This document shows positions 1 through 64,000 of a stretch of DNA of 64,000 bases, piece by piece. The DNA is taken from contig OX359247.1 of NCBI GenBank assembly GCA_947179485.1, forward strand, positions 54,409,131-54,473,130, written 5' to 3'. Both the position numbers and the translations under genes were made by a program. The notes beneath the pieces were generated by a model. It had not been told where the DNA came from. It searched no databases and saw only the letters and a list, made by a program, of their open reading frames with translations. Numbering within the stretch: position 1 is the stretch's first letter; each line of letters starts with the position of its first letter. Origin of the DNA: Allacma fusca (taxonomy: Eukaryota > Arthropoda > Collembola > Symphypleona > Sminthuridae).

Positions 1-219
1 GTTTATTGGACGGAGTACGTGATTCGTCACAAAGGCACCCGCCATTTGCAGTCTTCTGCACGAGAGCTGAACTTCATTGAATATTATTTGCTCGATGTAA
101 TTGCACTCCTTGTTACATTAGCGCTAGTAGTTTTGTACCTACTTTTTAAAATTGTTCGGTGCTTAGTGAGTCTAATAGTTTCGACAGGTTCTAATGATTC
201 TGCCAAAAAGAGGTTGTAA
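1..219 (+). CDS. UDP-glycosyltransferase, C-terminal exon (partial, 5' part outside window)
   Basis: This is the last exon of an ER-membrane UDP-glycosyltransferase, an enzyme that conjugates sugars to small lipophilic molecules. The frame is open from base 1 (VYWTEYVIRHKGTRHLQSSA) to a TAA at 217-219. It encodes the end of the C-terminal domain, one hydrophobic membrane segment (about LLDVIALLVTLALVVLYLLF) and a short basic tail (KKRL), which is the usual topology for an animal UGT with a cytosolic tail. It closely matches the last exon of the intact gene at 22229-22517 and the broken copy at 13856. Upstream exons are off the left edge, so whether this gene works cannot be judged. It is followed by a convergent chemoreceptor copy, as is the next UGT. 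Confidence 0.85.
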   Translation, partial: VYWTEYVIRHKGTRHLQSSARELNFIEYYLLDVIALLVTLALVVLYLLFKIVRCLVSLIVSTGSNDSAKKRL

Positions 220-545
220 ATTGAAAATTGACTTTTTTCATGTTCACGTTTCATTTTTATGAATATTGCATCAGGTTTTAAAAAATAGTAGAAATGAAAA
301 TAATAACAGATTACATAAGTACTTTCTACATAGTGGTTTCTCAATACAAAATGAATTAAAAATGTAAACACAGGACAATCAAATATTTTGTGGAGAATGT
401 GGCCCTTTTTGAGATAGGAGCAAGTCTTCTATCTTGTACAATTGCATCCAGATTCTTTTAGGGATTTCAGGATCATATATTTATGACTTTGAATATTTTT
501 ATCTTGAATGTGGTGTTCGTATGGAAAATATGTGCGTATTACTGA
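220..545. other. Convergent intergenic spacer (UGT 3' end / receptor 3' end)
   Basis: AT-rich sequence between the UGT stop codon and the receptor stop codon on the opposite strand. I see no gene. It has a close counterpart at about 15300-15627 in the second duplication unit. Confidence 0.5.
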
Positions 546-1406
546 CTAATTTTGCATGATTACTAGTAAGTTAATGGTTACATTAGACACAGCCAGTAAT
601 AGATTGAGGTACGTTATCTGGTTCACAGTATATACTTGGCCTACTCTAACCTTTAAAGGACGAAGGGACAGAAATTCTCTTCGGTTCAGTTTACTCGCAT
701 TAAACCTGAAAGATCGGAGAAATTCATTCGAAAAAATATTTAATCCTCCCAGGGGAGTAAATAAAAAAGCTTCCACCACAACATGGGTCATGGACAGCAT
801 CGGAAACAAGGCATAAGGTGGCATAGGAACTTGGTCATGAAGTTTGACGGCGATAAAAACGCAGGAGGCGTGACCCGCTATAATAAAAAAGCAGTAGACA
901 GGCATCATCGTGGAGAACGTGCAATCCAAAAACTTCAAGTTAAGTCGAAATAATATTTTGTACAGATTTAAAGCTGTAACGGAACTGTTTTTCTTAAACA
1001 ACTGCTGGACCTTGATTCTATCAAGTCGAGCAAGAATGAATGCATTACATTATGTCAACAGTGATATCAACATTTAATAACAACAGGGTCATTTTAAAAA
1101 TGGTTCGTCCTTGAAAACTAAAATCAATTAAAATTTTAAAACTGAATTTAAACTCTTGCCTTTTCAAGCGCTTCAGCCAGTAGTTATTAAAGAAAACGTA
1201 AATAAGGATAAAAAACGTTGTGATGTCAGCGACAAAACCACATGTTTGGTGGGTTGACAGCTCGAGTGTAAACCAAGCTAGGTACACATACCAGGTACGA
1301 TATCCTTCAGGAATGGCCGAATAAACCAATCGGGGGTTTTCGGTGTCCATGAAAAATAAAATTATGAGCAGAATCGATACTGGGATGGAATGAAATGTCA
1401 TGTAGC

Positions 1407-3849
1407 CAGTGCTCGGCACGGGTATGGGTAATACTCGGGTAAACGGGTATGGGTACGGGTATGGGTACTACCCGGGTACGGATTTTGTGTACCCGAACAA
1501 TTCCGGGTACTACCCGGGTACACTTTAGTCGGCTCAAAATCTCGGGTACGGATACGGGTATGGGTACGGGTACAAGGATTTCAAAATGGGTATATACCCA
1601 CCGAGTACGGGTATAATGGTGTCATTTACCCGTACCCGCGACCATTGTACCCGAGTATTTGGATATGTTGAGATTTGAGACATTTTGATGAATTTTATGA
1701 AAATAATGGAACTTCCGTTGGAAAATTCTGTCGGTATTTTTAGTAATTCTGAATACATATAGCTTATTGTTAGTACCCTTTTAACCTTACAACATGCAGT
1801 AACTGTATTTCATACTGTGTTGCTAAAATATATATTTATATCTATAATATATATTTTTATGGAAACATGTTTTAGGAAGAATAATTAATAAACAGACCGG
1901 AAATAATATCAAAATAGAAGTGGAGAATAGGATTCAACGAAATTTTATACAAAACGTCTTCATAATGTAGTATTTTGTCACTAATTGTATAAATAGTCCG
2001 ATTGACACGTATGCACATGATACTTCATTAGCCACAATGAATACAATTTAAAAATTAGAGTTCCGATGATTTAGAGTGCAAGATATTTTTTGTAATTGGT
2101 AGTTGATTAGGAAAAGGCGGATATTTGTAACAAGATATTAATGAGTTACATGTACACAGAGCCAGGGTTGCACAATTGAAAATGCCAAGGCATTTTCGGC
2201 ATTATGCCTGCCCAAAATGCCCTGGCATTTTGGGCATTTTCATTTCATGGCATTTTGGGCATCTATGGCACTTTGGGCATTTTGGGCATATTCAGCATAG
2301 GGCAGGCATTTTGGGCATATTCACTCCAATTTTTTAAATATATGACTTTAGCTATCTGCTAATTTTGCAAAATAAGTCACAAAACAGTATGTTGCAAATA
2401 ATTTTAATATTCAACTGGATTACATGATAAAATTATAGGAACAAACTGTTTCCAAAAAGGTTGAAACCTGGAGCCAGTTGATATAGACATATTTATGGAA
2501 AAATAATGATAATTCTATTTTCCTTATTTTGTTCTAAAAATTTGCTTGCACAACGTGTCTGTAATTATTTAGATTTCAAGAACAAACGTATTCGGGCAAA
2601 GATGCAACACAAAAAGATAAAATAGTCGTTAAAAGATTAACAATATCATTGTTTTTGAGCTTCAAAACTCGTCGTCATCTAAATGTATTTATTGTTACAT
2701 TTTGAACTCCTAGAATTATTACACTGGTTAACTACGACTGATTAAATGCAGTTTTCAAAGTCGACACAAAATTTGCTACGGAATCTCCAAGTTTTGACAT
2801 ATATTATAACCGTCGCATTGTATGTATCTAATGAAAGTGTAAACGTTTCTGTTCTTTACAAGCCATTATCAAAATACGGAATTTATGTTAGCACTGTGCA
2901 AATTCTTCTTTCCAAATCCAAAAGTTTCTTTAATGTACAGCGTTGAAGGTTTGCAACTCCGTTGGGGCTTATTGAAACAGTCATTAGGGAATTAGACGAA
3001 TTAAATTCTTTTTTTTTTAAATCAAGTATAACATTGTCTAAAACTGGATGGGTTTGATTGTGCTATGAAAAACTCCCTTATATTCGCTAAAGGAGCAATA
3101 CAGGTCATAGTGTATAAGTTTCTGTAAAAATGCCCAATATGCCCAAAATGCCTGCCGAAAATGCCCAAAATGCCGGGCATTTTCAGAGTAGGGCATTTTC
3201 AGGGCATTTTCGGCGTTTTGGGCATTTTCAGGGCATTTTCAGGAGGGCAGGCATAAAACCGAGGGCATTTTCATTTGTGCAACCCTGCACAGAGCTACTG
3301 AGATGAGAAAATTAATGTAAAAGGCCGAATAAATCAAGAAGTGAGAAATTGAGTAGCCAAGTCTCAAGCCAAAAATACATGTACATATGGACTGGGTGCC
3401 ATAAAATACTTCGCCCATCAGCCCATAAACAATCAAATGGGGATAATTTTACGTCCAATCAAAAACGCTTATAGTTTTCTGCTCTTCAATGTCTACAATG
3501 TCAAATACCTATCTAGCTAGTCAAAATTATCCACCCAGGTGTCATACATTATTACATATAACGTACTATGTATTACATTAAAACAAATCTGGATAAAGTA
3601 CCCGGGTACGAGTACGGGTACGACACTGAGATACCCGAGTATAGGTACAATTTTCGCGTATTTTCGGGTACGGGTACAATACGGGTACAGGTACATGGAT
3701 TGAGATTACATTGCGGGTACGGGTACGAAACATTTGTACCCGGATACTCGGGTATGGGTACGGGTATAGATACCAGTTATTGAAATACCCGCACTTCGGG
3801 TACGGATACGGGTACGGGTACCGATTTTTCGTACCCGTGCCGAGCACTG
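1407..3849. mobile_element. Non-autonomous hAT-type transposon 1 (GGGTAC subterminal repeats)
   Basis: Perfect 18-bp terminal inverted repeats CAGTGCTCGGCACGGGTA lie at 1407-1424 and 3832-3849. They are flanked by an exact 8-bp target duplication CATGTAGC (1399-1406 and 3850-3857), as expected for hAT elements. The unoccupied site is seen at 16477-16484 in the duplicated gene. The first and last 240 bp or so are dense in degenerate GGGTAC/GGGTAT hexamers on both strands. No transposase is present. A second element sits inside it at 2163-3287. Confidence 0.9.
2163..3287. mobile_element. Non-autonomous hAT-type transposon 2, nested (AAAATGCC repeats)
   Basis: The termini are near-perfect inverted repeats of about 24 bp beginning CAGGGTTGCACAA and ending GAAAATGCC, with one mismatch. 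The exact 8-bp duplication CACAGAGC lies at 2155-2162 and 3288-3295. Both ends carry arrays of GGGCATTTT/AAAATGCCC on both strands (about 2180-2320 and 3130-3270). The element is 1125 bp with no coding capacity, inserted into hAT-type element 1 and therefore younger than it. Confidence 0.9.
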
Positions 3850-4607
3850 CATGTAGCAAATAAATAAATCGACTCCATCTGATTTTCTTTTCTGCGCGAC
3901 ATCCTTTTGACAATGTTTTGCTGTAAGATTAACAAAATTAACACACTAGAAACTATAGATATTCAGGTGTGTCGAATCTTTCAACAGTGGTAAACGCTGA
4001 CGTTTTAGACATTTAAAACATACTATGGGGAAAGAGAGGAAAGCTCGTTCAGCATGCAATATTATCGCTACTTTTAAATCGATCACCCCTAAAAACTAAA
4101 CAACGGACTGATACAGTACATCATAAGGGTGCAAATTAAAGCAGCTACCTAACCATGTTAAGCTATCTCCTGCAGAAGGCTAGTATACTAGGAAAATTCT
4201 TGAATAATCTTCATAACTTGAATAAAAAATGTCTACAGATAATTACCTGACAAATATTTATCAAGAAAAAACGTTTCAGTGAAAACAGATGCAATTTCAT
4301 GTCGTCTGGCAAAAATACTCAGCTGAAGGAGTGAGAAGCAGAAATATAAAAATGTTAAAAAATAGTCCAGTGTAAGTTGAGCTGTTGATCGACTTTTGGA
4401 CAAAAACCCAACAATAAAACAATGAAGAGTAAATATACACTGGAAAATTAAATATCCTATGTTGAAAAGCCACAAAAACTGCTTGTGGATTTTTCTGTTT
4501 ACAGACACACGATGTGTGATTGAATCAAATACAAAGGGTTGTGTATTTATGAAAGAGCCAGCTTTAAAATATATTTTCAAGCCTTCAAAAGTATATTTTG
4601 AAAACAT

Positions 4608-5289
4608 AGCAACAAGATTTGGCCGAAATATAGAGTAAAATCATGAATCAACCGAGACCTTCGACTCTTAAACTTGATGTGAATGTTTAATATTATGTTA
4701 TTTCTGGAAGTGTAAATCAAGGTAGTAAGTCAGAACAAAGTTATCAAGGTAAGAACACTACGGCAGACACTAAAGCTAAAAGTAACCAGTGCTGTGCTCA
4801 AGTCAGGTAAATTACAGAGTAAGTAATTAAATTCTTGAAAATTCATGTTTAAGTACTTTTCTCATAACTTGAATAGGACCAAGTGAAGCTAACACCATTC
4901 TTGACTTTACCTTGACTTGACCTTTTCTTGAATTTTCAAGTAACCAAAATAATCATGCACTTATATGTACATACAACAGGAATAACCCAAAAATATATAT
5001 TGCCGTTTGTTTTCTAAATTTTAGGTGTTCAAGCATCAAGTTTTGAAGGTATGAGCGGTCAAAGGTCACGTTTACTAATAGTATTATTTCAGGATAAATG
5101 TGAGTTCCGTGAACACTTACGTATATCAGCTCCTTTCTTAGACACCAATAAACTTGTTCCATAATGGGTTTGCTTATGAGTAAGAACTATATATATGGAC
5201 GATTTTCATGTAGCGCAGCAGACATCCAACATGGATCGGAAAGTACAGGAGTAATGATTAGTTTTGACCCCCTGACTTGAACATGGGGA
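4608..5289. other. Spacer upstream of receptor copy A
   Basis: AT-rich spacer homologous to about 17230-17830 of unit B as far as about 5195; after that unit A carries inserted sequence. It is the presumptive 5' region of the minus-strand receptor. No gene is visible. Confidence 0.4.
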
Positions 5290-6858
5290 CCCAGCCAGCA
5301 CACAGCTTCTTTCTGATATCAGAAACAACTCTTGTACAGAAGAATTGCTGATGTCAGTTATACTGACGCTAAACGATATCATAGAGAAATCGCAAAATGA
5401 CGCTTTTGTGAAGTCACTCCGAAATTGTTCCAATGTTATGAAACGCTTCGGAATGACTTCGGAAATTGTACTGTAGAATGATCTTGGCGGCGCTAAAACA
5501 AAATTCATAACTTGTTTGTCAGTTTCTCACCAAGTCATGGGCACGCTAGTATTAGTTCTTCATATTGATTAACTTCTTACCTTGCTTCAATATTTAATAG
5601 GATTAAGTACTCACAGTCAGAGATTTGCTCACAATCAGAGACTTGATCACATTAAGGATTTAACCCGGAGTAATAAGGTGAGTCAGTTACTTAACATGCT
5701 TCATCTAAATAATTCTTTTTAAGTGTGGAAACTATGAAGTAATATATTTTTGAAGCTTGATTGCCTCAATAATTTGGGAAACTAGTAATAATGTTTTTTT
5801 ATCATAGCCAGCAATTCTATCACGAACGGGAGGAGAGGATACTACTCAGGTTACCAACATCATATTCCTGAAATTGCTGGCTTATGCAGTTAGCCAGCAA
5901 TTTAACTTGTGTGGGACTTTTGCAAAGCTGGAATGTTTTAATCTGGTGGCTGGTAAGTTTTTATTTATATGCACGTCATCTGCAAGTACCTCATTAGAGT
6001 CTCATAGAATGCAGATTACCATTCTATGGTATTTTTTATAATTAAATATAGTTTTGTGTAGATGCTGTTTGCTTCATCGTATCACTAATAATGCAACATA
6101 TTCCGAGATCAAAAGTTCGCCATGCCATGGCTACAGCATTCAACTGACCGAGTTAAAGCTCACCTCAATGCTTTGTCTAAAAGATCGGTAATGTGTAATT
6201 TCAATTTTTAAATTGTATTTCCATTTTTATTATATTTACATTCATTAATTTTAGAATCATAATTTTACTGCTTATTGTTTATACGTTATTTCCAGGCATC
6301 TTCCCATCAATAGTAGGAAGCCTAATTGTGTCGAACTGACGTTAAGAAAATTACCTACCTGAGTTTGCCATGAAGCCAATTTTTATTAATTATTTTTATT
6401 AATAATTCAATTCTTCTTTTATATTATCAATTCCTAATGCATATTACCTACATCGAAGGAAGTTTATTACAACTTAATGTACCTTAATTTTTCAATTTTA
6501 AAGTGGTTTGTGCATAATAAAATGGGTTTCATTCAATAAACTCTAAAATATATACCTTAATCAAATTGTTCACAAATCATTTACTTACAATAGAAAGGAA
6601 TCATTATAAATTAGTATCAAGTATTAATAGAACCATGTGGATGGCGCATCTCAGAAATGCTTCAGAAGTATATCGCGTAACTGATAGATTTACGATTCGC
6701 GCACGGTAGGATAAAGAGGCAAAAATGCGGACATTTCATATTCGTAATGATATCATTATTGTGTCATGCTGAAGAATTATCCATATCAGTACGATATCAG
6801 TGAATTCGTACGACTGATGTCGCACTGATATAACTACGACATCCGTGTGCTGGCTGGG
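5290..6858. mobile_element. Putative inverted-repeat element with CTGATATC-type repeats
   Basis: CCCAGCCAGCACAC at 5290-5303 is the exact inverted complement of GTGTGCTGGCTGGG at 6845-6858. Both ends carry GATATCAG/CTGATGTC-type repeats (about 5315-5390 and 6780-6840). Unit B lacks this segment, which supports an insertion. I could not find a convincing target duplication, and unit A also has about 80 extra bases to the left of 5290, so the exact borders and class remain open. No coding capacity is seen. Confidence 0.5.
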
Positions 6859-7775
6859 GAACTTCTCCTTACTTGAACTAGTACTTTATGACTCATTATC
6901 AGGTTTTACATTATCATATTTGACTACGAACATGACTTGACGATCAAGCAAGACTCCAGGTTGAAAATTATACTTGACTCCCAGTTTCATGGTAAAGTTT
7001 AGGAAAGAAACCAGATTATGACTTTAATTCTCAAATTTTATTATATTTTACTGGTATAACACTAAACTGAACTCGGCTTACAATACCCCCTCTCTACTTG
7101 AACTTGTTCACAGCACTGGAGTACAACATTCATTTTACCACTAGGAGTAACTATGTAATTATTCCAGGAAAATTTGTTTAATCCGACCAAATCGTACAAT
7201 TGCACAACTACTGATAATTATAGCTATAGTGCAGACATTATTGCCACTTTAAAAAAAACTAAACAAGACAAACGTTGACTCAGTATTACTATATATAATT
7301 ATTATACCCTCAAATTGATATTAAACATCAGTATAGTCTATTAAAACGCAGGTACATTGACATGAGTTTCTGTATAATTGTTTAATCAAAGCAATGTTTC
7401 TCAAAACAGATACTACAGTTATTCATCCTTAATGACAATAATATTCTAAATCTCTGCAGAAGTTTCATACGAAACCTTGAAATGGTTAATAGTTGCACTA
7501 TTAACTACATTCCTATGCATCGTTTCCATTTCTCTTGTTTAATTTGATTTGGAAATAAAAGGTAGGGTTTTAAAATACATAGATACACTTCCCATTATCG
7601 ACACAGTCGACATGACATATACTATTATTCCTGTAGATTTATAAATGCACACTAATGGCGCAATTTTGAGCCACGTATTTCACGTGCAACTTGTAAACTA
7701 CAGTACCAGTGTAGTATTTACATGCATAGACTACTTTGGTGATTTCCCACTTGAATAATTAAGCATCGCTTGAAA
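6859..7775. other. Upstream region of the second UGT copy
   Basis: Homologous to about 17880-18612 joined to about 20300-20463 of unit B. It carries a TATA box (7640-7646) in the conserved string CTGTAGATTTATAAAT, about 130 bp before the UGT ATG. Otherwise noncoding. Confidence 0.5.
7640..7646 (+). promoter_or_regulatory. TATA box of the UGT copy 2 (now a pseudogene)
   Basis: TATAAAT in the string CTGTAGATTTATAAAT, identical to the string upstream of the intact UGT at 20322. Conservation between two copies that have otherwise diverged supports a core promoter. Confidence 0.5.
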
Positions 7776-8063
7776 ATGATGGTTAAAATTATTGTGATAG
7801 CAATCCTAATACTAGGACCGGCCCACTTTAGTGGTGAAGCGACTAAAATATTCCTTATGATTCCACTGACAACGCTAAGTGAGAAACAAGTGTACATCCC
7901 GTGAATTGACACGTTGGCTGAAAGAGGACATGAAGTGGTCGTTGGAACCATTACGAAATCAAAATATCGATCCAAAAATATCAGAGAATTTGCACCATGT
8001 ACCTTCAAAAAACTTTTTGGGGATATGTTTGTTGATCCAATTGAATCTAGGAAACAAATCGGC
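7776..8063 (+). pseudogene. UDP-glycosyltransferase copy 2, exon 1 fragment (pseudogene)
   Basis: Starts with ATG at 7776 and matches exon 1 of the intact UGT (20464 onward): signal peptide, then KIFLMIPLTTLSEKQVYIP. An in-frame TGA at 7902-7904 replaces the TTA leucine codon of the intact copy. The frame is open on either side of it through KQIG, where homology stops abruptly at 8063. The rest of exon 1 and exons 2-3 are not found before exon 4 reappears at 13856; the gap is filled with Ty1/copia debris and unrecognised sequence. The UGT catalytic histidine position is Glu here too (LSEKQ), as in the intact copy. Confidence 0.85.
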
Positions 8064-10026
8064 TGAATTTCAAACACCTTTCTCAAAATACAATTCACCT
8101 CGATTTTTTGAGCACAGTAATAGAAAAACAAACTTTTTAAAAATAACATCAGAAAGCGAAACCATTTTGGGACTAAATACAAGACTTGCGTAACTGCATA
8201 ACCGTTCCACAGGGACTGACGAGGCCAATGGAGTATTAAAATAAAATAAAAAATTTCTTTGACGTTAGGATACTTGTCCAAGTTAACCAAACTGTCAGAA
8301 GTGTCCTACAGATAGTTTAAACACTCCAAAATCATCTGAAATTGCTGCGATTAATTGAATATTAATATTACTATAATGACTTGGCCGACTAGTTTAGCAG
8401 AAAATTAACTCACAGTAAAATTCATACTTTGACCTGCAGTCAGGGAGACTCTTTCTTATTGACAACAGAAGTCAAATTCGAAGGATTCAAAACCATTTTG
8501 GGTTTCAAAAGAATTACAATGAACTCCGAATGACGGCCAACGCTATTCACGTAGCCCAATTTCGTAAAAACGAGTGCCATTGGGATGAAGACTACAGTGT
8601 TGCACTCTCATCGTGAAGAACTGCACTGGAAGACAACTTTTCAAACTTTGGTCGTTTAAAATAATTAAGAAACATTGCCGAAACAGATGTTTTGGCTGTA
8701 TAGTGATTATTTTTTTTATTATATGACAAATGTTTATGCATTCTCTATAGCTGAATATTTTCGTGTTTCACTATAACTGGGTAGAATCCGATTTGGCGGG
8801 GATTCTTGAAGACATTCTGAGTGTGTAGAAACGGCCTTGTTATGCTACACAAGAATTTACAACCAAAATTTGGATTTTAATGGATCGCTTGACACATTTT
8901 TTGAAGTTGCTTATCCTTCATCCGGTGTTACATACAGATTGTTCAAGACGATGTACGATTCAGATTCAGATGTAAAAATTCCGAATGATTTTGAGAGCGG
9001 CATAACTTGCAGACCTATCAACTAAATTGGTTGATTTTCCAAAATATTCGGGTAAAAATGCGCATATAAGAAAGATGGATATTGCGGTGTGCTTATTTGC
9101 CTTGAGAATGTGATATTTTAGCTAAAAAAATCAGCAAGCAAATTTACGTTGAATGCATGTGCTTCAAAAATCACCACAACACGTATCAAAAATTCTGGCA
9201 TTTGTTTTAAATATTCACAAGACAGCTTAACTCTTCCAGAACTTGTTAAATGACTGGCTCCAAAGGTACTAATGCATTATAGTACTCTGCTTTGAGCAGA
9301 GTTAAAGCTCTAAAGGATATCATGTTTCTGGATTCAAATATTCAAAAGCTCAAATCCGACATCATATTCGTAACTGTTATTATGGGTCGAATTCCTAAGC
9401 TGCTTGTACTGCGTATGATTAACGGTTTAGATTTTGTTGGCGTAGGGACTCACTCAGATCTCAGTTTCCAGTGCAGTTGCAATTCCTTCCCGTTTATTTT
9501 GATGAATCGAAAACGACTGGTTACTTTATTTATAATGTTTTACTTATATTTGTTTCACATAATATTTATTATAACAAAACGAACTACTTGAAAGTTAAAC
9601 GACATTTTCAAGATAAAACGCCCTAAACGTACGTACATAAAGCAGTAAATGGAGTTAAATTGACAGTGAAAGTAAAATTTAAATCAAAGGAATGGTTCCC
9701 ATGGCTTGCGAAATTATGCCGTCATTGGCAAATGTCTTTACTCTGAATAATAATGTGCAAATTAAAGTCACTTGTGGGATATCAGAAAGCTCAATCAAGT
9801 AATATTATTATCTAGTCTATAAACTAAATCCATACCGATTACATATTACGTATGTGTATCCCCACAATATGAATACGTCGTCAATTGAGAAAGCATTTGG
9901 TATTTCGTTTAGTACAAATACAATTTGTACACTGTATTATGTTGTTTCATTAAATAATCTTAAGGAAAACTGCACAGGGAAACTGCGTGAAACACAAAAT
10001 CAGCCACACGCATAACCATTAATATC
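8064..10026. other. No recognised gene; degraded intergenic or repeat sequence
   Basis: Open frames here are short and AT-driven with no family features I recognise. Phrases such as AAACCATTTTGGG recur (8158 and 8490), suggesting decayed repeats. No RNA gene was seen. Confidence 0.4.
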
Positions 10027-10149
10027 ATGCTGAAAACGTTTATTTTCACGTGTGCTATTCTTGTACTTCTTACTTTGACATATACATATCCCACACACGT
10101 CAATATTAATCATGTTGAAGCCGATAGATTTGTGGATCCCAAAATTTGA
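10027..10149 (+). CDS. Small ORF, possible secreted 40-aa peptide (weak)
   Basis: An ATG-started 40-codon ORF with a signal-peptide-like N-terminus (MLKTFIFTCAILVLLTLTYT) followed by a short polar tail and TGA. I do not recognise it. It lies in transposon-damaged DNA between a dead UGT and copia debris, has no clear core promoter, and no donor is obvious to extend it. It could be the first exon of a lost gene or chance. Confidence 0.15.
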   Translation: MLKTFIFTCAILVLLTLTYTYPTHVNINHVEADRFVDPKI

Positions 10150-11099
10150 TTAACTTAACATGTATTCCAAACAAGTTTCGGCGTCTCAAGCAAGTCACGC
10201 GACTGAACTAGAAGCAAACGTTTTCCAACACCAAGGAATATTTCAAACCGAGTAAGTACCGTTTTCTAGGTTCTGCTATTCTTCTAAGTATTCTTATGCA
10301 TAATACGTTTTCTGAAATACATGATGCAATAACGCGAAGGTTATTCTGCTCTATCATTCCGAAATATCGTTGTGGAAGAAAAAATGAACTATGCAATCAT
10401 TTGAATTGAACCACGATCGATCAACATGTTTTCCATGAAATCATGAGAAGACATGTGGCAGTTGTCGTCTGGTATAAGTACTTATGAGAACAAATTAAAA
10501 AAGACGTCGAGTTACTCGTCAATGAAGTACACGAACCTCTGGTGAAGCTACTACAACAAAGCCTAGAAAAACACGACAGCATAGTTTGTAAATGTTAAAA
10601 TCGCATGTGTCGTACATGATGAGTCAGTTCATAGGTTTATTCACCCGTAAAGGCGTCGAGGATTTAATCAACCGTGGTGTATCACATGTTATAAACCTCC
10701 TAAATGTCTTCAATTTCCACCAATCGAAATGGCGACTTCGTAAAACAGAAAGACTACAAGTTTAAATTGCGGGTTTAAAACTCGTTACAGACGTGACACT
10801 GAACGGGTCCTCCCATTACCATTTGGTAGGACAAACCATATCTAGATATTTTCAGTAAACATAATACGTGTTTTCAGTTCTATACTATTCCAAAACAATA
10901 TTGGAAAGCAGTAAAAAACGACTCATGGTAGTCATTTGGCAAAAACAGCCCAAAATATTACGAACGTAACATGAACGACTTGAATTTCGATATACCGGTG
11001 AAAATGGTTTAATCATTTATAAGGATTCAGTGAAGTTTGAACAGTTTAATAACAAATATGTCACTGTTTTCACTAATGAATATTGAATTGTCATGGTTC
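10150..11099. other. Unassigned sequence 5' of the copia remnant
   Basis: Possibly decayed gag/protease of the same copia element, judging from its position and many fragmentary frames, but no motif is clear enough to claim it. Confidence 0.3.
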
Positions 11100-13289
11100 T
11101 AAAAAGTGACCTTGACGCAGCAACTCGAGTAAATCTGTTTTTGATTCATCTCCAAACTGGCAGGAAAGATGTTGTTAAAGGAATTCCATTAAAATAAGTA
11201 AGCGCAGATGTATTTTGCGAAGAATGTCAGTTAGGAAAGCTAAAGAGAAAAACATTTCCCCGTATCACAATACCCCAAAAACGGCAACCAGGCGAAGCCA
11301 TTTATGCAGATCTCTCAGGCAAAATGCCTTGTCCATCAATCTCAGGATCTCAGTATTTCCTCTTATTGAAACATCATGCAACTAGGTACAGACAGGTAGC
11401 GTTCCTAAAACAAAAGTCAGACGCAACAACGAAGATTAATTCCTATCATTCATGGAAAACAAAACCAGTCATGTTTGCAAGCTGAAATATTGTCTGAGAG
11501 ACATTGCCCCCGAAGAAAACAAGTGCAATACAAAGATCAAGACAGTGAAGACGAATCAGCCATGACTGTTACAATTGTTGAAGAATCAACAACATATAAA
11601 GACGCCATGGCATCATCATATAGAAAGGAATGAAGCAAGGCAGTTGCAGAAGAAATTGCAAGCCAGGAAACAAATAAATAATGGGAAATTGTAGATAAAC
11701 CCCAGGGAGCAAAACTATTGGACACTAGATGGGTATTTAATCTAAAACAATCCAAATAGCTCCATAGCTAGGTCCTAAGCTCGTCTAGTTGTCTGCGGTT
11801 ACCGCCAGGAAGAAGGTGTCGACTGTTTCGAGCCCATTGCCGCTATAAGTAGGTATGAATCAATTAGGATTTTATTGAACATTGATGCATGTGTTGGACT
11901 TCACGTTACTCAATTTGACGTAACAACTGCATTTCTCTACCGAGATCTTTAAGAAGACATTTATGTCAAGATACCCATTGGATACCCATTGCACCCCAAG
12001 GGAAAGTTCTTCATGTGCTTTTTTCATTATTTTGTCATTTATTACGGTTTAACATTTTCGTACAAATTCAACTTTTGAAAACAATTATTAGCATTTAATG
12101 TTATACAGAAAACAAATATATATCAAGGCTTTCATTTCATTCTGTCTCTCGAATTTGTTGCTTGTGATTTTCATGTGCTCAAGAGCATTTACGGTTTGAA
12201 ACAAGCCCCAAGTGTTGGCATGACAAGTTCTCTAAATGTTTATCGCAAACTCTTGGTTTCAATCAGTCTCAATTTGACCCAAGTATCTTTATTGGTGAAT
12301 TTAGCAATAATTTCTTGTGTTTGGTACTCTACGTTGATGATGGGCTACTGTTCTGAAAACGAAAATATATTTTGACACTTGTCATGGAAAGAAATCAAGA
12401 AACATTTAAAATTATACAAGGGTTATTGACAACTTATATAGGCCTTGAAATAACTCGTGAAGGTGAAACAGGTAAAATTAAGATTGCCCAAGAAAACTAT
12501 ATCAAAAACGTCCTTGCACGTTTCAATATGACTCAGTCAAACCATACCAGTGTCCCAGTACAGCCATACACTGAATTGGTTCCAGCTGAGAAGCCAACGA
12601 TATCACTGCCGTATCGCGAACTAATTGGGCCGTTAATTGCTCTATCAAAGTGTTCCAGGCCTGACATATCATTTGTCGTGTCCCGACTGGCTCATTTTAT
12701 GAATTGCTACAATGAGTCTCATTGGACAGCTGCCAAGAGAGTCCACCGCTATCTCAAAGGAACATCAGACATGGGTATCACGTATGATACCTCCGGAGAC
12801 GTGAAACTAAAGGCTTACACTGATGCAGATTATGCTGCCTGCAAGGTCACCAGAAAATCAACCGGTGTGTATGGGGTAGTTCTAAATGGTTCAATTATAA
12901 CGTGGTCTTCTCAAAAACAACCTTGCCTCTCTCTATCCACAACCAAGGCCGAGTATATAGCACTTGCCTCTGGTGCCAGGGACGTTGACTGCCTGTGTTC
13001 GTTCCTTCATGAATTGGGGTACCATCAAAACGATCCTACACCAATATTAGTTGACAATCATAGCCCAATTCGCTTAGTCAAAAACCCAGAGATGCATGCG
13101 CGTACAAAGCATATTGATGTTAGACATCACTTCACACGGGAACTAGTTACAAAAGATGAAATTCAGATTAAGCATGTTCCAACAGCAGATCAACTAGCTG
13201 ACATACTTATCAAACTGTTATTAAAGAATAGCTGGAGGACTACCAGCCGACTTGGAATCAACGCTCCGGAAAACTCAGGAGAGATTTAA
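11100..13289 (+). pseudogene. Ty1/copia-type retrotransposon pol remnant
   Basis: Degraded copia polyprotein in the expected order integrase - reverse transcriptase - RNase H. Around 11206-11420 lies the zinc-finger/integrase start (CEECQLGKLKRKTFP, then ADLSGKMPCPSISGSQYF). Around 11640-11990 the RT begins (GAKLLDTRWVFNLK, VVCGYRQEEGVDCFEPIA), broken by stops and frameshifts. About 150 bp of unrelated AT-rich sequence (about 12020-12170) follows, then VLKSIYGLKQAP, and after one more shift the YVDDG region. The last 305 codons (12372-13289) are open and cover the RT end and RNase H with the Asp/Glu/Asp residues in YTDADYAA, TKAEYIAL and ILVDNHSPI, then RTKHIDVRHHF and TADQLADIL. No LTRs were found. 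Confidence 0.85.
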
Positions 13290-13855
13290 AATAGGACACC
13301 ACAGCAAAAGCTCGGAAATAAACCAAAAACCATATCCTCCTCCGTGGTATTGGGGCTCATTGCAATTCTTATCATCTTAGCTTCCCCCAGGTCTCACAGC
13401 CCACCAGTGCTTAGGCGAAAGAGCCCATATCCTGTCACAACCGCCCACGCACAAATATCATGTCAATAATTCTGGTGAACCCGTGCAATCTCATCGATGG
13501 AATGTTCCAGTCGGGAATCGTTGAACAAGCAGCGTAAAAATGTGAACAGCTTCGAAAATCTGAAGAAGGACTCATCACTGAATAGGTCAAGGTGTGTCCT
13601 AAGCAGACCCTTCGGCAGAGACGATTCTTTGATCCCATCTCTATTTTTGTCTTCATTTCAATTTTTGCCTCAATTGCTGCTACAACGTATATTAGAAGTA
13701 CAGTCTATTATACAGTATATTAAAACACCATGATGTTGTTTAGGTTTCAGCATGACGTCAGATCTATACTACTATTTACAATTAGCCATTGTGTTGGCGT
13801 ATAGTTATTTCCATTGCTAATCGATGCCGTTTTGCTATAAATGTCATGTTCGCAG
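13290..13855. other. Sequence between copia remnant and UGT exon 4
   Basis: Contains broken plus-strand frames with a hydrophobic stretch (about 13345-13385). It may be post-pol material of the copia element plus the old UGT intron 3 near its right end. No intact gene. Confidence 0.3.
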
Positions 13856-15299
13856 TTACACTAAAACTGCGAGGGAAGCCGTAACATATTTTAGAGACCA
13901 GCCAATGACACCACTAGAGAGAGCTGTTTATTGGACGGAGTACGTGATTCGTCACAAAGGTACCCGCCATTTGCAGTCTTCTGCGCGGGAACTCAACGTT
14001 GTTGAATATTATTAGTAAAAGCCCTGTGCTTTGCACAGGGGCAATTACTTGAGAATTGTGAGAGTATACACAAAACCGTAAATTGCTATAGATCCCGTAT
14101 CATGGCATGTCGGGAAGGTTTAATATTAATAGCCCGCTTCGCTAAACCGCTGGGCAAAGTAGGCTCAAATAAGACATGTGAACTACTAATTGTAAGACTA
14201 ACAATTCGTTTCAAATAGCTAGTTGGCAATTCATCATCAAACAATTATGGTACAGCCCACTAAAGTTCCAACATTTTTATTAAATCTCGCTGTTGCATCA
14301 CTGTATGGTGCTTCACCCCTTAGTGAATCAGCACAACGTGCTGATCAAATATGATTGTTTATGTTATTATAATTTGGATATATCTCAGTTGTACCGTAAT
14401 AATGTAACTGAAGCCTCAGACACTGAACGCACTGATAATTTAAAATAGGAAAAGTGAAAGGAATTCATATTAGCGCAACACTTTTCACTTGTTATAGTTC
14501 CTTAATTCCTAATAATATTTTTAGGGGATGTTAAGATCAAATATATGGATGTCAAGGCTTGTAATTAAAAAAGAGCGAGCAAATAACTTCAGCAATACAA
14601 ATTATGAAGATTTATCTGACGTTATATATAAAAACTGTTGCAATAAGTACTTTCATTCCATTTACTCTTTCCTAATAAAAATCCCACACTTATGTGTACA
14701 AAGTTCAGTCATTAAAATTCTGCTCTCCTCAAATTCGTCAGTGCTGTAACCGAACGTAGTTTTCCCCACTACCAGACTTAATTTAATCCAAATTTGATGA
14801 ATTTTGTCTAATGTTTATAATAATTACGATTAGCGCTTTTAAGTGATAATCTAAAATTGCTTAATATTGCCAAATATTGCGAGCTTCCAGTATGCTGCAA
14901 GCAGTTGGTATATGCCCAGAAGCACAGCGAGCTGAAAAAGCTCTCCTCTGCGACAGAGTTTCAGCCTTTCAGCCCGCTGTGCTTCTCGGCTTGATGTATA
15001 TACCACCGAGTTGCTTGGCTATATAGTGAAATAGTATAGTACATAGCTGCTTGCTATTGTTGCTATATAGTGAAATGAGCCGCGAAGGTTTGAATTGTAA
15101 AGCCAAAGCCGCGAAAGTTTAAATCAAGCCTCAGGTCGAGATCAATAAGACGAAGGATAAGTATTTGCTGGATGTAATTGAACTCCTTGTTACATTAGCG
15201 CTAGTAGTTTTATACCTACTCTTTAAAAATGTTCGGTGCTTAGCGAGTCTAATAGCTTCGTTAGGTTCTAATGATTCTACCGAAAAAAAGGTGTTAAAT
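13856..15299 (+). pseudogene. UDP-glycosyltransferase copy 2, last exon split by a Helitron-like insertion
   Basis: The exon begins after a cgcag acceptor at 13856 and reads TKTAREAVTYFRDQ through RELNVVEYY, then hits TAG at 14013-14015, which is created by inserted DNA. The rest of the exon (membrane segment and tail) resumes at 15164 and ends with TAA at about 15296-15298. Compared with the window-edge copy (1-219), the two halves join exactly at TATT. Together with the exon 1 fragment at 7776 this is one dead UGT gene spread over 7.5 kb. Confidence 0.85.
14012..15163 (-). mobile_element. Helitron-like non-autonomous insertion
   Basis: An insertion of about 1.15 kb in UGT coding sequence with no terminal inverted repeats. 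Read on the minus strand its 3' end has an 8-bp perfect hairpin (CCCTGTGC, 3-nt loop, GCACAGGG; about 14023-14041), then CTTTTACTAA followed by a host T. This is the stem-loop plus CTRR|T end typical of Helitrons, and the site splits an AT dinucleotide. Against this, the 5' end reads TACTTATCC instead of starting with TC. The alternative reading is a 4-bp TATT target duplication. A long imperfect palindrome lies within it at 14898-15017. Confidence 0.6.
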
Positions 15300-15627
15300 T
15301 GAAAATTGACTTTTTTTCATGTTCACGTTTCATTTTTATAAATATTGTATCAGATTTTATTAAATTATAGTATGAATGAAAATAATAACAGATTACACAC
15401 TTTCTACATAGTGGTTTCTCAAAACAAAACGAATTAAAAGTGTAAACACAGGACAATCAAATATTTTGTAAAGCATGGGGCCTCTTTTGAGATAGGTGTA
15501 AGCCTTCTATCTTGTATGTACAGTTGCATCCATATTCTTTTATGGATTTCAGGATCACATATTTATGATTTTAAATATTTCGCTCTTGAATGTGGTGTTT
15601 ATATGGAAAAACTGTGCGCATTACTAA

Positions 15628-17229
15628 CTAATTTTGCATGATTACTAATAAGTTAATTGTTACATTAGACACAACAAGTAATAGATTGAGGTACGTTATC
15701 TGATCCACAGTATATACTTCGCCTACTCTAACCTTTAAAGGGCGTAGGGCCAGAAATTCTGTTCGGTTCAGTTTACTCGCATTAAACTTGAAAGATTGGA
15801 GGAATTCATTAGAAAAGTTATATAATCCTCCCAGCGGAGTAAATAAAAAAGCTTCCATCACAACCAGGGTCATAGACAGCATCGGGAACAGCGCATAAGG
15901 CGGCATAGGGACTTGGTCATGAAGTTTGACGGCGATAAAAACGCAGGAGGCGTGACCAGCTATAATAAAAAAGAAGTAGGCCGGCATCATCGTGGAGGAC
16001 GTACAATCCAAAAACTTCAAATTAAGTCGAAATAATATTTTGTACAGATTTAAAGCTGTGTCGGAACTGTTTTCCTTAAACAACTGCTGGACCTTGATTC
16101 TGTCAAGTCGAGCAAAGATCAATACATTATATGAACAGTGATTTCAAAATTTAATAACCATATTGTGATTTTGAATATGTTTAGTCCTTGAAAACTCAAA
16201 TCAATTAAACGTTTAAAACTGAATTCAAACTCTTGCCTTTTCAAACGCTTCAGCCAGTAGTTATTAAAGAAAACGTAAATAAGGATAAAAAACGTTGTGA
16301 TGTCAACGACAAAACCACATAACTGTTGGGTTGACAACTCTAGTGTAAACCAAGCTAGGGACACATACCAGGTACGATGTCCTTCAGGAATGGCCGAATA
16401 AACTAATCGAAGGTTTTCGGTGTCCATGAAAAATAAAATTGTGAGAAGGATCGATATTGGGATAGAATGAAATGTCATGTAGCAAATAAAAAAATCGATT
16501 CCATCTGACTTTCTTTTCTGCGTGGCTTCTTTTTGACAGTTCTTTTCTGAAAGAGTAAAAAAATTTAACACACTAGAAACTATATATATATTCAGGTGTG
16601 CTGAATCTTTTAAAGGTGGTAATTGCTAACTTTTTAGACATTTGAATCATAATATGGGGAAAGAGAGGAAAGTTCGGTCAGCAAGCAATATATTGCTTTT
16701 AAATATATCACCCCAAAACTAAACAACGGACTGATACATCATACGGAAACAAATTATAGCAGGTACCTAACCATGTTTAGCTATATACAGCAGGTTGCTA
16801 GTGTGCTAGGAAAATTTCTGGCTAGGTAATCTTCATAACTTGAATAAAAAATGTCCACAGATAATTACCTGACAAATATTTATCAAGAAAGAACATTTCA
16901 GTGAAAACAGATGCAATTTCATGTCGCCTTGTAAAAATACTGAGATGAAGGAGGGAAAAGCAGAAATAGAAAAGCGTAAAAAAATAGTCCAGTGTAAGTT
17001 GAGCTGTTGATCGGTTTTTGGACAAAAACCCAACAATAAAACAATGAAGAGTAAATATACACTGGAAAATTAAATATCCTATGTTGAAAAGCCACAAAAA
17101 CTGCTTGTGGATTTTTCTGTTTACAGACACACGATGTGTGATTGAATCAAATACAAAGGGTTGTGCATTTATGAAAGAGCCAGCTTTAAAATATATTTTC
17201 AAGCCTTCAAACGTATATTTTGAAAACAT
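15628..17229 (-). CDS. Gustatory-receptor-type chemoreceptor (intact copy B)
   Basis: A predicted 7-transmembrane ligand-gated chemoreceptor of the arthropod gustatory receptor superfamily, acting in the plasma membrane of sensory neurons (family inference). The minus-strand exons are 17229-16869, 16546-16231 and 16099-15628. Phases agree and give 382 aa, normal for the family. Hydrophobic segments: two in exon 1 (FLWLFNIGYLIFQCIF; LTLDYFFTLFYFCF), two in exon 2 (SIPISILLTILFFM; CGFVVDITTFFILIYVF) and three in exon 3. The last is preceded by TYLNLLLVV, matching the conserved TY of the TM7 motif. Splice sites: donor gtaatt and acceptor ctttcag for intron 1, acceptor cttgacag for intron 2. The exon 2 donor (gtttga at 16230) is weak and was chosen because it alone keeps frame without a stop, so that border is uncertain. 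Convergent with the upstream UGT. Confidence 0.65.
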
Positions 17230-18620
17230 GGTAACCGAATTTGACCAAAATATAGAGTAAAATCATGAATCAACCGAGACCTTCGACTCTTAAATGTGAT
17301 GTGATCCTTTAATATTGTGTTATTTCTGGAAGTATAAGTCAAGTTAAAAGGTAGTAAGTCAAAACAAAGTAATCAAGGTAAAAACACTACGGCAGACACT
17401 AAAGCTAAAAGTAACCAGTGCTGTGCTCAAGCCAGGTAAATTACAGAGTAAATAAATAAATATTTTGAAATTCATTTTCAAGTATTTATTTTTCATAACT
17501 TAGACAGGACCAACTGAAGCCAACACCATTCTTGACTTGAGATTGACTTGAATTTACAAGTAACCAAAATAATCACGCACTTACACGCACAACAGGGAGT
17601 GGATTACCCACATACTTGTACTCTCGTTTGTTTCCTCTAAATCTGAGGTTTTCTGTGATCACGTTTTGGAGGTATGAGGGGTCAGAGTCAGAGATCACGT
17701 TTACTAGTATTATTATTTCAGGTTAAATGTGAGTTCCGTGAACACTTGTATATACTTACTCTTTACTCTTTGACACCAATTGACTTGTTCCATAATGGGG
17801 TTTGCTTATGAGCAAGAGCTAATATACATTGTATATGTATGAGCGAATTACATTCTTCATATGTACATATATATTCGAACTTGTGCGTACTTGAACTAGT
17901 ACTCATGATTCATTTACATTATCATACTTAACTATGAACATGACTTGACAGTCAAGTAAAACTCCAGCTTGAAAATTATACTTACTTGACTCCAAGTCTC
18001 ATGACCAAGTTTAGGGGGAAAAACCACACCATGACTTGAATTCTCAAGTCTTATTATTTTGTACGTCGATGGTAGGAACTTGAAATGGACTTGAAATACC
18101 CTCGGTCTACTTGAACTTATCCGTAGCACTGGAGTATAACATTCATTTGACCAATTGGAGTAATTAACTATGCAATTATTCCTGGAAAATTTGTTTAATC
18201 CTACCAAATGATACAAATTGCACAACTACTGATAATTATAGCTATAATTTAGAATTTATTGACACTTTTTTTGAACTAAACGTTACAAACATTGACTGAG
18301 TATTACTATATATAATCATTATACCCTCATATTGATATTATACGTCAGTTTAGTCTATTAAAACACAGGTTCGTTGTCATGAGTTTCCGCATAAATGTTT
18401 AATCAAAGCAACGTTGTAGAAAACAATTCCTACAATTATTCATCCTTAATAACAGTAATACTCTAAATCTCTGTAGAAGTTTCACAACAAACCTTGAAAT
18501 GGTTCGTTGTACTTTTATGTACATTCCTATACAGAGTTTCCATTTCTCTTGTTAAATTTCATTTGGAAATAAGTTAAGCTGGAAAATATATACATAGACA
18601 GACTACTTCTCATTACCGAT
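17230..18620. other. Spacer upstream of receptor copy B
   Basis: Noncoding, AT-rich, collinear with 4608-5195 plus 6859-7615 of unit A. No gene seen. It probably contains the receptor promoter on the minus strand, but I cannot point to elements. Confidence 0.4.
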
Positions 18621-19298
18621 TAGTGCATCGCATGGGTTCAAAACAGTCGAACTTGTACCTGGAGCTGGACCCAAACTTTGGGTGCCTCAAAAGCGTGAAC
18701 AAAAATGTACCTATTTAACAGGTTCAAATTTTTCGATCCTGAACCTGACCCAATTGCGTTTTTGTAGTACCCGCACCTGATTAGTACCTCAACCCGAAAA
18801 AGTACCCAAAAGACGACCTTAACCCGGGTATTTTTGGACCGGACCTGAAAATGTTTTGGATACTTGAGAATCAGATTTTTTTAATTATTTTATCTTGTGG
18901 TAAATGTACAAGTGGGTATTTGCAGTACAAAATATATTTAAAATGAATAAGAATGCCTGTTCACTGGTTCCTGGGTCACCCTGACATTGCTTTTGCGATG
19001 GAAATAATCTTGGAAGCTTGAAATTCTCCGGTCTTTAACTTTCAATCAATGAACCCAAACATTTCAGGTCTTTTGCGATCAGGTTCGGGTTTTTCATTTG
19101 CTACACCTGGTCCTGACAGGTAAAATCAAAACAGATTTTTCTCTGTACCTGAACCTGAACCTTCAGCCAATTTCACGGGTATAAAATATTGTACCCAGAA
19201 AGGACCCAAAATTATTGGGTCCAAAATACATGCACCCATACTGAACCTGGACCTGAACACAAATACCCGGGTGCGACCTGAACCCATGCGATGCACTA
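18621..19298. mobile_element. Non-autonomous hAT-type transposon 3 (ACCTGAACC repeats)
   Basis: Perfect 20-bp terminal inverted repeats TAGTGCATCGCATGGGTTCA at 18621-18640 and 19279-19298. The 8-bp flanks TTACCGAT (18613-18620) and TTACAGAT (19299-19306) match at 7 of 8 positions. Unit A has the unoccupied site at about 7594-7616. Subterminal arrays of GGTTCAGG/ACCTGAACC and ACCCGGGT-like strings lie at both ends. 678 bp, no ORF. Confidence 0.85.
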
Positions 19299-20463
19299 TT
19301 ACAGATGCAGCCGACATGATTATTTAAAGCGGTTACTTTTAGTTTGGAAGCGATGAATGAGCGATTTCTGGGATATCAATTATTTCGATTGTTTCCAATT
19401 CTCGGGGATTCACTATGAATTCTAAGGCTGCAAACTCATTGCAAAATCATAGCAACGATTTTTGCCATGATTGGTACGCGCAATTTACAATAATTGCACT
19501 ACTACTCCTTAATCCAGTTGTTAATGACAACTAATTTAATCTCAGCTAGCACTCATCAGATGTTCAGATGTTCATTCCAACTCAGCAATCCTCGTTATTA
19601 AAACTCAAGGGCATTAGGTTTGAGCATGTCACGTAACATATGTATGTATGTATCATCAGACAATTTAATAAAAAATCCAAGTTTAAAAGGTTGCATCTCC
19701 ATATACTCAATGCTCTCTTTGTTACAGCATCAAGACAAATATCGTTAACGTAATAATGGCCAACTCTCATGGGAGAAATACGAATTCAATAGAGGTTTGC
19801 CAAAATACATTTCTACCCTCACAGTAAAGAGACAAGGCTCACATCAGAGAGCCATACATCCCTCGGACATTGACATTCAGTGATAGCAGTCAAGTGTTTT
19901 GTTATATTATGGATGGCTATATAGATATTTAGCTATAAACGTTTAGAAGTAATCGCTGCTTCAGACTCCCATATGTCAGTGAACTTGGATGGAAAATTAG
20001 CCGATTGTGTTTTCATTTACTTCATAAAAGTAATTACGTATAGGATAGCCTGGATAGCATATGTCTAGACGTCCGATTGGGAGTAATTGAGTCAAAACTG
20101 TTTTTATACGAGATCGATCCATCTACGCACATACATATACATATGTATACATGTAGCACACAATTTTAAATAAGCGCGTTTCTGCACCTATACTCGACCA
20201 ACTATCAAAACTTATCTTCAAGGACAAGCTGTGCATTGAATAATTCTTAGGGGAAAAGAGTTTCACCTCCAGGGCTATACGCTCGTTTGCTGTTGTAGTA
20301 ATAAAAACACCCCTGTAGATTTATAAATACACAATAATGGAACAGTTTTGAGCTACGTATTAACTTCTTGTACAACTTTGTAAACTAAAGTACCAGTGTA
20401 GTATTAACTGTAATATGTAGACTTTCGTGATTTCAAACTTGAATAATTAAGTATCGCTTGAAA
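19299..20463. other. Upstream region of the intact UGT
   Basis: About 1 kb here (about 19320-20290) has no counterpart in unit A, so it is either inserted here or deleted there. I found no terminal repeats for it. The last 160 bp are conserved with unit A and carry the TATA box. Confidence 0.4.
20322..20329 (+). promoter_or_regulatory. TATA box of the intact UGT gene
   Basis: TATAAATA within CTGTAGATTTATAAATAC, 135 bp before the ATG and conserved at the same distance in the sister copy at 7640. Confidence 0.55.
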
Positions 20464-22517
20464 ATGATTGTTAAAATTACTGTGACAGCCATCTTAATAC
20501 TAGGACAGTCCCTCTTTAGTAGCGAAGCGGCAAAAATATTTTTTATGATTCCACTGACAACGCTAAGTGAGAAACAAGTGTACATTCCGTTAATCGACAC
20601 GTTGGCTGAACGTGGTCATGAAGTTGTCGTTGCAACCATTACGAAATCAAAATATCGATCCAAAAATATCCGAGAATTTGCACCATGTACCTTCAAAGCA
20701 CTTTTTGGGGATACGTTTGTTGATCCAATTGAATCTAGGAAACAAATCGGCCGTTACACTTCCTTGGCATTGACGGAATTCAGCTTTGTAAAAAATGCCT
20801 GTGAAATAGTGTTCAATAATCCGGAATTCCAAAATGTCCTCACAGAAAAATTTGATTTGGTGATTAAGAATGCTTTCGGGGGGCATTGTCTCAACGGGGC
20901 TATTTACAGATTTCAAGCCCCTTTCATTAACTTTAATACTATGATTCCCTACAATGAGGTTAATGAACAGACAGGGGCTAGAATTCCCGCAAGTTTCATT
21001 CCTTTTGCAATGGGACCCGCTCGCTCCACAGGGAAGATGTCCTTTTTTGCAAGATTGGAAAACGTCCTCTTGGACATTCACTGGACATTATTCAATAAAT
21101 ATATTTTCTATCCAGCAATGGATAAAATTTACAGAAAGCACTTGGGTCAAGATATTCCCAGTAGTGAGGAGATTAACAAGAACCTCAGTTTGGTTTTTTC
21201 TAATTCTCATTTTGTGATGAATGCGCCGACACCTATTTTACCAGATGTGATTGAGATTGGAGGAATGCATTGCTCACCACCTAAACCTGTGCCAAAAGTG
21301 AGTTTCCACGGGGGAAGTTATTGTACTCGAATGTAATCCTTAAAAGAGACAAGATTTGAGTCTTGTAATGGAATGTTCTGATAAGGGAAAAAAATAGCAG
21401 GTTAATTGAATCGTTTCCGAGTTTGCTTACCCAATAAGCTATTTCGATGACCTCCTTTTTTGAGGGTGATCTTATCATAGCTAAAGTAGAGAAATTCCAA
21501 GTAACTACGTACTTAGTTATGAGTTTATTTAATTATTATAAAATTATATCAAACCTAATGTATTTGAATCGAAATTAAGTTTTTGAAATCCAGGATCTTG
21601 ATGAATTTTTAACCGGAGCCAAAGACGGATTCATTTACTTCAGCATTGGAACTATGGTAAATTCGAAATTCTTTTCGGAAAGCAAGCGAAAAATGTTCCT
21701 TTCCGTATTTTCAAAGTTAAAACAACGAGTCCTTTGGAAATTCGAAGCTGAATTACCTGACTTGCCGCCAAATGTAAAAATTGGAAAATGGTTTCCGCAA
21801 CAGGATATTTTAGGTGGGAAATAGTATGGAGGAATATTTTTCAAAAGTAATGATAGTAAGTAGTCTGAAAATGCGTTTTTATTTAGGTCATTCAAACATC
21901 CGTCTCTTTATAACACATGGCGGAGCCTTGGGCATTCAAGAAGCAATTTATAATGGAGTGCCTCTGGTGGCCATGCCAATTTTTTGTGATCAAGACAACA
22001 ATGCTCGACAAGCTGCTGAGAAAGGGATCGCTGTAACACTAGAAATAGCAGAACTGACTGAGGAAGTACTGCTAACAGCTATAAACACGGTTCTGAATGA
22101 CGCCAGGTGTGGAATTTTTTAATGGGATTGGATGTGTGGGATGTTAATATTGTTATTCTATAAATTCCATTACCCAATTATATGTTTACATTAATTTTAT
22201 AACTTCTATGTCTAAACTTTATCGATAGTTACGCAAAAACGGCCAGGCAGCTTTCAACTTATTTTAGAGACCAAACAATGACACCGCTAGAGAGAGCTGT
22301 TTATTGGACGGAGTACGTGATTCGCCACAAAGGCACCCGCCATTTGCAGTCATCTGCGCGAGAGCTGAACTTCATTGAATATTATTTGTTGGATGTAATT
22401 GCTCTCCTGGTTTCATTAGCGCTGCTACTCTTGTACTTTGCCTTTAAAATTTGTCAGTATTTAACCAGCCATATAATTTCGCTTGTTTCTAATGATACTC
22501 TCAAAAAGCGGGTGTAA
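20464..22517 (+). CDS. UDP-glycosyltransferase (intact, four exons)
   Basis: Membrane-bound ER enzyme that transfers a sugar from a UDP-sugar to lipophilic substrates (family knowledge). Exons 20464-21297, 21594-21813, 21887-22106 and 22229-22517 all have GT-AG borders and consistent phases, giving 520 aa, the usual animal UGT length. Signal peptide: about residues 1-22 (MIVKITVTAILILGQSLFSS). The donor-sugar signature FITHGGALGIQEAIYNGVPL starts near residue 359, followed by AMPIFCDQ, the DQ that contacts the sugar. A C-terminal membrane helix (LLDVIALLVSLALLLLYFAF) and a basic tail (KKRV) close it. The odd point is the N-terminal catalytic-histidine position (the H of SHW in most UGTs), which aligns by eye with Glu36 in TLSEKQVYIP, and the dead copy shares it. 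So it may be inactive, use another base, or have diverged in this loop. Confidence 0.9.
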
Positions 22518-22743
22518 GCTCAACTAAAGTGTTTATAAGCGTGTATGTAATCATATCTTTGTTCTATGAATTCTATGTGTATAGAAGTGCACCACGCAAA
22601 TATGTACATTAGATTCTTTTAGAAGATATATAGTTGTCATAGCTACGCGAAGGGTGGCATCAGCATTGGATCAGGGTTCTACAGTCTTGGACTCAGGGGA
22701 AAGACTGAGTGGGTAGATCATAGGACTGACTGAAGACTGCGAC

Positions 22744-23544
22744 TAGTGGTCGGAACAATTCAATTCAATTCAAAATTTACAATTCAATCCAGTTCGAACA
22801 CTGAACTGGATTAAAATTTGGGTTTCAATTCGGTTCAGTAAAAAACAATTCAATTCAATTCAGTTCACTACATGAACTGAACTGAATTGTAAACCATTTG
22901 GTTCGCCGGGCATATTAGCATACTGCAAAGGTGGCTGGGGTGGCACGTCAGCTAAGGCCATCTCTCCTTACCCTTTTTATAGTATTATGCTCATTTAAAA
23001 AATGCAAAAATTAGAAAAAATAAAATTTTGATAATTTTTGAAAAAATTAGGCTAGTAGTACTGACTGGTAAGTGTAAAAAAATCCATTGAAATCGGTGGG
23101 GCAGTTTGTCGTTTTTAATTGTTTTTACGTACGAACACGCATTACGATTTCAACTAATAACGAACTCCTCCAAGAGAGTGGCCTAAAGAATGTACACAAA
23201 AAGTGTGAACAAAATTGGTTTGGAGGAAAACAGTCCCAAGCATCCACGGACAACACTTTCTTATAAGGGGGCTGACGCCACCCTAAAAATATTAACAGGT
23301 TTTAATGCTGGTTATATTGACACAAAGATGGTGCTAAACTTATCCTTACAATATCGGTTTTGATTCAGCCTGAAATTGTTTTGAATTGGAATTCAAAGAA
23401 TACAATTCAATTCGATTCAACAGGTGAATTGAATTATTCGATTCAGTAAACGGTCGAATTGAATTGAAAAATCCCTGAATTGAATTGAACTGAATTGAAT
23501 TGAATTGTAAAATTGCAATTTAAACTGAATTGGTCCGACCACTA
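22744..23544. mobile_element. Non-autonomous hAT-type transposon 4 (CAATTCAATT repeats)
   Basis: Terminal inverted repeats beginning TAGTGGTCGGA and continuing CAATTCA (18 of 19 matching) at 22744 and 23544. Exact 8-bp duplication ACTGCGAC at 22736-22743 and 23545-23552. Both ends carry AATTCAATTC/GAATTGAATT arrays. Inside lies a further element-like segment (about 22937-23284) whose ends resemble those of the outer 22651 element. Confidence 0.9.
22937..23284. mobile_element. Innermost inverted-repeat segment related to the outer element
   Basis: GGGGTGGCACGTCAGC (22937-22952) and GCTGACGCCACCCT (23271-23284) are imperfect inverted repeats of each other. They resemble the AGGGTGGCATCAGC ends of the 22651-25114 element; the right flank (CCCTAAAA) is also shared. 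No target duplication was verified. Confidence 0.45.
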
Positions 23545-25114
23545 ACTGCGACTGACTGGGACTGATACAGAGTCCTATTTTTTAAGACTGAGACTGATGA
23601 ATTTCATAGCCAAAACTGACTGGGACTGATATGAGCACTGCTAATGAGCTCAAGCATGTGCAAGAGTGCAAGTACTGAACTGAGCTTTAAAAATCGCATG
23701 GACAAATCAAAGTGGCAGGGTATTTCCGATACGTTTCATTAAATTAATTTTTATCATTGGTCTCTTCTTTCCAGCTATACTATGGCTTCCATCTGTCGTT
23801 ATTGTTTAACAAAGATATTGTGTTAGTTGGCCCTCACCCGCACCTCATTGTACAAATCACTTGAGTAATTGAGTTCCCACGTTCTGGTGCATTAGTCATA
23901 ATAAATAATGATAAATTACAATTAGAGGGGCAACGTTAAAATTATAACTCTATAAGTGCAGTATCAGTGTATGTAATGAACTGGAAATCTGTTTGAATTT
24001 GCTACAAAGAAAGCCAAATTATTTTTTTGAAGGTTTATTATATTATAAGTAATTCTATCATTTCATTTTTCCAAATAACCACCATCACTTGTCCCTTTCA
24101 TGACCTCTATATTGAATTCTTGTACCGAACGGTTATTTTTCCAAATTACTAAACCTACACCAATTTAAGTGCAATGAATAGGTTGGAAAATTATAAACTA
24201 ATTTCAATTAGTGGGGATTTTCTTTCTGGGTGTATAGGAACATAGTTGTCGAAATTGAACGTTTTCAATGTGTTTTCAACCTTATGCGAGCTCTGGCAGT
24301 CTTAAATACATTAATATACATTTGTGGACTGACTGAGACTTTTGGCAAGGACTTTTAGCAGGACTGAGACTGATAGGGACTGATAGATCTGGGATACAAA
24401 ACTGACTGGGACTGATTGGCAGAATGAGACGGGACTGATGGAGGACTCGGACTGATCAAACCAAAGACTGTAGAACCCTGCTTTGGATGTCACAGTTGCG
24501 CGTGTTCGATACTTATATGAGATTAGTTACTGGCTATTACGTCATGCTACCATAGAGTCATGGAGAACGTAATATTGCCATAGAGTGATGCAATGACAAC
24601 AAATTGCTATCGTTTAATTTGAATTAACGAAATTTAATAAAACTCGAAAGAAACGACAAAATTGACTTCAGCTAAATTGTGCCTCAGTTTTAGTGTAAGC
24701 ACAAGGAAATTCCTCAAAACGTTTGATTTGAAATGGTCCGGTACTTTCTGAAATTGTATTTCTGACCGTCGTTTCATTTTTCTCCAAAATTTCCAAAATG
24801 TTTAAGAAAAAACTATTAGGTTTACTCCAACTGAATTGGCAGGAGTCATACTTTTGATATAAATAATGTCCTCAAAGCGTTTCTTTGAAATCCGGCTAAT
24901 AGCGTTTGAGATTACCGCGAATGTTAAATGTCGAAATTTCAAGAATTTAAAAAAACTGTTAGTCCGGTTTCAAACAAAACCAATTCCAGGCTACCTGTTG
25001 ACATAACGAATGTCCACAAAAGGTTTCATTGAAATTGACCAAGTAGTTTTTGAATAGTCGCACGGATGTACATACACGGACAAGGGTATTGTACAACGGG
25101 GCTGATGCCACCCT

Positions 25115-27400
25115 AAAACCCTGCAAGTTGATCATTTTTGTTTGAATCGTAGAAAATGGATAGAAAATTTAATCAAAATTGTTGGAATTCAGAAATTTTG
25201 AATTCAGCTGGTATAAAGGAAAAACACATGCTGAACATTTACTGCATCAAAATACTTTGAATGCTTGGAATTTTACCTCATCCAACTCTCAAAATATTAC
25301 CCTAGCCTCAGACTTCTAGCTATAGTGCAACGCCTGGAATCACTTCAATGGGATTCCGGAACAATGGTACAGTTAACTCTCAATATGACGGATGTCTATA
25401 TACCGGATATTAGTACTGTTTTGACCGTATTATTTAATGATTATGCCTATACCGGAAACAAGCGTATAAACATTGACCGTCCCCTGAACATATGTTATAA
25501 CGAGATTTGGCTGTAGTTGATTATGACAAAAACTTGATACCCTTCACTTGAAACGCATGAAAACGTAACATATGAAAATGTAAAGATATTCGAAAAATAA
25601 ATTGTTTTAAAAATAGTTATTTAAAACTAATTACATACAAATTAAAATACATGTTATAAATTTTGAAGAATTTCTTTAAATGCCTTGATTTTGAATTTTT
25701 ACTCTATACACTGCTCAACTGTAACAGTTCGGAATGCAATATTTTAGTGCCGGGAGCTGTCTGGTTTTGATGAGTCCTTATCCCTAATCTCTGTTCAAAG
25801 CTTAAAAGGATTAAAACGATATACATATTTAATGTACAAAAACATTTTGCTAATTCAAGCCTTACAGTACAATATTTCATTTTACTGTTCCCGAGAAGGC
25901 TACTTATTATTCCATACACAAATAATTATATATAATGAGTCATCAAGTTCTACGATCACTCCAGTGGAGATATCCGTTTCTGGATGGTTTTACGAGGATA
26001 TGTTCAGCCTTCTAAGGCTAGCCTTCAAAGGACTACATGGAAGGCGGCATACCGGTTTTTCAGCCGACGGAAAGAATATGAACATTAGGCTGAATTTTGT
26101 CGCGAACGTTAAGGGAATGCTTCATAAAATTTACCTCATATGGTAGGGGAATGAAGGGCTTGTTGTTAGAAGTAGCCTTCGAATGTATTAAAGGCTTCAC
26201 GCGAACGAATGCTGTTAAATATTTATATGAACTTTGAGTCATCACATTCATATGCGATGATACTGCTGATCGAAACTACTCCGTTTCCAAAATTCATACA
26301 AGTTTTGATGCTATTTCTAAAATTTTGCAATAAGCGAAGGCCCAAAATGAAGGGAAGTTTTTCTTGGAGGAGAGCTGAAGGGAGGGTGAATTCATTTAAA
26401 AATTAAGAGGCTGATTGTAAGCTAAGGTAAATAAATTTAAAGGCTTCATTCATTGGTAGGAAAACGGAAAGAGTCTTTTTTCATTTGAAGGCTTGAAGGA
26501 ATGCCATTTCAATTAGAGATCTTTATTGATACCAAATATGATTTGACAATATGCTAAAAAACGTGGCTCGTCTAATACTGTACTTCAAAAATCAACCAAT
26601 TTTGAAGAGCTAGTAATTCCAATTACAACTTGCAGCAAAAAATGTATCGAATCCAGACTGATAATAAAATACCCTTCATATGTACATGTCTTTAAACAAC
26701 CTTAAATCATCACCCGTCAAGGCAAAGTACAAATTAGAACGTTGTCACACACTCCAGGATCATTTGATCCTTCATGCTGTCACTGTTTGACCGTTATCAA
26801 TCAACAAGTGCTGACTGGTTTTTACTCAAGTGATGGGTTTACACACTCTATTTTATGCAACTAGTGACTCTCAAAAATTCGTTTCCCACTTCAAAAATTG
26901 CACACATGACATGTCAGTGTAGACAGGATGACGAAATGATTGACACTGACATGACTGACATTTTTATGCTTGATCTTCATTTATGCCATGAGTGTGTTGC
27001 CAGCAAGTGGGACGCTATACTCCGCACGACCTGCTCTCATGCTAATGAACCTTTGCACTCTCAAGGAGGCAAGAGCTTAAACTCGTTCTTTTTCTTTTAT
27101 GTAACTTGATACAAGTATCAATAGGTAATTACATTCCTATTGTGATAAATGGCTTTAGTAGGGCATTTTCAGACGTCGATAATACTAATTGCGTTTTACA
27201 ATAGGTTTAGAAATCCCGTTGTATAAATACAACTCCAGACTATTGTTTTGGTTTCATATCAATATTTATGATCCTGGGTTCCTTGTTTGTTTTTGCCAAT
27301 GTCCCGATAACGTATGTCAAGAATACAATAAATATTATTGCGTGCTCACGTATAATTTCAAACTAGTCATTTTTTTAATTTTTCTAGAACTCTTTCCAAG
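25115..27400. other. Intergenic region with an AAGGCTTCA-type repeat block
   Basis: No gene recognised. From about 26006 to 26500 there are scattered AAGGCTTCA/GAAGGCTTGAAGG repeats starting with a palindrome AAGGCTAGCCTT. The same motifs recur at 32640-32830 and 34870-35060. An open frame at 25265-25516 resembles nothing I know. The last 180 bp hold the GILT promoter and 5' UTR. Confidence 0.4.
27222..27229 (+). promoter_or_regulatory. Candidate TATA box of the GILT gene
   Basis: TATAAATA 172 bp upstream of the ATG. Position and match are plausible for the only gene downstream on this strand. Confidence 0.35.
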
Positions 27401-29037
27401 ATGAGGATTTTGGCGACTTTTGCTGTCTTCGCAATTTCCATTGCCCTAAGCTCTTCTGCAGCCGTTCAGGTTTATAGAAAATTCCATAAAATCAAATAGT
27501 TAGACACGTGCATTACTTATACATCAAAATGTGTATTTTGGAGTGATTATGTATTGTTGATTATTTTTATGGTTTTGACAATATAGGCCAAGCTGAAGAT
27601 ATCAGTTTACTATGAGACGCTCTGCCCGGACTCGATCCGCTTTATTAAGACCCAACTGGCTCCTTTAAATGCTGAGATTTCGGATTATTTACAGCTGGAC
27701 TTCGTTCCTTACGGAATTGCTAGTGTGAGTTATATCGTTATTTAATTTTTGGATATTGAGTGAAGAGAAAGTGAGGTCATAGTTTATTATTTTGAATTGT
27801 TACGTTGCAATTTGCATAGCATGTTGTAGTAGGAGTAATTAATTTTGAATTCTTATATTTCCAGACCCGAGCCCTTCCGAACGGAACATTTGAATTTACC
27901 TGTCAACATGGAGAGGCAGAGTGTTACGGGAACAAAGTTCATTCCTGTGCTATTTCCCAGCTGACTCCAGAAGTGACGAATGCCTTCATTAATTGTACGA
28001 TGAGTCAGAGTAATCCTTCTGAGGCAGGGCAATACTGCTCGGACTTGTTGAACATCTCCTATGCACCCATCAAGAAGTGTGCAGAATCGGATTCTGGTTC
28101 ATTACTTTTGGTGGAGAATGGAATTCGGACTAGTACACTCGATCCTTCTTTATATTGGGTTCCTTGGATCACCTACAACGATGTCTTCTATCCGGAAGAC
28201 CTGGACCCGAGTCAGGAGAATCTCCTCCCGGTTGTTTGCAAGCACTTGACCGGGGACAAACCTCCTCAGTGCAATGAGCAGGAGGATGACCGGCTGAAGA
28301 TCTCTGTGTACTATGAGACCCTCTGCCCAGACTCGATCCGATTTATCAAGAACCAAATGTATCCTGTGTACAGCGAGATTTCTAATTACATCAAGTTGGA
28401 TTTAGTGCCTTATGGAATTGCCACGGTGAGAATATATAAATAGGATTTTTATTCCTTGTAGATCAACTTATTGTTTGTAGGGAAGTAAGATTGGCGAGGG
28501 ATGACCAACATTTGGGGTTCTTAACTTTTATTAGTTACCCAAATGCATGTACATTTTTTCTTGGAAAAACAAACATACTGACTAATGGTTATTTTTCAGA
28601 CCAACACTCTCCCCAACGGAACGTACACTTTCGTTTGTCAACATGGTGAGGCGGAATGTTACGGTAATAGAGTCCATGCTTGTGCAATTTCCCAACTACA
28701 ACCGGAGATCTCGGCTGCTTTCGTCAATTGTTCCATGAGCCAAAGTAATCCTTCTCAAGCGGGTCAATATTGTTCGGATCTCCTTAAAATAAACTACTCG
28801 CCAATTCAGACTTGTGCAGAGTCCCAGGATGGGAATGCGCTCCTGGCTCAAAATGGTGTTCGAACACATGACCTCAACCCTAGGTTGTACTGGGTCCCAT
28901 GGATTACCTACGATGATGAATTCTTCCCAGATGACTTGGACCCTAGTCAAACTAATCTTCTTCCTGTAGTCTGTAAACATTTGCGGGGCAGGAAACCAAG
29001 TGAATGTAATGAAGTCCAGAGTAATTTCCTCCAGTAA
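27401..29037 (+). CDS. Double-domain GILT-like (gamma-interferon-inducible lysosomal thiol reductase) protein
   Basis: A secreted/lysosomal thioredoxin-like protein of the GILT family, which reduces disulfides of endocytosed proteins (family knowledge). Exons 27401-27469, 27587-27724, 27865-28425 and 28600-29037 are all phase 0, giving 401 aa. Signal peptide about 1-20 (MRILATFAVFAISIALSSSA). Two full GILT repeats follow: an active-site-like CPDS at Cys36 and Cys223, and the signature CQHG-x2-EC-x2-N-x4-C at 82-97 and 269-284. Typical vertebrate GILT has one repeat with CxxC; here both sites are CxxS, as in some invertebrate homologues, so reductase activity is uncertain. Exon 3 runs from the end of repeat 1 into repeat 2 without a break, and the introns fall at the same point (after YGIA-S/T) in both repeats. 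N-glycosylation motifs such as NGT and NCT/NCS are present. Confidence 0.9.
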
Positions 29038-29172
29038 ATGTACACACATGCTTACGTTCGTCGTACGTATTTTTCGCTTTCAATGTGTAATTTATGATTT
29101 ATTATTACAATTAAGCTTTAATTTTGTTGACTTTAAAACAAAACGATTTGACGGAGTAAACAGTAATGATTA

Positions 29173-29178
29173 AATAAA
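29173..29178 (+). terminator. Candidate polyadenylation signal of the GILT gene
   Basis: AATAAA 136 bp after the stop codon in AT-rich 3' flank; the first canonical hexamer I find downstream. Confidence 0.4.
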
Positions 29179-29725
29179 TTCAACGGTTTTGAATGCACGT
29201 GCTCATTAAGGGTGAACTACATATCTTCACTATTAATTTTTATTTGCCAAAGAAGTAGGCACTAACTGTGCCATGCATGAGGGTAAAATATCCCACTCAC
29301 AAATTATTACTCATTACACCGGCAGGAAGATTATTTTAAAAGCCATCCTGTAAAAATTTCCCGTTTTTTCTCAGAAACCGCGGCAACAATTTTGAAAAAT
29401 TCTAACTGAATCAAAAACTTGATTTGAAGTCATTAGGACTTAGGACGTTTATGTTTAGAATTAGATATTGCAGTCGGTTCTTTTTTAGTACACAGCTAAA
29501 GTTACGTCGAGTTTTTCTCCTGATAAATTAAAAGACGTACATAATGCTTTAATTAGAGTAAATTATATAAGATTATTAAATGTCAATTCGTATGGTAGAG
29601 TTTATTCACTGACTGGATCTCCTATTTAACACTTGAACACAGGTTTTTAGCATTCCTTTCCTACCGGTAGATCAAATCCTGACTCTACTGTTCTAACCAG
29701 TTGCAACTTTGTATAGCACTCTTAA
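29179..29725. other. Intergenic, no gene seen
   Basis: AT-rich sequence downstream of the GILT gene up to the piggyBac-type MITE. No motif or element end recognised. Confidence 0.4.
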
Positions 29726-30411
29726 CCCTGCAGAGACCAACCTATTACCACGCTGTCCAAAAACTTCCAAAACAGAATTAAATTTGATTTCCTGAGTACA
29801 TGGTTCAACTTACAGTCTTGAAAAAAATCGTATGTGTTCATTACTATTTTGTTAACACTCAGGTCAAGTTTCGTGTCCCCAACTTTCGTCAATTTTGAAT
29901 AAAAAAATAAAATGTGGGACAACTTTCGCATCTTAGGCGCCATTTACAATGTAAAGCATACGGCAGCATTGAACGCATTGGGGCCCGAAACAAATTACAT
30001 ACTTCAGATCACGGGTTCGCGCACAGCTTGATGCAAATTATTTTGGGTCAATTTTTAGGACCTACACAACTAAAAAAACCGGAGAAATAAAAACTACAGA
30101 CAAAAATATATATTACGTATATATTATATATAAATATATTATATTACATATATACATTTATACATTTATTATATATTATGTGCATATATATTATATATTA
30201 CATATATTTTATATATTTATTATATATTATGTGTATATATATTATATAATAAATATATAAAATATATGTACTATTTAATATATATTAATTGATACAGATG
30301 AATTTGTTGTTAAGATAATGTGTATATGGTCCCTGCTAAGAAAATTAACATTGGACAGAGTGGTAATATGTTGGTCCACTCAACCAAGCACTTTTGTTGG
30401 TCACTGCAGGG
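29726..30411. mobile_element. piggyBac-type MITE
   Basis: Flanked on both sides by TTAA (29722-29725 and 30412-30415), the obligatory piggyBac target. Inverted ends CCCTGCAGAGACCAAC and, reversed from the right, CCCTGCAGTGACCAAC match at 15 of 16 bases and start with the CCC typical of the superfamily. 686 bp. The middle is a TA-rich simple repeat (about 30104-30296). No transposase. Confidence 0.8.
30104..30296. repeat. TA-rich simple repeat
   Basis: Nearly pure A/T made of TATATA/ATATATTATATA strings within the piggyBac-type MITE. Confidence 0.85.
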
Positions 30412-30732
30412 TTAAGGCCTAACTAGAGAGTGGTAACTATAGAATCAAGAGCACCTCATAAAGCAAGGTTTTATATATTTAAAAAAATAATTTCATTCAC
30501 ACAAGGCAACACCTGGTGTCAGTGCTCAAATACTACACACATGACAGACAGACAAAATTATTTTAACCCTGGAAATTTGTAATCACAAAACTAATAACTT
30601 TGCTTCCCATTTATGGCTCATGCAGTCTGGATATTTTTTTCATTAAAAGTCGAAAAAATGTTGTCCCAGTAAGCGTTTGCTCTGCTCCCGTCTTCTTTGC
30701 ATTCACTTCCATTATCACTTGTAATAGTTATA

Positions 30733-32161
30733 TCCCGAGTAGAAATTTTGGTCAGTGCACCGTTACTAGTACGTCAAAAATTGACGTCAATTGGTCCGAA
30801 CAACGTCCAGTTGTGACGTCCAGCTGAATACAATATGTCCGCTTTGACAACGACAGCTGAACGTCAGATACTTACGAAAATATTACTTTAAAACGGGACG
30901 TCTGGTTTACGTCAAATTTGTCGTTTAGGCAACGCAATTTATGGTCCCCATTTCACCTAGGTTAAAATATTATTTACTGATTAAATTCCATTACAAAAAA
31001 ATTATTAAGTAATGCATTTCATATTTCTCTCCAGATAATCATTCATAGGTATTTAACCCGTATTCTTCAGTCCTAATTCCTGATCTCATTTTCTGCGCAC
31101 TCCAAACGGAAAAACGAAGTCTGAAAATAACAGAAATATTTATTTGCTTTATATATTCCGTTGTAACTTAAAATAAGGCCCAGCAATTAATCACCTACTT
31201 TTTTAAAAAAACTTGCAGCTAAATAACACCTTAGATCATTGTACGTATTCACAACTTATTTTTTGTTTGTCCTTGTACATGAAACTTTTTACTTGATAGA
31301 AGTTGATTATTACTGGTAGGTATATACATATACGTGATAATATTGGTGGCACTTAAATGTACTATTAATGCTCAAAGTTGACAGCCGTTTGAAACTATAA
31401 TAATATTATTATTGATAATAATTAAAAATTACAATTTCTTAACTTCACCATAAGCACGTCCTTATCTACATTCACTTCTGTATAGCTATGTATCAAAGTA
31501 CCTTTGATATACAGTACATAGTTAAAACTAAAATTCTAATAACTGTAAGTTCCTGCTGAAATGACACACATGACTTGTATTATCGTTTAAAATAATAATT
31601 TATATTGCTTACCTGAAAAAATTTACAAACGGAACCCCGAACCTTTGACTGTTGGAACTTACAATTAGAAGTTAGAGCGAAGTGATAAATGAGTCATGTC
31701 ATTTAAAGTTTGAACTTGGAGCTTATACAAACTTGGTCTAAACAACGCTCCCGGTCAGTTTGTAAGTACGCATGTGCTGAGTTTACAATGTTTGACCTAA
31801 ATTTGACGTTGTAATAACGACCGGGCTTGACATAATGTGTGTATAGGAGGCAAGCGCTAGAATCTATTGGTATTTACGTCAGGTTCACGTAAATATAGCC
31901 TTCGGTATAGTTACTGTCGTTATATGCCGGGAATTTTACGTTAAGAAAACGTTATGAATGTTCTATTAATTAACGTTAGAACTTGATGTTCAAAGAACGC
32001 TGTTCATTCGTTGCGAATTGTGGTTCATATTTGTGGTAGTCACATTGACGTTCATACGACATCCCGCAAATGACCGAAAATTTGAGTTTAGTCAATTTAA
32101 CGTCAACGACCGTCAATTACCATATCCAGACGTTCAGCTGATCAACCGTTTCTACTCGGGA
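30733..32161. mobile_element. Non-autonomous element 7 (ACGTC / AACGTTA repeats), probable 8-bp duplication
   Basis: Inverted ends TCCCGAGTAGAAA at 30733 and TTTCTACTCGGGA ending at 32161. Flanks TAGTTATA and TAGTTTTA match at 7 of 8 bases. Subterminal segments are rich in GACGTCAA, CAGCTGAACGTC and AACGTTA strings. An alternative reading with TATCCCGAG ends and a shorter duplication cannot be excluded, so the hAT assignment is weaker than for elements 1-5. No ORF of note. Confidence 0.65.
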
Positions 32162-33868
32162 TAGTTTTACAAAAAAACGCATGAATAAGTGTGGGTTTTC
32201 CAGCGATCGACACTTCTTGTATATGTATTTACGTAATCTGTATTTTTTGTACGAAACATTTATTACAAAAAATTTGTTTACCCAACTATGAAATTGCTTA
32301 GACTTTGAAGTATGTAATCGTATTTATGCAATTTTAATGACTCATATTTTTCTATTGAATCTGCTCTTACGTACAGAATATAGTGCGGAGGCTTGGAGAG
32401 AGAATACAAAATTCAAGGGCAAAACTTGCTAAAAGAAAACCTGCAGTAATTTTTAGCAAAGTTGCCAACGTGAAACTTCAACGTACGTATTTGTGTAGTA
32501 TAGCGGTTCAAGCTATTGCATGTGAGATCCCTCAACCCTGTTCAGGTGATTACAGTCTTTTCTCATGGATAATACAAACATACGTAATAGCGAGTAACTC
32601 ATACAGAATACTTCAGAATGATATCAAAGATGTGCAGCCTTGAAAGGCTAGCCTTTCAAGAAGGCTTCATTGAAAGCGGAAAGCTTATTTTGGTAGCTTT
32701 TAGAGGAAATGGAAGGCTGACCAAATTTTTAATGAAGGCTTAAGGAAGCCTTCATAAAGCCCAGCGAAAATGGAATGTGAAGAAAGGGCGCCTAAAATTG
32801 TGCCTTTCACCAACCTAAAGGCTTAAATGCATATATGGGACCTTATAGGATCCTTGTAGGAAAGAAATGCATCTTTGCATACATGTTTTGATGCAAAGAG
32901 AACATTTTTAACGCAACCATTCAGTATGTAGTTTTGGGTTTGGCAAGATAGAGAGGTTGTATTGAATCCTGATTAAACAAAAGTTGTAACATGTGCTCTA
33001 AAAAAAGGAAATGTTCTGTACATGTAGAATAGGCAACAAGTGTGCACCATGACTCAACAATCACAGAACAATATTTTTCTTCAAGTGACTACCTTATGGG
33101 TTCGTTAATCCTCTTATACAGATAATTGTACCTGACTATGAGAAGCCTAAAGGAGTATCATAGATGGGCCAAATCCGATTAATTTTAATATGGACAAAAA
33201 CGATTTGAGGATTCAATCATCGAAGATTTGTGAAGAAAAACTAGCTTTCAAACGTCAGATTTTTGCAAATTATGAACATGAATCTGTTTGTAGCGATTCA
33301 AAACAACGGCAAGCAAACATATTTTACGCCCAAATGTTTACCGTTTTCCGTCTGAATTATTTTCGTTAAAATTTCCTGAGAAGTTGGTTCCTGTTTTGTG
33401 GACTCACAATCAGAGAGATCCATGTTGTTACATCAGAGAAAATGTAGAAAACTATTTTCGAATCTTCATATACCCGCGATGACTGATTTCGAAGTAATTC
33501 ATGTCAAGCCTCAGCATAGTAATTTTCATCGGATTCTCAAATATTTCAGTCCACAAAGTATGTGATCAGTATACGGTAATTGGATCTGGAGGAAATTTGT
33601 TTGAGTTTAATAAGTAAAGTGTGTCGGATAGTCCATCTTGGTATTACGTTGACTTAAATCGGTGGTGGCAAGAAACCAACTCAGATATCACGACAGAACG
33701 TGCACAGGCTTAAATATTTGCAATGGTGAAAAAGTTAAGAAACTTGACGAGACCCACAGATAATAACGGGTACTTGGGGAATAACTTTGCTATCTCTCAC
33801 TGGAGGGGAAGTTTGAAGTTGGAGGACATATATGTATACATTAAACTCAAACAAATTTCCTCCTGATC
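32162..33868. other. Intergenic with AAGGCTTCA-repeat block and one arm of an inverted repeat
   Basis: From 32640 a palindrome GAAAGGCTAGCCTTTC opens a block of AAGGCTTCA-type repeats (to about 32830). At 33567-33611 lies the left arm of a 45-bp inverted repeat whose right arm (33840-33868 plus 34562-34577) is split by element 6. No gene. Confidence 0.45.
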
Positions 33869-34553
33869 CATACCTCGGCGAACTCATGAGTTCTGAGTTC
33901 CGAACTCGAACTCAGCTCACATTCGAGTTCCATAAAATCTGGTTTTGAGTGCGAGTTCGGAGCTGTTTTAACAGCCGCCGCGACTTGAGGCTGAGAGCCA
34001 ATCATTTATGGCAGAACTCAAATGAATGAGTGCGAGTTCAAAATGTGGACCTCACCAACACCAACCTCCTAATTCCATCTATGCTTAAATATTTAAATTA
34101 TGGAATAACGATGGCTGTGCATACCTGCGTATTGATTCTTATCGAATTCGGTCAATGAAGCGTGTACAAAATAATGGTTTAAACCCTTAAAATAAAATGA
34201 AAAAAACTGAAAGCACTAATGTTCGTTTGATTTTTGTATATACATAAAGTATAATATTTTACTTCCGTTCTTATTATTATTTCGAAGAGTTGAAATTAAA
34301 AAAATACGTGGTAAAAAAATGTTTTTAATTGAACTGATGTATTTAAATGGCAGTATACTTGCTTCACGAAACTGGAAATTGAGGCTTAGGTGAGCTCGAG
34401 GCTGAGTTCCAAAGGGTAATAAACGAGCCTCCGAGTTCGAGTTCGAGGCAACGAATTACATTGAGTTCAGTGCCTCAGTGAGTTCGAGGCTTAGAGACCT
34501 TGCACACGTTTAACTGAGTGCGAGTTCGAGTTCGAAATTTTTGCCGAGGTATG
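33869..34553. mobile_element. Non-autonomous hAT-type transposon 6 (GAGTTCGAGTTC repeats)
   Basis: Inverted ends CATACCTCGGC (33869-33879 and 34543-34553) with exact 8-bp duplication TCCTGATC (33861-33868 and 34554-34561). Both ends carry CGAACTCGAACTC/GAGTTCGAGTTCG arrays. 685 bp, no coding capacity. Confidence 0.85.
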
Positions 34554-34561
34554 TCCTGATC

Positions 34562-35684
34562 CAATTACCGTATACTGATTGCCCTTGTAAGAGATTTCCG
34601 ATGTAAGATCTTGGGATTGGTTGTCAGAATTCCCGGTTACACGAATAAAAATATTTAAAAGTAACATAATTTCACCCGTCCTTTCAGCATCTCTTGTAGT
34701 ACGTCTATAAACTGAAGTATGTATGATTTGTGTGGACCATTTCATGTAACCCAATTAAGGGAACTGATACTATAAGGTATGCTCCAGAGACTGGGAATAT
34801 TTCTGAAATGCCTTTAAAATGCATTCCTTACAACGAAATTTTATTTCATTTGATCTTCATCAAATAAAATCGAATGAAGGTTGAAATTGAAGGAAGGTTA
34901 TTTTTAGAGAAAGACTGAAGGCAAAATTGAGTTTACGTTTTTTAGAAGAAAGGCTGAGGGAAGGTCAAATGTTTTGAGGGCTTCATCTAAAGATATGTTG
35001 AAGTATGACATTTTACAATATTTTAGTCTTAGAAGGCTTCAAGGAAGGCAATTTCATATGCGCATCTCTGATCGGTATTACATTTTTTGTCGAAGAAAAA
35101 AAGTGTACAAATCTCCGCTCGTTACCTCATTTTTCTTCGAATTGTGCGGTCAGCAATTTGCGGTTTTTATCAAAACATGTGTACCGGAAAAGCTAGATTT
35201 TGGTAAACTACCCAATGAACAGCGAAGTCTATTTTTAACGTTAGAATATGATGTTAGCCTTCTTACGTTAACACAATGCTACAATTAACATTGCTTCTGC
35301 AGAAGATTCAAACAGTTTTCTGAAAACGTTACCTAAACGTTATCACATCATTATGGAATAACGATTGAGGATACGTTTGAGAAGCTACAAATGTTTAACG
35401 TCAGTTGAACTGGCGTTTAAAATCCATTCAATGTATACATTGAATATGCATTTATATTTGGTTTTTGCCAGCGGGCTTGCGTTATGCGTTAGAGGGAAAT
35501 ATATACTTTCTTATTCAATTCTCACGTTGACAGTTACGTGCGAGTAGTTGCTGCTCCGGCATTTGGATTTTTACATTTAGCATCGAGAACTGAAACTGGT
35601 AAAGAATCCGGAAATTAAGGTAATTTTGTACTAAATTGTAGTTAGGTACTAGCTAGTACACTTTTAATTTAGACTTAAGTAATT
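34562..35684. other. Upstream region of the transposase gene; repeat-rich
   Basis: AAGGCTTCA-type repeats (about 34870-35060) are followed by AACGTTA-type repeats (about 35237-35350). The latter resemble strings inside element 7 (31940-31985). They may be the subterminal region of the transposase-bearing element, but no terminal inverted repeat was found. Confidence 0.4.
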
Positions 35685-37649
35685 ATGTCGTGTAAGGTTT
35701 ATAATTCTCGCCACAAGCGTCGAAAAATTAAAGCTGCCGTTGAAAAGGATTTAGAAGAATTACAAAGTGCCCTGAGATTAGATCGAAATTCCAAAGCCAC
35801 GTTAATTATTAAAGAAACTGTTTTCAACAAAAATGTGCCTAAATCTAGTTTTGAATCTGCTCCAGTATCTTCAGTTGCGACAATAGTTGATTCTAATCAA
35901 ATTGAGGTGAATGGTGACAGTTGTGAATATGAAGATTCAAATCACCTCAGCAGTGATAGCAATCTTGGCTGCCAGTCGAGTACCTCCGATGAATCAATGA
36001 AATTAAATAATGGAAATAATTGGACCCAGGAATCACGTAATTCAAGCAAAAGTAATTTCAAAGAAAAATTAAGGACATGGTCATTGGAGAATAATATCAC
36101 TCAAAATGCTGTGGACAAGTTATTGAAACTACTTCAGCCTTACCACCCGGATCTTCCAGTTTGTGCAAGAACGCTGTTGCAGACACCCATTAATATTCAA
36201 CCACGGAATATGGATAGTGGGGAGTACATTCATTTAGGAATTAAATCGTTTTTGGAGAGGCATCTCCAAATTGACAATGAGCAATTCCAGAATAATTGTG
36301 TTTTAGTTCCTCTAAAATTTAATATAGATGGAATACCTGTATATAAAAACAGTGCTAATTGTAATCTATGGCCAATTCTATCCCAAACGTTTCAAAAGAA
36401 CGCACAACCATTTCCAATTGGTATCTACCTAGGAAAGTCCAAGCCGGATAGTTTACGCAACTTCTTACATGAATTTGTTGCAGAATTAAAATTGCTTAGC
36501 GAACAACCATTCATAATTAATAATAAAAAATTATAATAGATGTAAAAAAGTGCATATTTATTTGCGATGCACCGGCCCGTGCTTTTATTAAAGGTATTAA
36601 GGGGCACAACAGCAAATACGGGTGTGAAAAATGTGTAGTGAAAGCAAAATGGAATAAAACAACATATTTCGACTCCGTGGATGCTGATCTTCGAACAGAG
36701 GCATCGTTTAAATCGAGACAACAGGAGGAGCACCACCAGGAATTATTTATTGAAGAAAAAACGCCACTAGAAGATGTCCAAGTTGATATGATACGTCAAA
36801 TCCCCATTGATTATATGCACTTAGTATGTCTCGGTGCAGTACGAAAATTAGTTAAATTGTGGCAAAAAGGTCCGCTTACAATTCGGCAAGGTTCCGGAAT
36901 AACTCAAAGAATTTCAGCAGCACTTTTATCAACCCACAACCTAATCCCATCCGATTTCAATCGAAAAACGCGAGAATTGAAGTTCTGCGAACGCTGGAAA
37001 GCAACAGAGGCCAGATTATTTTTAATGTACTTAGGCCCGATTATACTTGTCCCCATTTTAGCACCAAATATCTACAAACACTTTCTTTTGCTCGCTTGTG
37101 CGATGTTAATAATCACGTCCGATGATATGGCTAAATACAAATTTGCAGATGAATGTTTTAAAAAATTTTGTACAAAATTTCGGGAAGATTTATGGAAACG
37201 AAAATTTATCGTACAATATTCATTCACTAATTCACATTGTAGCAGATGTAAGAAATCATGGGAAAGTCGACAATTTTTCGTCATTTCCTTTCGAGAACTA
37301 CCTTAGAATCCTCAAGAGACAACTTCGTGCTCCTCACCACACTCTGCAGCAACTTTGTGCTAGGCTGAAAGAATGTCAATTTTTAGAAGAACCAACCTTA
37401 CACTCCCCTTTTGCAAATTTTAGCAGACAATGTAAAAATGACTTTGTGACATTGGGTAAAACGTACAAGGCGTATTCAATTTTTTCTGGCGACAATTTTG
37501 TTTTGCAGACGAATGCAAAGGATTCATTTTTCAAAACAAAAAATGAATACTGCCAGCTATTAAATGTTCTTGTTGACGAAGAAAATGTTTTACAACTGCG
37601 GGCAAACGTGCTGGAAGAAATTGGGGGAATTGTTTACATATCACTGTAA
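35685..37649 (+). pseudogene. TNP2/CACTA-like DNA transposase, two frameshifts
   Basis: Resembles the transposase-domain proteins of animal CACTA/EnSpm-like elements. It has a basic N-terminus (RHKRRKIKAAVEKDLEEL), an acidic Ser-rich linker, IDGIPVYKNSANCNLWPIL, the zinc-ligand-like KYGCEKCVVKAKW, then IPIDYMHLVCLGAVRKLVKLW, RWKATEARLFLMYLGPIIL, YNIHSLIHIVADVRNHG and FSSFPFENYL. One uninterrupted product would be 654 aa (35685-37649 is divisible by three). The frame shifts twice: at an A-run 36525-36530, where one base is missing, and at an A-run 37160-37165, where there is one base too many; the second restores the first. This looks like a recently damaged gene, but assembly error or slippage on A6 runs is possible. 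It is followed 181 bp downstream by the DUF4806 gene on the same strand. Confidence 0.6.
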
Positions 37650-37830
37650 AAGCAGAGATGTGGGTATTGCTATTGTAAAAAACACTGACATTATTAAGCA
37701 TTTTAATTCAAGTGCAATCCTGGCTAAATGTTTATGTACAGAATTCCAATCTAATTTAGTTTGTAGCGTTTTGCGTCATTGTTTGTAGTGGAACACATAT
37801 TACTAAGTGTAATAAACTCATTTCATTCAG

Positions 37831-39355
37831 ATGTTTGCTTTGGTTGAGTTTTTGGCAAAGAAACAAACTGACGGGGCAACCAGTCCATGTGAAAATAGCC
37901 CGTGTGAAACCAGACCATGTGAAGTGATACCTTTAAAATGGGTGTCCGCTGACACAAAATCCTGCAAGTGGCCCTTAAAAAACGTAAAATCGGCGATTTC
38001 AAATCAAACTGCTCCACAATCTAACTGGGAGGACTGGGCAATTAAGCTCGTATACTTAGCAGGTACAAATGTTTACTTGACTGCTAACTAAACTTCAAAA
38101 CTAAATTTTTAAATAACTTATTGCGTTCCAATTCCTTTTATTTACATTCGTGTATTTTAGATAGCGTGAAAGAGGCGAATTTAAAAAGGCAAAAGTATCT
38201 GGAAACATCCAATATTGACTCATCAGACGATGAACCAACGGTTGGAATACGAAAGCCTAGGAAAGCAAAATTCATTCCTAATGCACCGGGCGAAGAAACC
38301 TTGAATGACAATTTCACATTTCAGCCTTTGGATAACTCCGGCTTTGCATCGTCCCCAGAATCAGTTGCCAGAGTTGACAACTTTGAACTTCCTATTCCTA
38401 CATCTGCATTAAATACCGAAGATCGATTTGATCATCAGGGTTTACTTTACTCCACGATTCCTATCACACATGCTGTCCCGATAGTCCCAGAAACAGATAG
38501 GGCAATTCCCGGAACATCTGCAGGACCAATTGCTGGTTATCACCAGGCGAAGAATAATGTGTTAGGTAAGATTTAGCCAAAATGGTACCTTATGTTAATT
38601 ATTGTAATTTGGCAACGGTTATAGTTTCATTGCTACCGCATGTGTAGGTTTTGAATATCTGGTCCTGAAGAAACTTGAGAAACTTTCAAGTAACATTAAG
38701 GATCTTACAATTGAGGTGCGAAATTTGAAGCAGTATGGCAGTTTCAATGTGTCGGATCTTTCTATAGCTGGACTTCCTGCATTTCCACTTCAAACAGTGG
38801 ATGACGTCAATTTATTTGATCAGAAATGTCAGGAATCGGATCAACTTATGCTGCAGGCTGTAAGATTACCCAAGGGGCATTCGAATTCATAGATTGGTTG
38901 ATTTTTTATTAGTCATGTTATGGCATTACATAACGTATTATTGTTTAACTCTAAAAATTTAGATTAATTCACTGAGACGTGTTGGTGGGAACGATCTGAA
39001 GCACGAGACGGAGCGAATACTTCGAATGCTGCTTACGAATGAATTAGCATCCCGTTTTAATTGGGCTGGAAGACAGTTTAAGAACAGAGAGAATAAGCTT
39101 CCTATATCCAAGACGGTCATTCCAAAAGTGGTTATTAGTAAGTTAAACCAATCAAATTCTTGTTCATTGAGAAATCTTTGTTTCTCGAACAAATGGCTTA
39201 AATCAATATCCACTTTTACCCAATCCGGGTTTATTTTTTAATTTATAGAAGCCGTTTTGAAGGAAAACGAGGAGCATGGTTCTACCGAACATGCTATTGA
39301 GGAAGTTATCAAAGCGTGGTTTCGTAATGCAAAGTCTAGGGTCAAGGAAAATTGA
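37831..39355 (+). CDS. DUF4806-domain protein (five exons, transposon-associated)
   Basis: Exons 37831-38062, 38161-38565, 38648-38859, 38963-39137 and 39249-39355 join with consistent phases into 376 aa. The N-terminus (MFALVEFLAKK ... VIPLKWVS ... CKWPLK) matches the start usual in arthropod DUF4806 proteins. The middle is disordered, then a short helical stretch (LKKLEKLSSNIKDL). The C-terminal domain SLRRVGGNDLKHETERILRM, then LLTNELASRFNWAGRQFKN and AIEEVIKAWFRNAKSRV is the DUF4806 core. Biochemical function is unknown. All introns are 82-111 bp. It directly follows a TNP2-like transposase, so it is probably the second gene of one element, although its own frame is undamaged. An upstream noncoding exon is possible (tttcattcag precedes the ATG). 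Confidence 0.8.
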
Positions 39356-40185
39356 ATTAAGGTGGCTCTGAATCTAAGTTCTGTATTATTATTCCTGTTT
39401 TTAACAATTTTGAGAGTATGACGATTGACTGTATTTTACCTTTCTATTAATTTCTTAAACAATGTTAAGTATCTAATTGTAATACTTGTATTTTTATATA
39501 CAATTCAAATGATCGTTATTATTACATTCATTTAAGCATGTGTACTTAATTCATTTTAATTTGATGAAATAAAAACAATAACAAGTAATTTATGTGTATT
39601 AATGTAGCATAATGAGAACTGGGTATTTTGTATACACCAGAACTAGAAATTAATTATTAGCTGTTACATTGCCAAGTAGTAACAATCCTGCATTAAAACA
39701 ATGAATGTTTCATACGTCAGGGCAATGTTAAATACTAATGGTTTTTTAATGTACCAAAAGCGGACATTTTTGCGCTTCCATTGCATTAAATCTAACATTG
39801 CCTCAATTATTGCAAGGTTAAAATTTAATGCAACCTGAATGCTGAAATTATATTCATTGTTCATTGGGTATTGAACGATAAGAAGACTAAAGCGAACTGG
39901 TTGCTCGCCCAAATTAAAGTGAAAATACATTACACTTGCAAAGCAGTGTCCATAAACATGGGGAAAACATATTTTTCCTGCGAAGTAAACTGAAAACAGT
40001 CATATTCTTTATAGCCCCTGCCTAAACGGCATTAGTAACTTTACCCAAAATCTAATAAACACATCATGGTTAACCGAATAATTTGGCTACATCTAGCCAA
40101 CATCAAAGAGATAATACTCACAGTTCATAGCAGATTTTGTTCTACATTTTCTAAAAATTAGTTTATTGAGTGACGTCACAATATT
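39356..40185. other. Intergenic between DUF4806 gene and LTR element
   Basis: AT-rich, no gene or element end recognised. AATAT (40181-40185) next to the LTR would be one half of the retroelement target duplication. Confidence 0.4.
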
Positions 40186-40754
40186 GTTACGTTGCTATCA
40201 CCCGGGTATTGATGTTGTGTGGGTAATAGACAATGTAGCCTAGGTTCGGGCGTTCCATTCCCCTGAATTATGGTTTCGATGTTGGTGAAACTCATGAATA
40301 AATGGAACTTATTGAGTTCTGTGTGTAGTTCTTTTATTTAGCTTTTTGGCCAATTTATTGTTCCTAAACTGATACAATTTACACTGAACAATTAACATTT
40401 AACACACATAGAATTTGAAGTCTGAATCTCTTCTTCCTGAAATTCTTCGAATTTCATGTTGCCCCGCTTGCTACCCGTGGAGATCCATCCCGGAGGGAAT
40501 GGACTCTAGGTGCGGCTCCTCTTGATGTTGCTTGCTTGACGTCGAGATTAGAACTTGTACTTAATCTACGTGTCTTAATCTAAATCTAATCTTACCCTAT
40601 TCTTAGTTTATTGTTTATTAAATGATCTGAATCATTTCCTTATAATTATGTTATGTCAGCGTTTGGCGTCACGTAGCCTCTGCTTACGACCTTCCAAACT
40701 ATTTGCTGACTTAGATTATGCTTATTCTACTCTATTTATAATATATCCGTAACA
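40186..40754 (-). mobile_element. 3' LTR of a giant Ty3/gypsy-type retroelement
   Basis: On the minus strand it begins TGTTACGG at 40754 and ends CGTAACA at 40186, a 7-bp inverted end with the canonical TG...CA. A purine tract lies directly upstream. TATTATAAATAG about 15 bp into the LTR is a likely TATA box and AATAAA at 40338-40333 a likely poly(A) signal. 569 bp. The 5' LTR is outside the window, so identity between the LTRs, and hence age, cannot be judged. Confidence 0.8.
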
Positions 40755-40764
40755 TTCCTCTTCT
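40755..40764 (-). promoter_or_regulatory. Polypurine tract
   Basis: AGAAGAGGAA on the minus strand, abutting the TG of the 3' LTR: the expected plus-strand DNA priming site. Confidence 0.75.
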
Positions 40765-43421
40765 GGGTAATTGTCGTCCTCGACAATGTCATCTGTCGAA
40801 GTTCAATTTCATATTATTTGTAATTATACTAATTCTATTTTTGTTACCATACTTTGTAGCTTAATCTTGGTCGTAATGGTAATGGTTGGTCTTTGTAGCA
40901 TGGTCGTAATGGTATTCATGGGCATTCTGATTGTTAAGGCATTGCATACAATTTTTATACATGTTCATCATCATATGTGTATATACTTTGTAATGCTGTA
41001 CAATATTGATGGTGTTATTGTTTGTATACTTTTTGTGAAAGGACTTCTTACGATCTTAGATCTTAGAATCGTTGCACAACAAAATATAGGTGTTACCTTT
41101 ACAATTTGCATATACAATATTTACATGGAATACATCGTAATTTACATCACGCTTTAACTTGATTTCTAATGTTATCTATCATATCTAAGATTAGAAACAT
41201 CGTAGCAGAATTGAAAATTTTGTACACATGTTTTGAAAAGAATTTTGTGTATAATTGCTGGAAGAAAATGCGTTCAAAAGTTCGAATCGCAAAGGCAAGG
41301 ACGAAATGCAATGTGAAAAACTATCAAGAATACTTGAAGGCAGATATGAAACATTTTCTCTTGTTCCTATTCTCATTTGATTTCTAATTTTCTGATACTG
41401 AATACTAGTTGTTGCAACAATTGGGGTAGCATGTTATATGCTGAGATTGTTGTTAGATAATAAGACTGATAGTATGTTATTTCTCGTGAAATCCCGTGAG
41501 TTTCCTTGTGAAACAATTTAACCTGTCATAGACAAATCGTTGTGGGAAGATTTTGTCAGAAAATGTTTGATTATCTGATATCTCCACCAGAAGTGACGGC
41601 TCTGAGCGCAAAAGCGTCATTCAGTAATAGAAAAATATTTTGTGGAACTACAATGTGTGTACCCCCTTGTCGTCAAACAAGAGAATAACAGAGAATGTTA
41701 AAACATTTTAGAATTGTTCTTTGGTGTTTAGATTAGGAATTATGTCCTTCTCATGCACAACTGTTGGCAATTTCACCAAATGTGAAAACATCGTGCTCCA
41801 TGAAGTTCAGTAAGTAGTTCTTACTATTCCATAAGACATAAAATCATATTGTACCGTGAACTATTTTCTCAACTGAGATTTGAATGTATTTTGGCGATAA
41901 TCATAAATATATATATATATACCTTGATCTGTAAAAAATTTTCCTATTTGATGGAATGTGTCGAATTTGTAAGCTAAACTTTTCTTGTTTTAAAATGTCT
42001 TTCAGAATTGTGTTTTCTTAATACAATTTGTCTTGGGAAACTATAGAATGTATCAGAGCTAATAAGTGCTTGATCTTTTAAGATTTAAATTTTTGATCCT
42101 TTTCACTAGATGTTGAATTTAATCCTTGTATAAACGAAGTGAATTTAATGATTCCGTAAATTGTTGGAATCCATCACCGAAACTGTAAGAGCTAACTTTT
42201 CTAACGATAACTATTGTCATTTCTGATGTGTACAAAAATTGTAAAAAGATGTCAACACTGTTTGCAATGTAGATCTTAGCTGCCTTTAAACCTCGTGATT
42301 TAAAATATGAAACTGCCCTCGCATGTGTCGATGACATTTTAAAGCTTTATCATTTAATGATTCCATTACTGTAATTTTCTTACTTTTTATCTTTTTATTT
42401 AGTTCCTCCTACTTATTCGTATTATGTATTTTTGTCTATTTTTCTGGTCCCTCTAGGAGATCTAGTGCTCCTAGGATCCTTCAGATCTGGGCACATTCAT
42501 GTCAACTTTCATTAAAAATGCGATACATCTTGCAAGTAAATAATTTATAAACGAACATAGTATATTACAGAAATTCTTTTGGAAGAATCTATCCTTTGGA
42601 CTTCCGTTTTACTTAATCTGTTTTTCTAGGTACCTAAAGTATTAGCACGTCTAGCTAAATAGATTTTGTTGAACTGAAGCTAAAAGGCAAATTGATCCTG
42701 ATCGTAGAGAACTTGCTTATACAGGGTTCTGATTTTTGCTGGAAATTTGTTATCCCGCTCATCCCAAGCGATGAGTAGGTTAGAAATATAAATTTATCCT
42801 TCTCATATGGAGTTGAATAACCTAATAAAGTCGCAAGGCATTACAATCATCACTCATTGGCTGTTGAGCGAACAAGCCTCAAGGAATTATGATATTGCCT
42901 AAAATTTTGGTTAGAACTGAACCTTATCTTGAAACATTTCTCGTCTCGTTAACAAAATAAACTTTTTGTTTTCAAAACATAGCCTAACTTGATAGTGTTG
43001 AAGTCCAATAAAAATCTAATCACTGGAATCAATGGGGTGGAAAGAAAATTGGAAAGAAAATGGATAATGAATCCATCGAGACACGAAAGATATATTGATT
43101 TGAATCACATAATCTTTAGACTATCCTCGCTTTTACTCCTATTGGGAATCTGCCTCTTTAACTAACTTGAACTTTTCGTTCGTTATTTGAACTTTGTTAT
43201 TTTCATTTTGCTTTTTTTATATTTTTGTTGTATACGAACTTGATTTTCTGTGTTTTCGTTCCTAAACTTATCCTACTTATAACTACTTATTCTATTATTT
43301 CTCTAATACTATCTTATAATTAATAAATATTTTTAAGTATTTTTCCATACAATTCTATGGTTTTGCATATTTTTCTTCGTTGTTTTCTTTCTTGCGTTGG
43401 TCCTTCCCGGTTGGGTCGGTG
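40765..43421 (-). other. Long 3' noncoding region of the retroelement
   Basis: About 2.66 kb between the ORF4 stop and the polypurine tract, AT-rich, with no minus-strand ORF I can support. Its composition differs sharply from the GC-richer coding part. It would form the common 3' UTR of all transcripts. Confidence 0.5.
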
Positions 43422-44153
43422 TTATAGTTGTACGGTTGTTCTGGTTGTGTGTCGGCTGGGCTGCTGTTGTGTATTGGGCCGCACTATTCTGCACCCGACT
43501 AACTGCTCTATAGAATTTTGGACTAATGCCTGCGTGTCTGCAACATTGTCTAATTCTCTCTCGTTCGGTGTTTGTTGGGTTGTTGTCTTTCTCTGTGTTC
43601 GGATTCGGTACAGTATTACTGTGAATATAAATATCACTACTGTGGTAATACAACCGAATGAACTAATAATGACTATGGTATAATCCGTGTCTGATGTTGG
43701 AACCTCATTGGGTTTCCAATCGATTTCCGTGAATTGGTCCATCCATGGTGGTCTGTTATCCCTCTGCATGGTGGGCTGTTGATTTTGTATGAATTGTTGT
43801 TGGGGTTGTAGTAAAGCCATTTGTTGGTTCCTCTCCATGATTCTCTGGGCTTCTACGTTCGGGTCGTTCGGGTCGTACTGCACTACGGCTAGTTTCCCGT
43901 CATCTTTGTGGTGTAGTATATGTACTACTGGGTCCTTTTGTGATAACACTGATGCCGTAATGGCTCCGCTTCCGACTGTTAAGGCTGGTACCATGTAATT
44001 TGCGAACCATTTTCCGACCTGGGTTCCTAAGGCTGCCATCAGTGGTCCTCCCCATGGTTCTGGACTTGGTTGTGCTATCGGCCTGGTTTCGGAAACGTCC
44101 ATTGCAATTAGAGTTATTGCAAGGCTCAAAAGATTTTGGCACTTCATTTTCAC
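43422..44153 (-). CDS. ORF4: predicted type I membrane protein of the retroelement (243 aa)
   Basis: Not recognised by family. A signal-peptide-like N-terminus (about residues 1-24, hydrophobic core NLLSLAITLIAM) is followed by a glycine/alanine-rich amphipathic stretch (about 35-70; GGPLMAALGTQVGKWFANY). Then comes a Gln-rich segment, one strong transmembrane helix (about 160-185; IVIISSFGCITTVVIFIFTV) and a basic, polar cytoplasmic tail of about 55 residues. The position after pol and ORF3 and this topology fit an envelope-related or accessory glycoprotein, but it is much shorter than insect retrovirus envelope proteins and no N-glycosylation motif is evident in the ectodomain. A role in membranes is inference only. 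Confidence 0.6.
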   Translation of the reverse strand: MKMKCQNLLSLAITLIAMDVSETRPIAQPSPEPWGGPLMAALGTQVGKWFANYMVPALTVGSGAITASVLSQKDPVVHILHHKDDGKLAVVQYDPNDPNVEAQRIMERNQQMALLQPQQQFIQNQQPTMQRDNRPPWMDQFTEIDWKPNEVPTSDTDYTIVIISSFGCITTVVIFIFTVILYRIRTQRKTTTQQTPNERELDNVADTQALVQNSIEQLVGCRIVRPNTQQQPSRHTTRTTVQL

Positions 44154-44719
44154 CGTGTGAAAAAACTTTTGTGTAACTGTTCTTTATCTCTGAGTAGTCT
44201 CAAGTATTTGAGCTCTCTGTGGGTGTTGAGGTTATAATGAGTACTCTATTTCAAGAGTCTCGTATTTTATATCAATTAATTGTTTGTGTTTTCATCTTCC
44301 GATTGCGAAAGAGAATTCTTTTCCTAATTCCGATGTTGTAATCCGTATGTCCCACTTCCGGTGACATAATCTTTTGTTAGTATTTCTATCCTATGAACTC
44401 TATAAAATGTGTTAGTAAGTAAAATATTTTTGTTTTGTTTTCTATTTTGTATTTATTTTTATTTGTTTTTCTTTTCTAACTATTCTGTTATGGTGATCAT
44501 TATGTAACATCCGCCGTAATCCCGATGGTTGATGCTGCATAAGATCTTAAAAATGTTTTATCGTAGATCCTCTCTTGCGAAATAATCTACACTTTACATT
44601 CCCTTCGGGAATTTCTTCCGTCATCAGGTAATTTAGCTTTTACTTTTCCCCGCTAGTTCTCTTTCTCTTTATACCATGACCTGGATGGTGTGGTCAGGTT
44701 ATTATCCTCTGTGACGTTT
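44154..44719 (-). other. ORF3-ORF4 intergenic segment
   Basis: 566 bp of AT-rich noncoding sequence. It probably holds a splice acceptor or other signal for ORF4 expression; I could not single one out. Confidence 0.35.
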
Positions 44720-47700
44720 TTAATCGTCTTCCTCGGACGGCCCTCTGAGGGTGCCTGTCTCCTCCTCTCCTTCCGCTAGTGTTCGGAATGATATAACTGC
44801 GAATCTATTTTCGGATAAAATCTCCGGGTCCCATCTTGCACGTGCTGATCTTTCCCATAACTGATCCATTAGCCTTCTATGCTCTACAGGGTTTGTTATG
44901 GAAAGATAGCTGGTTCTCTGTTGTGTCACTGGGTCTCTCCTGAGTTCTTCCTGAATAAAATCATGTCCAAGGTCTCGGAAAACTATTTCGATTCCTGTTC
45001 GACCTCTGAGGGTTCGTATGAGATTTATTAGATCAGGTTCATCTGGTCTTCCATCAATGACAACTGATCGCCATTGGGGTGTTTGGAATCGGTCTATCGC
45101 ACTTGGTATCATGTGTATTGGTGTTATTCCTGGTCGTCTTTCATTTCTTGGAGATAGTTGATATGGTTTGTAACTTGGTCCATCTCCACGGTTGCTAATT
45201 TGCTCCCGAATCCTATGAAAGTGTTCTCTTTGCCAGATTCGTATCGTGACAAGTTCGTTTAGGTCTCTGAAAGAACCTGTTTTCCGGGGTTGTCTTAGGG
45301 TGGCTACTCCTCCTTTTAGTTTTCTAGCGTATAGGGTAGTTGGCTTTTGGCCTTCTCCCGCTAGTTTCATTGCGAATATCCAGTCTTCCCATTGTCCTAG
45401 TTCTTCCTCTATGTCGTCGATTGTATTGGGTTGACTGCCGCTGCTCTGATTTATTGCTCCGAATTGTCGCCACTCCTGAATTGCCGCGTCCTGATGGTAA
45501 AGAGTTATGATCCTTTCGGTCATACTCGCAAATTCTTGAAAACTTAGCATGTGTATGGGTATACTCGCTAGTTGTTGTAGAGCTTTCTCTCCACGTCCGG
45601 TGATGGCGTCTCCTCTGAGCAGGAAACTATTTATCCATATTTCTTGCTCTCGCCAGGTTGGCTGAGTTCCTATGTCAAACCACATCTGAGTAATCAATCG
45701 GCGTAGCTCGGTTCCTGTGAGCCCTTGCATTACTCCCTGATGTTCCCGACATGTTAAATATGTTGGTATTTGATGATTATCAATACCTCTCTGACCATGG
45801 AACAATGTTGTCCAAAGTCTCGGTATCATTTCCCCTGGTGAGATGTTCATGTCTCCTGCCATCGTTTCCAGACGGGTGTTTTCCATTGGTACGTTTCTTC
45901 GACTTTGCCCGTATAGGATGAGCAGGTCTCGCTCCCTTGGGTCTAGTCTGCGATAATCTGTGGGATGGTCCATTGCATCATACAGCAATGCCCTTCTTTC
46001 CCGGATTAATTCTCCGTGATTGTTGTAATCTATTCCTGCCTGGTGTTCGGCGTATTCTATATTTGATTCATGAGCATCTGTTCTGGGTTCGCTTAAGGTG
46101 CTAAGCGCCCTTTGTAACTGCTCGAGTCGTAGTTGAGGTGGTTGAGTAGGTTGCTGGTGGATGTCAAGTCTCTCGATAAATGTCTCCCTGTACATTCTGT
46201 TGAGCCATCTCACTAAATTTTGTTCTGGACTGTTGGTTGAACGATGTGAGATATTATATGTTGGAAATCTCTCTGGGTCGATGGTAGATTTCTGATAACA
46301 ATGAGGACACATGGTGGATCTTTCCCTGGTGTCCATGTTGTTGCTGAAGTAGTTGGTCCTCCTGGAGTACTGTGCTTCTATCCGGCTATGGCGTTCGTCT
46401 CCAGATATGTCTTCCAGTACTTGATCCAGAAATCTCGGCGGTGAGTGGTCCAATGGGTCGTTGGCCCTTTCCACCATATTTCTCACTTGAAGTCGTACCG
46501 GATCCAGTTGGCTGTATAACTGTGTCTCGTTCGGGTTGGTAAAGATGACTATTTCCGCATCTTCGTCTTCCCAACTTGGTGCTACCATCCATCCACGGAC
46601 TCCTATGTAAAATGATACGTGAGCTAAATCAACGAATCTTACATCAGGTGAGTCAGGTTGTGTCAGTGGATCTTCCGGTGCTGCAGTTGGTGGGTTTTCC
46701 TGGCGTTCTTCCTTGAACTCCACCTTTCGTTGACGTTGTCTAGCTCGTCTGGACTTCAGTTTGTCTTCCATGGGTTGTATAGGTTGTCCCGCTATCGTGG
46801 ATGGTCCTGGTGATGGTGATCTTGATCCTCGTCTGTCCCTAGTATCGTTGAATATTACAGTCCTAATGGGTGAGTATACTCTAACCCTGGGTCGTTCACT
46901 ATCTGGCTCTGGACCTCGTTGTCGTCCTCTATACCGGAATGTACAGTTTGGAGCATTGTCTCTTCCGTACAATCTGTCCAACTCTGGTCTGCTCCTTCGG
47001 ATGTATTGTACAGGTATATCCTTTTGTCTTTGCCAAGCTTCATGAGCTGCTAACTTGGTCTTTGGTCTTACGGGTGGCTTATGGCCGTGTTTGAGTGGGC
47101 AGTATTCACATCTGGTCTTTACCCACTTGCTGTTTGTCTCGTTGTCTGACGAACTATCTATCTGATGTTCTGATGGTGGCTTCTCCTCGTCGTCTAAGAC
47201 TTCCTCCTTGATTATATTCAATGATGTCCCGGCTCCTTCTTCTTGAGCCTCTACAGCTTGTTCCGTCGGCACAGCCGATTCCTCTTCTGAGGCCAAAACC
47301 GGCCCTTCTGCTCCCTCTGTTTTTCGTGGGTGGCTTCTTCCGGGGTCACCTTTCCGTATTGGGTCCTGGTTCCCTCCAAAGTCCATTCCGACGGACGTGC
47401 CAATATAGATTACCATTCTGAGGGTAAATCGTACAAGCTGTTGAATAATCCCTGTAGGTCTTCCTGACGATGAGTGAGCCTCCTCTTCCTCAATCCGTGC
47501 CAGCATAAGCTGTAGCTGTTGTTTCAAGAATTGTCTGCTATAACTGACGGGTGACCATGCGTTGGTCGGTCCTACGAATGCATCTCGCCTCTGCCGTTCT
47601 CTGGCTGCTCGTTCCGACGTTCGCTGGAAGAGTGGGTGGGTTTGTGAGACGTTGGCGTGTGCCTTTGTCTCCCATCCCTTGAGTTCTTCTTCCTCAAGAT

Positions 47701-50700
47701 GGTCAACTCCGCTGTATGTGTGTGGTATGAGCAAAACTATCGTCCAGTTTGCTTCCGTGATTGTCGTTGCTAGTGCGAAGTGTACAACTTCACCTATTGC
47801 AATTTCCTCGGTGGGGTGAACGTAGTCTTCCCCTTTGGTGATACTGTGAGGGTTGTTCTGCATTTGGCGTTGTAAGTTATTTATCTGGTCTTTCGCCAAG
47901 ATACTCCGCCTGGTGCGTTTATGTATGGTTTTGAGTCCCAAAATTTGGATGACTTTGTCAATGAATTTCCCGTATTGTATTTCATATTCCTTCCAAATTT
48001 CGTATTTGGTTTGTAGTGGTAGTTGAATTGGTTTCGTTATTAAGTCCATTGCGACTGACTGTAAAGTTCTTGTTGTTAGATGGTAACCGTCACGTATTGC
48101 TTGTGACATTAACCAAATAGCTTGCGGTAATTTCCGTTGGTCTCGAATCTTTTGTCGTCGTTCCTCTTCCTCCGAAGTGGGTTCAGGAGCATGTCGTCGC
48201 TCTCTCCCGTTTTCGGATTCTTCCGCGTCCATTTCTTTGCCTAAAGCTTGGTTCCATACTTTGGCTACCGAAGTTTCGTTGAGGTAATGAGCATTCCGTT
48301 GGATATCACCTGGTAATGCTATTAAGTTCGGAGATATTTCTGTTGCTGTTGGATCTTCCTTAAGAAAATCTTCTAACTCTTTTTCCTCACTGGCATTGAC
48401 GGGCATTATCATCCAGATGGGTCGTTGGTCTGGTAATTGGGACTCAATGAGTACCCAGTCCTGTGGTATTTTGACTGTTTTTAGTGGTTTGTTCCATCTC
48501 CTGACTGCACCTAGGATTGAGCTGGTATATACTCCTACTATAACCATTCCTGTGGTACACATGCCTACAGCTCCTGCTACTCCTCGTACTACTCCATTCT
48601 GCCAGAGTCGGTGCGCTGTAGCTGAACCAAAACCTTGGTACCGTACGGCTGAATTTCCGACCGGTGGGCATTCCCGTTGGCTGTAAGGGTCATAGTGTCC
48701 GATTTCCTCCGAGTCTTCCTTATTTTCGAAGTCTAGGCTGACATGGTCAAAGCCTCTTAGACTCGTTGGATTCTCAGTTTCCAATCGGGTCCACCACTGG
48801 TAATGTGATGCCCGGGTTGTTGGATATGGTCCGTAGTGTCCCGTCAATTCCTTTCTCAATTGGGATTGTCCTACAGCAGATGTTATTAAACCGAACATTA
48901 ATAAAAATGATAACCAACTGTTACCGAGGTAAGGTATGGGTCCTCCTCGTCTTCCTCCCCCTCCACGTCCCATCTCCGGCGTGTGAGGTGGCGTTTGAAT
49001 TGAAGAAGTTGGTTGTCCTGGCTCCTCGTCTTCACTGAGGATGACGGTTCCGTCTTGGGGTGAGTTGGCAAAATCAGCCAATGAAAGCTGGTGGTTATTA
49101 ACAATTTCCGTTGTTTCCGAAGTTATTGATGATTCTCGATCTTTGGGTCTTCTCTTTGATCTGATCACTTCAAAGTCCTCTGAGCTACTGCTCTGGTCGT
49201 TGTGTTGTTCAGCTATAGATAGCTCAGATGTTGCAACTTCGACATTCTGTCCTGGTGAGGGTGGCATTCCCGTTGCCATTCCTGTTGGGCTTGCAGTTTC
49301 TGGACCATTTCGTTTTTCCTGAGCGAGCAAACGCTCTAGCTCTCCGGATGTTGCTGTTGACGTTGGAATGTTTGTTGGTTCAAAGTGTGCTGGAGGTAAT
49401 TCTCTGGTTTGAAGGTCTATTTTTGACTCAGCACATACCAAGTGAAAGTCGTTATCATTTCTCCACTTTATCCATTCCTGGCGGTGGCGTGCTAATTCTT
49501 TCATTAATCCTTCCTTCTGTTTTTTCGCACTGTCTGCGTTGACATTCTGTCTGGCAAGGTTGCGGATGATTTCCCCGAGATCTCTAATTCGGTTTACCAT
49601 CTCCTCGTGCTTCCCTGCCTTCCTGGAGTCCTCTCCGATTTTTATGATATTCGACTGCCATTTCGCCGGTGGTTGGGTTGGTGCTGTGTTCTGTCCGAAT
49701 AGCTCTAAGATGGTCATCTGAGCCTCCTTCTTGGCCTTCTTCTCCTTCTTTGCACGTTTCTTTGCATGATGTTCACATTCCTGTTGTACCACTGGTCCAT
49801 TGTCGGTTGCAATTACTTGTCGTACCCTTTTACATCCTTTCCTACTACAGGTTTGGATGGGTACTGTCTCTTCCTCTTCTGAATCTGAAGAAGATTCATT
49901 GGCGGTATCTCTGTCCGCTGTTGTCGCTGTGGCTGTTTCCTCGCTCCATAGTGTCACTGCTACTGGTGGTGGAGTCACTATAGGTACTTCCACTGGTCTT
50001 TCTCTTTGAGCGATGCAAACTGCACGCTGTGGTTTAGGTGGTTCACTATTGACCGGTATTGTTGGCGGTGGCATTTTTGTAACCGCTGTATAACTTAAAG
50101 CTGGAGCTGCTATGGGTGCTGTCAGTATTGACTCCCTCTCCATTCGATCCTTATAATCTTTCGCTGCTGGTGATAGAAATGGTGAAGGCGGTGGGGTTGA
50201 CTCTCTCCTGCTCCTTGACCGTGCTGGACTGTCATAGCGACTCCTTGACCTGTCGTCTTCCCGTCGCTTCTTCCTCTCCGATGACGACTCCGTCTCTCGC
50301 TTCCTGGTCCGGCTGTCCTTAGAGCTATGTCTTTCCCTTGAACTTTCTCTTGAGCTTCTAGGATGCCTGCTCGAACTTTCTCCGTTGGTGATGGCCCGCC
50401 CGCGGCCTCTCCCGGCTGGTACCATGTGCGCCGAGTAGGCTGCGAATCTCGGAGGTTCCCTTCGTCGGTCCTCCAAGTTCCCTCGTCTCAGATCGGGTCC
50501 ATAGTTGTCGTCAATACGTCTATTGATTCTATGGGCTACGTCCTCGACCTGTTCTTCATGTTGCGGTAACCATTCACTAATTTCGGGGATGTTGACCCGG
50601 GTAACTCCACAAATAGGGTCGGCTCCCATCACCTTCCGGGATGAGCTTCGACTTGTCTTGCCCCGTTCGTATTGAAGGCCTGGAGTAAATGCCCATGGAT

Positions 50701-51280
50701 CATGGTCATAATCTCCCCTTGGATTCTTTTGTCCGGGCACATCCTTTTCTTGCCTGTAATTTTGGACTAGCCATGGATCATCTGGTTGTCTATTACGTGT
50801 TCTACAAATAGGAATCTGTCGTCGTATGGGAGTGGGATTAAATTCTTGCCCTTTAAAAAGGTAAACAAGATCGTCTGGCGCTCGCTCGCCTCTGTCAACT
50901 TCCACCTGCTGCTCCGGAAAATTTATTGACCCGCAAAAGTGCGGTTCTCGTCGTAATATACGATAATCTAGTGTTAACTCTCTTGGCTTTCTGAGAGCTC
51001 CGATGAGTACTGAATGAGTTACGATTTCTCGTCCATCTCGTCCTTGGATGATAATCCTGTGTGGTAACTTCCCGTCTACTCTGAGAACAACTTCCAGTCG
51101 TCCCGTATCTGAGTTTGGTAATATTTTTGCTTGTGGTATTTCCACTTCAGTTTGACTCACGTATTGGGTCCAATAACGTGGTCGATCGTCGTCGTCCCTG
51201 TCGACGGCGGGTAGGGCGTCTTGGCGTGGAGTCTCGTTGGTTCGAGACCCGGATGCACGTGACCCTCTGTTCTCTGACAT
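44720..51280 (-). CDS. ORF3: 2186-aa protein of unknown family in the retroelement
   Basis: One uninterrupted frame, and the largest post-pol ORF I would expect in such an element. Visible parts: an N-terminal folded-looking region (about 35-170); an Arg/Ser-rich SR-like tract (about 300-370); a Cys/His-Lys segment (CSRKGCKR ... CEHHAKK, about 480-520); a membrane-type block (about 789-1300) with a signal-like helix (WLSFLLMFGLITSAVG), a second helix (VAGAVGMCTTGMVIVGVYTS), several N-glycosylation motifs (NAS, NET, NWT, NVS), a furin-like RTRR near 1121 and a helix near 1280-1300; then CEYC (about 1388), CPHC (about 1656) and a long helical C-terminal half. An acceptor-like tatcttcaaccag abuts the ATG, fitting a spliced subgenomic mRNA. 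Function unknown; an envelope-related core with nuclear-type N-terminus is my inference. Confidence 0.7.
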   Translation of the reverse strand: MSENRGSRASGSRTNETPRQDALPAVDRDDDDRPRYWTQYVSQTEVEIPQAKILPNSDTGRLEVVLRVDGKLPHRIIIQGRDGREIVTHSVLIGALRKPRELTLDYRILRREPHFCGSINFPEQQVEVDRGERAPDDLVYLFKGQEFNPTPIRRQIPICRTRNRQPDDPWLVQNYRQEKDVPGQKNPRGDYDHDPWAFTPGLQYERGKTSRSSSRKVMGADPICGVTRVNIPEISEWLPQHEEQVEDVAHRINRRIDDNYGPDLRRGNLEDRRREPPRFAAYSAHMVPAGRGRGRAITNGESSSRHPRSSRESSRERHSSKDSRTRKRETESSSERKKRREDDRSRSRYDSPARSRSRRESTPPPSPFLSPAAKDYKDRMERESILTAPIAAPALSYTAVTKMPPPTIPVNSEPPKPQRAVCIAQRERPVEVPIVTPPPVAVTLWSEETATATTADRDTANESSSDSEEEETVPIQTCSRKGCKRVRQVIATDNGPVVQQECEHHAKKRAKKEKKAKKEAQMTILELFGQNTAPTQPPAKWQSNIIKIGEDSRKAGKHEEMVNRIRDLGEIIRNLARQNVNADSAKKQKEGLMKELARHRQEWIKWRNDNDFHLVCAESKIDLQTRELPPAHFEPTNIPTSTATSGELERLLAQEKRNGPETASPTGMATGMPPSPGQNVEVATSELSIAEQHNDQSSSSEDFEVIRSKRRPKDRESSITSETTEIVNNHQLSLADFANSPQDGTVILSEDEEPGQPTSSIQTPPHTPEMGRGGGGRRGGPIPYLGNSWLSFLLMFGLITSAVGQSQLRKELTGHYGPYPTTRASHYQWWTRLETENPTSLRGFDHVSLDFENKEDSEEIGHYDPYSQRECPPVGNSAVRYQGFGSATAHRLWQNGVVRGVAGAVGMCTTGMVIVGVYTSSILGAVRRWNKPLKTVKIPQDWVLIESQLPDQRPIWMIMPVNASEEKELEDFLKEDPTATEISPNLIALPGDIQRNAHYLNETSVAKVWNQALGKEMDAEESENGRERRHAPEPTSEEEERRQKIRDQRKLPQAIWLMSQAIRDGYHLTTRTLQSVAMDLITKPIQLPLQTKYEIWKEYEIQYGKFIDKVIQILGLKTIHKRTRRSILAKDQINNLQRQMQNNPHSITKGEDYVHPTEEIAIGEVVHFALATTITEANWTIVLLIPHTYSGVDHLEEEELKGWETKAHANVSQTHPLFQRTSERAARERQRRDAFVGPTNAWSPVSYSRQFLKQQLQLMLARIEEEEAHSSSGRPTGIIQQLVRFTLRMVIYIGTSVGMDFGGNQDPIRKGDPGRSHPRKTEGAEGPVLASEEESAVPTEQAVEAQEEGAGTSLNIIKEEVLDDEEKPPSEHQIDSSSDNETNSKWVKTRCEYCPLKHGHKPPVRPKTKLAAHEAWQRQKDIPVQYIRRSRPELDRLYGRDNAPNCTFRYRGRQRGPEPDSERPRVRVYSPIRTVIFNDTRDRRGSRSPSPGPSTIAGQPIQPMEDKLKSRRARQRQRKVEFKEERQENPPTAAPEDPLTQPDSPDVRFVDLAHVSFYIGVRGWMVAPSWEDEDAEIVIFTNPNETQLYSQLDPVRLQVRNMVERANDPLDHSPPRFLDQVLEDISGDERHSRIEAQYSRRTNYFSNNMDTRERSTMCPHCYQKSTIDPERFPTYNISHRSTNSPEQNLVRWLNRMYRETFIERLDIHQQPTQPPQLRLEQLQRALSTLSEPRTDAHESNIEYAEHQAGIDYNNHGELIRERRALLYDAMDHPTDYRRLDPRERDLLILYGQSRRNVPMENTRLETMAGDMNISPGEMIPRLWTTLFHGQRGIDNHQIPTYLTCREHQGVMQGLTGTELRRLITQMWFDIGTQPTWREQEIWINSFLLRGDAITGRGEKALQQLASIPIHMLSFQEFASMTERIITLYHQDAAIQEWRQFGAINQSSGSQPNTIDDIEEELGQWEDWIFAMKLAGEGQKPTTLYARKLKGGVATLRQPRKTGSFRDLNELVTIRIWQREHFHRIREQISNRGDGPSYKPYQLSPRNERRPGITPIHMIPSAIDRFQTPQWRSVVIDGRPDEPDLINLIRTLRGRTGIEIVFRDLGHDFIQEELRRDPVTQQRTSYLSITNPVEHRRLMDQLWERSARARWDPEILSENRFAVISFRTLAEGEEETGTLRGPSEEDD

Positions 51281-51473
51281 CTGGTTGAAGATAAAATACT
51301 TTGCAGTAATCTGATTTAATGATTGTGTACGTACCTACGTATCGGATTCTCCTTCGACCTTGTCGTATGAGGTAACTAATGAGATTTATACGGTCTCCAA
51401 TCTTGAGATCAATCTCGCTTTGACCAAAACTAACACAGTTTGGTATTGTTGTTAAGTATCTGGTGGTGCTCAT
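51147..51473 (-). CDS. Small ORF bridging the pol tail and ORF3 (108 aa, uncertain)
   Basis: The ATG at 51473 overlaps the stop of the preceding overprinted ORF as ATGA. The first part (MSTTRYLTTIPNCVSFGQSE and on to about residue 65) covers DNA outside pol and ORF3; the basic C-terminus overlaps the start of ORF3 in another frame. It spans a possible 54-nt intron (donor gtacgt after about 51335, acceptor before 51280) that would keep frame. It may instead be leader sequence for ORF3. Confidence 0.3.
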   Translation of the reverse strand: MSTTRYLTTIPNCVSFGQSEIDLKIGDRINLISYLIRQGRRRIRYVGTYTIIKSDYCKVFYLQPDVREQRVTCIRVSNQRDSTPRRPTRRRQGRRRSTTLLDPIRESN

Positions 51474-51733
51474 TCGCTTTCAGACTGATCCAAATCTTCT
51501 CGTCCTTTTTCGGGTACGAGTTGGGTATCGTCTGCTTTCTCCGGTTTCTTCAGCGCTTCCTTCTTGAGATGTTTCCCCTGCTTCTTTAACTCCCGAATTT
51601 CCTCCTGAACTTGTTGAAGTTCCTGTTGGATTTGTACTCGTCGGGTTCTGAGGATCGCTGAATGTCTCTCGGTGGTCTGACGTAGTCGTTCTAATTCTCT
51701 CAGGCCTTCTGGGATTGTCTTTCGTGATGACAT
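51470..51733 (-). CDS. Overprinted coiled-coil ORF 6 (87 aa, +1 frame within pol)
   Basis: ATG-initiated and predicted almost entirely helical: LRELERLRQTTERHSAIL, then a run of Gln/Glu with VQIQQELQQVQEEIRELKKQ, hydrophobics 3-4 residues apart. It overlaps the Ser/Thr-rich Pol tail in the +1 frame and ends 10 bases beyond the Pol stop, in an ATGA overlap with the next ORF. Not recognised by family. Confidence 0.4.
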   Translation of the reverse strand: MSSRKTIPEGLRELERLRQTTERHSAILRTRRVQIQQELQQVQEEIRELKKQGKHLKKEALKKPEKADDTQLVPEKGREDLDQSESE

Positions 51734-54700
51734 CCAATGACCTGTCCCCTTCTGTAGAAAATTCTACAGGTGTGATAATGACTTCTGTATGCGTATCTAC
51801 AGAGTCTTGTCCGGTTTCTTCCTCGGGAACTTCCTGGAACACTTCGTCCTCTTCTGTAGAATTTTCTACAAGGACTTCTCGTTCCGAGGGTTGGTTGAGT
51901 TGTTGGCTAAGCTGTTGGCTGCTCGAATTTGATTCTTCAGAGTATTCTTGGCTCTCTCGGTTTGTTCTATCTCTCTCTCTACTCGTGCTATTGCTTCTCT
52001 GATCCGACTGCCTTGCGCTTGTAGGCTTTGCAGTGTCTGTCTCTGAGCTTCGCTGGGTGGGCTTGGTGTTGAGTTCCACAAAGGGGGGCTCTTCCAAGGC
52101 CTTTTGTTCATCTGAGTGAAGCAATTGTGTCGAAATGTCCGCCTCTACTGAGGGCCAAGGCACCTCAACTCGTGAAGTCGCTTCTGAAGGTCCTTGATTT
52201 CCTGTTTCAATTTGTCCAGGTCTCCCTCTCTCTCTCGTAGGCGGTTGATTAATTCTCGGTTCTGATCCCGAATTGTAAGACTTTGTCTCTCTATACTCCG
52301 TGCTGTCGTCCACATCAAGTTCTGTTGGACTTATCCCTGAACTACTTAATTTCTTAAGAGTTTTAAGGTCACTTTCGTCAATAAGTGGTTGAGTTTCTTC
52401 CTCACCTTCGGATATTACACCTGAGCTGTTTTCAGCTGGTTTATTAAATCCGAAATATCTTCTTTGGCTTTGTGGGTTTCCTGGAGGGTTGCTTTGTGAT
52501 CTTTCTCCAGTTGTTTTAGTTTGCTCAGCACTTCCTGCTGTTCTGAAATCTGATGTAAAATTCTTTGTTTGAGACGAATTTCGTTCTCCTTTACCTTGAT
52601 TAATTGGGCTTGTAATCCCTGGATGATTAGGATTAATTCTCTCTTTGTATGTGTCATCAGTTACTCTGGTTGAACCTCGTCTTGTGATTTCTCCACTTGT
52701 GGGCAGAAACTTGACGTTTGAGGTTTTGTTTCCTGAATTAGCAGTTCCAAAGCTGCGATTCTCTGTTTGATATACTCTTCTTGAGCTGCGTACTTCCAAA
52801 TTTTTATTTGGACTAAATTCCTCTGTTGTTTCAATCCCCTTATCTCGTCCCTGATTTCCTCTAGGGTGTTCATTTACTTTCGAGCGAGTGAAATATGGGT
52901 AATTTTTATCTAAAAATTCCCGATTATCCGAATAATTTCTTGAAGAAAGTTTTCTTCCTTGTGCACTTGACTGCTTGGTAGTACCTTTTCCTCCTTGAGT
53001 GTTATCTTTGTGTTGATGCGATCCCTGGTTTGATTTCTCTCCTTCACTTGGGGTGATTTGAGAGTGTGAGTAATTTTTGTCACAAAATTCTCTCTGTTGT
53101 ATTGGCTGAGCTTGGTCACTTGAAATGTCTGAGCAATTTTCGGATGAAAATTCTCTAGTTATTTCTTCGGTTTGAGCAGGTTGAACTTTGAAAGTCACCT
53201 TCTTGCTCGTAGTTGAACTGTTATCTGAAGTGGTCGAACTCTTAAGAATTGACCGTGGCTGACTCACTGTAACTTTTCCACACTTGTTCCAATTTCGTTT
53301 TGTCACCAATTCCACTATATCGGAATCTAAATCGTAACTATACTCGTCCTCAATGTGTTCTCGCTGCAGGCACTTCTTAAGCCTCTCCACATGGACTTTC
53401 TGTCTCTTTTTAGAATTCCTAAGGTCTTGAATGATATAATTGTCTTTGGCTAAAACTTCTATGACTACAAAGGGTCCTTTGTAAGGGTGAAGAAAGCGTT
53501 CGCTCTTTCCAACTATCCTGGTCGGTGTAAAGACTCGCACTGTGTCTCCGATGTTGAATTTAACGAACCTTCTTTTCCTATCATACCAATCCTTACTGTA
53601 GTCCTGACGTTCCCTTATCTTAGCAATAGCTTTTTCTATTCTAGTAGTGGCTTCCTCAGCACTCATAAAATTTGTGTCGACGCTGCTTAAACACAGTTGT
53701 AAGTTAAAATCATATATGGGTTGTCGCCTAAACATCATAAAATAAGGAGTTTCTTTAGTCACGTCATGGTGACTGCAATTGTAAGCATTTATTAGAAACG
53801 GTAAACAACTGCACCATAATGCTTGCTCTTTTTGAGTATAATGACTCAGCATAGTGCTTATAGTCTGGACCATTCTTTCTATTTGTCCAACACTATTATG
53901 TCTTAATGCTGTAGATGTAGAATGGTTCATGCCTAATCTACGAAGTAATGCTTGAGTGATTTCCGCTCTGAATTCGGATCCTCCGTCACTCAGCAAGTTT
54001 TTAAACAGTCCGTATTTTAAAACTACCTTGTGAAGCAAAAACTCTGCTATCCTGTCAGCAGTTTTATCTGGAATTGCTTCTGCGATCACGAACTTTGAAA
54101 CATAATCCTGTGCGATTATGATGTACTTATTCCCTTTTATGCTAATTTGCATAGGTCCAATGAGATCAATACATAATGCATCTCCTACATTTTCTATCCT
54201 GATTGGATGAAGTAATCCTGCTGGTTTCATTCTCATGGATTTTGCTGCTTGGCAACTTTCACATGACATGACATATTTTGCTACTGAGACGTTCATTTTT
54301 CTCCAAAAATAATTTCTGTTGAGTCTATGAAGCGTTTTCTGGAATCCTAAATGTCCTCCGCATAGGATCCCATCATGAGCTTTTGATAGTAGGAAATTTC
54401 TAAGTACTCGGGGTACGTATAGCTTACGTCCATCTTTATGTACTATAGTAAGAATCCCTTCTCCATCAATTTCATATCGGCTATACTTTTCTTTGTCTTT
54501 CCAATTTAACGTATGCCGCATCTTTATTTTGTCCATGATGAATAAACAATCTGGATCGTCCCTTTGCATCTCCTGCATGTTATGTTCCTCTAACATAGTA
54601 ACTTGCTCTTCATCTTCAAGTATCCTACACACAGGCTTGTGTGTGGAAAAAGTATCTTTGCTCCCTTCGCACCCCGGTAGTGCGTGAGCTCCTGGAACAA

Positions 54701-57700
54701 ATTTTATTGCTCTATTTAATGACATGTCCTCAGTTTTCTGAGCGTCTTTATTTCTTTGGTCTTCATCCTGTGAAAGACATAGTGAATGTGGCGTCCTTTT
54801 ACTTGTCACAACACCCTGCCTTTTCAAAGGTTGAATCTTCCATGATCTTCCATCGGTGAATTTAATTTCACCTTCCTGGATATTTTTCCTCAGCTCTTCT
54901 ACTGTGGTCGCCCGTAGAGAGTAATTATTTTCATTAATTGGATTCTCTGTGGATATGTACGTATGCGACGGCGGAGGGTTTTTGTTTTCCTCCGACTCGC
55001 ATGCTGCAGATCTTCGTTGGATATTTTTCATCCATTCATCCACATCTCTGGAAATTTTCATCGCCTTGATCCGCTGTGGGGTATCAAGATCCGGATTGTT
55101 AGCATATCCTGGACTTTCTGCATCAGGAACTTGATCAATCTTCCTGGCAGATTGTGCAGTGTATGTCTTCAATTGCGAAATAACTTCCTGTTTGAGCTTC
55201 CATTCATCTCCTTTTGCTGACGTTGGATTCCTCCAAGTCTCTTCAAATGCAAACCATTTCTCCTCATCTGTGGGATCGTGTCCGGATGGAATGTGATTTT
55301 CCACACTGACCTTTTCCTGTTTCAGTGTCGGTCGGTCGCATTCCTTTTGGACGTTCCTATCTTCATCCGTGAGTACCAATTTCTTGGCCTCTTTAGGACT
55401 GGCGGGATGGGTGGGCGGGAAAGTTGAGGACTTCTTTTGTGTAGTCTCAGCTGCCTGGCTCACCAGATCCGCTGTTTCCTGATTCTTCAAAGTTTGGTCA
55501 TGGACTTCCGTCTCGGAGTCCACAATCATGGCTGGTGGTAGATGTACAGCTTTTGTTTCAGCCTCACCTGCCCCATCCATTATTGTGAATTCCATTGTGC
55601 TCCGGGTCATCTGCCCTAGGGATTTTGGTGAATCAGTGTCAACCTTCCCATTGGTTGGACTTTGAGACGTTATTGCTGTCGTTGACTTTGGAGTAGGAGA
55701 CCAATCAGTCCCCATTCCAATGTCAGTGATAGTATTTCTGTCAAAATCTTCATGCTCATTTTGAACTTGAGCTTTCTTTGGCGATAGAAATTCTTTCATA
55801 TCTAATTCATTTATTGTTGCATTGTGACGCTCTATATCCTGTATTAGTTTGAGATTTTTCTCGTAGATATACTCATTGGTGTATTTCCAGGTGTTTTCAT
55901 CCTCTAGTGGGTCATCCTCTCGAAATTCGTGGATTGTGATGATGTCATCTACGGATAATTTCCATTCTTTGAGCGCTGAGTAGCTGTGTGTTACTTCATT
56001 TACACGGCTCTTTACGCTCATTGTATGGTTCTCCCAATCCGTTTCCTCCAAATTCGGTTGAGGTACTAAAATTTCCACTTGTGATTTGACTTTACGCCTG
56101 GGTTGACCTTTCAATCTTCCTGACCATGGATTTTGTCGCTGTGGGATTATGGCTTCCTCTTCGTCTGAGGATTGACTTTCGTCATCCGTCCAATATTTTC
56201 CCTTATAGCTTTCCCTGGTCGTAAGGCTGGCTGCACACGCTGGTGGTGGCATTATTATGTTCCCCTGAGGGATTTGTTTTTGCTCTTCCAAAGCGATTTT
56301 GTGCTCTTTGACCGGATCTGGGTCAAATTCGATCACTCGGTCCTCTGTATCTTCCAAATCTTCCTTTGTATAGGGTAATGGCGTTCTGGATAGAAAGTCT
56401 GCATCCAAATGTAATGCTCCTTTCTTGTATGTGACTTGAAAGTCAAATTCCTGTAGTTTATTTACAAACTTACTTATTCGGTGGTTTGGATCTTTTTGTA
56501 ATCGTAGGTAGCACAATGCTAAATGATCTGATCTGATTAAAAATTTCCTCAAATAAAGGTATTGTCTGAATTTGCGAACTGCATATACGACTGCTGCTAG
56601 TTCTAATTCTGTGACTGAGTAATTCTTTTCTGATTGAATTAGTGTCCTTGAAGCATAAGCTATTGGATGTTCTCCTCCATCATCTTGAAGTATACAGCAT
56701 CCTAGTCCTGAAATTGATGCATCTGTATGCAGTATGCAATCCAACTCTGGGTTGAAATGAGCTAGAACTGGCTGTGTCATTAATTTGGTTTTGAGAATGT
56801 TGAAGGCAATTGTTGCATCTGCACTCCATTGGAAGCATCTTATGCGTTTTTGACCTTCAGATTTCCCTTTACTGCCAATCCATGATTGTGAGATGGGACT
56901 AGCAATTTTTGCGAAGTCCTTGATGTATTTTCTGTAGAAACTGCATATTCCGAAAAATCTTCTTGCTTCTGTTTCAGATTTTGGTATTGGCACATGTCTA
57001 ATAGCGTCCACCTTTGCAGGATCTGGACTGGTGCCTTCCCTGGATACTTTAAATCCTAAGACAATTACTTCAAAATATCCGAATTTGCATTTCTTTGGCT
57101 TGAACTTAAAGTTTTTGTTGCTGGCTCTTAACATCAATTCTTCGAGAGATGCTAATTTGTCCAAAAGATGAATTCCGTATGAGATTACATCATCTAAATA
57201 TACCATGGCTCCCCTAAATTTGAGTGAGCCTAGCATTTGATCTGCTGCTCGCTGAAAAGCTGACGGTGCGATCTTGACTCCCATAGGTAGTCGTTTGAAT
57301 GCGTATAATCCATCCTGTGTAATGAAAGAGGTTATAATTTGATCATCCTCGTGTATTAATAGTTGAAAGAAGCCTGACTCCATGTCAAGAGTGTCGAACA
57401 TTGCAGATTTTCCAAATTGCATAAGTATGTCATCTATTCTTGCTAAAGGGTAAACTTGATCTGTGATGGTCTTGTTTAATGCTCGATAATCCACAACTGA
57501 TCTAAATGTTCCGTCTTTCTTTTTGATGAGAAATAGTGGACTGCTGTACGGTCCATTCACTTCCTTAATAATATCTGCATCTAACATCTTTTGTACTTCT
57601 TCTCGTACTTTTTGTCGCTCCATGGGTGAGCAAGGGAAAGGTTTTGCCTGAACGGGTGGATTATTTCCCGTATGAATCCGAATGGGATCAATCCACGCTG

Positions 57701-58739
57701 GTTCTTTCAAATCTCCCTTGTTAAATGCAAAACATTCTGGATATCTTGTCAACAATGCTCGGTACTTAGCTCGTCCTTCTTCATCGAGCTCTTCATTGAC
57801 GTCGAAACAATCGAGCTGTTCTTGTGTGAGCTTTTTGTGAGCATCACGTAATTGGTTGCGTTTGATTTTGATGAGATCAAAATTTTCCTCAGCATGACCT
57901 ATAGCTGTCCGTCCATACATCGTTTGTGGGCATGGGGCTGGATTAAATACATATGCGAAAGGTTCTTCATTTGGTACTACACCTGCGGCTACTAAAAGTC
58001 GCTTGCTGGTGTATAGTTTCTCTGATGGTTGTAAATAAAAATCCTTTTTGATACGTTTTGGAATTTGTATGGGCACTTTCATGTGTCCATAGGCTGGTAT
58101 TGTGACTGCTTTTCGGGTCCTGCACATCATGTTCTTCGGTCCTTTGACTTCATGAAATGAAAAAATTGACCTGACAAATTCTATGTCGGCCTTTTTCTCC
58201 CCGACATAGAGATGAGTATCTCTAGTCATTGGAACTGTTTGAAATCGGTCACTCCGTATTTCATTGTTCTTGTAATCCAACGTTATTCCATAACGTGATA
58301 AAAGATCTTCACCTATGATCATTCGTGGTTCTAGTGTTTCCATCACTAGACCTTTGAATAAAAGTTTTTCACCTTCAATCATCATTGTGAATTTGGTGAG
58401 ACAAATTGGTTTTACCAATTCTGCGTTTGCTACTGCTACTCGCAGAGCGCTTGGAACTTCTTTTATTTCCGCACATCTTGGTACTAAGTTTCTTTGGATA
58501 CAGGATCTTGTTGCTCCTGAATCTAGTAAAGCTGGTATCATCATACTGCATATTTGCACTTGCAAAGTTGACTTGTTGCCATTTGATAAACGACATGGGT
58601 TGAGGTCAATAATTTCTAGTTCTTCGTCGTCTTTTGACTGACTTTCTACTCTAGTTGCTATAATTGCATTCATTCTTTCTTGGATATCTTCAATTACTGG
58701 GGGTGCGTCCCCCTCTGTGAGTTTCCCGACGGATATGGG
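51480..58739 (-). CDS. pol: Pol polyprotein (protease, RT, RNase H, integrase)
   Basis: Replication polyprotein of the retroelement. The frame is open from 58739; the first ATG is 58673 (2397 aa from there) and entry is probably by -1 frameshift from Gag. Numbering from that ATG: retropepsin DSGATRS (Asp51); RT with YLDDV at 492-496; RNase H start HTDAS (649); integrase zinc finger H1441-x7-H1449 ... C1471-x2-C1474; catalytic core Asp1503, Asp1563 and Glu1599, exactly 35 residues between the last two (DD35E); then a GPF-type segment (HPYKGPFVVIEVL). Two oddities: about 600 acidic, low-complexity residues separate RNase H and integrase, and about 650 disordered Ser/Thr/Gln-rich residues follow the integrase, overlapping the +1-frame ORFs. 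All catalytic residues I looked for are present and the frame is unbroken, so it may be recently active. Confidence 0.92.
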   Translation of the reverse strand, partial: PISVGKLTEGDAPPVIEDIQERMNAIIATRVESQSKDDEELEIIDLNPCRLSNGNKSTLQVQICSMMIPALLDSGATRSCIQRNLVPRCAEIKEVPSALRVAVANAELVKPICLTKFTMMIEGEKLLFKGLVMETLEPRMIIGEDLLSRYGITLDYKNNEIRSDRFQTVPMTRDTHLYVGEKKADIEFVRSIFSFHEVKGPKNMMCRTRKAVTIPAYGHMKVPIQIPKRIKKDFYLQPSEKLYTSKRLLVAAGVVPNEEPFAYVFNPAPCPQTMYGRTAIGHAEENFDLIKIKRNQLRDAHKKLTQEQLDCFDVNEELDEEGRAKYRALLTRYPECFAFNKGDLKEPAWIDPIRIHTGNNPPVQAKPFPCSPMERQKVREEVQKMLDADIIKEVNGPYSSPLFLIKKKDGTFRSVVDYRALNKTITDQVYPLARIDDILMQFGKSAMFDTLDMESGFFQLLIHEDDQIITSFITQDGLYAFKRLPMGVKIAPSAFQRAADQMLGSLKFRGAMVYLDDVISYGIHLLDKLASLEELMLRASNKNFKFKPKKCKFGYFEVIVLGFKVSREGTSPDPAKVDAIRHVPIPKSETEARRFFGICSFYRKYIKDFAKIASPISQSWIGSKGKSEGQKRIRCFQWSADATIAFNILKTKLMTQPVLAHFNPELDCILHTDASISGLGCCILQDDGGEHPIAYASRTLIQSEKNYSVTELELAAVVYAVRKFRQYLYLRKFLIRSDHLALCYLRLQKDPNHRISKFVNKLQEFDFQVTYKKGALHLDADFLSRTPLPYTKEDLEDTEDRVIEFDPDPVKEHKIALEEQKQIPQGNIIMPPPACAASLTTRESYKGKYWTDDESQSSDEEEAIIPQRQNPWSGRLKGQPRRKVKSQVEILVPQPNLEETDWENHTMSVKSRVNEVTHSYSALKEWKLSVDDIITIHEFREDDPLEDENTWKYTNEYIYEKNLKLIQDIERHNATINELDMKEFLSPKKAQVQNEHEDFDRNTITDIGMGTDWSPTPKSTTAITSQSPTNGKVDTDSPKSLGQMTRSTMEFTIMDGAGEAETKAVHLPPAMIVDSETEVHDQTLKNQETADLVSQAAETTQKKSSTFPPTHPASPKEAKKLVLTDEDRNVQKECDRPTLKQEKVSVENHIPSGHDPTDEEKWFAFEETWRNPTSAKGDEWKLKQEVISQLKTYTAQSARKIDQVPDAESPGYANNPDLDTPQRIKAMKISRDVDEWMKNIQRRSAACESEENKNPPPSHTYISTENPINENNYSLRATTVEELRKNIQEGEIKFTDGRSWKIQPLKRQGVVTSKRTPHSLCLSQDEDQRNKDAQKTEDMSLNRAIKFVPGAHALPGCEGSKDTFSTHKPVCRILEDEEQVTMLEEHNMQEMQRDDPDCLFIMDKIKMRHTLNWKDKEKYSRYEIDGEGILTIVHKDGRKLYVPRVLRNFLLSKAHDGILCGGHLGFQKTLHRLNRNYFWRKMNVSVAKYVMSCESCQAAKSMRMKPAGLLHPIRIENVGDALCIDLIGPMQISIKGNKYIIIAQDYVSKFVIAEAIPDKTADRIAEFLLHKVVLKYGLFKNLLSDGGSEFRAEITQALLRRLGMNHSTSTALRHNSVGQIERMVQTISTMLSHYTQKEQALWCSCLPFLINAYNCSHHDVTKETPYFMMFRRQPIYDFNLQLCLSSVDTNFMSAEEATTRIEKAIAKIRERQDYSKDWYDRKRRFVKFNIGDTVRVFTPTRIVGKSERFLHPYKGPFVVIEVLAKDNYIIQDLRNSKKRQKVHVERLKKCLQREHIEDEYSYDLDSDIVELVTKRNWNKCGKVTVSQPRSILKSSTTSDNSSTTSKKVTFKVQPAQTEEITREFSSENCSDISSDQAQPIQQREFCDKNYSHSQITPSEGEKSNQGSHQHKDNTQGGKGTTKQSSAQGRKLSSRNYSDNREFLDKNYPYFTRSKVNEHPRGNQGRDKGIETTEEFSPNKNLEVRSSRRVYQTENRSFGTANSGNKTSNVKFLPTSGEITRRGSTRVTDDTYKERINPNHPGITSPINQGKGERNSSQTKNFTSDFRTAGSAEQTKTTGERSQSNPPGNPQSQRRYFGFNKPAENSSGVISEGEEETQPLIDESDLKTLKKLSSSGISPTELDVDDSTEYRETKSYNSGSEPRINQPPTRERGRPGQIETGNQGPSEATSRVEVPWPSVEADISTQLLHSDEQKALEEPPFVELNTKPTQRSSETDTAKPTSARQSDQRSNSTSRERDRTNRESQEYSEESNSSSQQLSQQLNQPSEREVLVENSTEEDEVFQEVPEEETGQDSVDTHTEVIITPVEFSTEGDRSLDVITKDNPRRPERIRTTTSDHRETFSDPQNPTSTNPTGTSTSSGGNSGVKEAGETSQEGSAEETGESRRYPTRTRKRTRRFGSV
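51866..52111 (-). CDS. Overprinted coiled-coil ORF 5 (81 aa, +1 frame within pol)
   Basis: A Pro-rich start (about 20 residues) then a helical stretch RQTLQSLQAQGSRIREAIAR and VEREIEQTERAKNTLKNQI with heptad-like spacing. Same +1 frame as its neighbours. Confidence 0.4.
   Translation of the reverse strand: MNKRPWKSPPLWNSTPSPPSEAQRQTLQSLQAQGSRIREAIARVEREIEQTERAKNTLKNQIRAANSLANNSTNPRNEKSL
52145..52315 (-). CDS. Overprinted coiled-coil ORF 4 (56 aa, +1 frame within pol)
   Basis: Starts MWTTARSIERQSLTIRDQNR and continues as a leucine-zipper-like helix with L/I at 26, 33, 36, 40, 43, 47 and 50 (core RLREREGDLDKLKQEIKDL). Below the usual ORF-length cut-off, but in the same frame and pattern as the other five. 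Confidence 0.4.
   Translation of the reverse strand: MWTTARSIERQSLTIRDQNRELINRLREREGDLDKLKQEIKDLQKRLHELRCLGPQ
52415..52657 (-). CDS. Overprinted coiled-coil ORF 3 (80 aa, +1 frame within pol)
   Basis: Almost wholly helical: LILIIQGLQAQLIKVKENEI, then LSKLKQLEKDHKATLQETHK. Its ATG follows the stop of the preceding small ORF with only CTG between them (TAA CTG ATG), a spacing compatible with reinitiation. Confidence 0.4.
   Translation of the reverse strand: MTHTKRELILIIQGLQAQLIKVKENEIRLKQRILHQISEQQEVLSKLKQLEKDHKATLQETHKAKEDISDLINQLKTAQV
52661..52873 (-). CDS. Overprinted coiled-coil ORF 2 (70 aa, +1 frame within pol)
   Basis: MNTLEEIRDEIRGLKQQRNL then YIKQRIAALELLIQE, a charged helix with I/L spaced 3-4 apart, and a short non-helical tail. 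Same +1 frame. Confidence 0.4.
   Translation of the reverse strand: MNTLEEIRDEIRGLKQQRNLVQIKIWKYAAQEEYIKQRIAALELLIQETKPQTSSFCPQVEKSQDEVQPE
52910..53119 (-). CDS. Overprinted small ORF 1 (69 aa, +1 frame within pol)
   Basis: First of the series in the +1 frame. It is polar and Lys/Glu-rich (MTKLSQYNRENFVTKITHTL at the start) and less clearly coiled-coil than the five that follow, so it is the most likely of the set to be chance. Confidence 0.25.
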   Translation of the reverse strand: MTKLSQYNRENFVTKITHTLKSPQVKERNQTRDRINTKITLKEEKVLPSSQVHKEENFLQEIIRIIGNF

Positions 58740-61700
58740 CTAGACTGTCTTTTGTGTGGGCAATTTCTCCTCAGGTGGCCCATCTCTCCACATCCGAAAC
58801 ATTTTAGGTCGGTTTGAGTGGATTCTAGCGCCAATTGTCCCGGTATCGGTTGTGTCTGCTCCTGGCGGTCTGGTTGATTTCTCCAGGAGTTGTTTCTGTC
58901 GTTGCTTTGGCTGTTCCGGTCCCTGGAGTTAGTTCTACTCCTGTTGTTATTGTTGTTGTACTGTTGGGGTCGCTGACCTCCTTGGTTATTGTTTGGCTGG
59001 TAACCCTGGTTCTGGTAACCTTGTGGGTTGGCCTGAATTTGTTGCATGCCAGGGTTGGTGTATCCTGCATTTTGCCCTTGACCGTATCCTTGTTGTGGTG
59101 CATATCCTTGAGCTGGTCCGTACCCTTGAGTGGGTGCATAACCTGGAAACGGTGCATAACCCTGTTGTGGTGGGTACCCTTGATTCGGATTAAACCCTTG
59201 AGGTGGCATAAAGCCTTGAGTTTGGTTAAATCCTTGGCTGTTATAGCCATTGTAGGATTGGTTGTATCCTTGGTTCATCTGTTGGTCATTCCACTGACGA
59301 TTTCCTTGGTTGTTAGGGTTATTGTTATAGTATTGTCGGTTCGGACTTTGTCTGGATCCGAAATTTTGGTTCCGCTGCGGGTAACCTTGGTTGTTGGAGC
59401 TGTTGCCATCATTTCTGTACTGAGGCCTACTCCTATCTTGATTATTGTAGAATCTCTCAGGTGTTGGAGATCTACCTCGGTTCCCATAATTTCTTCGGTC
59501 ATCATACCCTTGGTTGTTACGTCCCCTGTCCGGGTAGTTGCTATTGTTGCTGTAACCTGGGCTGGAATTTCGTGAGTTGTTGAAGTTTCCCTGACCTGGA
59601 CTTCGTCCTCGTTGGTCATTAGGTCTATTTTCAGGTCTCCGATAGTCCTGTTGTTCTCTTACTGCAGCTATTTTCACTACAGTTGTTTCCGCTGGAACTG
59701 GTTTCATTCCGGAGGTCAATTTCTCCAACATTTCTTGGACTTTGGCAAATCTTGTTTCAATAGATTCCGCGCCGTCCGTCTTTCGGTCTTCATCATACTG
59801 TTTTATTCCCTCTATGAAATCTGCTACAGTTCCTGCTGTCCATCCTCGGCAGAAAACTATGTATTCGGATGTTAAACCTGCGCGTAAGAGTCTGATTTTC
59901 TCCAGTTCGGGCATAAATCTGTCGACTCTATTGATTAGTGCTAATTTCGCATCTATGTATGCGCATGGATCTTCATCTGTGTTCATCTTTCGCTTTTCCA
60001 TTAGCGTACGTATCATTTGGTCGGTGATACTGTACCTTATTAGAAATTCCTCCCTGAATTCGTCCCAGTTAATGGTGTCGTAAGGTAGTTCCTCATGTAG
60101 TCTTCGTTCGGCAATCCAATTTCTGATCCAATCCCTGACGGGTGGGTCAAAGATGATCTGTACGTACTGCATCCTGGTTATGATGGTATCTCCTCCGAAC
60201 CTGTTGGTCTGGAGTTCGGCTGTTGCGAAGGCTGTCTCTGGGTCATCTACACCCGGTTTGAATTCTACTTTGGGAAACATGAGGGCGGTCATGTCGTCGT
60301 CCAGATGTCTCCTTGGAATTATTCGTACCTGTTCTTGGTCTGCAACTTCCTCAATACGTATTCCCTGATTGCGATTAATTGGTACGTATGGGTTGATGAT
60401 GTTAACGTTGACCTGGTTAAAGAAATTATTTCTGTTCACAATCTGTCTATTCCTCCAGTTGTCGAAGGCCTCGAAGTCGTGAGGGTTACTTGAGTTGCTA
60501 CTACTGGAGCTGGATGAGGAACTACTTCCTCCGGAACTTCCGGGGTCACTCCTTGCTCTCTGTCTGCCTCCGATGTGTCTACCTCCTCTTGAGCCTCTTC
60601 GACCTGGATTTGACCTTGATTGAGATGGTCGCTGGTTGTAGGAATTGTTGTTATTAGCCCCTCTCGGCTGGTTTCCTCTCCCTGATCCACTTGGTCCTGG
60701 GCCTGGTGGTCTGGGTTGGTTATTTCCAATTTGACGGCGTGCTCGTAAGGGTTTACGTCTCTTTCTGACTTGAGTGAGTATGACTTGAGTTTCCGGACTA
60801 AGGTCTTGAAGTCGGATTCTTGGGAAGAAGTGAGTTTCTCCGGTGTTATCCACAAATCGAACTTCCTCTTGTAGTTCTTCGTCTCTTTCGATGGCTCTAA
60901 ATGCAGCGTCGTAGGCGTCGTCTATGGGAATTCTTATGGTAAATTGACCTGGTACTTCTGGGATAATGAAGTCCTCTTCGTCAATTCCAATAAAAATATG
61001 GTCTGTCTCTTCACTAGACTGTGCACTGCTATGCTGACCACTCTCACGTCTCGGAGTGTCTCTCTGAATGATTCGCTCTACTTCCTCTTCACTAGACGTA
61101 TCCGTCAGGATTTCGACGCTACGGTCGTGAACTAATCTGCTCAACGCCTCTTGGTGGTCGTATTCGTTCTCGATGTTTTCCAAGAAGCCTGGTGGTACTC
61201 TCTGCCTACGAATGCCGTTGGGTAGACTGATGTGTCTATGATAGAGCCTAAAATCGGGTGCGATATAGCTAGTAACTTGATTCGGGTCTACCGATCTTTG
61301 AGCTAGTATCCTCCAAAAGGTAAATATGGGATTGGTGCTCAGAACAATTTCTTCGTGTTCTGCTCTGGTAGCTGCGAATGCCTCAAAATCAGAGTCTCTA
61401 GTTGGTCTGAACCTTCGTTGTATTATACCGTCCCTTCTATTGAAGTAAATCAGACGTCTCACTTGACCTGTCCAAGTCGCCTCGTTCTCCACTTCCTGGA
61501 TTCTAGATCTGTCCTGTCTTCGGGCGATCTTAGAGTATTGTCTCACTGTTATCCTGCTTGGTACTAACTCGTCTTCGGTTGCTTCGTTCTCGCTGGTGTA
61601 TACTCTGCCACTTGGTCCTGTCCAAATATTCACTCCGTATTGTAAGTCATCAAGCCAATTGACTGTACCTTGACTTGTGGTTGGAGTTGTTGTTACTCGA

Positions 61701-64000
61701 GATGGTCCTGCTACTGCTGAATTTGGTCTGACGGGGACAGCTGGAGCTGTCGGTGTCGTTGGTCGGTTTGCTGACCTGGTTATAAACCTTCCGGTTGGTC
61801 TAACTGGTACTGCAAAAGTCGTTGCTGCGCGTGTCGTAGATGCAGGCGTTGCTGTCCGTGACCTTAGGGTGTCACCTTGGACGTATGACTCGTTGCTTCT
61901 AGATGTCTGTTCCGAAGGTGGTGGTTGGGGTGCTGTTACAAGCTCTCCACCCTCTATGATGGTCCTGTCGTTGTTGGTTGCTCGTTGCAGGATGTCTCGA
62001 CCTCGTAAACTGTGGCGGTGTATACCTGTGCGTCCTATTGGTAGGCTGTTATATAACGAGCCTCTCGGTGATTGATAGACGGTAAACCTGTCTTGGGGTC
62101 TAAATGCCTGGTAGTAAGTACCTGTGTCAGAATTTCTGATGGTATTTGCAATAGTCAATGACGGATTCTGTTCTCTTAATTGCCTCCCTACTTGCACCAA
62201 TGTCCTTAAAGCTGTTTCACTAACGTCGAGTGGCGGTGCTCGCAACGCGTGCACGGGTGGATGTACGTAAATTCGACCTCCCGGTGACTGGTAAACTCGG
62301 TGTACCAGTTGTTCGTTATTGTTTGCCTGGGTGGAATCTGTGTTGACGTACAATTTTGTTGATGCTAAATCCCTCTTAACGTTAGCCTGTGATGTACTAC
62401 CAATTTGGGTGGTCTCGACCTCCTCGGTTGGTGTCTCCAAGTCGTCTTGGGTGGGTTGTAGTCTAAATTTCAGGTTAGGTTGAGTTGGTCGGTTCCTAGG
62501 CGTATTTTCCGTTGAAACCTGTCTATTCTGACCGGCTAGTGAGATGTGTACTGGGTTAATTTGCTGTGTTGTCTCGTGAGAGTTGCTGTGTCGGCTTGAC
62601 TGCCCTCTGTCACCTGTTGCGGGTGTTGAGCGACAGGAATTACTGGACCTCGGGGTCACTCTCGGTTGTGCCGTAGAGCTCCCTGTTGGCGTCTGATTAC
62701 CTGTCTGGATTGTAGGTGATGTAGTGGGTGCTCTTGGGCTACCCTTCTGTATGGCTGTCTCGCAACGGCTGTTGCTTGGTCTCTCACGTGTCGTAATCCC
62801 TTGTGGACTGGTTCTGGGATTTAAGTTGCTGTTTTCCTCAGCACTATTTACCCTGTAATGTCTTCTCGCCGATTTCTGGAAAAGTTGTGACCTAGGTGAT
62901 GAGTAATCTACCTGGTTACTGTCCGTCACCTGGTTACTTGGTCTGAGATGGTCACGATCGGAGTTACTCGACTTCCGATTTCGAGGGGTTGTTAAACCTG
63001 CTTGAAGTGTCGCTGAGGCTATTGCTTGGGCTATAGCCTTGTTGATTGAGCTTGAGCTGGTATTCAAGCTTTCCGGTGAAATTCTTCGTGACGTAACGGG
63101 TTGTATTGTGGGCTCGCCTGAGATGGTCCTTAGCGTAGATCTAGATGCTGGTTCTAATAAACCCGTAACCGGATTCCGTGTTACTGGTGGGTTTCTTTGG
63201 TCGTACCTAAGGTACCTGCTTATGATGTCGTCAGCACTGGAGTCGATTGCACTTTGCTGGGTGGTCCCGTTGTTATCTGGCTCTTGTTCTGGACCTGGCC
63301 TACTCTCGTCGCTGACTCGCCTTTCTTGTCGTTGTTGACCAAATTCTAGATTTTCACTAAGTCTTCCGGATTGTATCACGGTTGTGTACCTAGGTGTATC
63401 GTTGAAGAAAATCTGGCTATCCTGGTGTGCCTGATGGCTTCTCAACGACAATACCCGGTGCTCTAAAAGGTTTCGGATGACGTCTGTGGGGATGAAAATG
63501 TTGTCCCTGACGTTCCGACCGTACTCGAAGGCACGTGTACGTAACACTTCCCTTTCTTCCCTATTCGGATCTCTGTTATTGTCCCGTCTGTGGGTGACTT
63601 CAGCTAATCTAAGGAAAAAATGTGTCCACTGGACTGTACCTGTATAAAGATTTTGAGCTAACCTGTGATACACCTCTATCAGCTGTCCTTCCAATCCTCG
63701 AACTACCAGAAAATTTTCCACTGAGTTCCGTTGGAAGCCTGCTGTGGTCACTAGTTGTTGAAATGATCCCGCTGGTACTATCACACCTGTACCTGTCACT
63801 AATTGTACGAAATTTTCTTCCACTCTTTGGATGTTATCTTGCCCTTCTCTGATCGGTGGTAATTGATCCTCGACTGGGCCTTCCTGTTCTGTAGACTCAG
63901 ACACCCGGCTGAGTGTCCTTTGAAAGCCTATATCTCCTCTATTGGAAAATCCTGGAGATGGTCTTGATAGAAACCTATCTCGTACAAGTTGTTGTATGTC
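58694..64000 (-). CDS. gag: Gag polyprotein (partial; N-terminus beyond right edge)
   Basis: Structural protein of the particle. The frame is open through base 64000 with no ATG obliging a start inside, so at least 1768 residues are visible; animal Ty3/gypsy Gag is usually 300-600. Counting from the window edge: about 1200 disordered Ser/Thr/Arg-rich residues with a thrice-repeated SP-G-G/R-x-x-Y motif (YQSPGGRIY, YQSPRGSLY, TGPSGRVY), an RG-rich tract and a polyserine run. The capsid-like domain follows at about 1200-1410 (RDWIRNWIAERRLHEELPYD; EEFLIRYSITDQMI). Then come Asn/Arg/Gly-rich and Gln-Gly-Tyr-rich prion-like sequence (PQQGYAP, AQGYAPQQGYG) and one CCHC zinc knuckle CFGCGEMGHLRRNC near the end. 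Stop TAA at 58696-58694. Confidence 0.88.
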   Translation of the reverse strand, partial: DIQQLVRDRFLSRPSPGFSNRGDIGFQRTLSRVSESTEQEGPVEDQLPPIREGQDNIQRVEENFVQLVTGTGVIVPAGSFQQLVTTAGFQRNSVENFLVVRGLEGQLIEVYHRLAQNLYTGTVQWTHFFLRLAEVTHRRDNNRDPNREEREVLRTRAFEYGRNVRDNIFIPTDVIRNLLEHRVLSLRSHQAHQDSQIFFNDTPRYTTVIQSGRLSENLEFGQQRQERRVSDESRPGPEQEPDNNGTTQQSAIDSSADDIISRYLRYDQRNPPVTRNPVTGLLEPASRSTLRTISGEPTIQPVTSRRISPESLNTSSSSINKAIAQAIASATLQAGLTTPRNRKSSNSDRDHLRPSNQVTDSNQVDYSSPRSQLFQKSARRHYRVNSAEENSNLNPRTSPQGITTRERPSNSRCETAIQKGSPRAPTTSPTIQTGNQTPTGSSTAQPRVTPRSSNSCRSTPATGDRGQSSRHSNSHETTQQINPVHISLAGQNRQVSTENTPRNRPTQPNLKFRLQPTQDDLETPTEEVETTQIGSTSQANVKRDLASTKLYVNTDSTQANNNEQLVHRVYQSPGGRIYVHPPVHALRAPPLDVSETALRTLVQVGRQLREQNPSLTIANTIRNSDTGTYYQAFRPQDRFTVYQSPRGSLYNSLPIGRTGIHRHSLRGRDILQRATNNDRTIIEGGELVTAPQPPPSEQTSRSNESYVQGDTLRSRTATPASTTRAATTFAVPVRPTGRFITRSANRPTTPTAPAVPVRPNSAVAGPSRVTTTPTTSQGTVNWLDDLQYGVNIWTGPSGRVYTSENEATEDELVPSRITVRQYSKIARRQDRSRIQEVENEATWTGQVRRLIYFNRRDGIIQRRFRPTRDSDFEAFAATRAEHEEIVLSTNPIFTFWRILAQRSVDPNQVTSYIAPDFRLYHRHISLPNGIRRQRVPPGFLENIENEYDHQEALSRLVHDRSVEILTDTSSEEEVERIIQRDTPRRESGQHSSAQSSEETDHIFIGIDEEDFIIPEVPGQFTIRIPIDDAYDAAFRAIERDEELQEEVRFVDNTGETHFFPRIRLQDLSPETQVILTQVRKRRKPLRARRQIGNNQPRPPGPGPSGSGRGNQPRGANNNNSYNQRPSQSRSNPGRRGSRGGRHIGGRQRARSDPGSSGGSSSSSSSSSSNSSNPHDFEAFDNWRNRQIVNRNNFFNQVNVNIINPYVPINRNQGIRIEEVADQEQVRIIPRRHLDDDMTALMFPKVEFKPGVDDPETAFATAELQTNRFGGDTIITRMQYVQIIFDPPVRDWIRNWIAERRLHEELPYDTINWDEFREEFLIRYSITDQMIRTLMEKRKMNTDEDPCAYIDAKLALINRVDRFMPELEKIRLLRAGLTSEYIVFCRGWTAGTVADFIEGIKQYDEDRKTDGAESIETRFAKVQEMLEKLTSGMKPVPAETTVVKIAAVREQQDYRRPENRPNDQRGRSPGQGNFNNSRNSSPGYSNNSNYPDRGRNNQGYDDRRNYGNRGRSPTPERFYNNQDRSRPQYRNDGNSSNNQGYPQRNQNFGSRQSPNRQYYNNNPNNQGNRQWNDQQMNQGYNQSYNGYNSQGFNQTQGFMPPQGFNPNQGYPPQQGYAPFPGYAPTQGYGPAQGYAPQQGYGQGQNAGYTNPGMQQIQANPQGYQNQGYQPNNNQGGQRPQQYNNNNNRSRTNSRDRNSQSNDRNNSWRNQPDRQEQTQPIPGQLALESTQTDLKCFGCGEMGHLRRNCPHKRQSSPYPSGNSQRGTHPQ
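58699..58727 (-). promoter_or_regulatory. Predicted -1 ribosomal frameshift signal (Gag to Pol)
   Basis: On the minus strand the heptamer G GGA AAC (58727-58721), in phase with Gag codons GGA AAC, is followed after a 7-nt spacer by GGGGG ACGCA CCCCC (58713-58699), a 5-bp all-GC hairpin. The Pol frame is open only from 58739 and Gag stops at 58694, so the slip must occur in this 46-nt overlap, exactly where the heptamer lies. Confidence 0.75.

Follow-up and report, generated by a model that had tools for sequence, protein, structure and literature searches.

Five probable small genes overprinted in one frame on the pol tail of a giant Ty3/gypsy-type retrotransposon from the springtail Allacma fusca

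The window analysed here, a stretch of 64,000 nt of Allacma fusca DNA, carries on its minus strand a 28.8-kb Ty3/gypsy-type element in which five short ATG-started ORFs (A–E, 56–87 codons) lie in the last part of pol, all in the same +1 frame relative to it, while the pol frame (58673-51480) stays open throughout. Our best overall explanation, to which we assign a probability of about 70%, is that A–E are overprinted small genes, expressed by serial leaky scanning, that encode accessory coiled-coil proteins. Judged from the substitution patterns described below, A–D are almost certainly real genes and E very probably is one, E being the weakest case among the five. The sequence-only reading of this stretch had described six consecutive small ORFs in a single frame; the frame and five of the ORFs were confirmed, but the sixth (53119-52910) has neither an ATG nor constraint. 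As a candidate gene, the +1 segment 53158-52910 was rejected, having no Met codon, no coil signal and no +1 constraint (normalised N/S 1.16).

The host element is a very large (giant) LTR retrotransposon of the Ty3/gypsy type and a young, recent insertion. Its 570-bp 3' LTR (40185..40754, minus strand) has the ends TGTTACG...CGTAACA and is 99.8% identical to its 5' partner, which lies beyond the window (L048:4395-4964). Both the paired LTRs with TG...CA ends and the domain order of pol (51480..58673, minus strand), with protease, reverse transcriptase, RNase H and integrase in succession by Pfam, are those of Ty3/gypsy elements (Metaviridae). The Pfam stretches on pol are RVP (34-132), RVT_1 (383-543), RT_RNaseH (642-743), Integrase_H2C2 (1420-1479), rve (1498-1589; slightly below the cut-off, 32.4 versus 32.6 bits) and Integrase_p58_C (1733-1767). 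A protein search with pol matched 108 proteins, none of them close; they are mostly Ty3/gypsy-type polyproteins with 22-41% identity, and most matches span about 20% of the query. After the integrase, pol continues as a Ser/Thr/Gln-rich tail of ~600 codons, which contains A–E in its +1 frame. AT-rich inverted repeats occur near 53165-52895. On the gag side of pol, the gag core with its zinc knuckle (58694..60292, minus strand, identified by Pfam) sits in a longer open frame running on to 65302. Two further minus-strand ORFs follow pol, and their ATGs are present in all 40 sequences compared (the window and 39 further genomic copies). The basic, 108-aa ORF4 (51147..51473) lies in the pol frame directly past the pol stop and shows an N/S of 0.20 ahead of its overlap with ORF3 and 0.66 within it; the 2186-aa ORF3 (44720..51280) shows an N/S of 0.12 (segment 51146-50880). 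The AlphaFold2 model of ORF4 had a mean pLDDT of 41, a protein search with ORF3 gave no matches, and neither ORF3 nor a 241-aa ORF contained a Pfam family above cut-off. Scanning of viral contigs for relatives of the element found none.

ORF A (52661..52873, 70 aa, minus strand, as are all that follow) is succeeded by ORF B (52415..52657, 80 aa), which begins 3 nt past the stop of A and so forms the TAA-CTG-ATG junction noted previously. After the gap B–C (52331..52414) come ORF C (52145..52315, 56 aa) and ORF D (51866..52111, 81 aa), and after the gap D–E (51764..51865) ORF E (51470..51733, 87 aa), whose stop overlaps the ORF4 start at 51473 in the other reported junction, ATGA. Loss of the +1 ATGs and stops from other copies had been named beforehand as evidence against such genes; the starts and stops of A–E are present in 40/40 sequences. 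The terminators of A (TAA), D (TAG) and E (TGA) are the same in all of them, while those of B (TAA in 38, TGA in 2) and C (TAG in 30, TAA in 10) vary only to other stop codons. When the +1 proteins were fixed and their synonymous codons permuted, the pol frame acquired 26.9 ± 3.5 stops (minimum 15, n = 2000), compared to one observed, its own terminator. The +1 frame contains 10 stops versus a control mean of 13.4 (59 of 1000 controls equal or lower), although stop counts from a single sequence are weak evidence when taken alone.

Comparison of the copies indicated which frame is constrained. Across 39 sequences (copy L030 was excluded from the N/S and stop-change analysis), normalised N/S inside A–D was 0.31 for the +1 protein and 2.2 for the pol protein, with the opposite pattern in the gaps. 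The +1 and pol values were 0.24 and 3.26 for ORF A, 0.42 and 1.33 for B, 0.23 and 12.2 for C (the latter from one pol-synonymous change) and 0.32 and 2.03 for D, while in the gaps the pol frame was the more constrained one (B–C: pol 0.28, +1 2.70; D–E: pol 0.67, +1 1.49). Segregating sites at pol codon positions 1/2/3 numbered 63/40/144 in the pol body, 52/26/21 in A and B and 51/22/21 in C and D, and returned to 6/6/16 and 6/8/12 in the gaps B–C and D–E; the skew of A–D was significant against both the pol body (p = 4e-14) and the gaps (p = 5e-6). The same held for 19 non-overlapping nearest pairs (A–D 179/58/49, gaps 18/34/64, pol 118/82/243). No stop was gained or lost in the +1 frame of A–D, compared to 13.3 such changes expected, and in sliding windows the constrained frame changes over close to the ORF borders. 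Given this switch at the borders and the ATG and stop that every ORF retains for itself, the simplest reading is that each of them is translated as a unit. Over A–D the pol frame does little more than stay open, and its conserved islands lie in the gaps. For ORF E, the +1 N/S was 0.49 (51733-51600) and 0.74 (51599-51483), two copies have a premature stop, and the independent pairs (39/27/54) showed no flip.

A decayed relative, L070 (74-77% DNA identity), contains C, D, E and ORF4 in matching frames, with C at 68% amino acid identity; A was not seen in it and B is represented by its end only. With D in its L070 form, 121 genomic matches were found, of which 116 read without an internal stop. 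Codon-position counts against L070 gave no clear pattern for the B part (12/12/10) and the gap D–E (6/12/10), and were 26/34/21 for ORF E.

By COILS-type scoring, B, C, D and E scored high (P 0.96-1.00), C and D being strong coiled coils, and A scored weakly (P 0.04), so that the clear coils number four rather than the five proposed before. It is highly likely that B–E are coiled coils. The +1 frame contains 203 coiled-coil residues, compared to 32.6 ± 28.2 when synonymous codons were permuted with the pol protein kept, 8.3 ± 16.5 with the codon usage of the pol body and 11.7 ± 18.8 after shuffling of codon order. Comparable coils arose in 0/1000 controls of each kind; the helices are not a by-product of pol composition, and the second outcome named beforehand as counter-evidence, equally good coils from shuffled codons, did not occur. 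An alternative-frame scan of gag, pol and ORF3 (37 overlapping 300-codon windows, five frames), which ended at 51924 and thus ahead of E, found a coil signal of at least 25 residues in 4 of 37 windows. Two of them lie in the pol tail, with 52 residues (10/200 shuffles as high) and 140 residues (0/200), and two overlap each other in gag, with 31 residues (1/200 shuffles each). AlphaFold2 modelled D as a single helix over residues 21-73 (pLDDT 97-98 across residues 21-60). Pfam gave A–E only sub-cut-off matches, mostly to coiled-coil families, and with D a PDB sequence search returned four matches (best E 0.17) and a PDB fold search none at E ≤ 0.001. The sequence-only reading, which saw coiled-coil mini-proteins as a cassette encoded over a low-complexity frame, holds for five ORFs and not six, with A a weak coil. 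Its further word "diversified", taken to imply a shared origin, found no clear support: pairwise protein similarity reached z values of at most 2.7 versus shuffles, which shared coil composition may account for, and among the DNA pairs C–D alone scored above all of 100 shuffles (26 vs 23). A duplication origin common to A–E is not shown by these comparisons.

The distribution of ATGs bears on expression. From 53390 to 51474 (minus strand) the sole ATGs are the starts of A–E, five compared to 17.8 ± 4.0 under a Markov-1 model, and down to 51280 only the starts of ORF4 (sixth of seven) and ORF3 (the last) are added, an absence of internal ATGs as in RTBV. All seven starts have a weak context, with T, C, T, C, T, C, C at -3 (a pyrimidine in 40/40) and A, A, T, A, T, A, T at +4 (no G in 40/40); in L070, the -3 base of the ORF4 start is a purine, and the decayed tail holds four ATGs in addition to the starts. 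In the ORF region the copies show 2 new ATGs where 14.1 were expected, upstream of A 2 (9.1 expected) and in pol, the control, 12 (11.2 expected); other triplets except TAG were near expectation. When synonymous codons were permuted under a constant pol protein, the tail count was not low (6 counted, mean 7.9, 414/2000 equal or lower), so the argument from ATGs rests on the Markov control and the copy variants. ATGs occur at normal density in the leader ahead of the proposed RNA (38 in 3.1 kb), so ribosomes could not simply scan down from the 5' LTR unless splicing or some other bypass intervened. The route proposed earlier, reinitiation or a spliced RNA, is refined by these data: the ATG pattern favours leaky scanning, and a spliced or subgenomic RNA is still required. 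Such an RNA would begin at about 53.4-52.9 kb, via splicing or an internal promoter, and ribosomes would scan it from its 5' end through A, B, C, D, E, ORF4 and ORF3; as every start is weak, most would pass each one and some would initiate. A single RNA would yield the five short A–E proteins together with the basic product of ORF4 and the 2186-aa one of ORF3. From these sequence features, leaky scanning is probably, by a modest preference, the main expression route. A 4.0-kb stretch before gag also has one ATG and then a better start; that the element has a seven-cistron leaky-scanning series with five pol-nested small proteins (four of them clear coils) and reuses the same logic before gag is a reading we hold at somewhat less than even odds.

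Explanations without functional small genes were weighed against the same data. The tail is A-rich and poor in +1 stops, and codon-order shuffles yield a longest +1 ORF of 131.7 codons on average, compared to 93 observed, as expected if the ORFs were a by-product of a purine-rich low-complexity sequence or reflected an RNA-structure signal. However, the coil controls, the B and C stops that change only among stops and variation that tracks synonymous change in +1 and switches back close to the borders of the ORFs leave this explanation almost no probability, and for A–D the frame-specific constraint together with the conserved ATGs and stops rules it out. Only slightly less improbable is a relic, in which a once-continuous +1 coiled-coil protein was broken and pol grew over it. 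The coils are indeed consecutive in one frame, but ORFs, ATGs and stops under present-day constraint are not expected of a relic; stop changes inside A–D are absent from the 39 sequences (the excluded L030 has an internal stop in A), and the matches to D are mostly intact. The single frame, +1 to pol and common to all five, would also suit C-terminal parts of pol products frameshifted at several +1 sites. This is equally hard to credit, as each segment keeps in 40/40 an initial ATG that a frameshift product could dispense with, in-frame stops separate the ORFs, and the interval from the preceding stop to the ATG of D shows no +1 preference (N/S 0.56 vs 0.60 for pol; 14 changes).

Two alternatives accept the genes and differ in how they are expressed. 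Termination-reinitiation on one RNA, in which the ribosome ends a short ORF, rescans and starts the next, fits the 3-nt spacing of A and B, the ATGA overlap of E and ORF4 (found in L070 also), the conserved starts and stops and the shortness of A–E and ORF4. Spacings of 99 nt (B–C) and 132 nt (D–E) fit it poorly, however, and pure reinitiation gives no reason for ATG avoidance inside the ORFs or for seven weak starts, and we regard it as unlikely; a mixture of reinitiation and leaky scanning is possible. A little less likely still is a separate alternatively spliced mRNA for each gene, as in lentiviruses. Acceptor-like CAG|ATG sites at the D and ORF3 starts, another 18 nt ahead of E and a strong donor-like AAG|GTGAGT in the leader at 65877 would favour it. 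Against it, splice-site predictions around the cassette do not outscore those in pol (best acceptor 9.4 vs 10.7), the AG ahead of D is missing in L070 (CAT ATG), and the leader donor 9-mer is intact in 6/8 copies (GT in 7/8, lost in L073); splicing alone also leaves the weak starts and the ATG avoidance unexplained.

Serial leaky scanning of overprinted genes, which we prefer, can be set beside several known systems. The lentiviral vif-vpr-tat-rev-vpu and HTLV pX genes overlap pol and env in part, are spliced and are not all coiled coils. The springtail element resembles these accessory clusters of complex retroviruses in placing a number of small proteins, in frames other than that of pol, at the 3' end of pol ahead of a large ORF; it differs in that A–E are fully nested in pol. 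The likeness is one of arrangement; no sequence relation to these clusters was found. By this analogy, a tentative suggestion is that the coiled-coil proteins act, like the small pol-env junction genes of complex retroviruses, as small accessory oligomerising adaptors that serve the element or oppose a host factor. According to the cited portions of the literature, RTBV and badnaviruses (Caulimoviridae) share with the element consecutive ORFs with weak or moderate start contexts, AUG-free bodies and a large final ORF (PMC5902531, PMC3542737). These portions describe three ORFs over about 900 nt in a plant pararetrovirus, whereas the predicted springtail series comprises seven ATG-started ORFs in about 2.1 kb of an animal LTR element, with five of the seven inside pol. 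Burro of planarians, as far as the cited excerpt goes, is a giant gypsy-like element of similar size (near 30 kb) and likewise large extra coding capacity, with BIR, ankyrin, BCL2-like and other domains in its polyprotein (PMC6431247). The excerpt does not mention nested +1 ORFs, and BIR, ankyrin, MATH and BCL2-like Pfam families are absent from pol, the gag core, ORF3 and the 241-aa ORF of the springtail element and from the 1236 codons that precede its gag core. Plant LTR elements may carry additional ORFs between pol and the 3' LTR; as far as the cited excerpt goes, these are sense or antisense ORFs beside pol rather than several overprinted small ones, and the text lacks the words 'overlapping' and 'coiled' (PMC7264820); extra ORFs are likewise unmentioned in the excerpt on Troyka (PMC12440569). 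Searches of the open-licence full-text literature turned up no LTR element reported to carry a set of small overlapping ORFs in its pol tail.

With five fully nested genes in one foreign frame and constraint switching at their borders, A–E are an uncommonly clear example of overprinting in nature and illustrate how a low-complexity polymerase tail may host other genes. If the proposed expression is correct, we know of no serial leaky-scanning system that is longer, and co-expressed small coiled coils could assemble as a combinatorial hetero-oligomer. ATG deserts would offer a simple, genome-searchable mark of scanning-dependent polycistronic RNAs, and the mechanism is directly testable. The element suggests that giant animal LTR retrotransposons can bear accessory-gene clusters akin to those of complex retroviruses, clusters of a kind that is overlooked when only the longest frame is retained.

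The tail of pol was searched against the animal's own genome (392.7 Mb, 91 contigs; the window is C10:54409131-54473130), and 40 of the 127 candidates were scored, namely the window and 39 other sequences (identity 94-97%); the 39 copies were taken with flanks, 4.15 kb each, and aligned to the window. The sequence-only reading had counted six ATG-started ORFs in the +1 frame over this tail. Five do start with ATG, all on the minus strand: A (52873-52661), B (52657-52415), C (52315-52145), D (52111-51866) and E (51733-51470); the sixth (53119-52910) does not. We confirmed that the starts and stops of A-E are conserved among copies (five ATGs in 40/40, stops in 40/40), with TAA/TGA exchanged in B and TAG/TAA in C. 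Length changes were rare: 3 nt at 53092 are absent from the window copy and present in 39/39 others, copy L030 has one additional base at 52916, and differences in L017, L018, L022, L032 and L033 are confined to alignment ends or lie outside the ORFs. Premature +1 stops occur in A in one copy (L030) and in E in two (L046, L047). Pol-frame stops in the tail were found in 4/39 sequences (L015, L017, L022, L033), excluding L030, which is frameshifted in pol and has 39 stops.

The proposed coiled coils held up against controls with permuted synonymous codons, with 203 +1-frame coiled-coil residues observed compared to 32.6 ± 28.2 and 0/1000 controls as high, indicating that particular synonymous codons are needed. 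In the reverse control, the open pol frame was likewise not a chance outcome.

Constraint was assigned to a frame from codon positions, pol position 1 being +1 position 3 and pol position 3 being +1 position 2. Segregating sites among the 40 sequences (pol positions 1/2/3) were 63/40/144 in the pol body (54999-53400), 13/8/24 in 53399-53160, 31/27/40 in 53159-52875, 52/26/21 in A+B, 6/6/16 in gap B-C (52414-52331), 51/22/21 in C+D, 6/8/12 in gap D-E (51865-51764) and 31/19/22 in E. For a normalised nonsynonymous/synonymous ratio (N/S), distinct changes relative to the window were counted once, with the expectation taken from the observed base-change spectrum and L030 excluded. In the +1 frame it was 0.24 for A, 0.42 for B, 0.23 for C and 0.32 for D (A-D pooled 0.31, compared to 2.2 in the pol frame), while gaps B-C and D-E gave 0.28 and 0.67 in the pol frame and 2.70 and 1.49 in +1; the pol body gave 0.27 in its own frame. 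In 120-nt sliding windows, the constrained frame passed from pol to +1 and back to pol near ORF borders. Concordant counts came from nearest pairs (19, non-overlapping): 179/58/49 for A-D, 18/34/64 for the gaps and 118/82/243 for pol. The coding assignment of A-D is therefore firm by the codon-position test. Stop-related changes in the +1 frame of A-D numbered 0 vs 13.3 expected; in the pol frame over A-E there were 5 vs 11.7, and this frame is therefore kept open, with little beyond. E is backed by its kept start and stop, its coil and a moderate N/S (0.49 and 0.74 in its two parts), but its nearest pairs (39/27/54) did not agree with the +1 pattern; it is probably constrained in part only, or in both frames.

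The proteins are small (A 8.3, B 9.4, C 6.8, D 9.2 and E 10.3 kDa), A being acidic and B-E basic. Coiled-coil scores of B-E were maintained across copies, with minima of 1.43 (B), 1.79 (C), 1.75 (D) and 1.68 (E); those of A ranged from 1.07 to 1.18. AlphaFold2, given a 15-row alignment of the window with L070 and 13 copies, modelled D as a single helix over residues 21-73 (pLDDT 97-98 over 21-60); by sequence and fold, no solved structure was similar enough to D for a function to be named.

A diverged relative was sought with an RT-motif pattern avoiding the main family's codon (31 places, a few of them still main-family), and one copy, in two pieces (L069, L070), was compared. It is decayed: no A and only the end of B are visible, a stop lies near the start of C, the D ATG and the remainder of D are in different frames, and E contains a stop. 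Its RT motif lies ~2.5 kb nearer ORF3 than in the window. DNA identity was 74% in the tail and 77% in the preceding stretch, amino acid identity by tblastn was 68% (C), 71% (D), 44% (E) and 65% (ORF4), and each of these four ORFs has an aligned ATG at its start. Differences from the window (pol positions 1/2/3) concurred with the within-family pattern in C (20/14/10 of 61 each), D (40/18/23 of 93) and gap B-C (5/4/12 of 27); the pattern was not visible in the B part (12/12/10 of 31), E (26/34/21 of 93-94) or gap D-E (6/12/10 of 34). ORF4 gave 11/7/13 of 64-65. With the relative's D protein as query, all 147 candidates were scored, giving 121 genomic matches (two places in two pieces); as read from the list, 116/121 lacked an internal stop and ~106 had the window's 92-codon stop-to-stop frame.

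Between 53390 and 51474 no frame contains an ATG other than the starts of A-E (5 ATGs, Markov-1 expectation 17.8 ± 4.0), and the next two ATGs are the starts of ORF4 and ORF3. All seven starts have T or C at -3 and no G at +4 in 40/40 sequences; the -3 base in the window is G for the gag core (60292), A for pol (58673) and A for a 241-aa ORF (44147). In the ORF region, copies had gained 2 new ATGs vs 14.1 expected (Poisson p 9e-5); the corresponding numbers were 2 vs 9.1 upstream of A and 12 vs 11.2 in the pol control. Gains of AAG, GTG, ACG, ATA, GAT and AGT in the ORF region were close to expectation; TAG gains were low (8 vs 18.8), as two open frames would lead one to expect. Potential ATG gains in window context were 8 vs 22.8 expected in the tail (of 514), 12 vs 11.8 in pol (of 259) and 2 vs 4.1 in ORF3 (of 82). 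Synonymous permutation with the pol protein fixed gave 7.9 ATGs, hence no depletion by that control. Two reviews describe leaky scanning through AUG-free ORFs in RTBV and badnaviruses (PMC5902531, PMC3542737), and one of them defines a weak start as one without a -3 purine and without +4 G (PMC5902531); the pattern of the seven starts here corresponds to those cases. Selection against ATGs within the ORFs sets leaky scanning apart from pure reinitiation and from one mRNA per ORF. Leaky scanning would require an RNA start or splice junction near 53.4-52.9 kb, because ATG density upstream is normal; a splice-site scan did not place a junction there.

A second ATG desert precedes the gag core: 64299-60293 (extended beyond the window with the flanking sequence L048) contains a single ATG (61650) in 4.0 kb, and the core start at 60292 has a moderate context (G at -3, A at +4). 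Across 20 copies, one aligned over 1668 nt only and one with a ~2-kb rearrangement, the gag frame was constrained over 64000-60201 (0.11-0.45 in 13 bins) and nothing pointed to an overlapping gene; ATG gains were nevertheless again depleted (19 potential gains vs 42.3 expected, of 943 changes). We take this desert as a putative instance of the same scanning logic. Scanning to the gag core would need an RNA start or splicing near 64.3 kb, because 20 ATGs lie upstream in 65302-64001. An ATG-free open frame of 161 codons (60439-60921) overlaps the gag leader; it is probably non-coding because N/S in the +1 frame of 60700-60401 is 2.32, despite 0 stop changes vs 3.4 expected. Further upstream, the long gag frame's first ATG is preceded by ~715 ATG-free nt (65975-65260, L048-extended), where a strong donor-like sequence, AAG|GTGAGT at 65877, is unchanged in 6/8 copies.

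Several other features were recorded. The ORF4 protein (108 aa) is very basic and strongly constrained, with no Pfam match and an unusable AlphaFold2 model. AT-rich near-palindromes are dotted through the tail: three (53122-53165, 53068-53094, 52895-52924) correspond to a repeated REFxxxNYS-like motif in the pol frame, and the others are GTAGAA/TTCTAC pairs at 51855-51870 and 51752-51769. UDP-glycosyltransferase gene copies occur at 1-22500 and L048:5726-7606 within long repeats (spacing 12.6-15 kb, identity 63-95% in the window), one frame in the window matching a protein labelled Allacma fusca (100% identity, 96% of query), which makes this springtail (Collembola, Symphypleona) or a close relative very likely the host; the gene copies surround what we take to be a copia-type fragment at 12384-13289.

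The host element occupies 40185-68964 (window-extended, 28.8 kb, minus strand) between paired LTRs, with Ty3/gypsy domain order in pol (Pfam). The gag core (60292-58694) is part of an open frame reaching back to 65302, and pol is followed by ORF4 (51473-51147), ORF3 (51280-44720) and the 241-aa ORF (44147-43422), all on the minus strand. Its 570-bp LTRs (3' LTR 40185-40754, minus strand; 5' LTR L048:4395-4964, beyond the window) are 99.8% identical, which argues for a recent insertion. Together with the 121 ORF-D matches, most without stops, this giant element family looks recently active. We regard the overprinted ORF set as real and striking, with expression and function of A-E putative; it is a variation on known kinds, overprinted accessory genes and leaky scanning, rather than a new principle.
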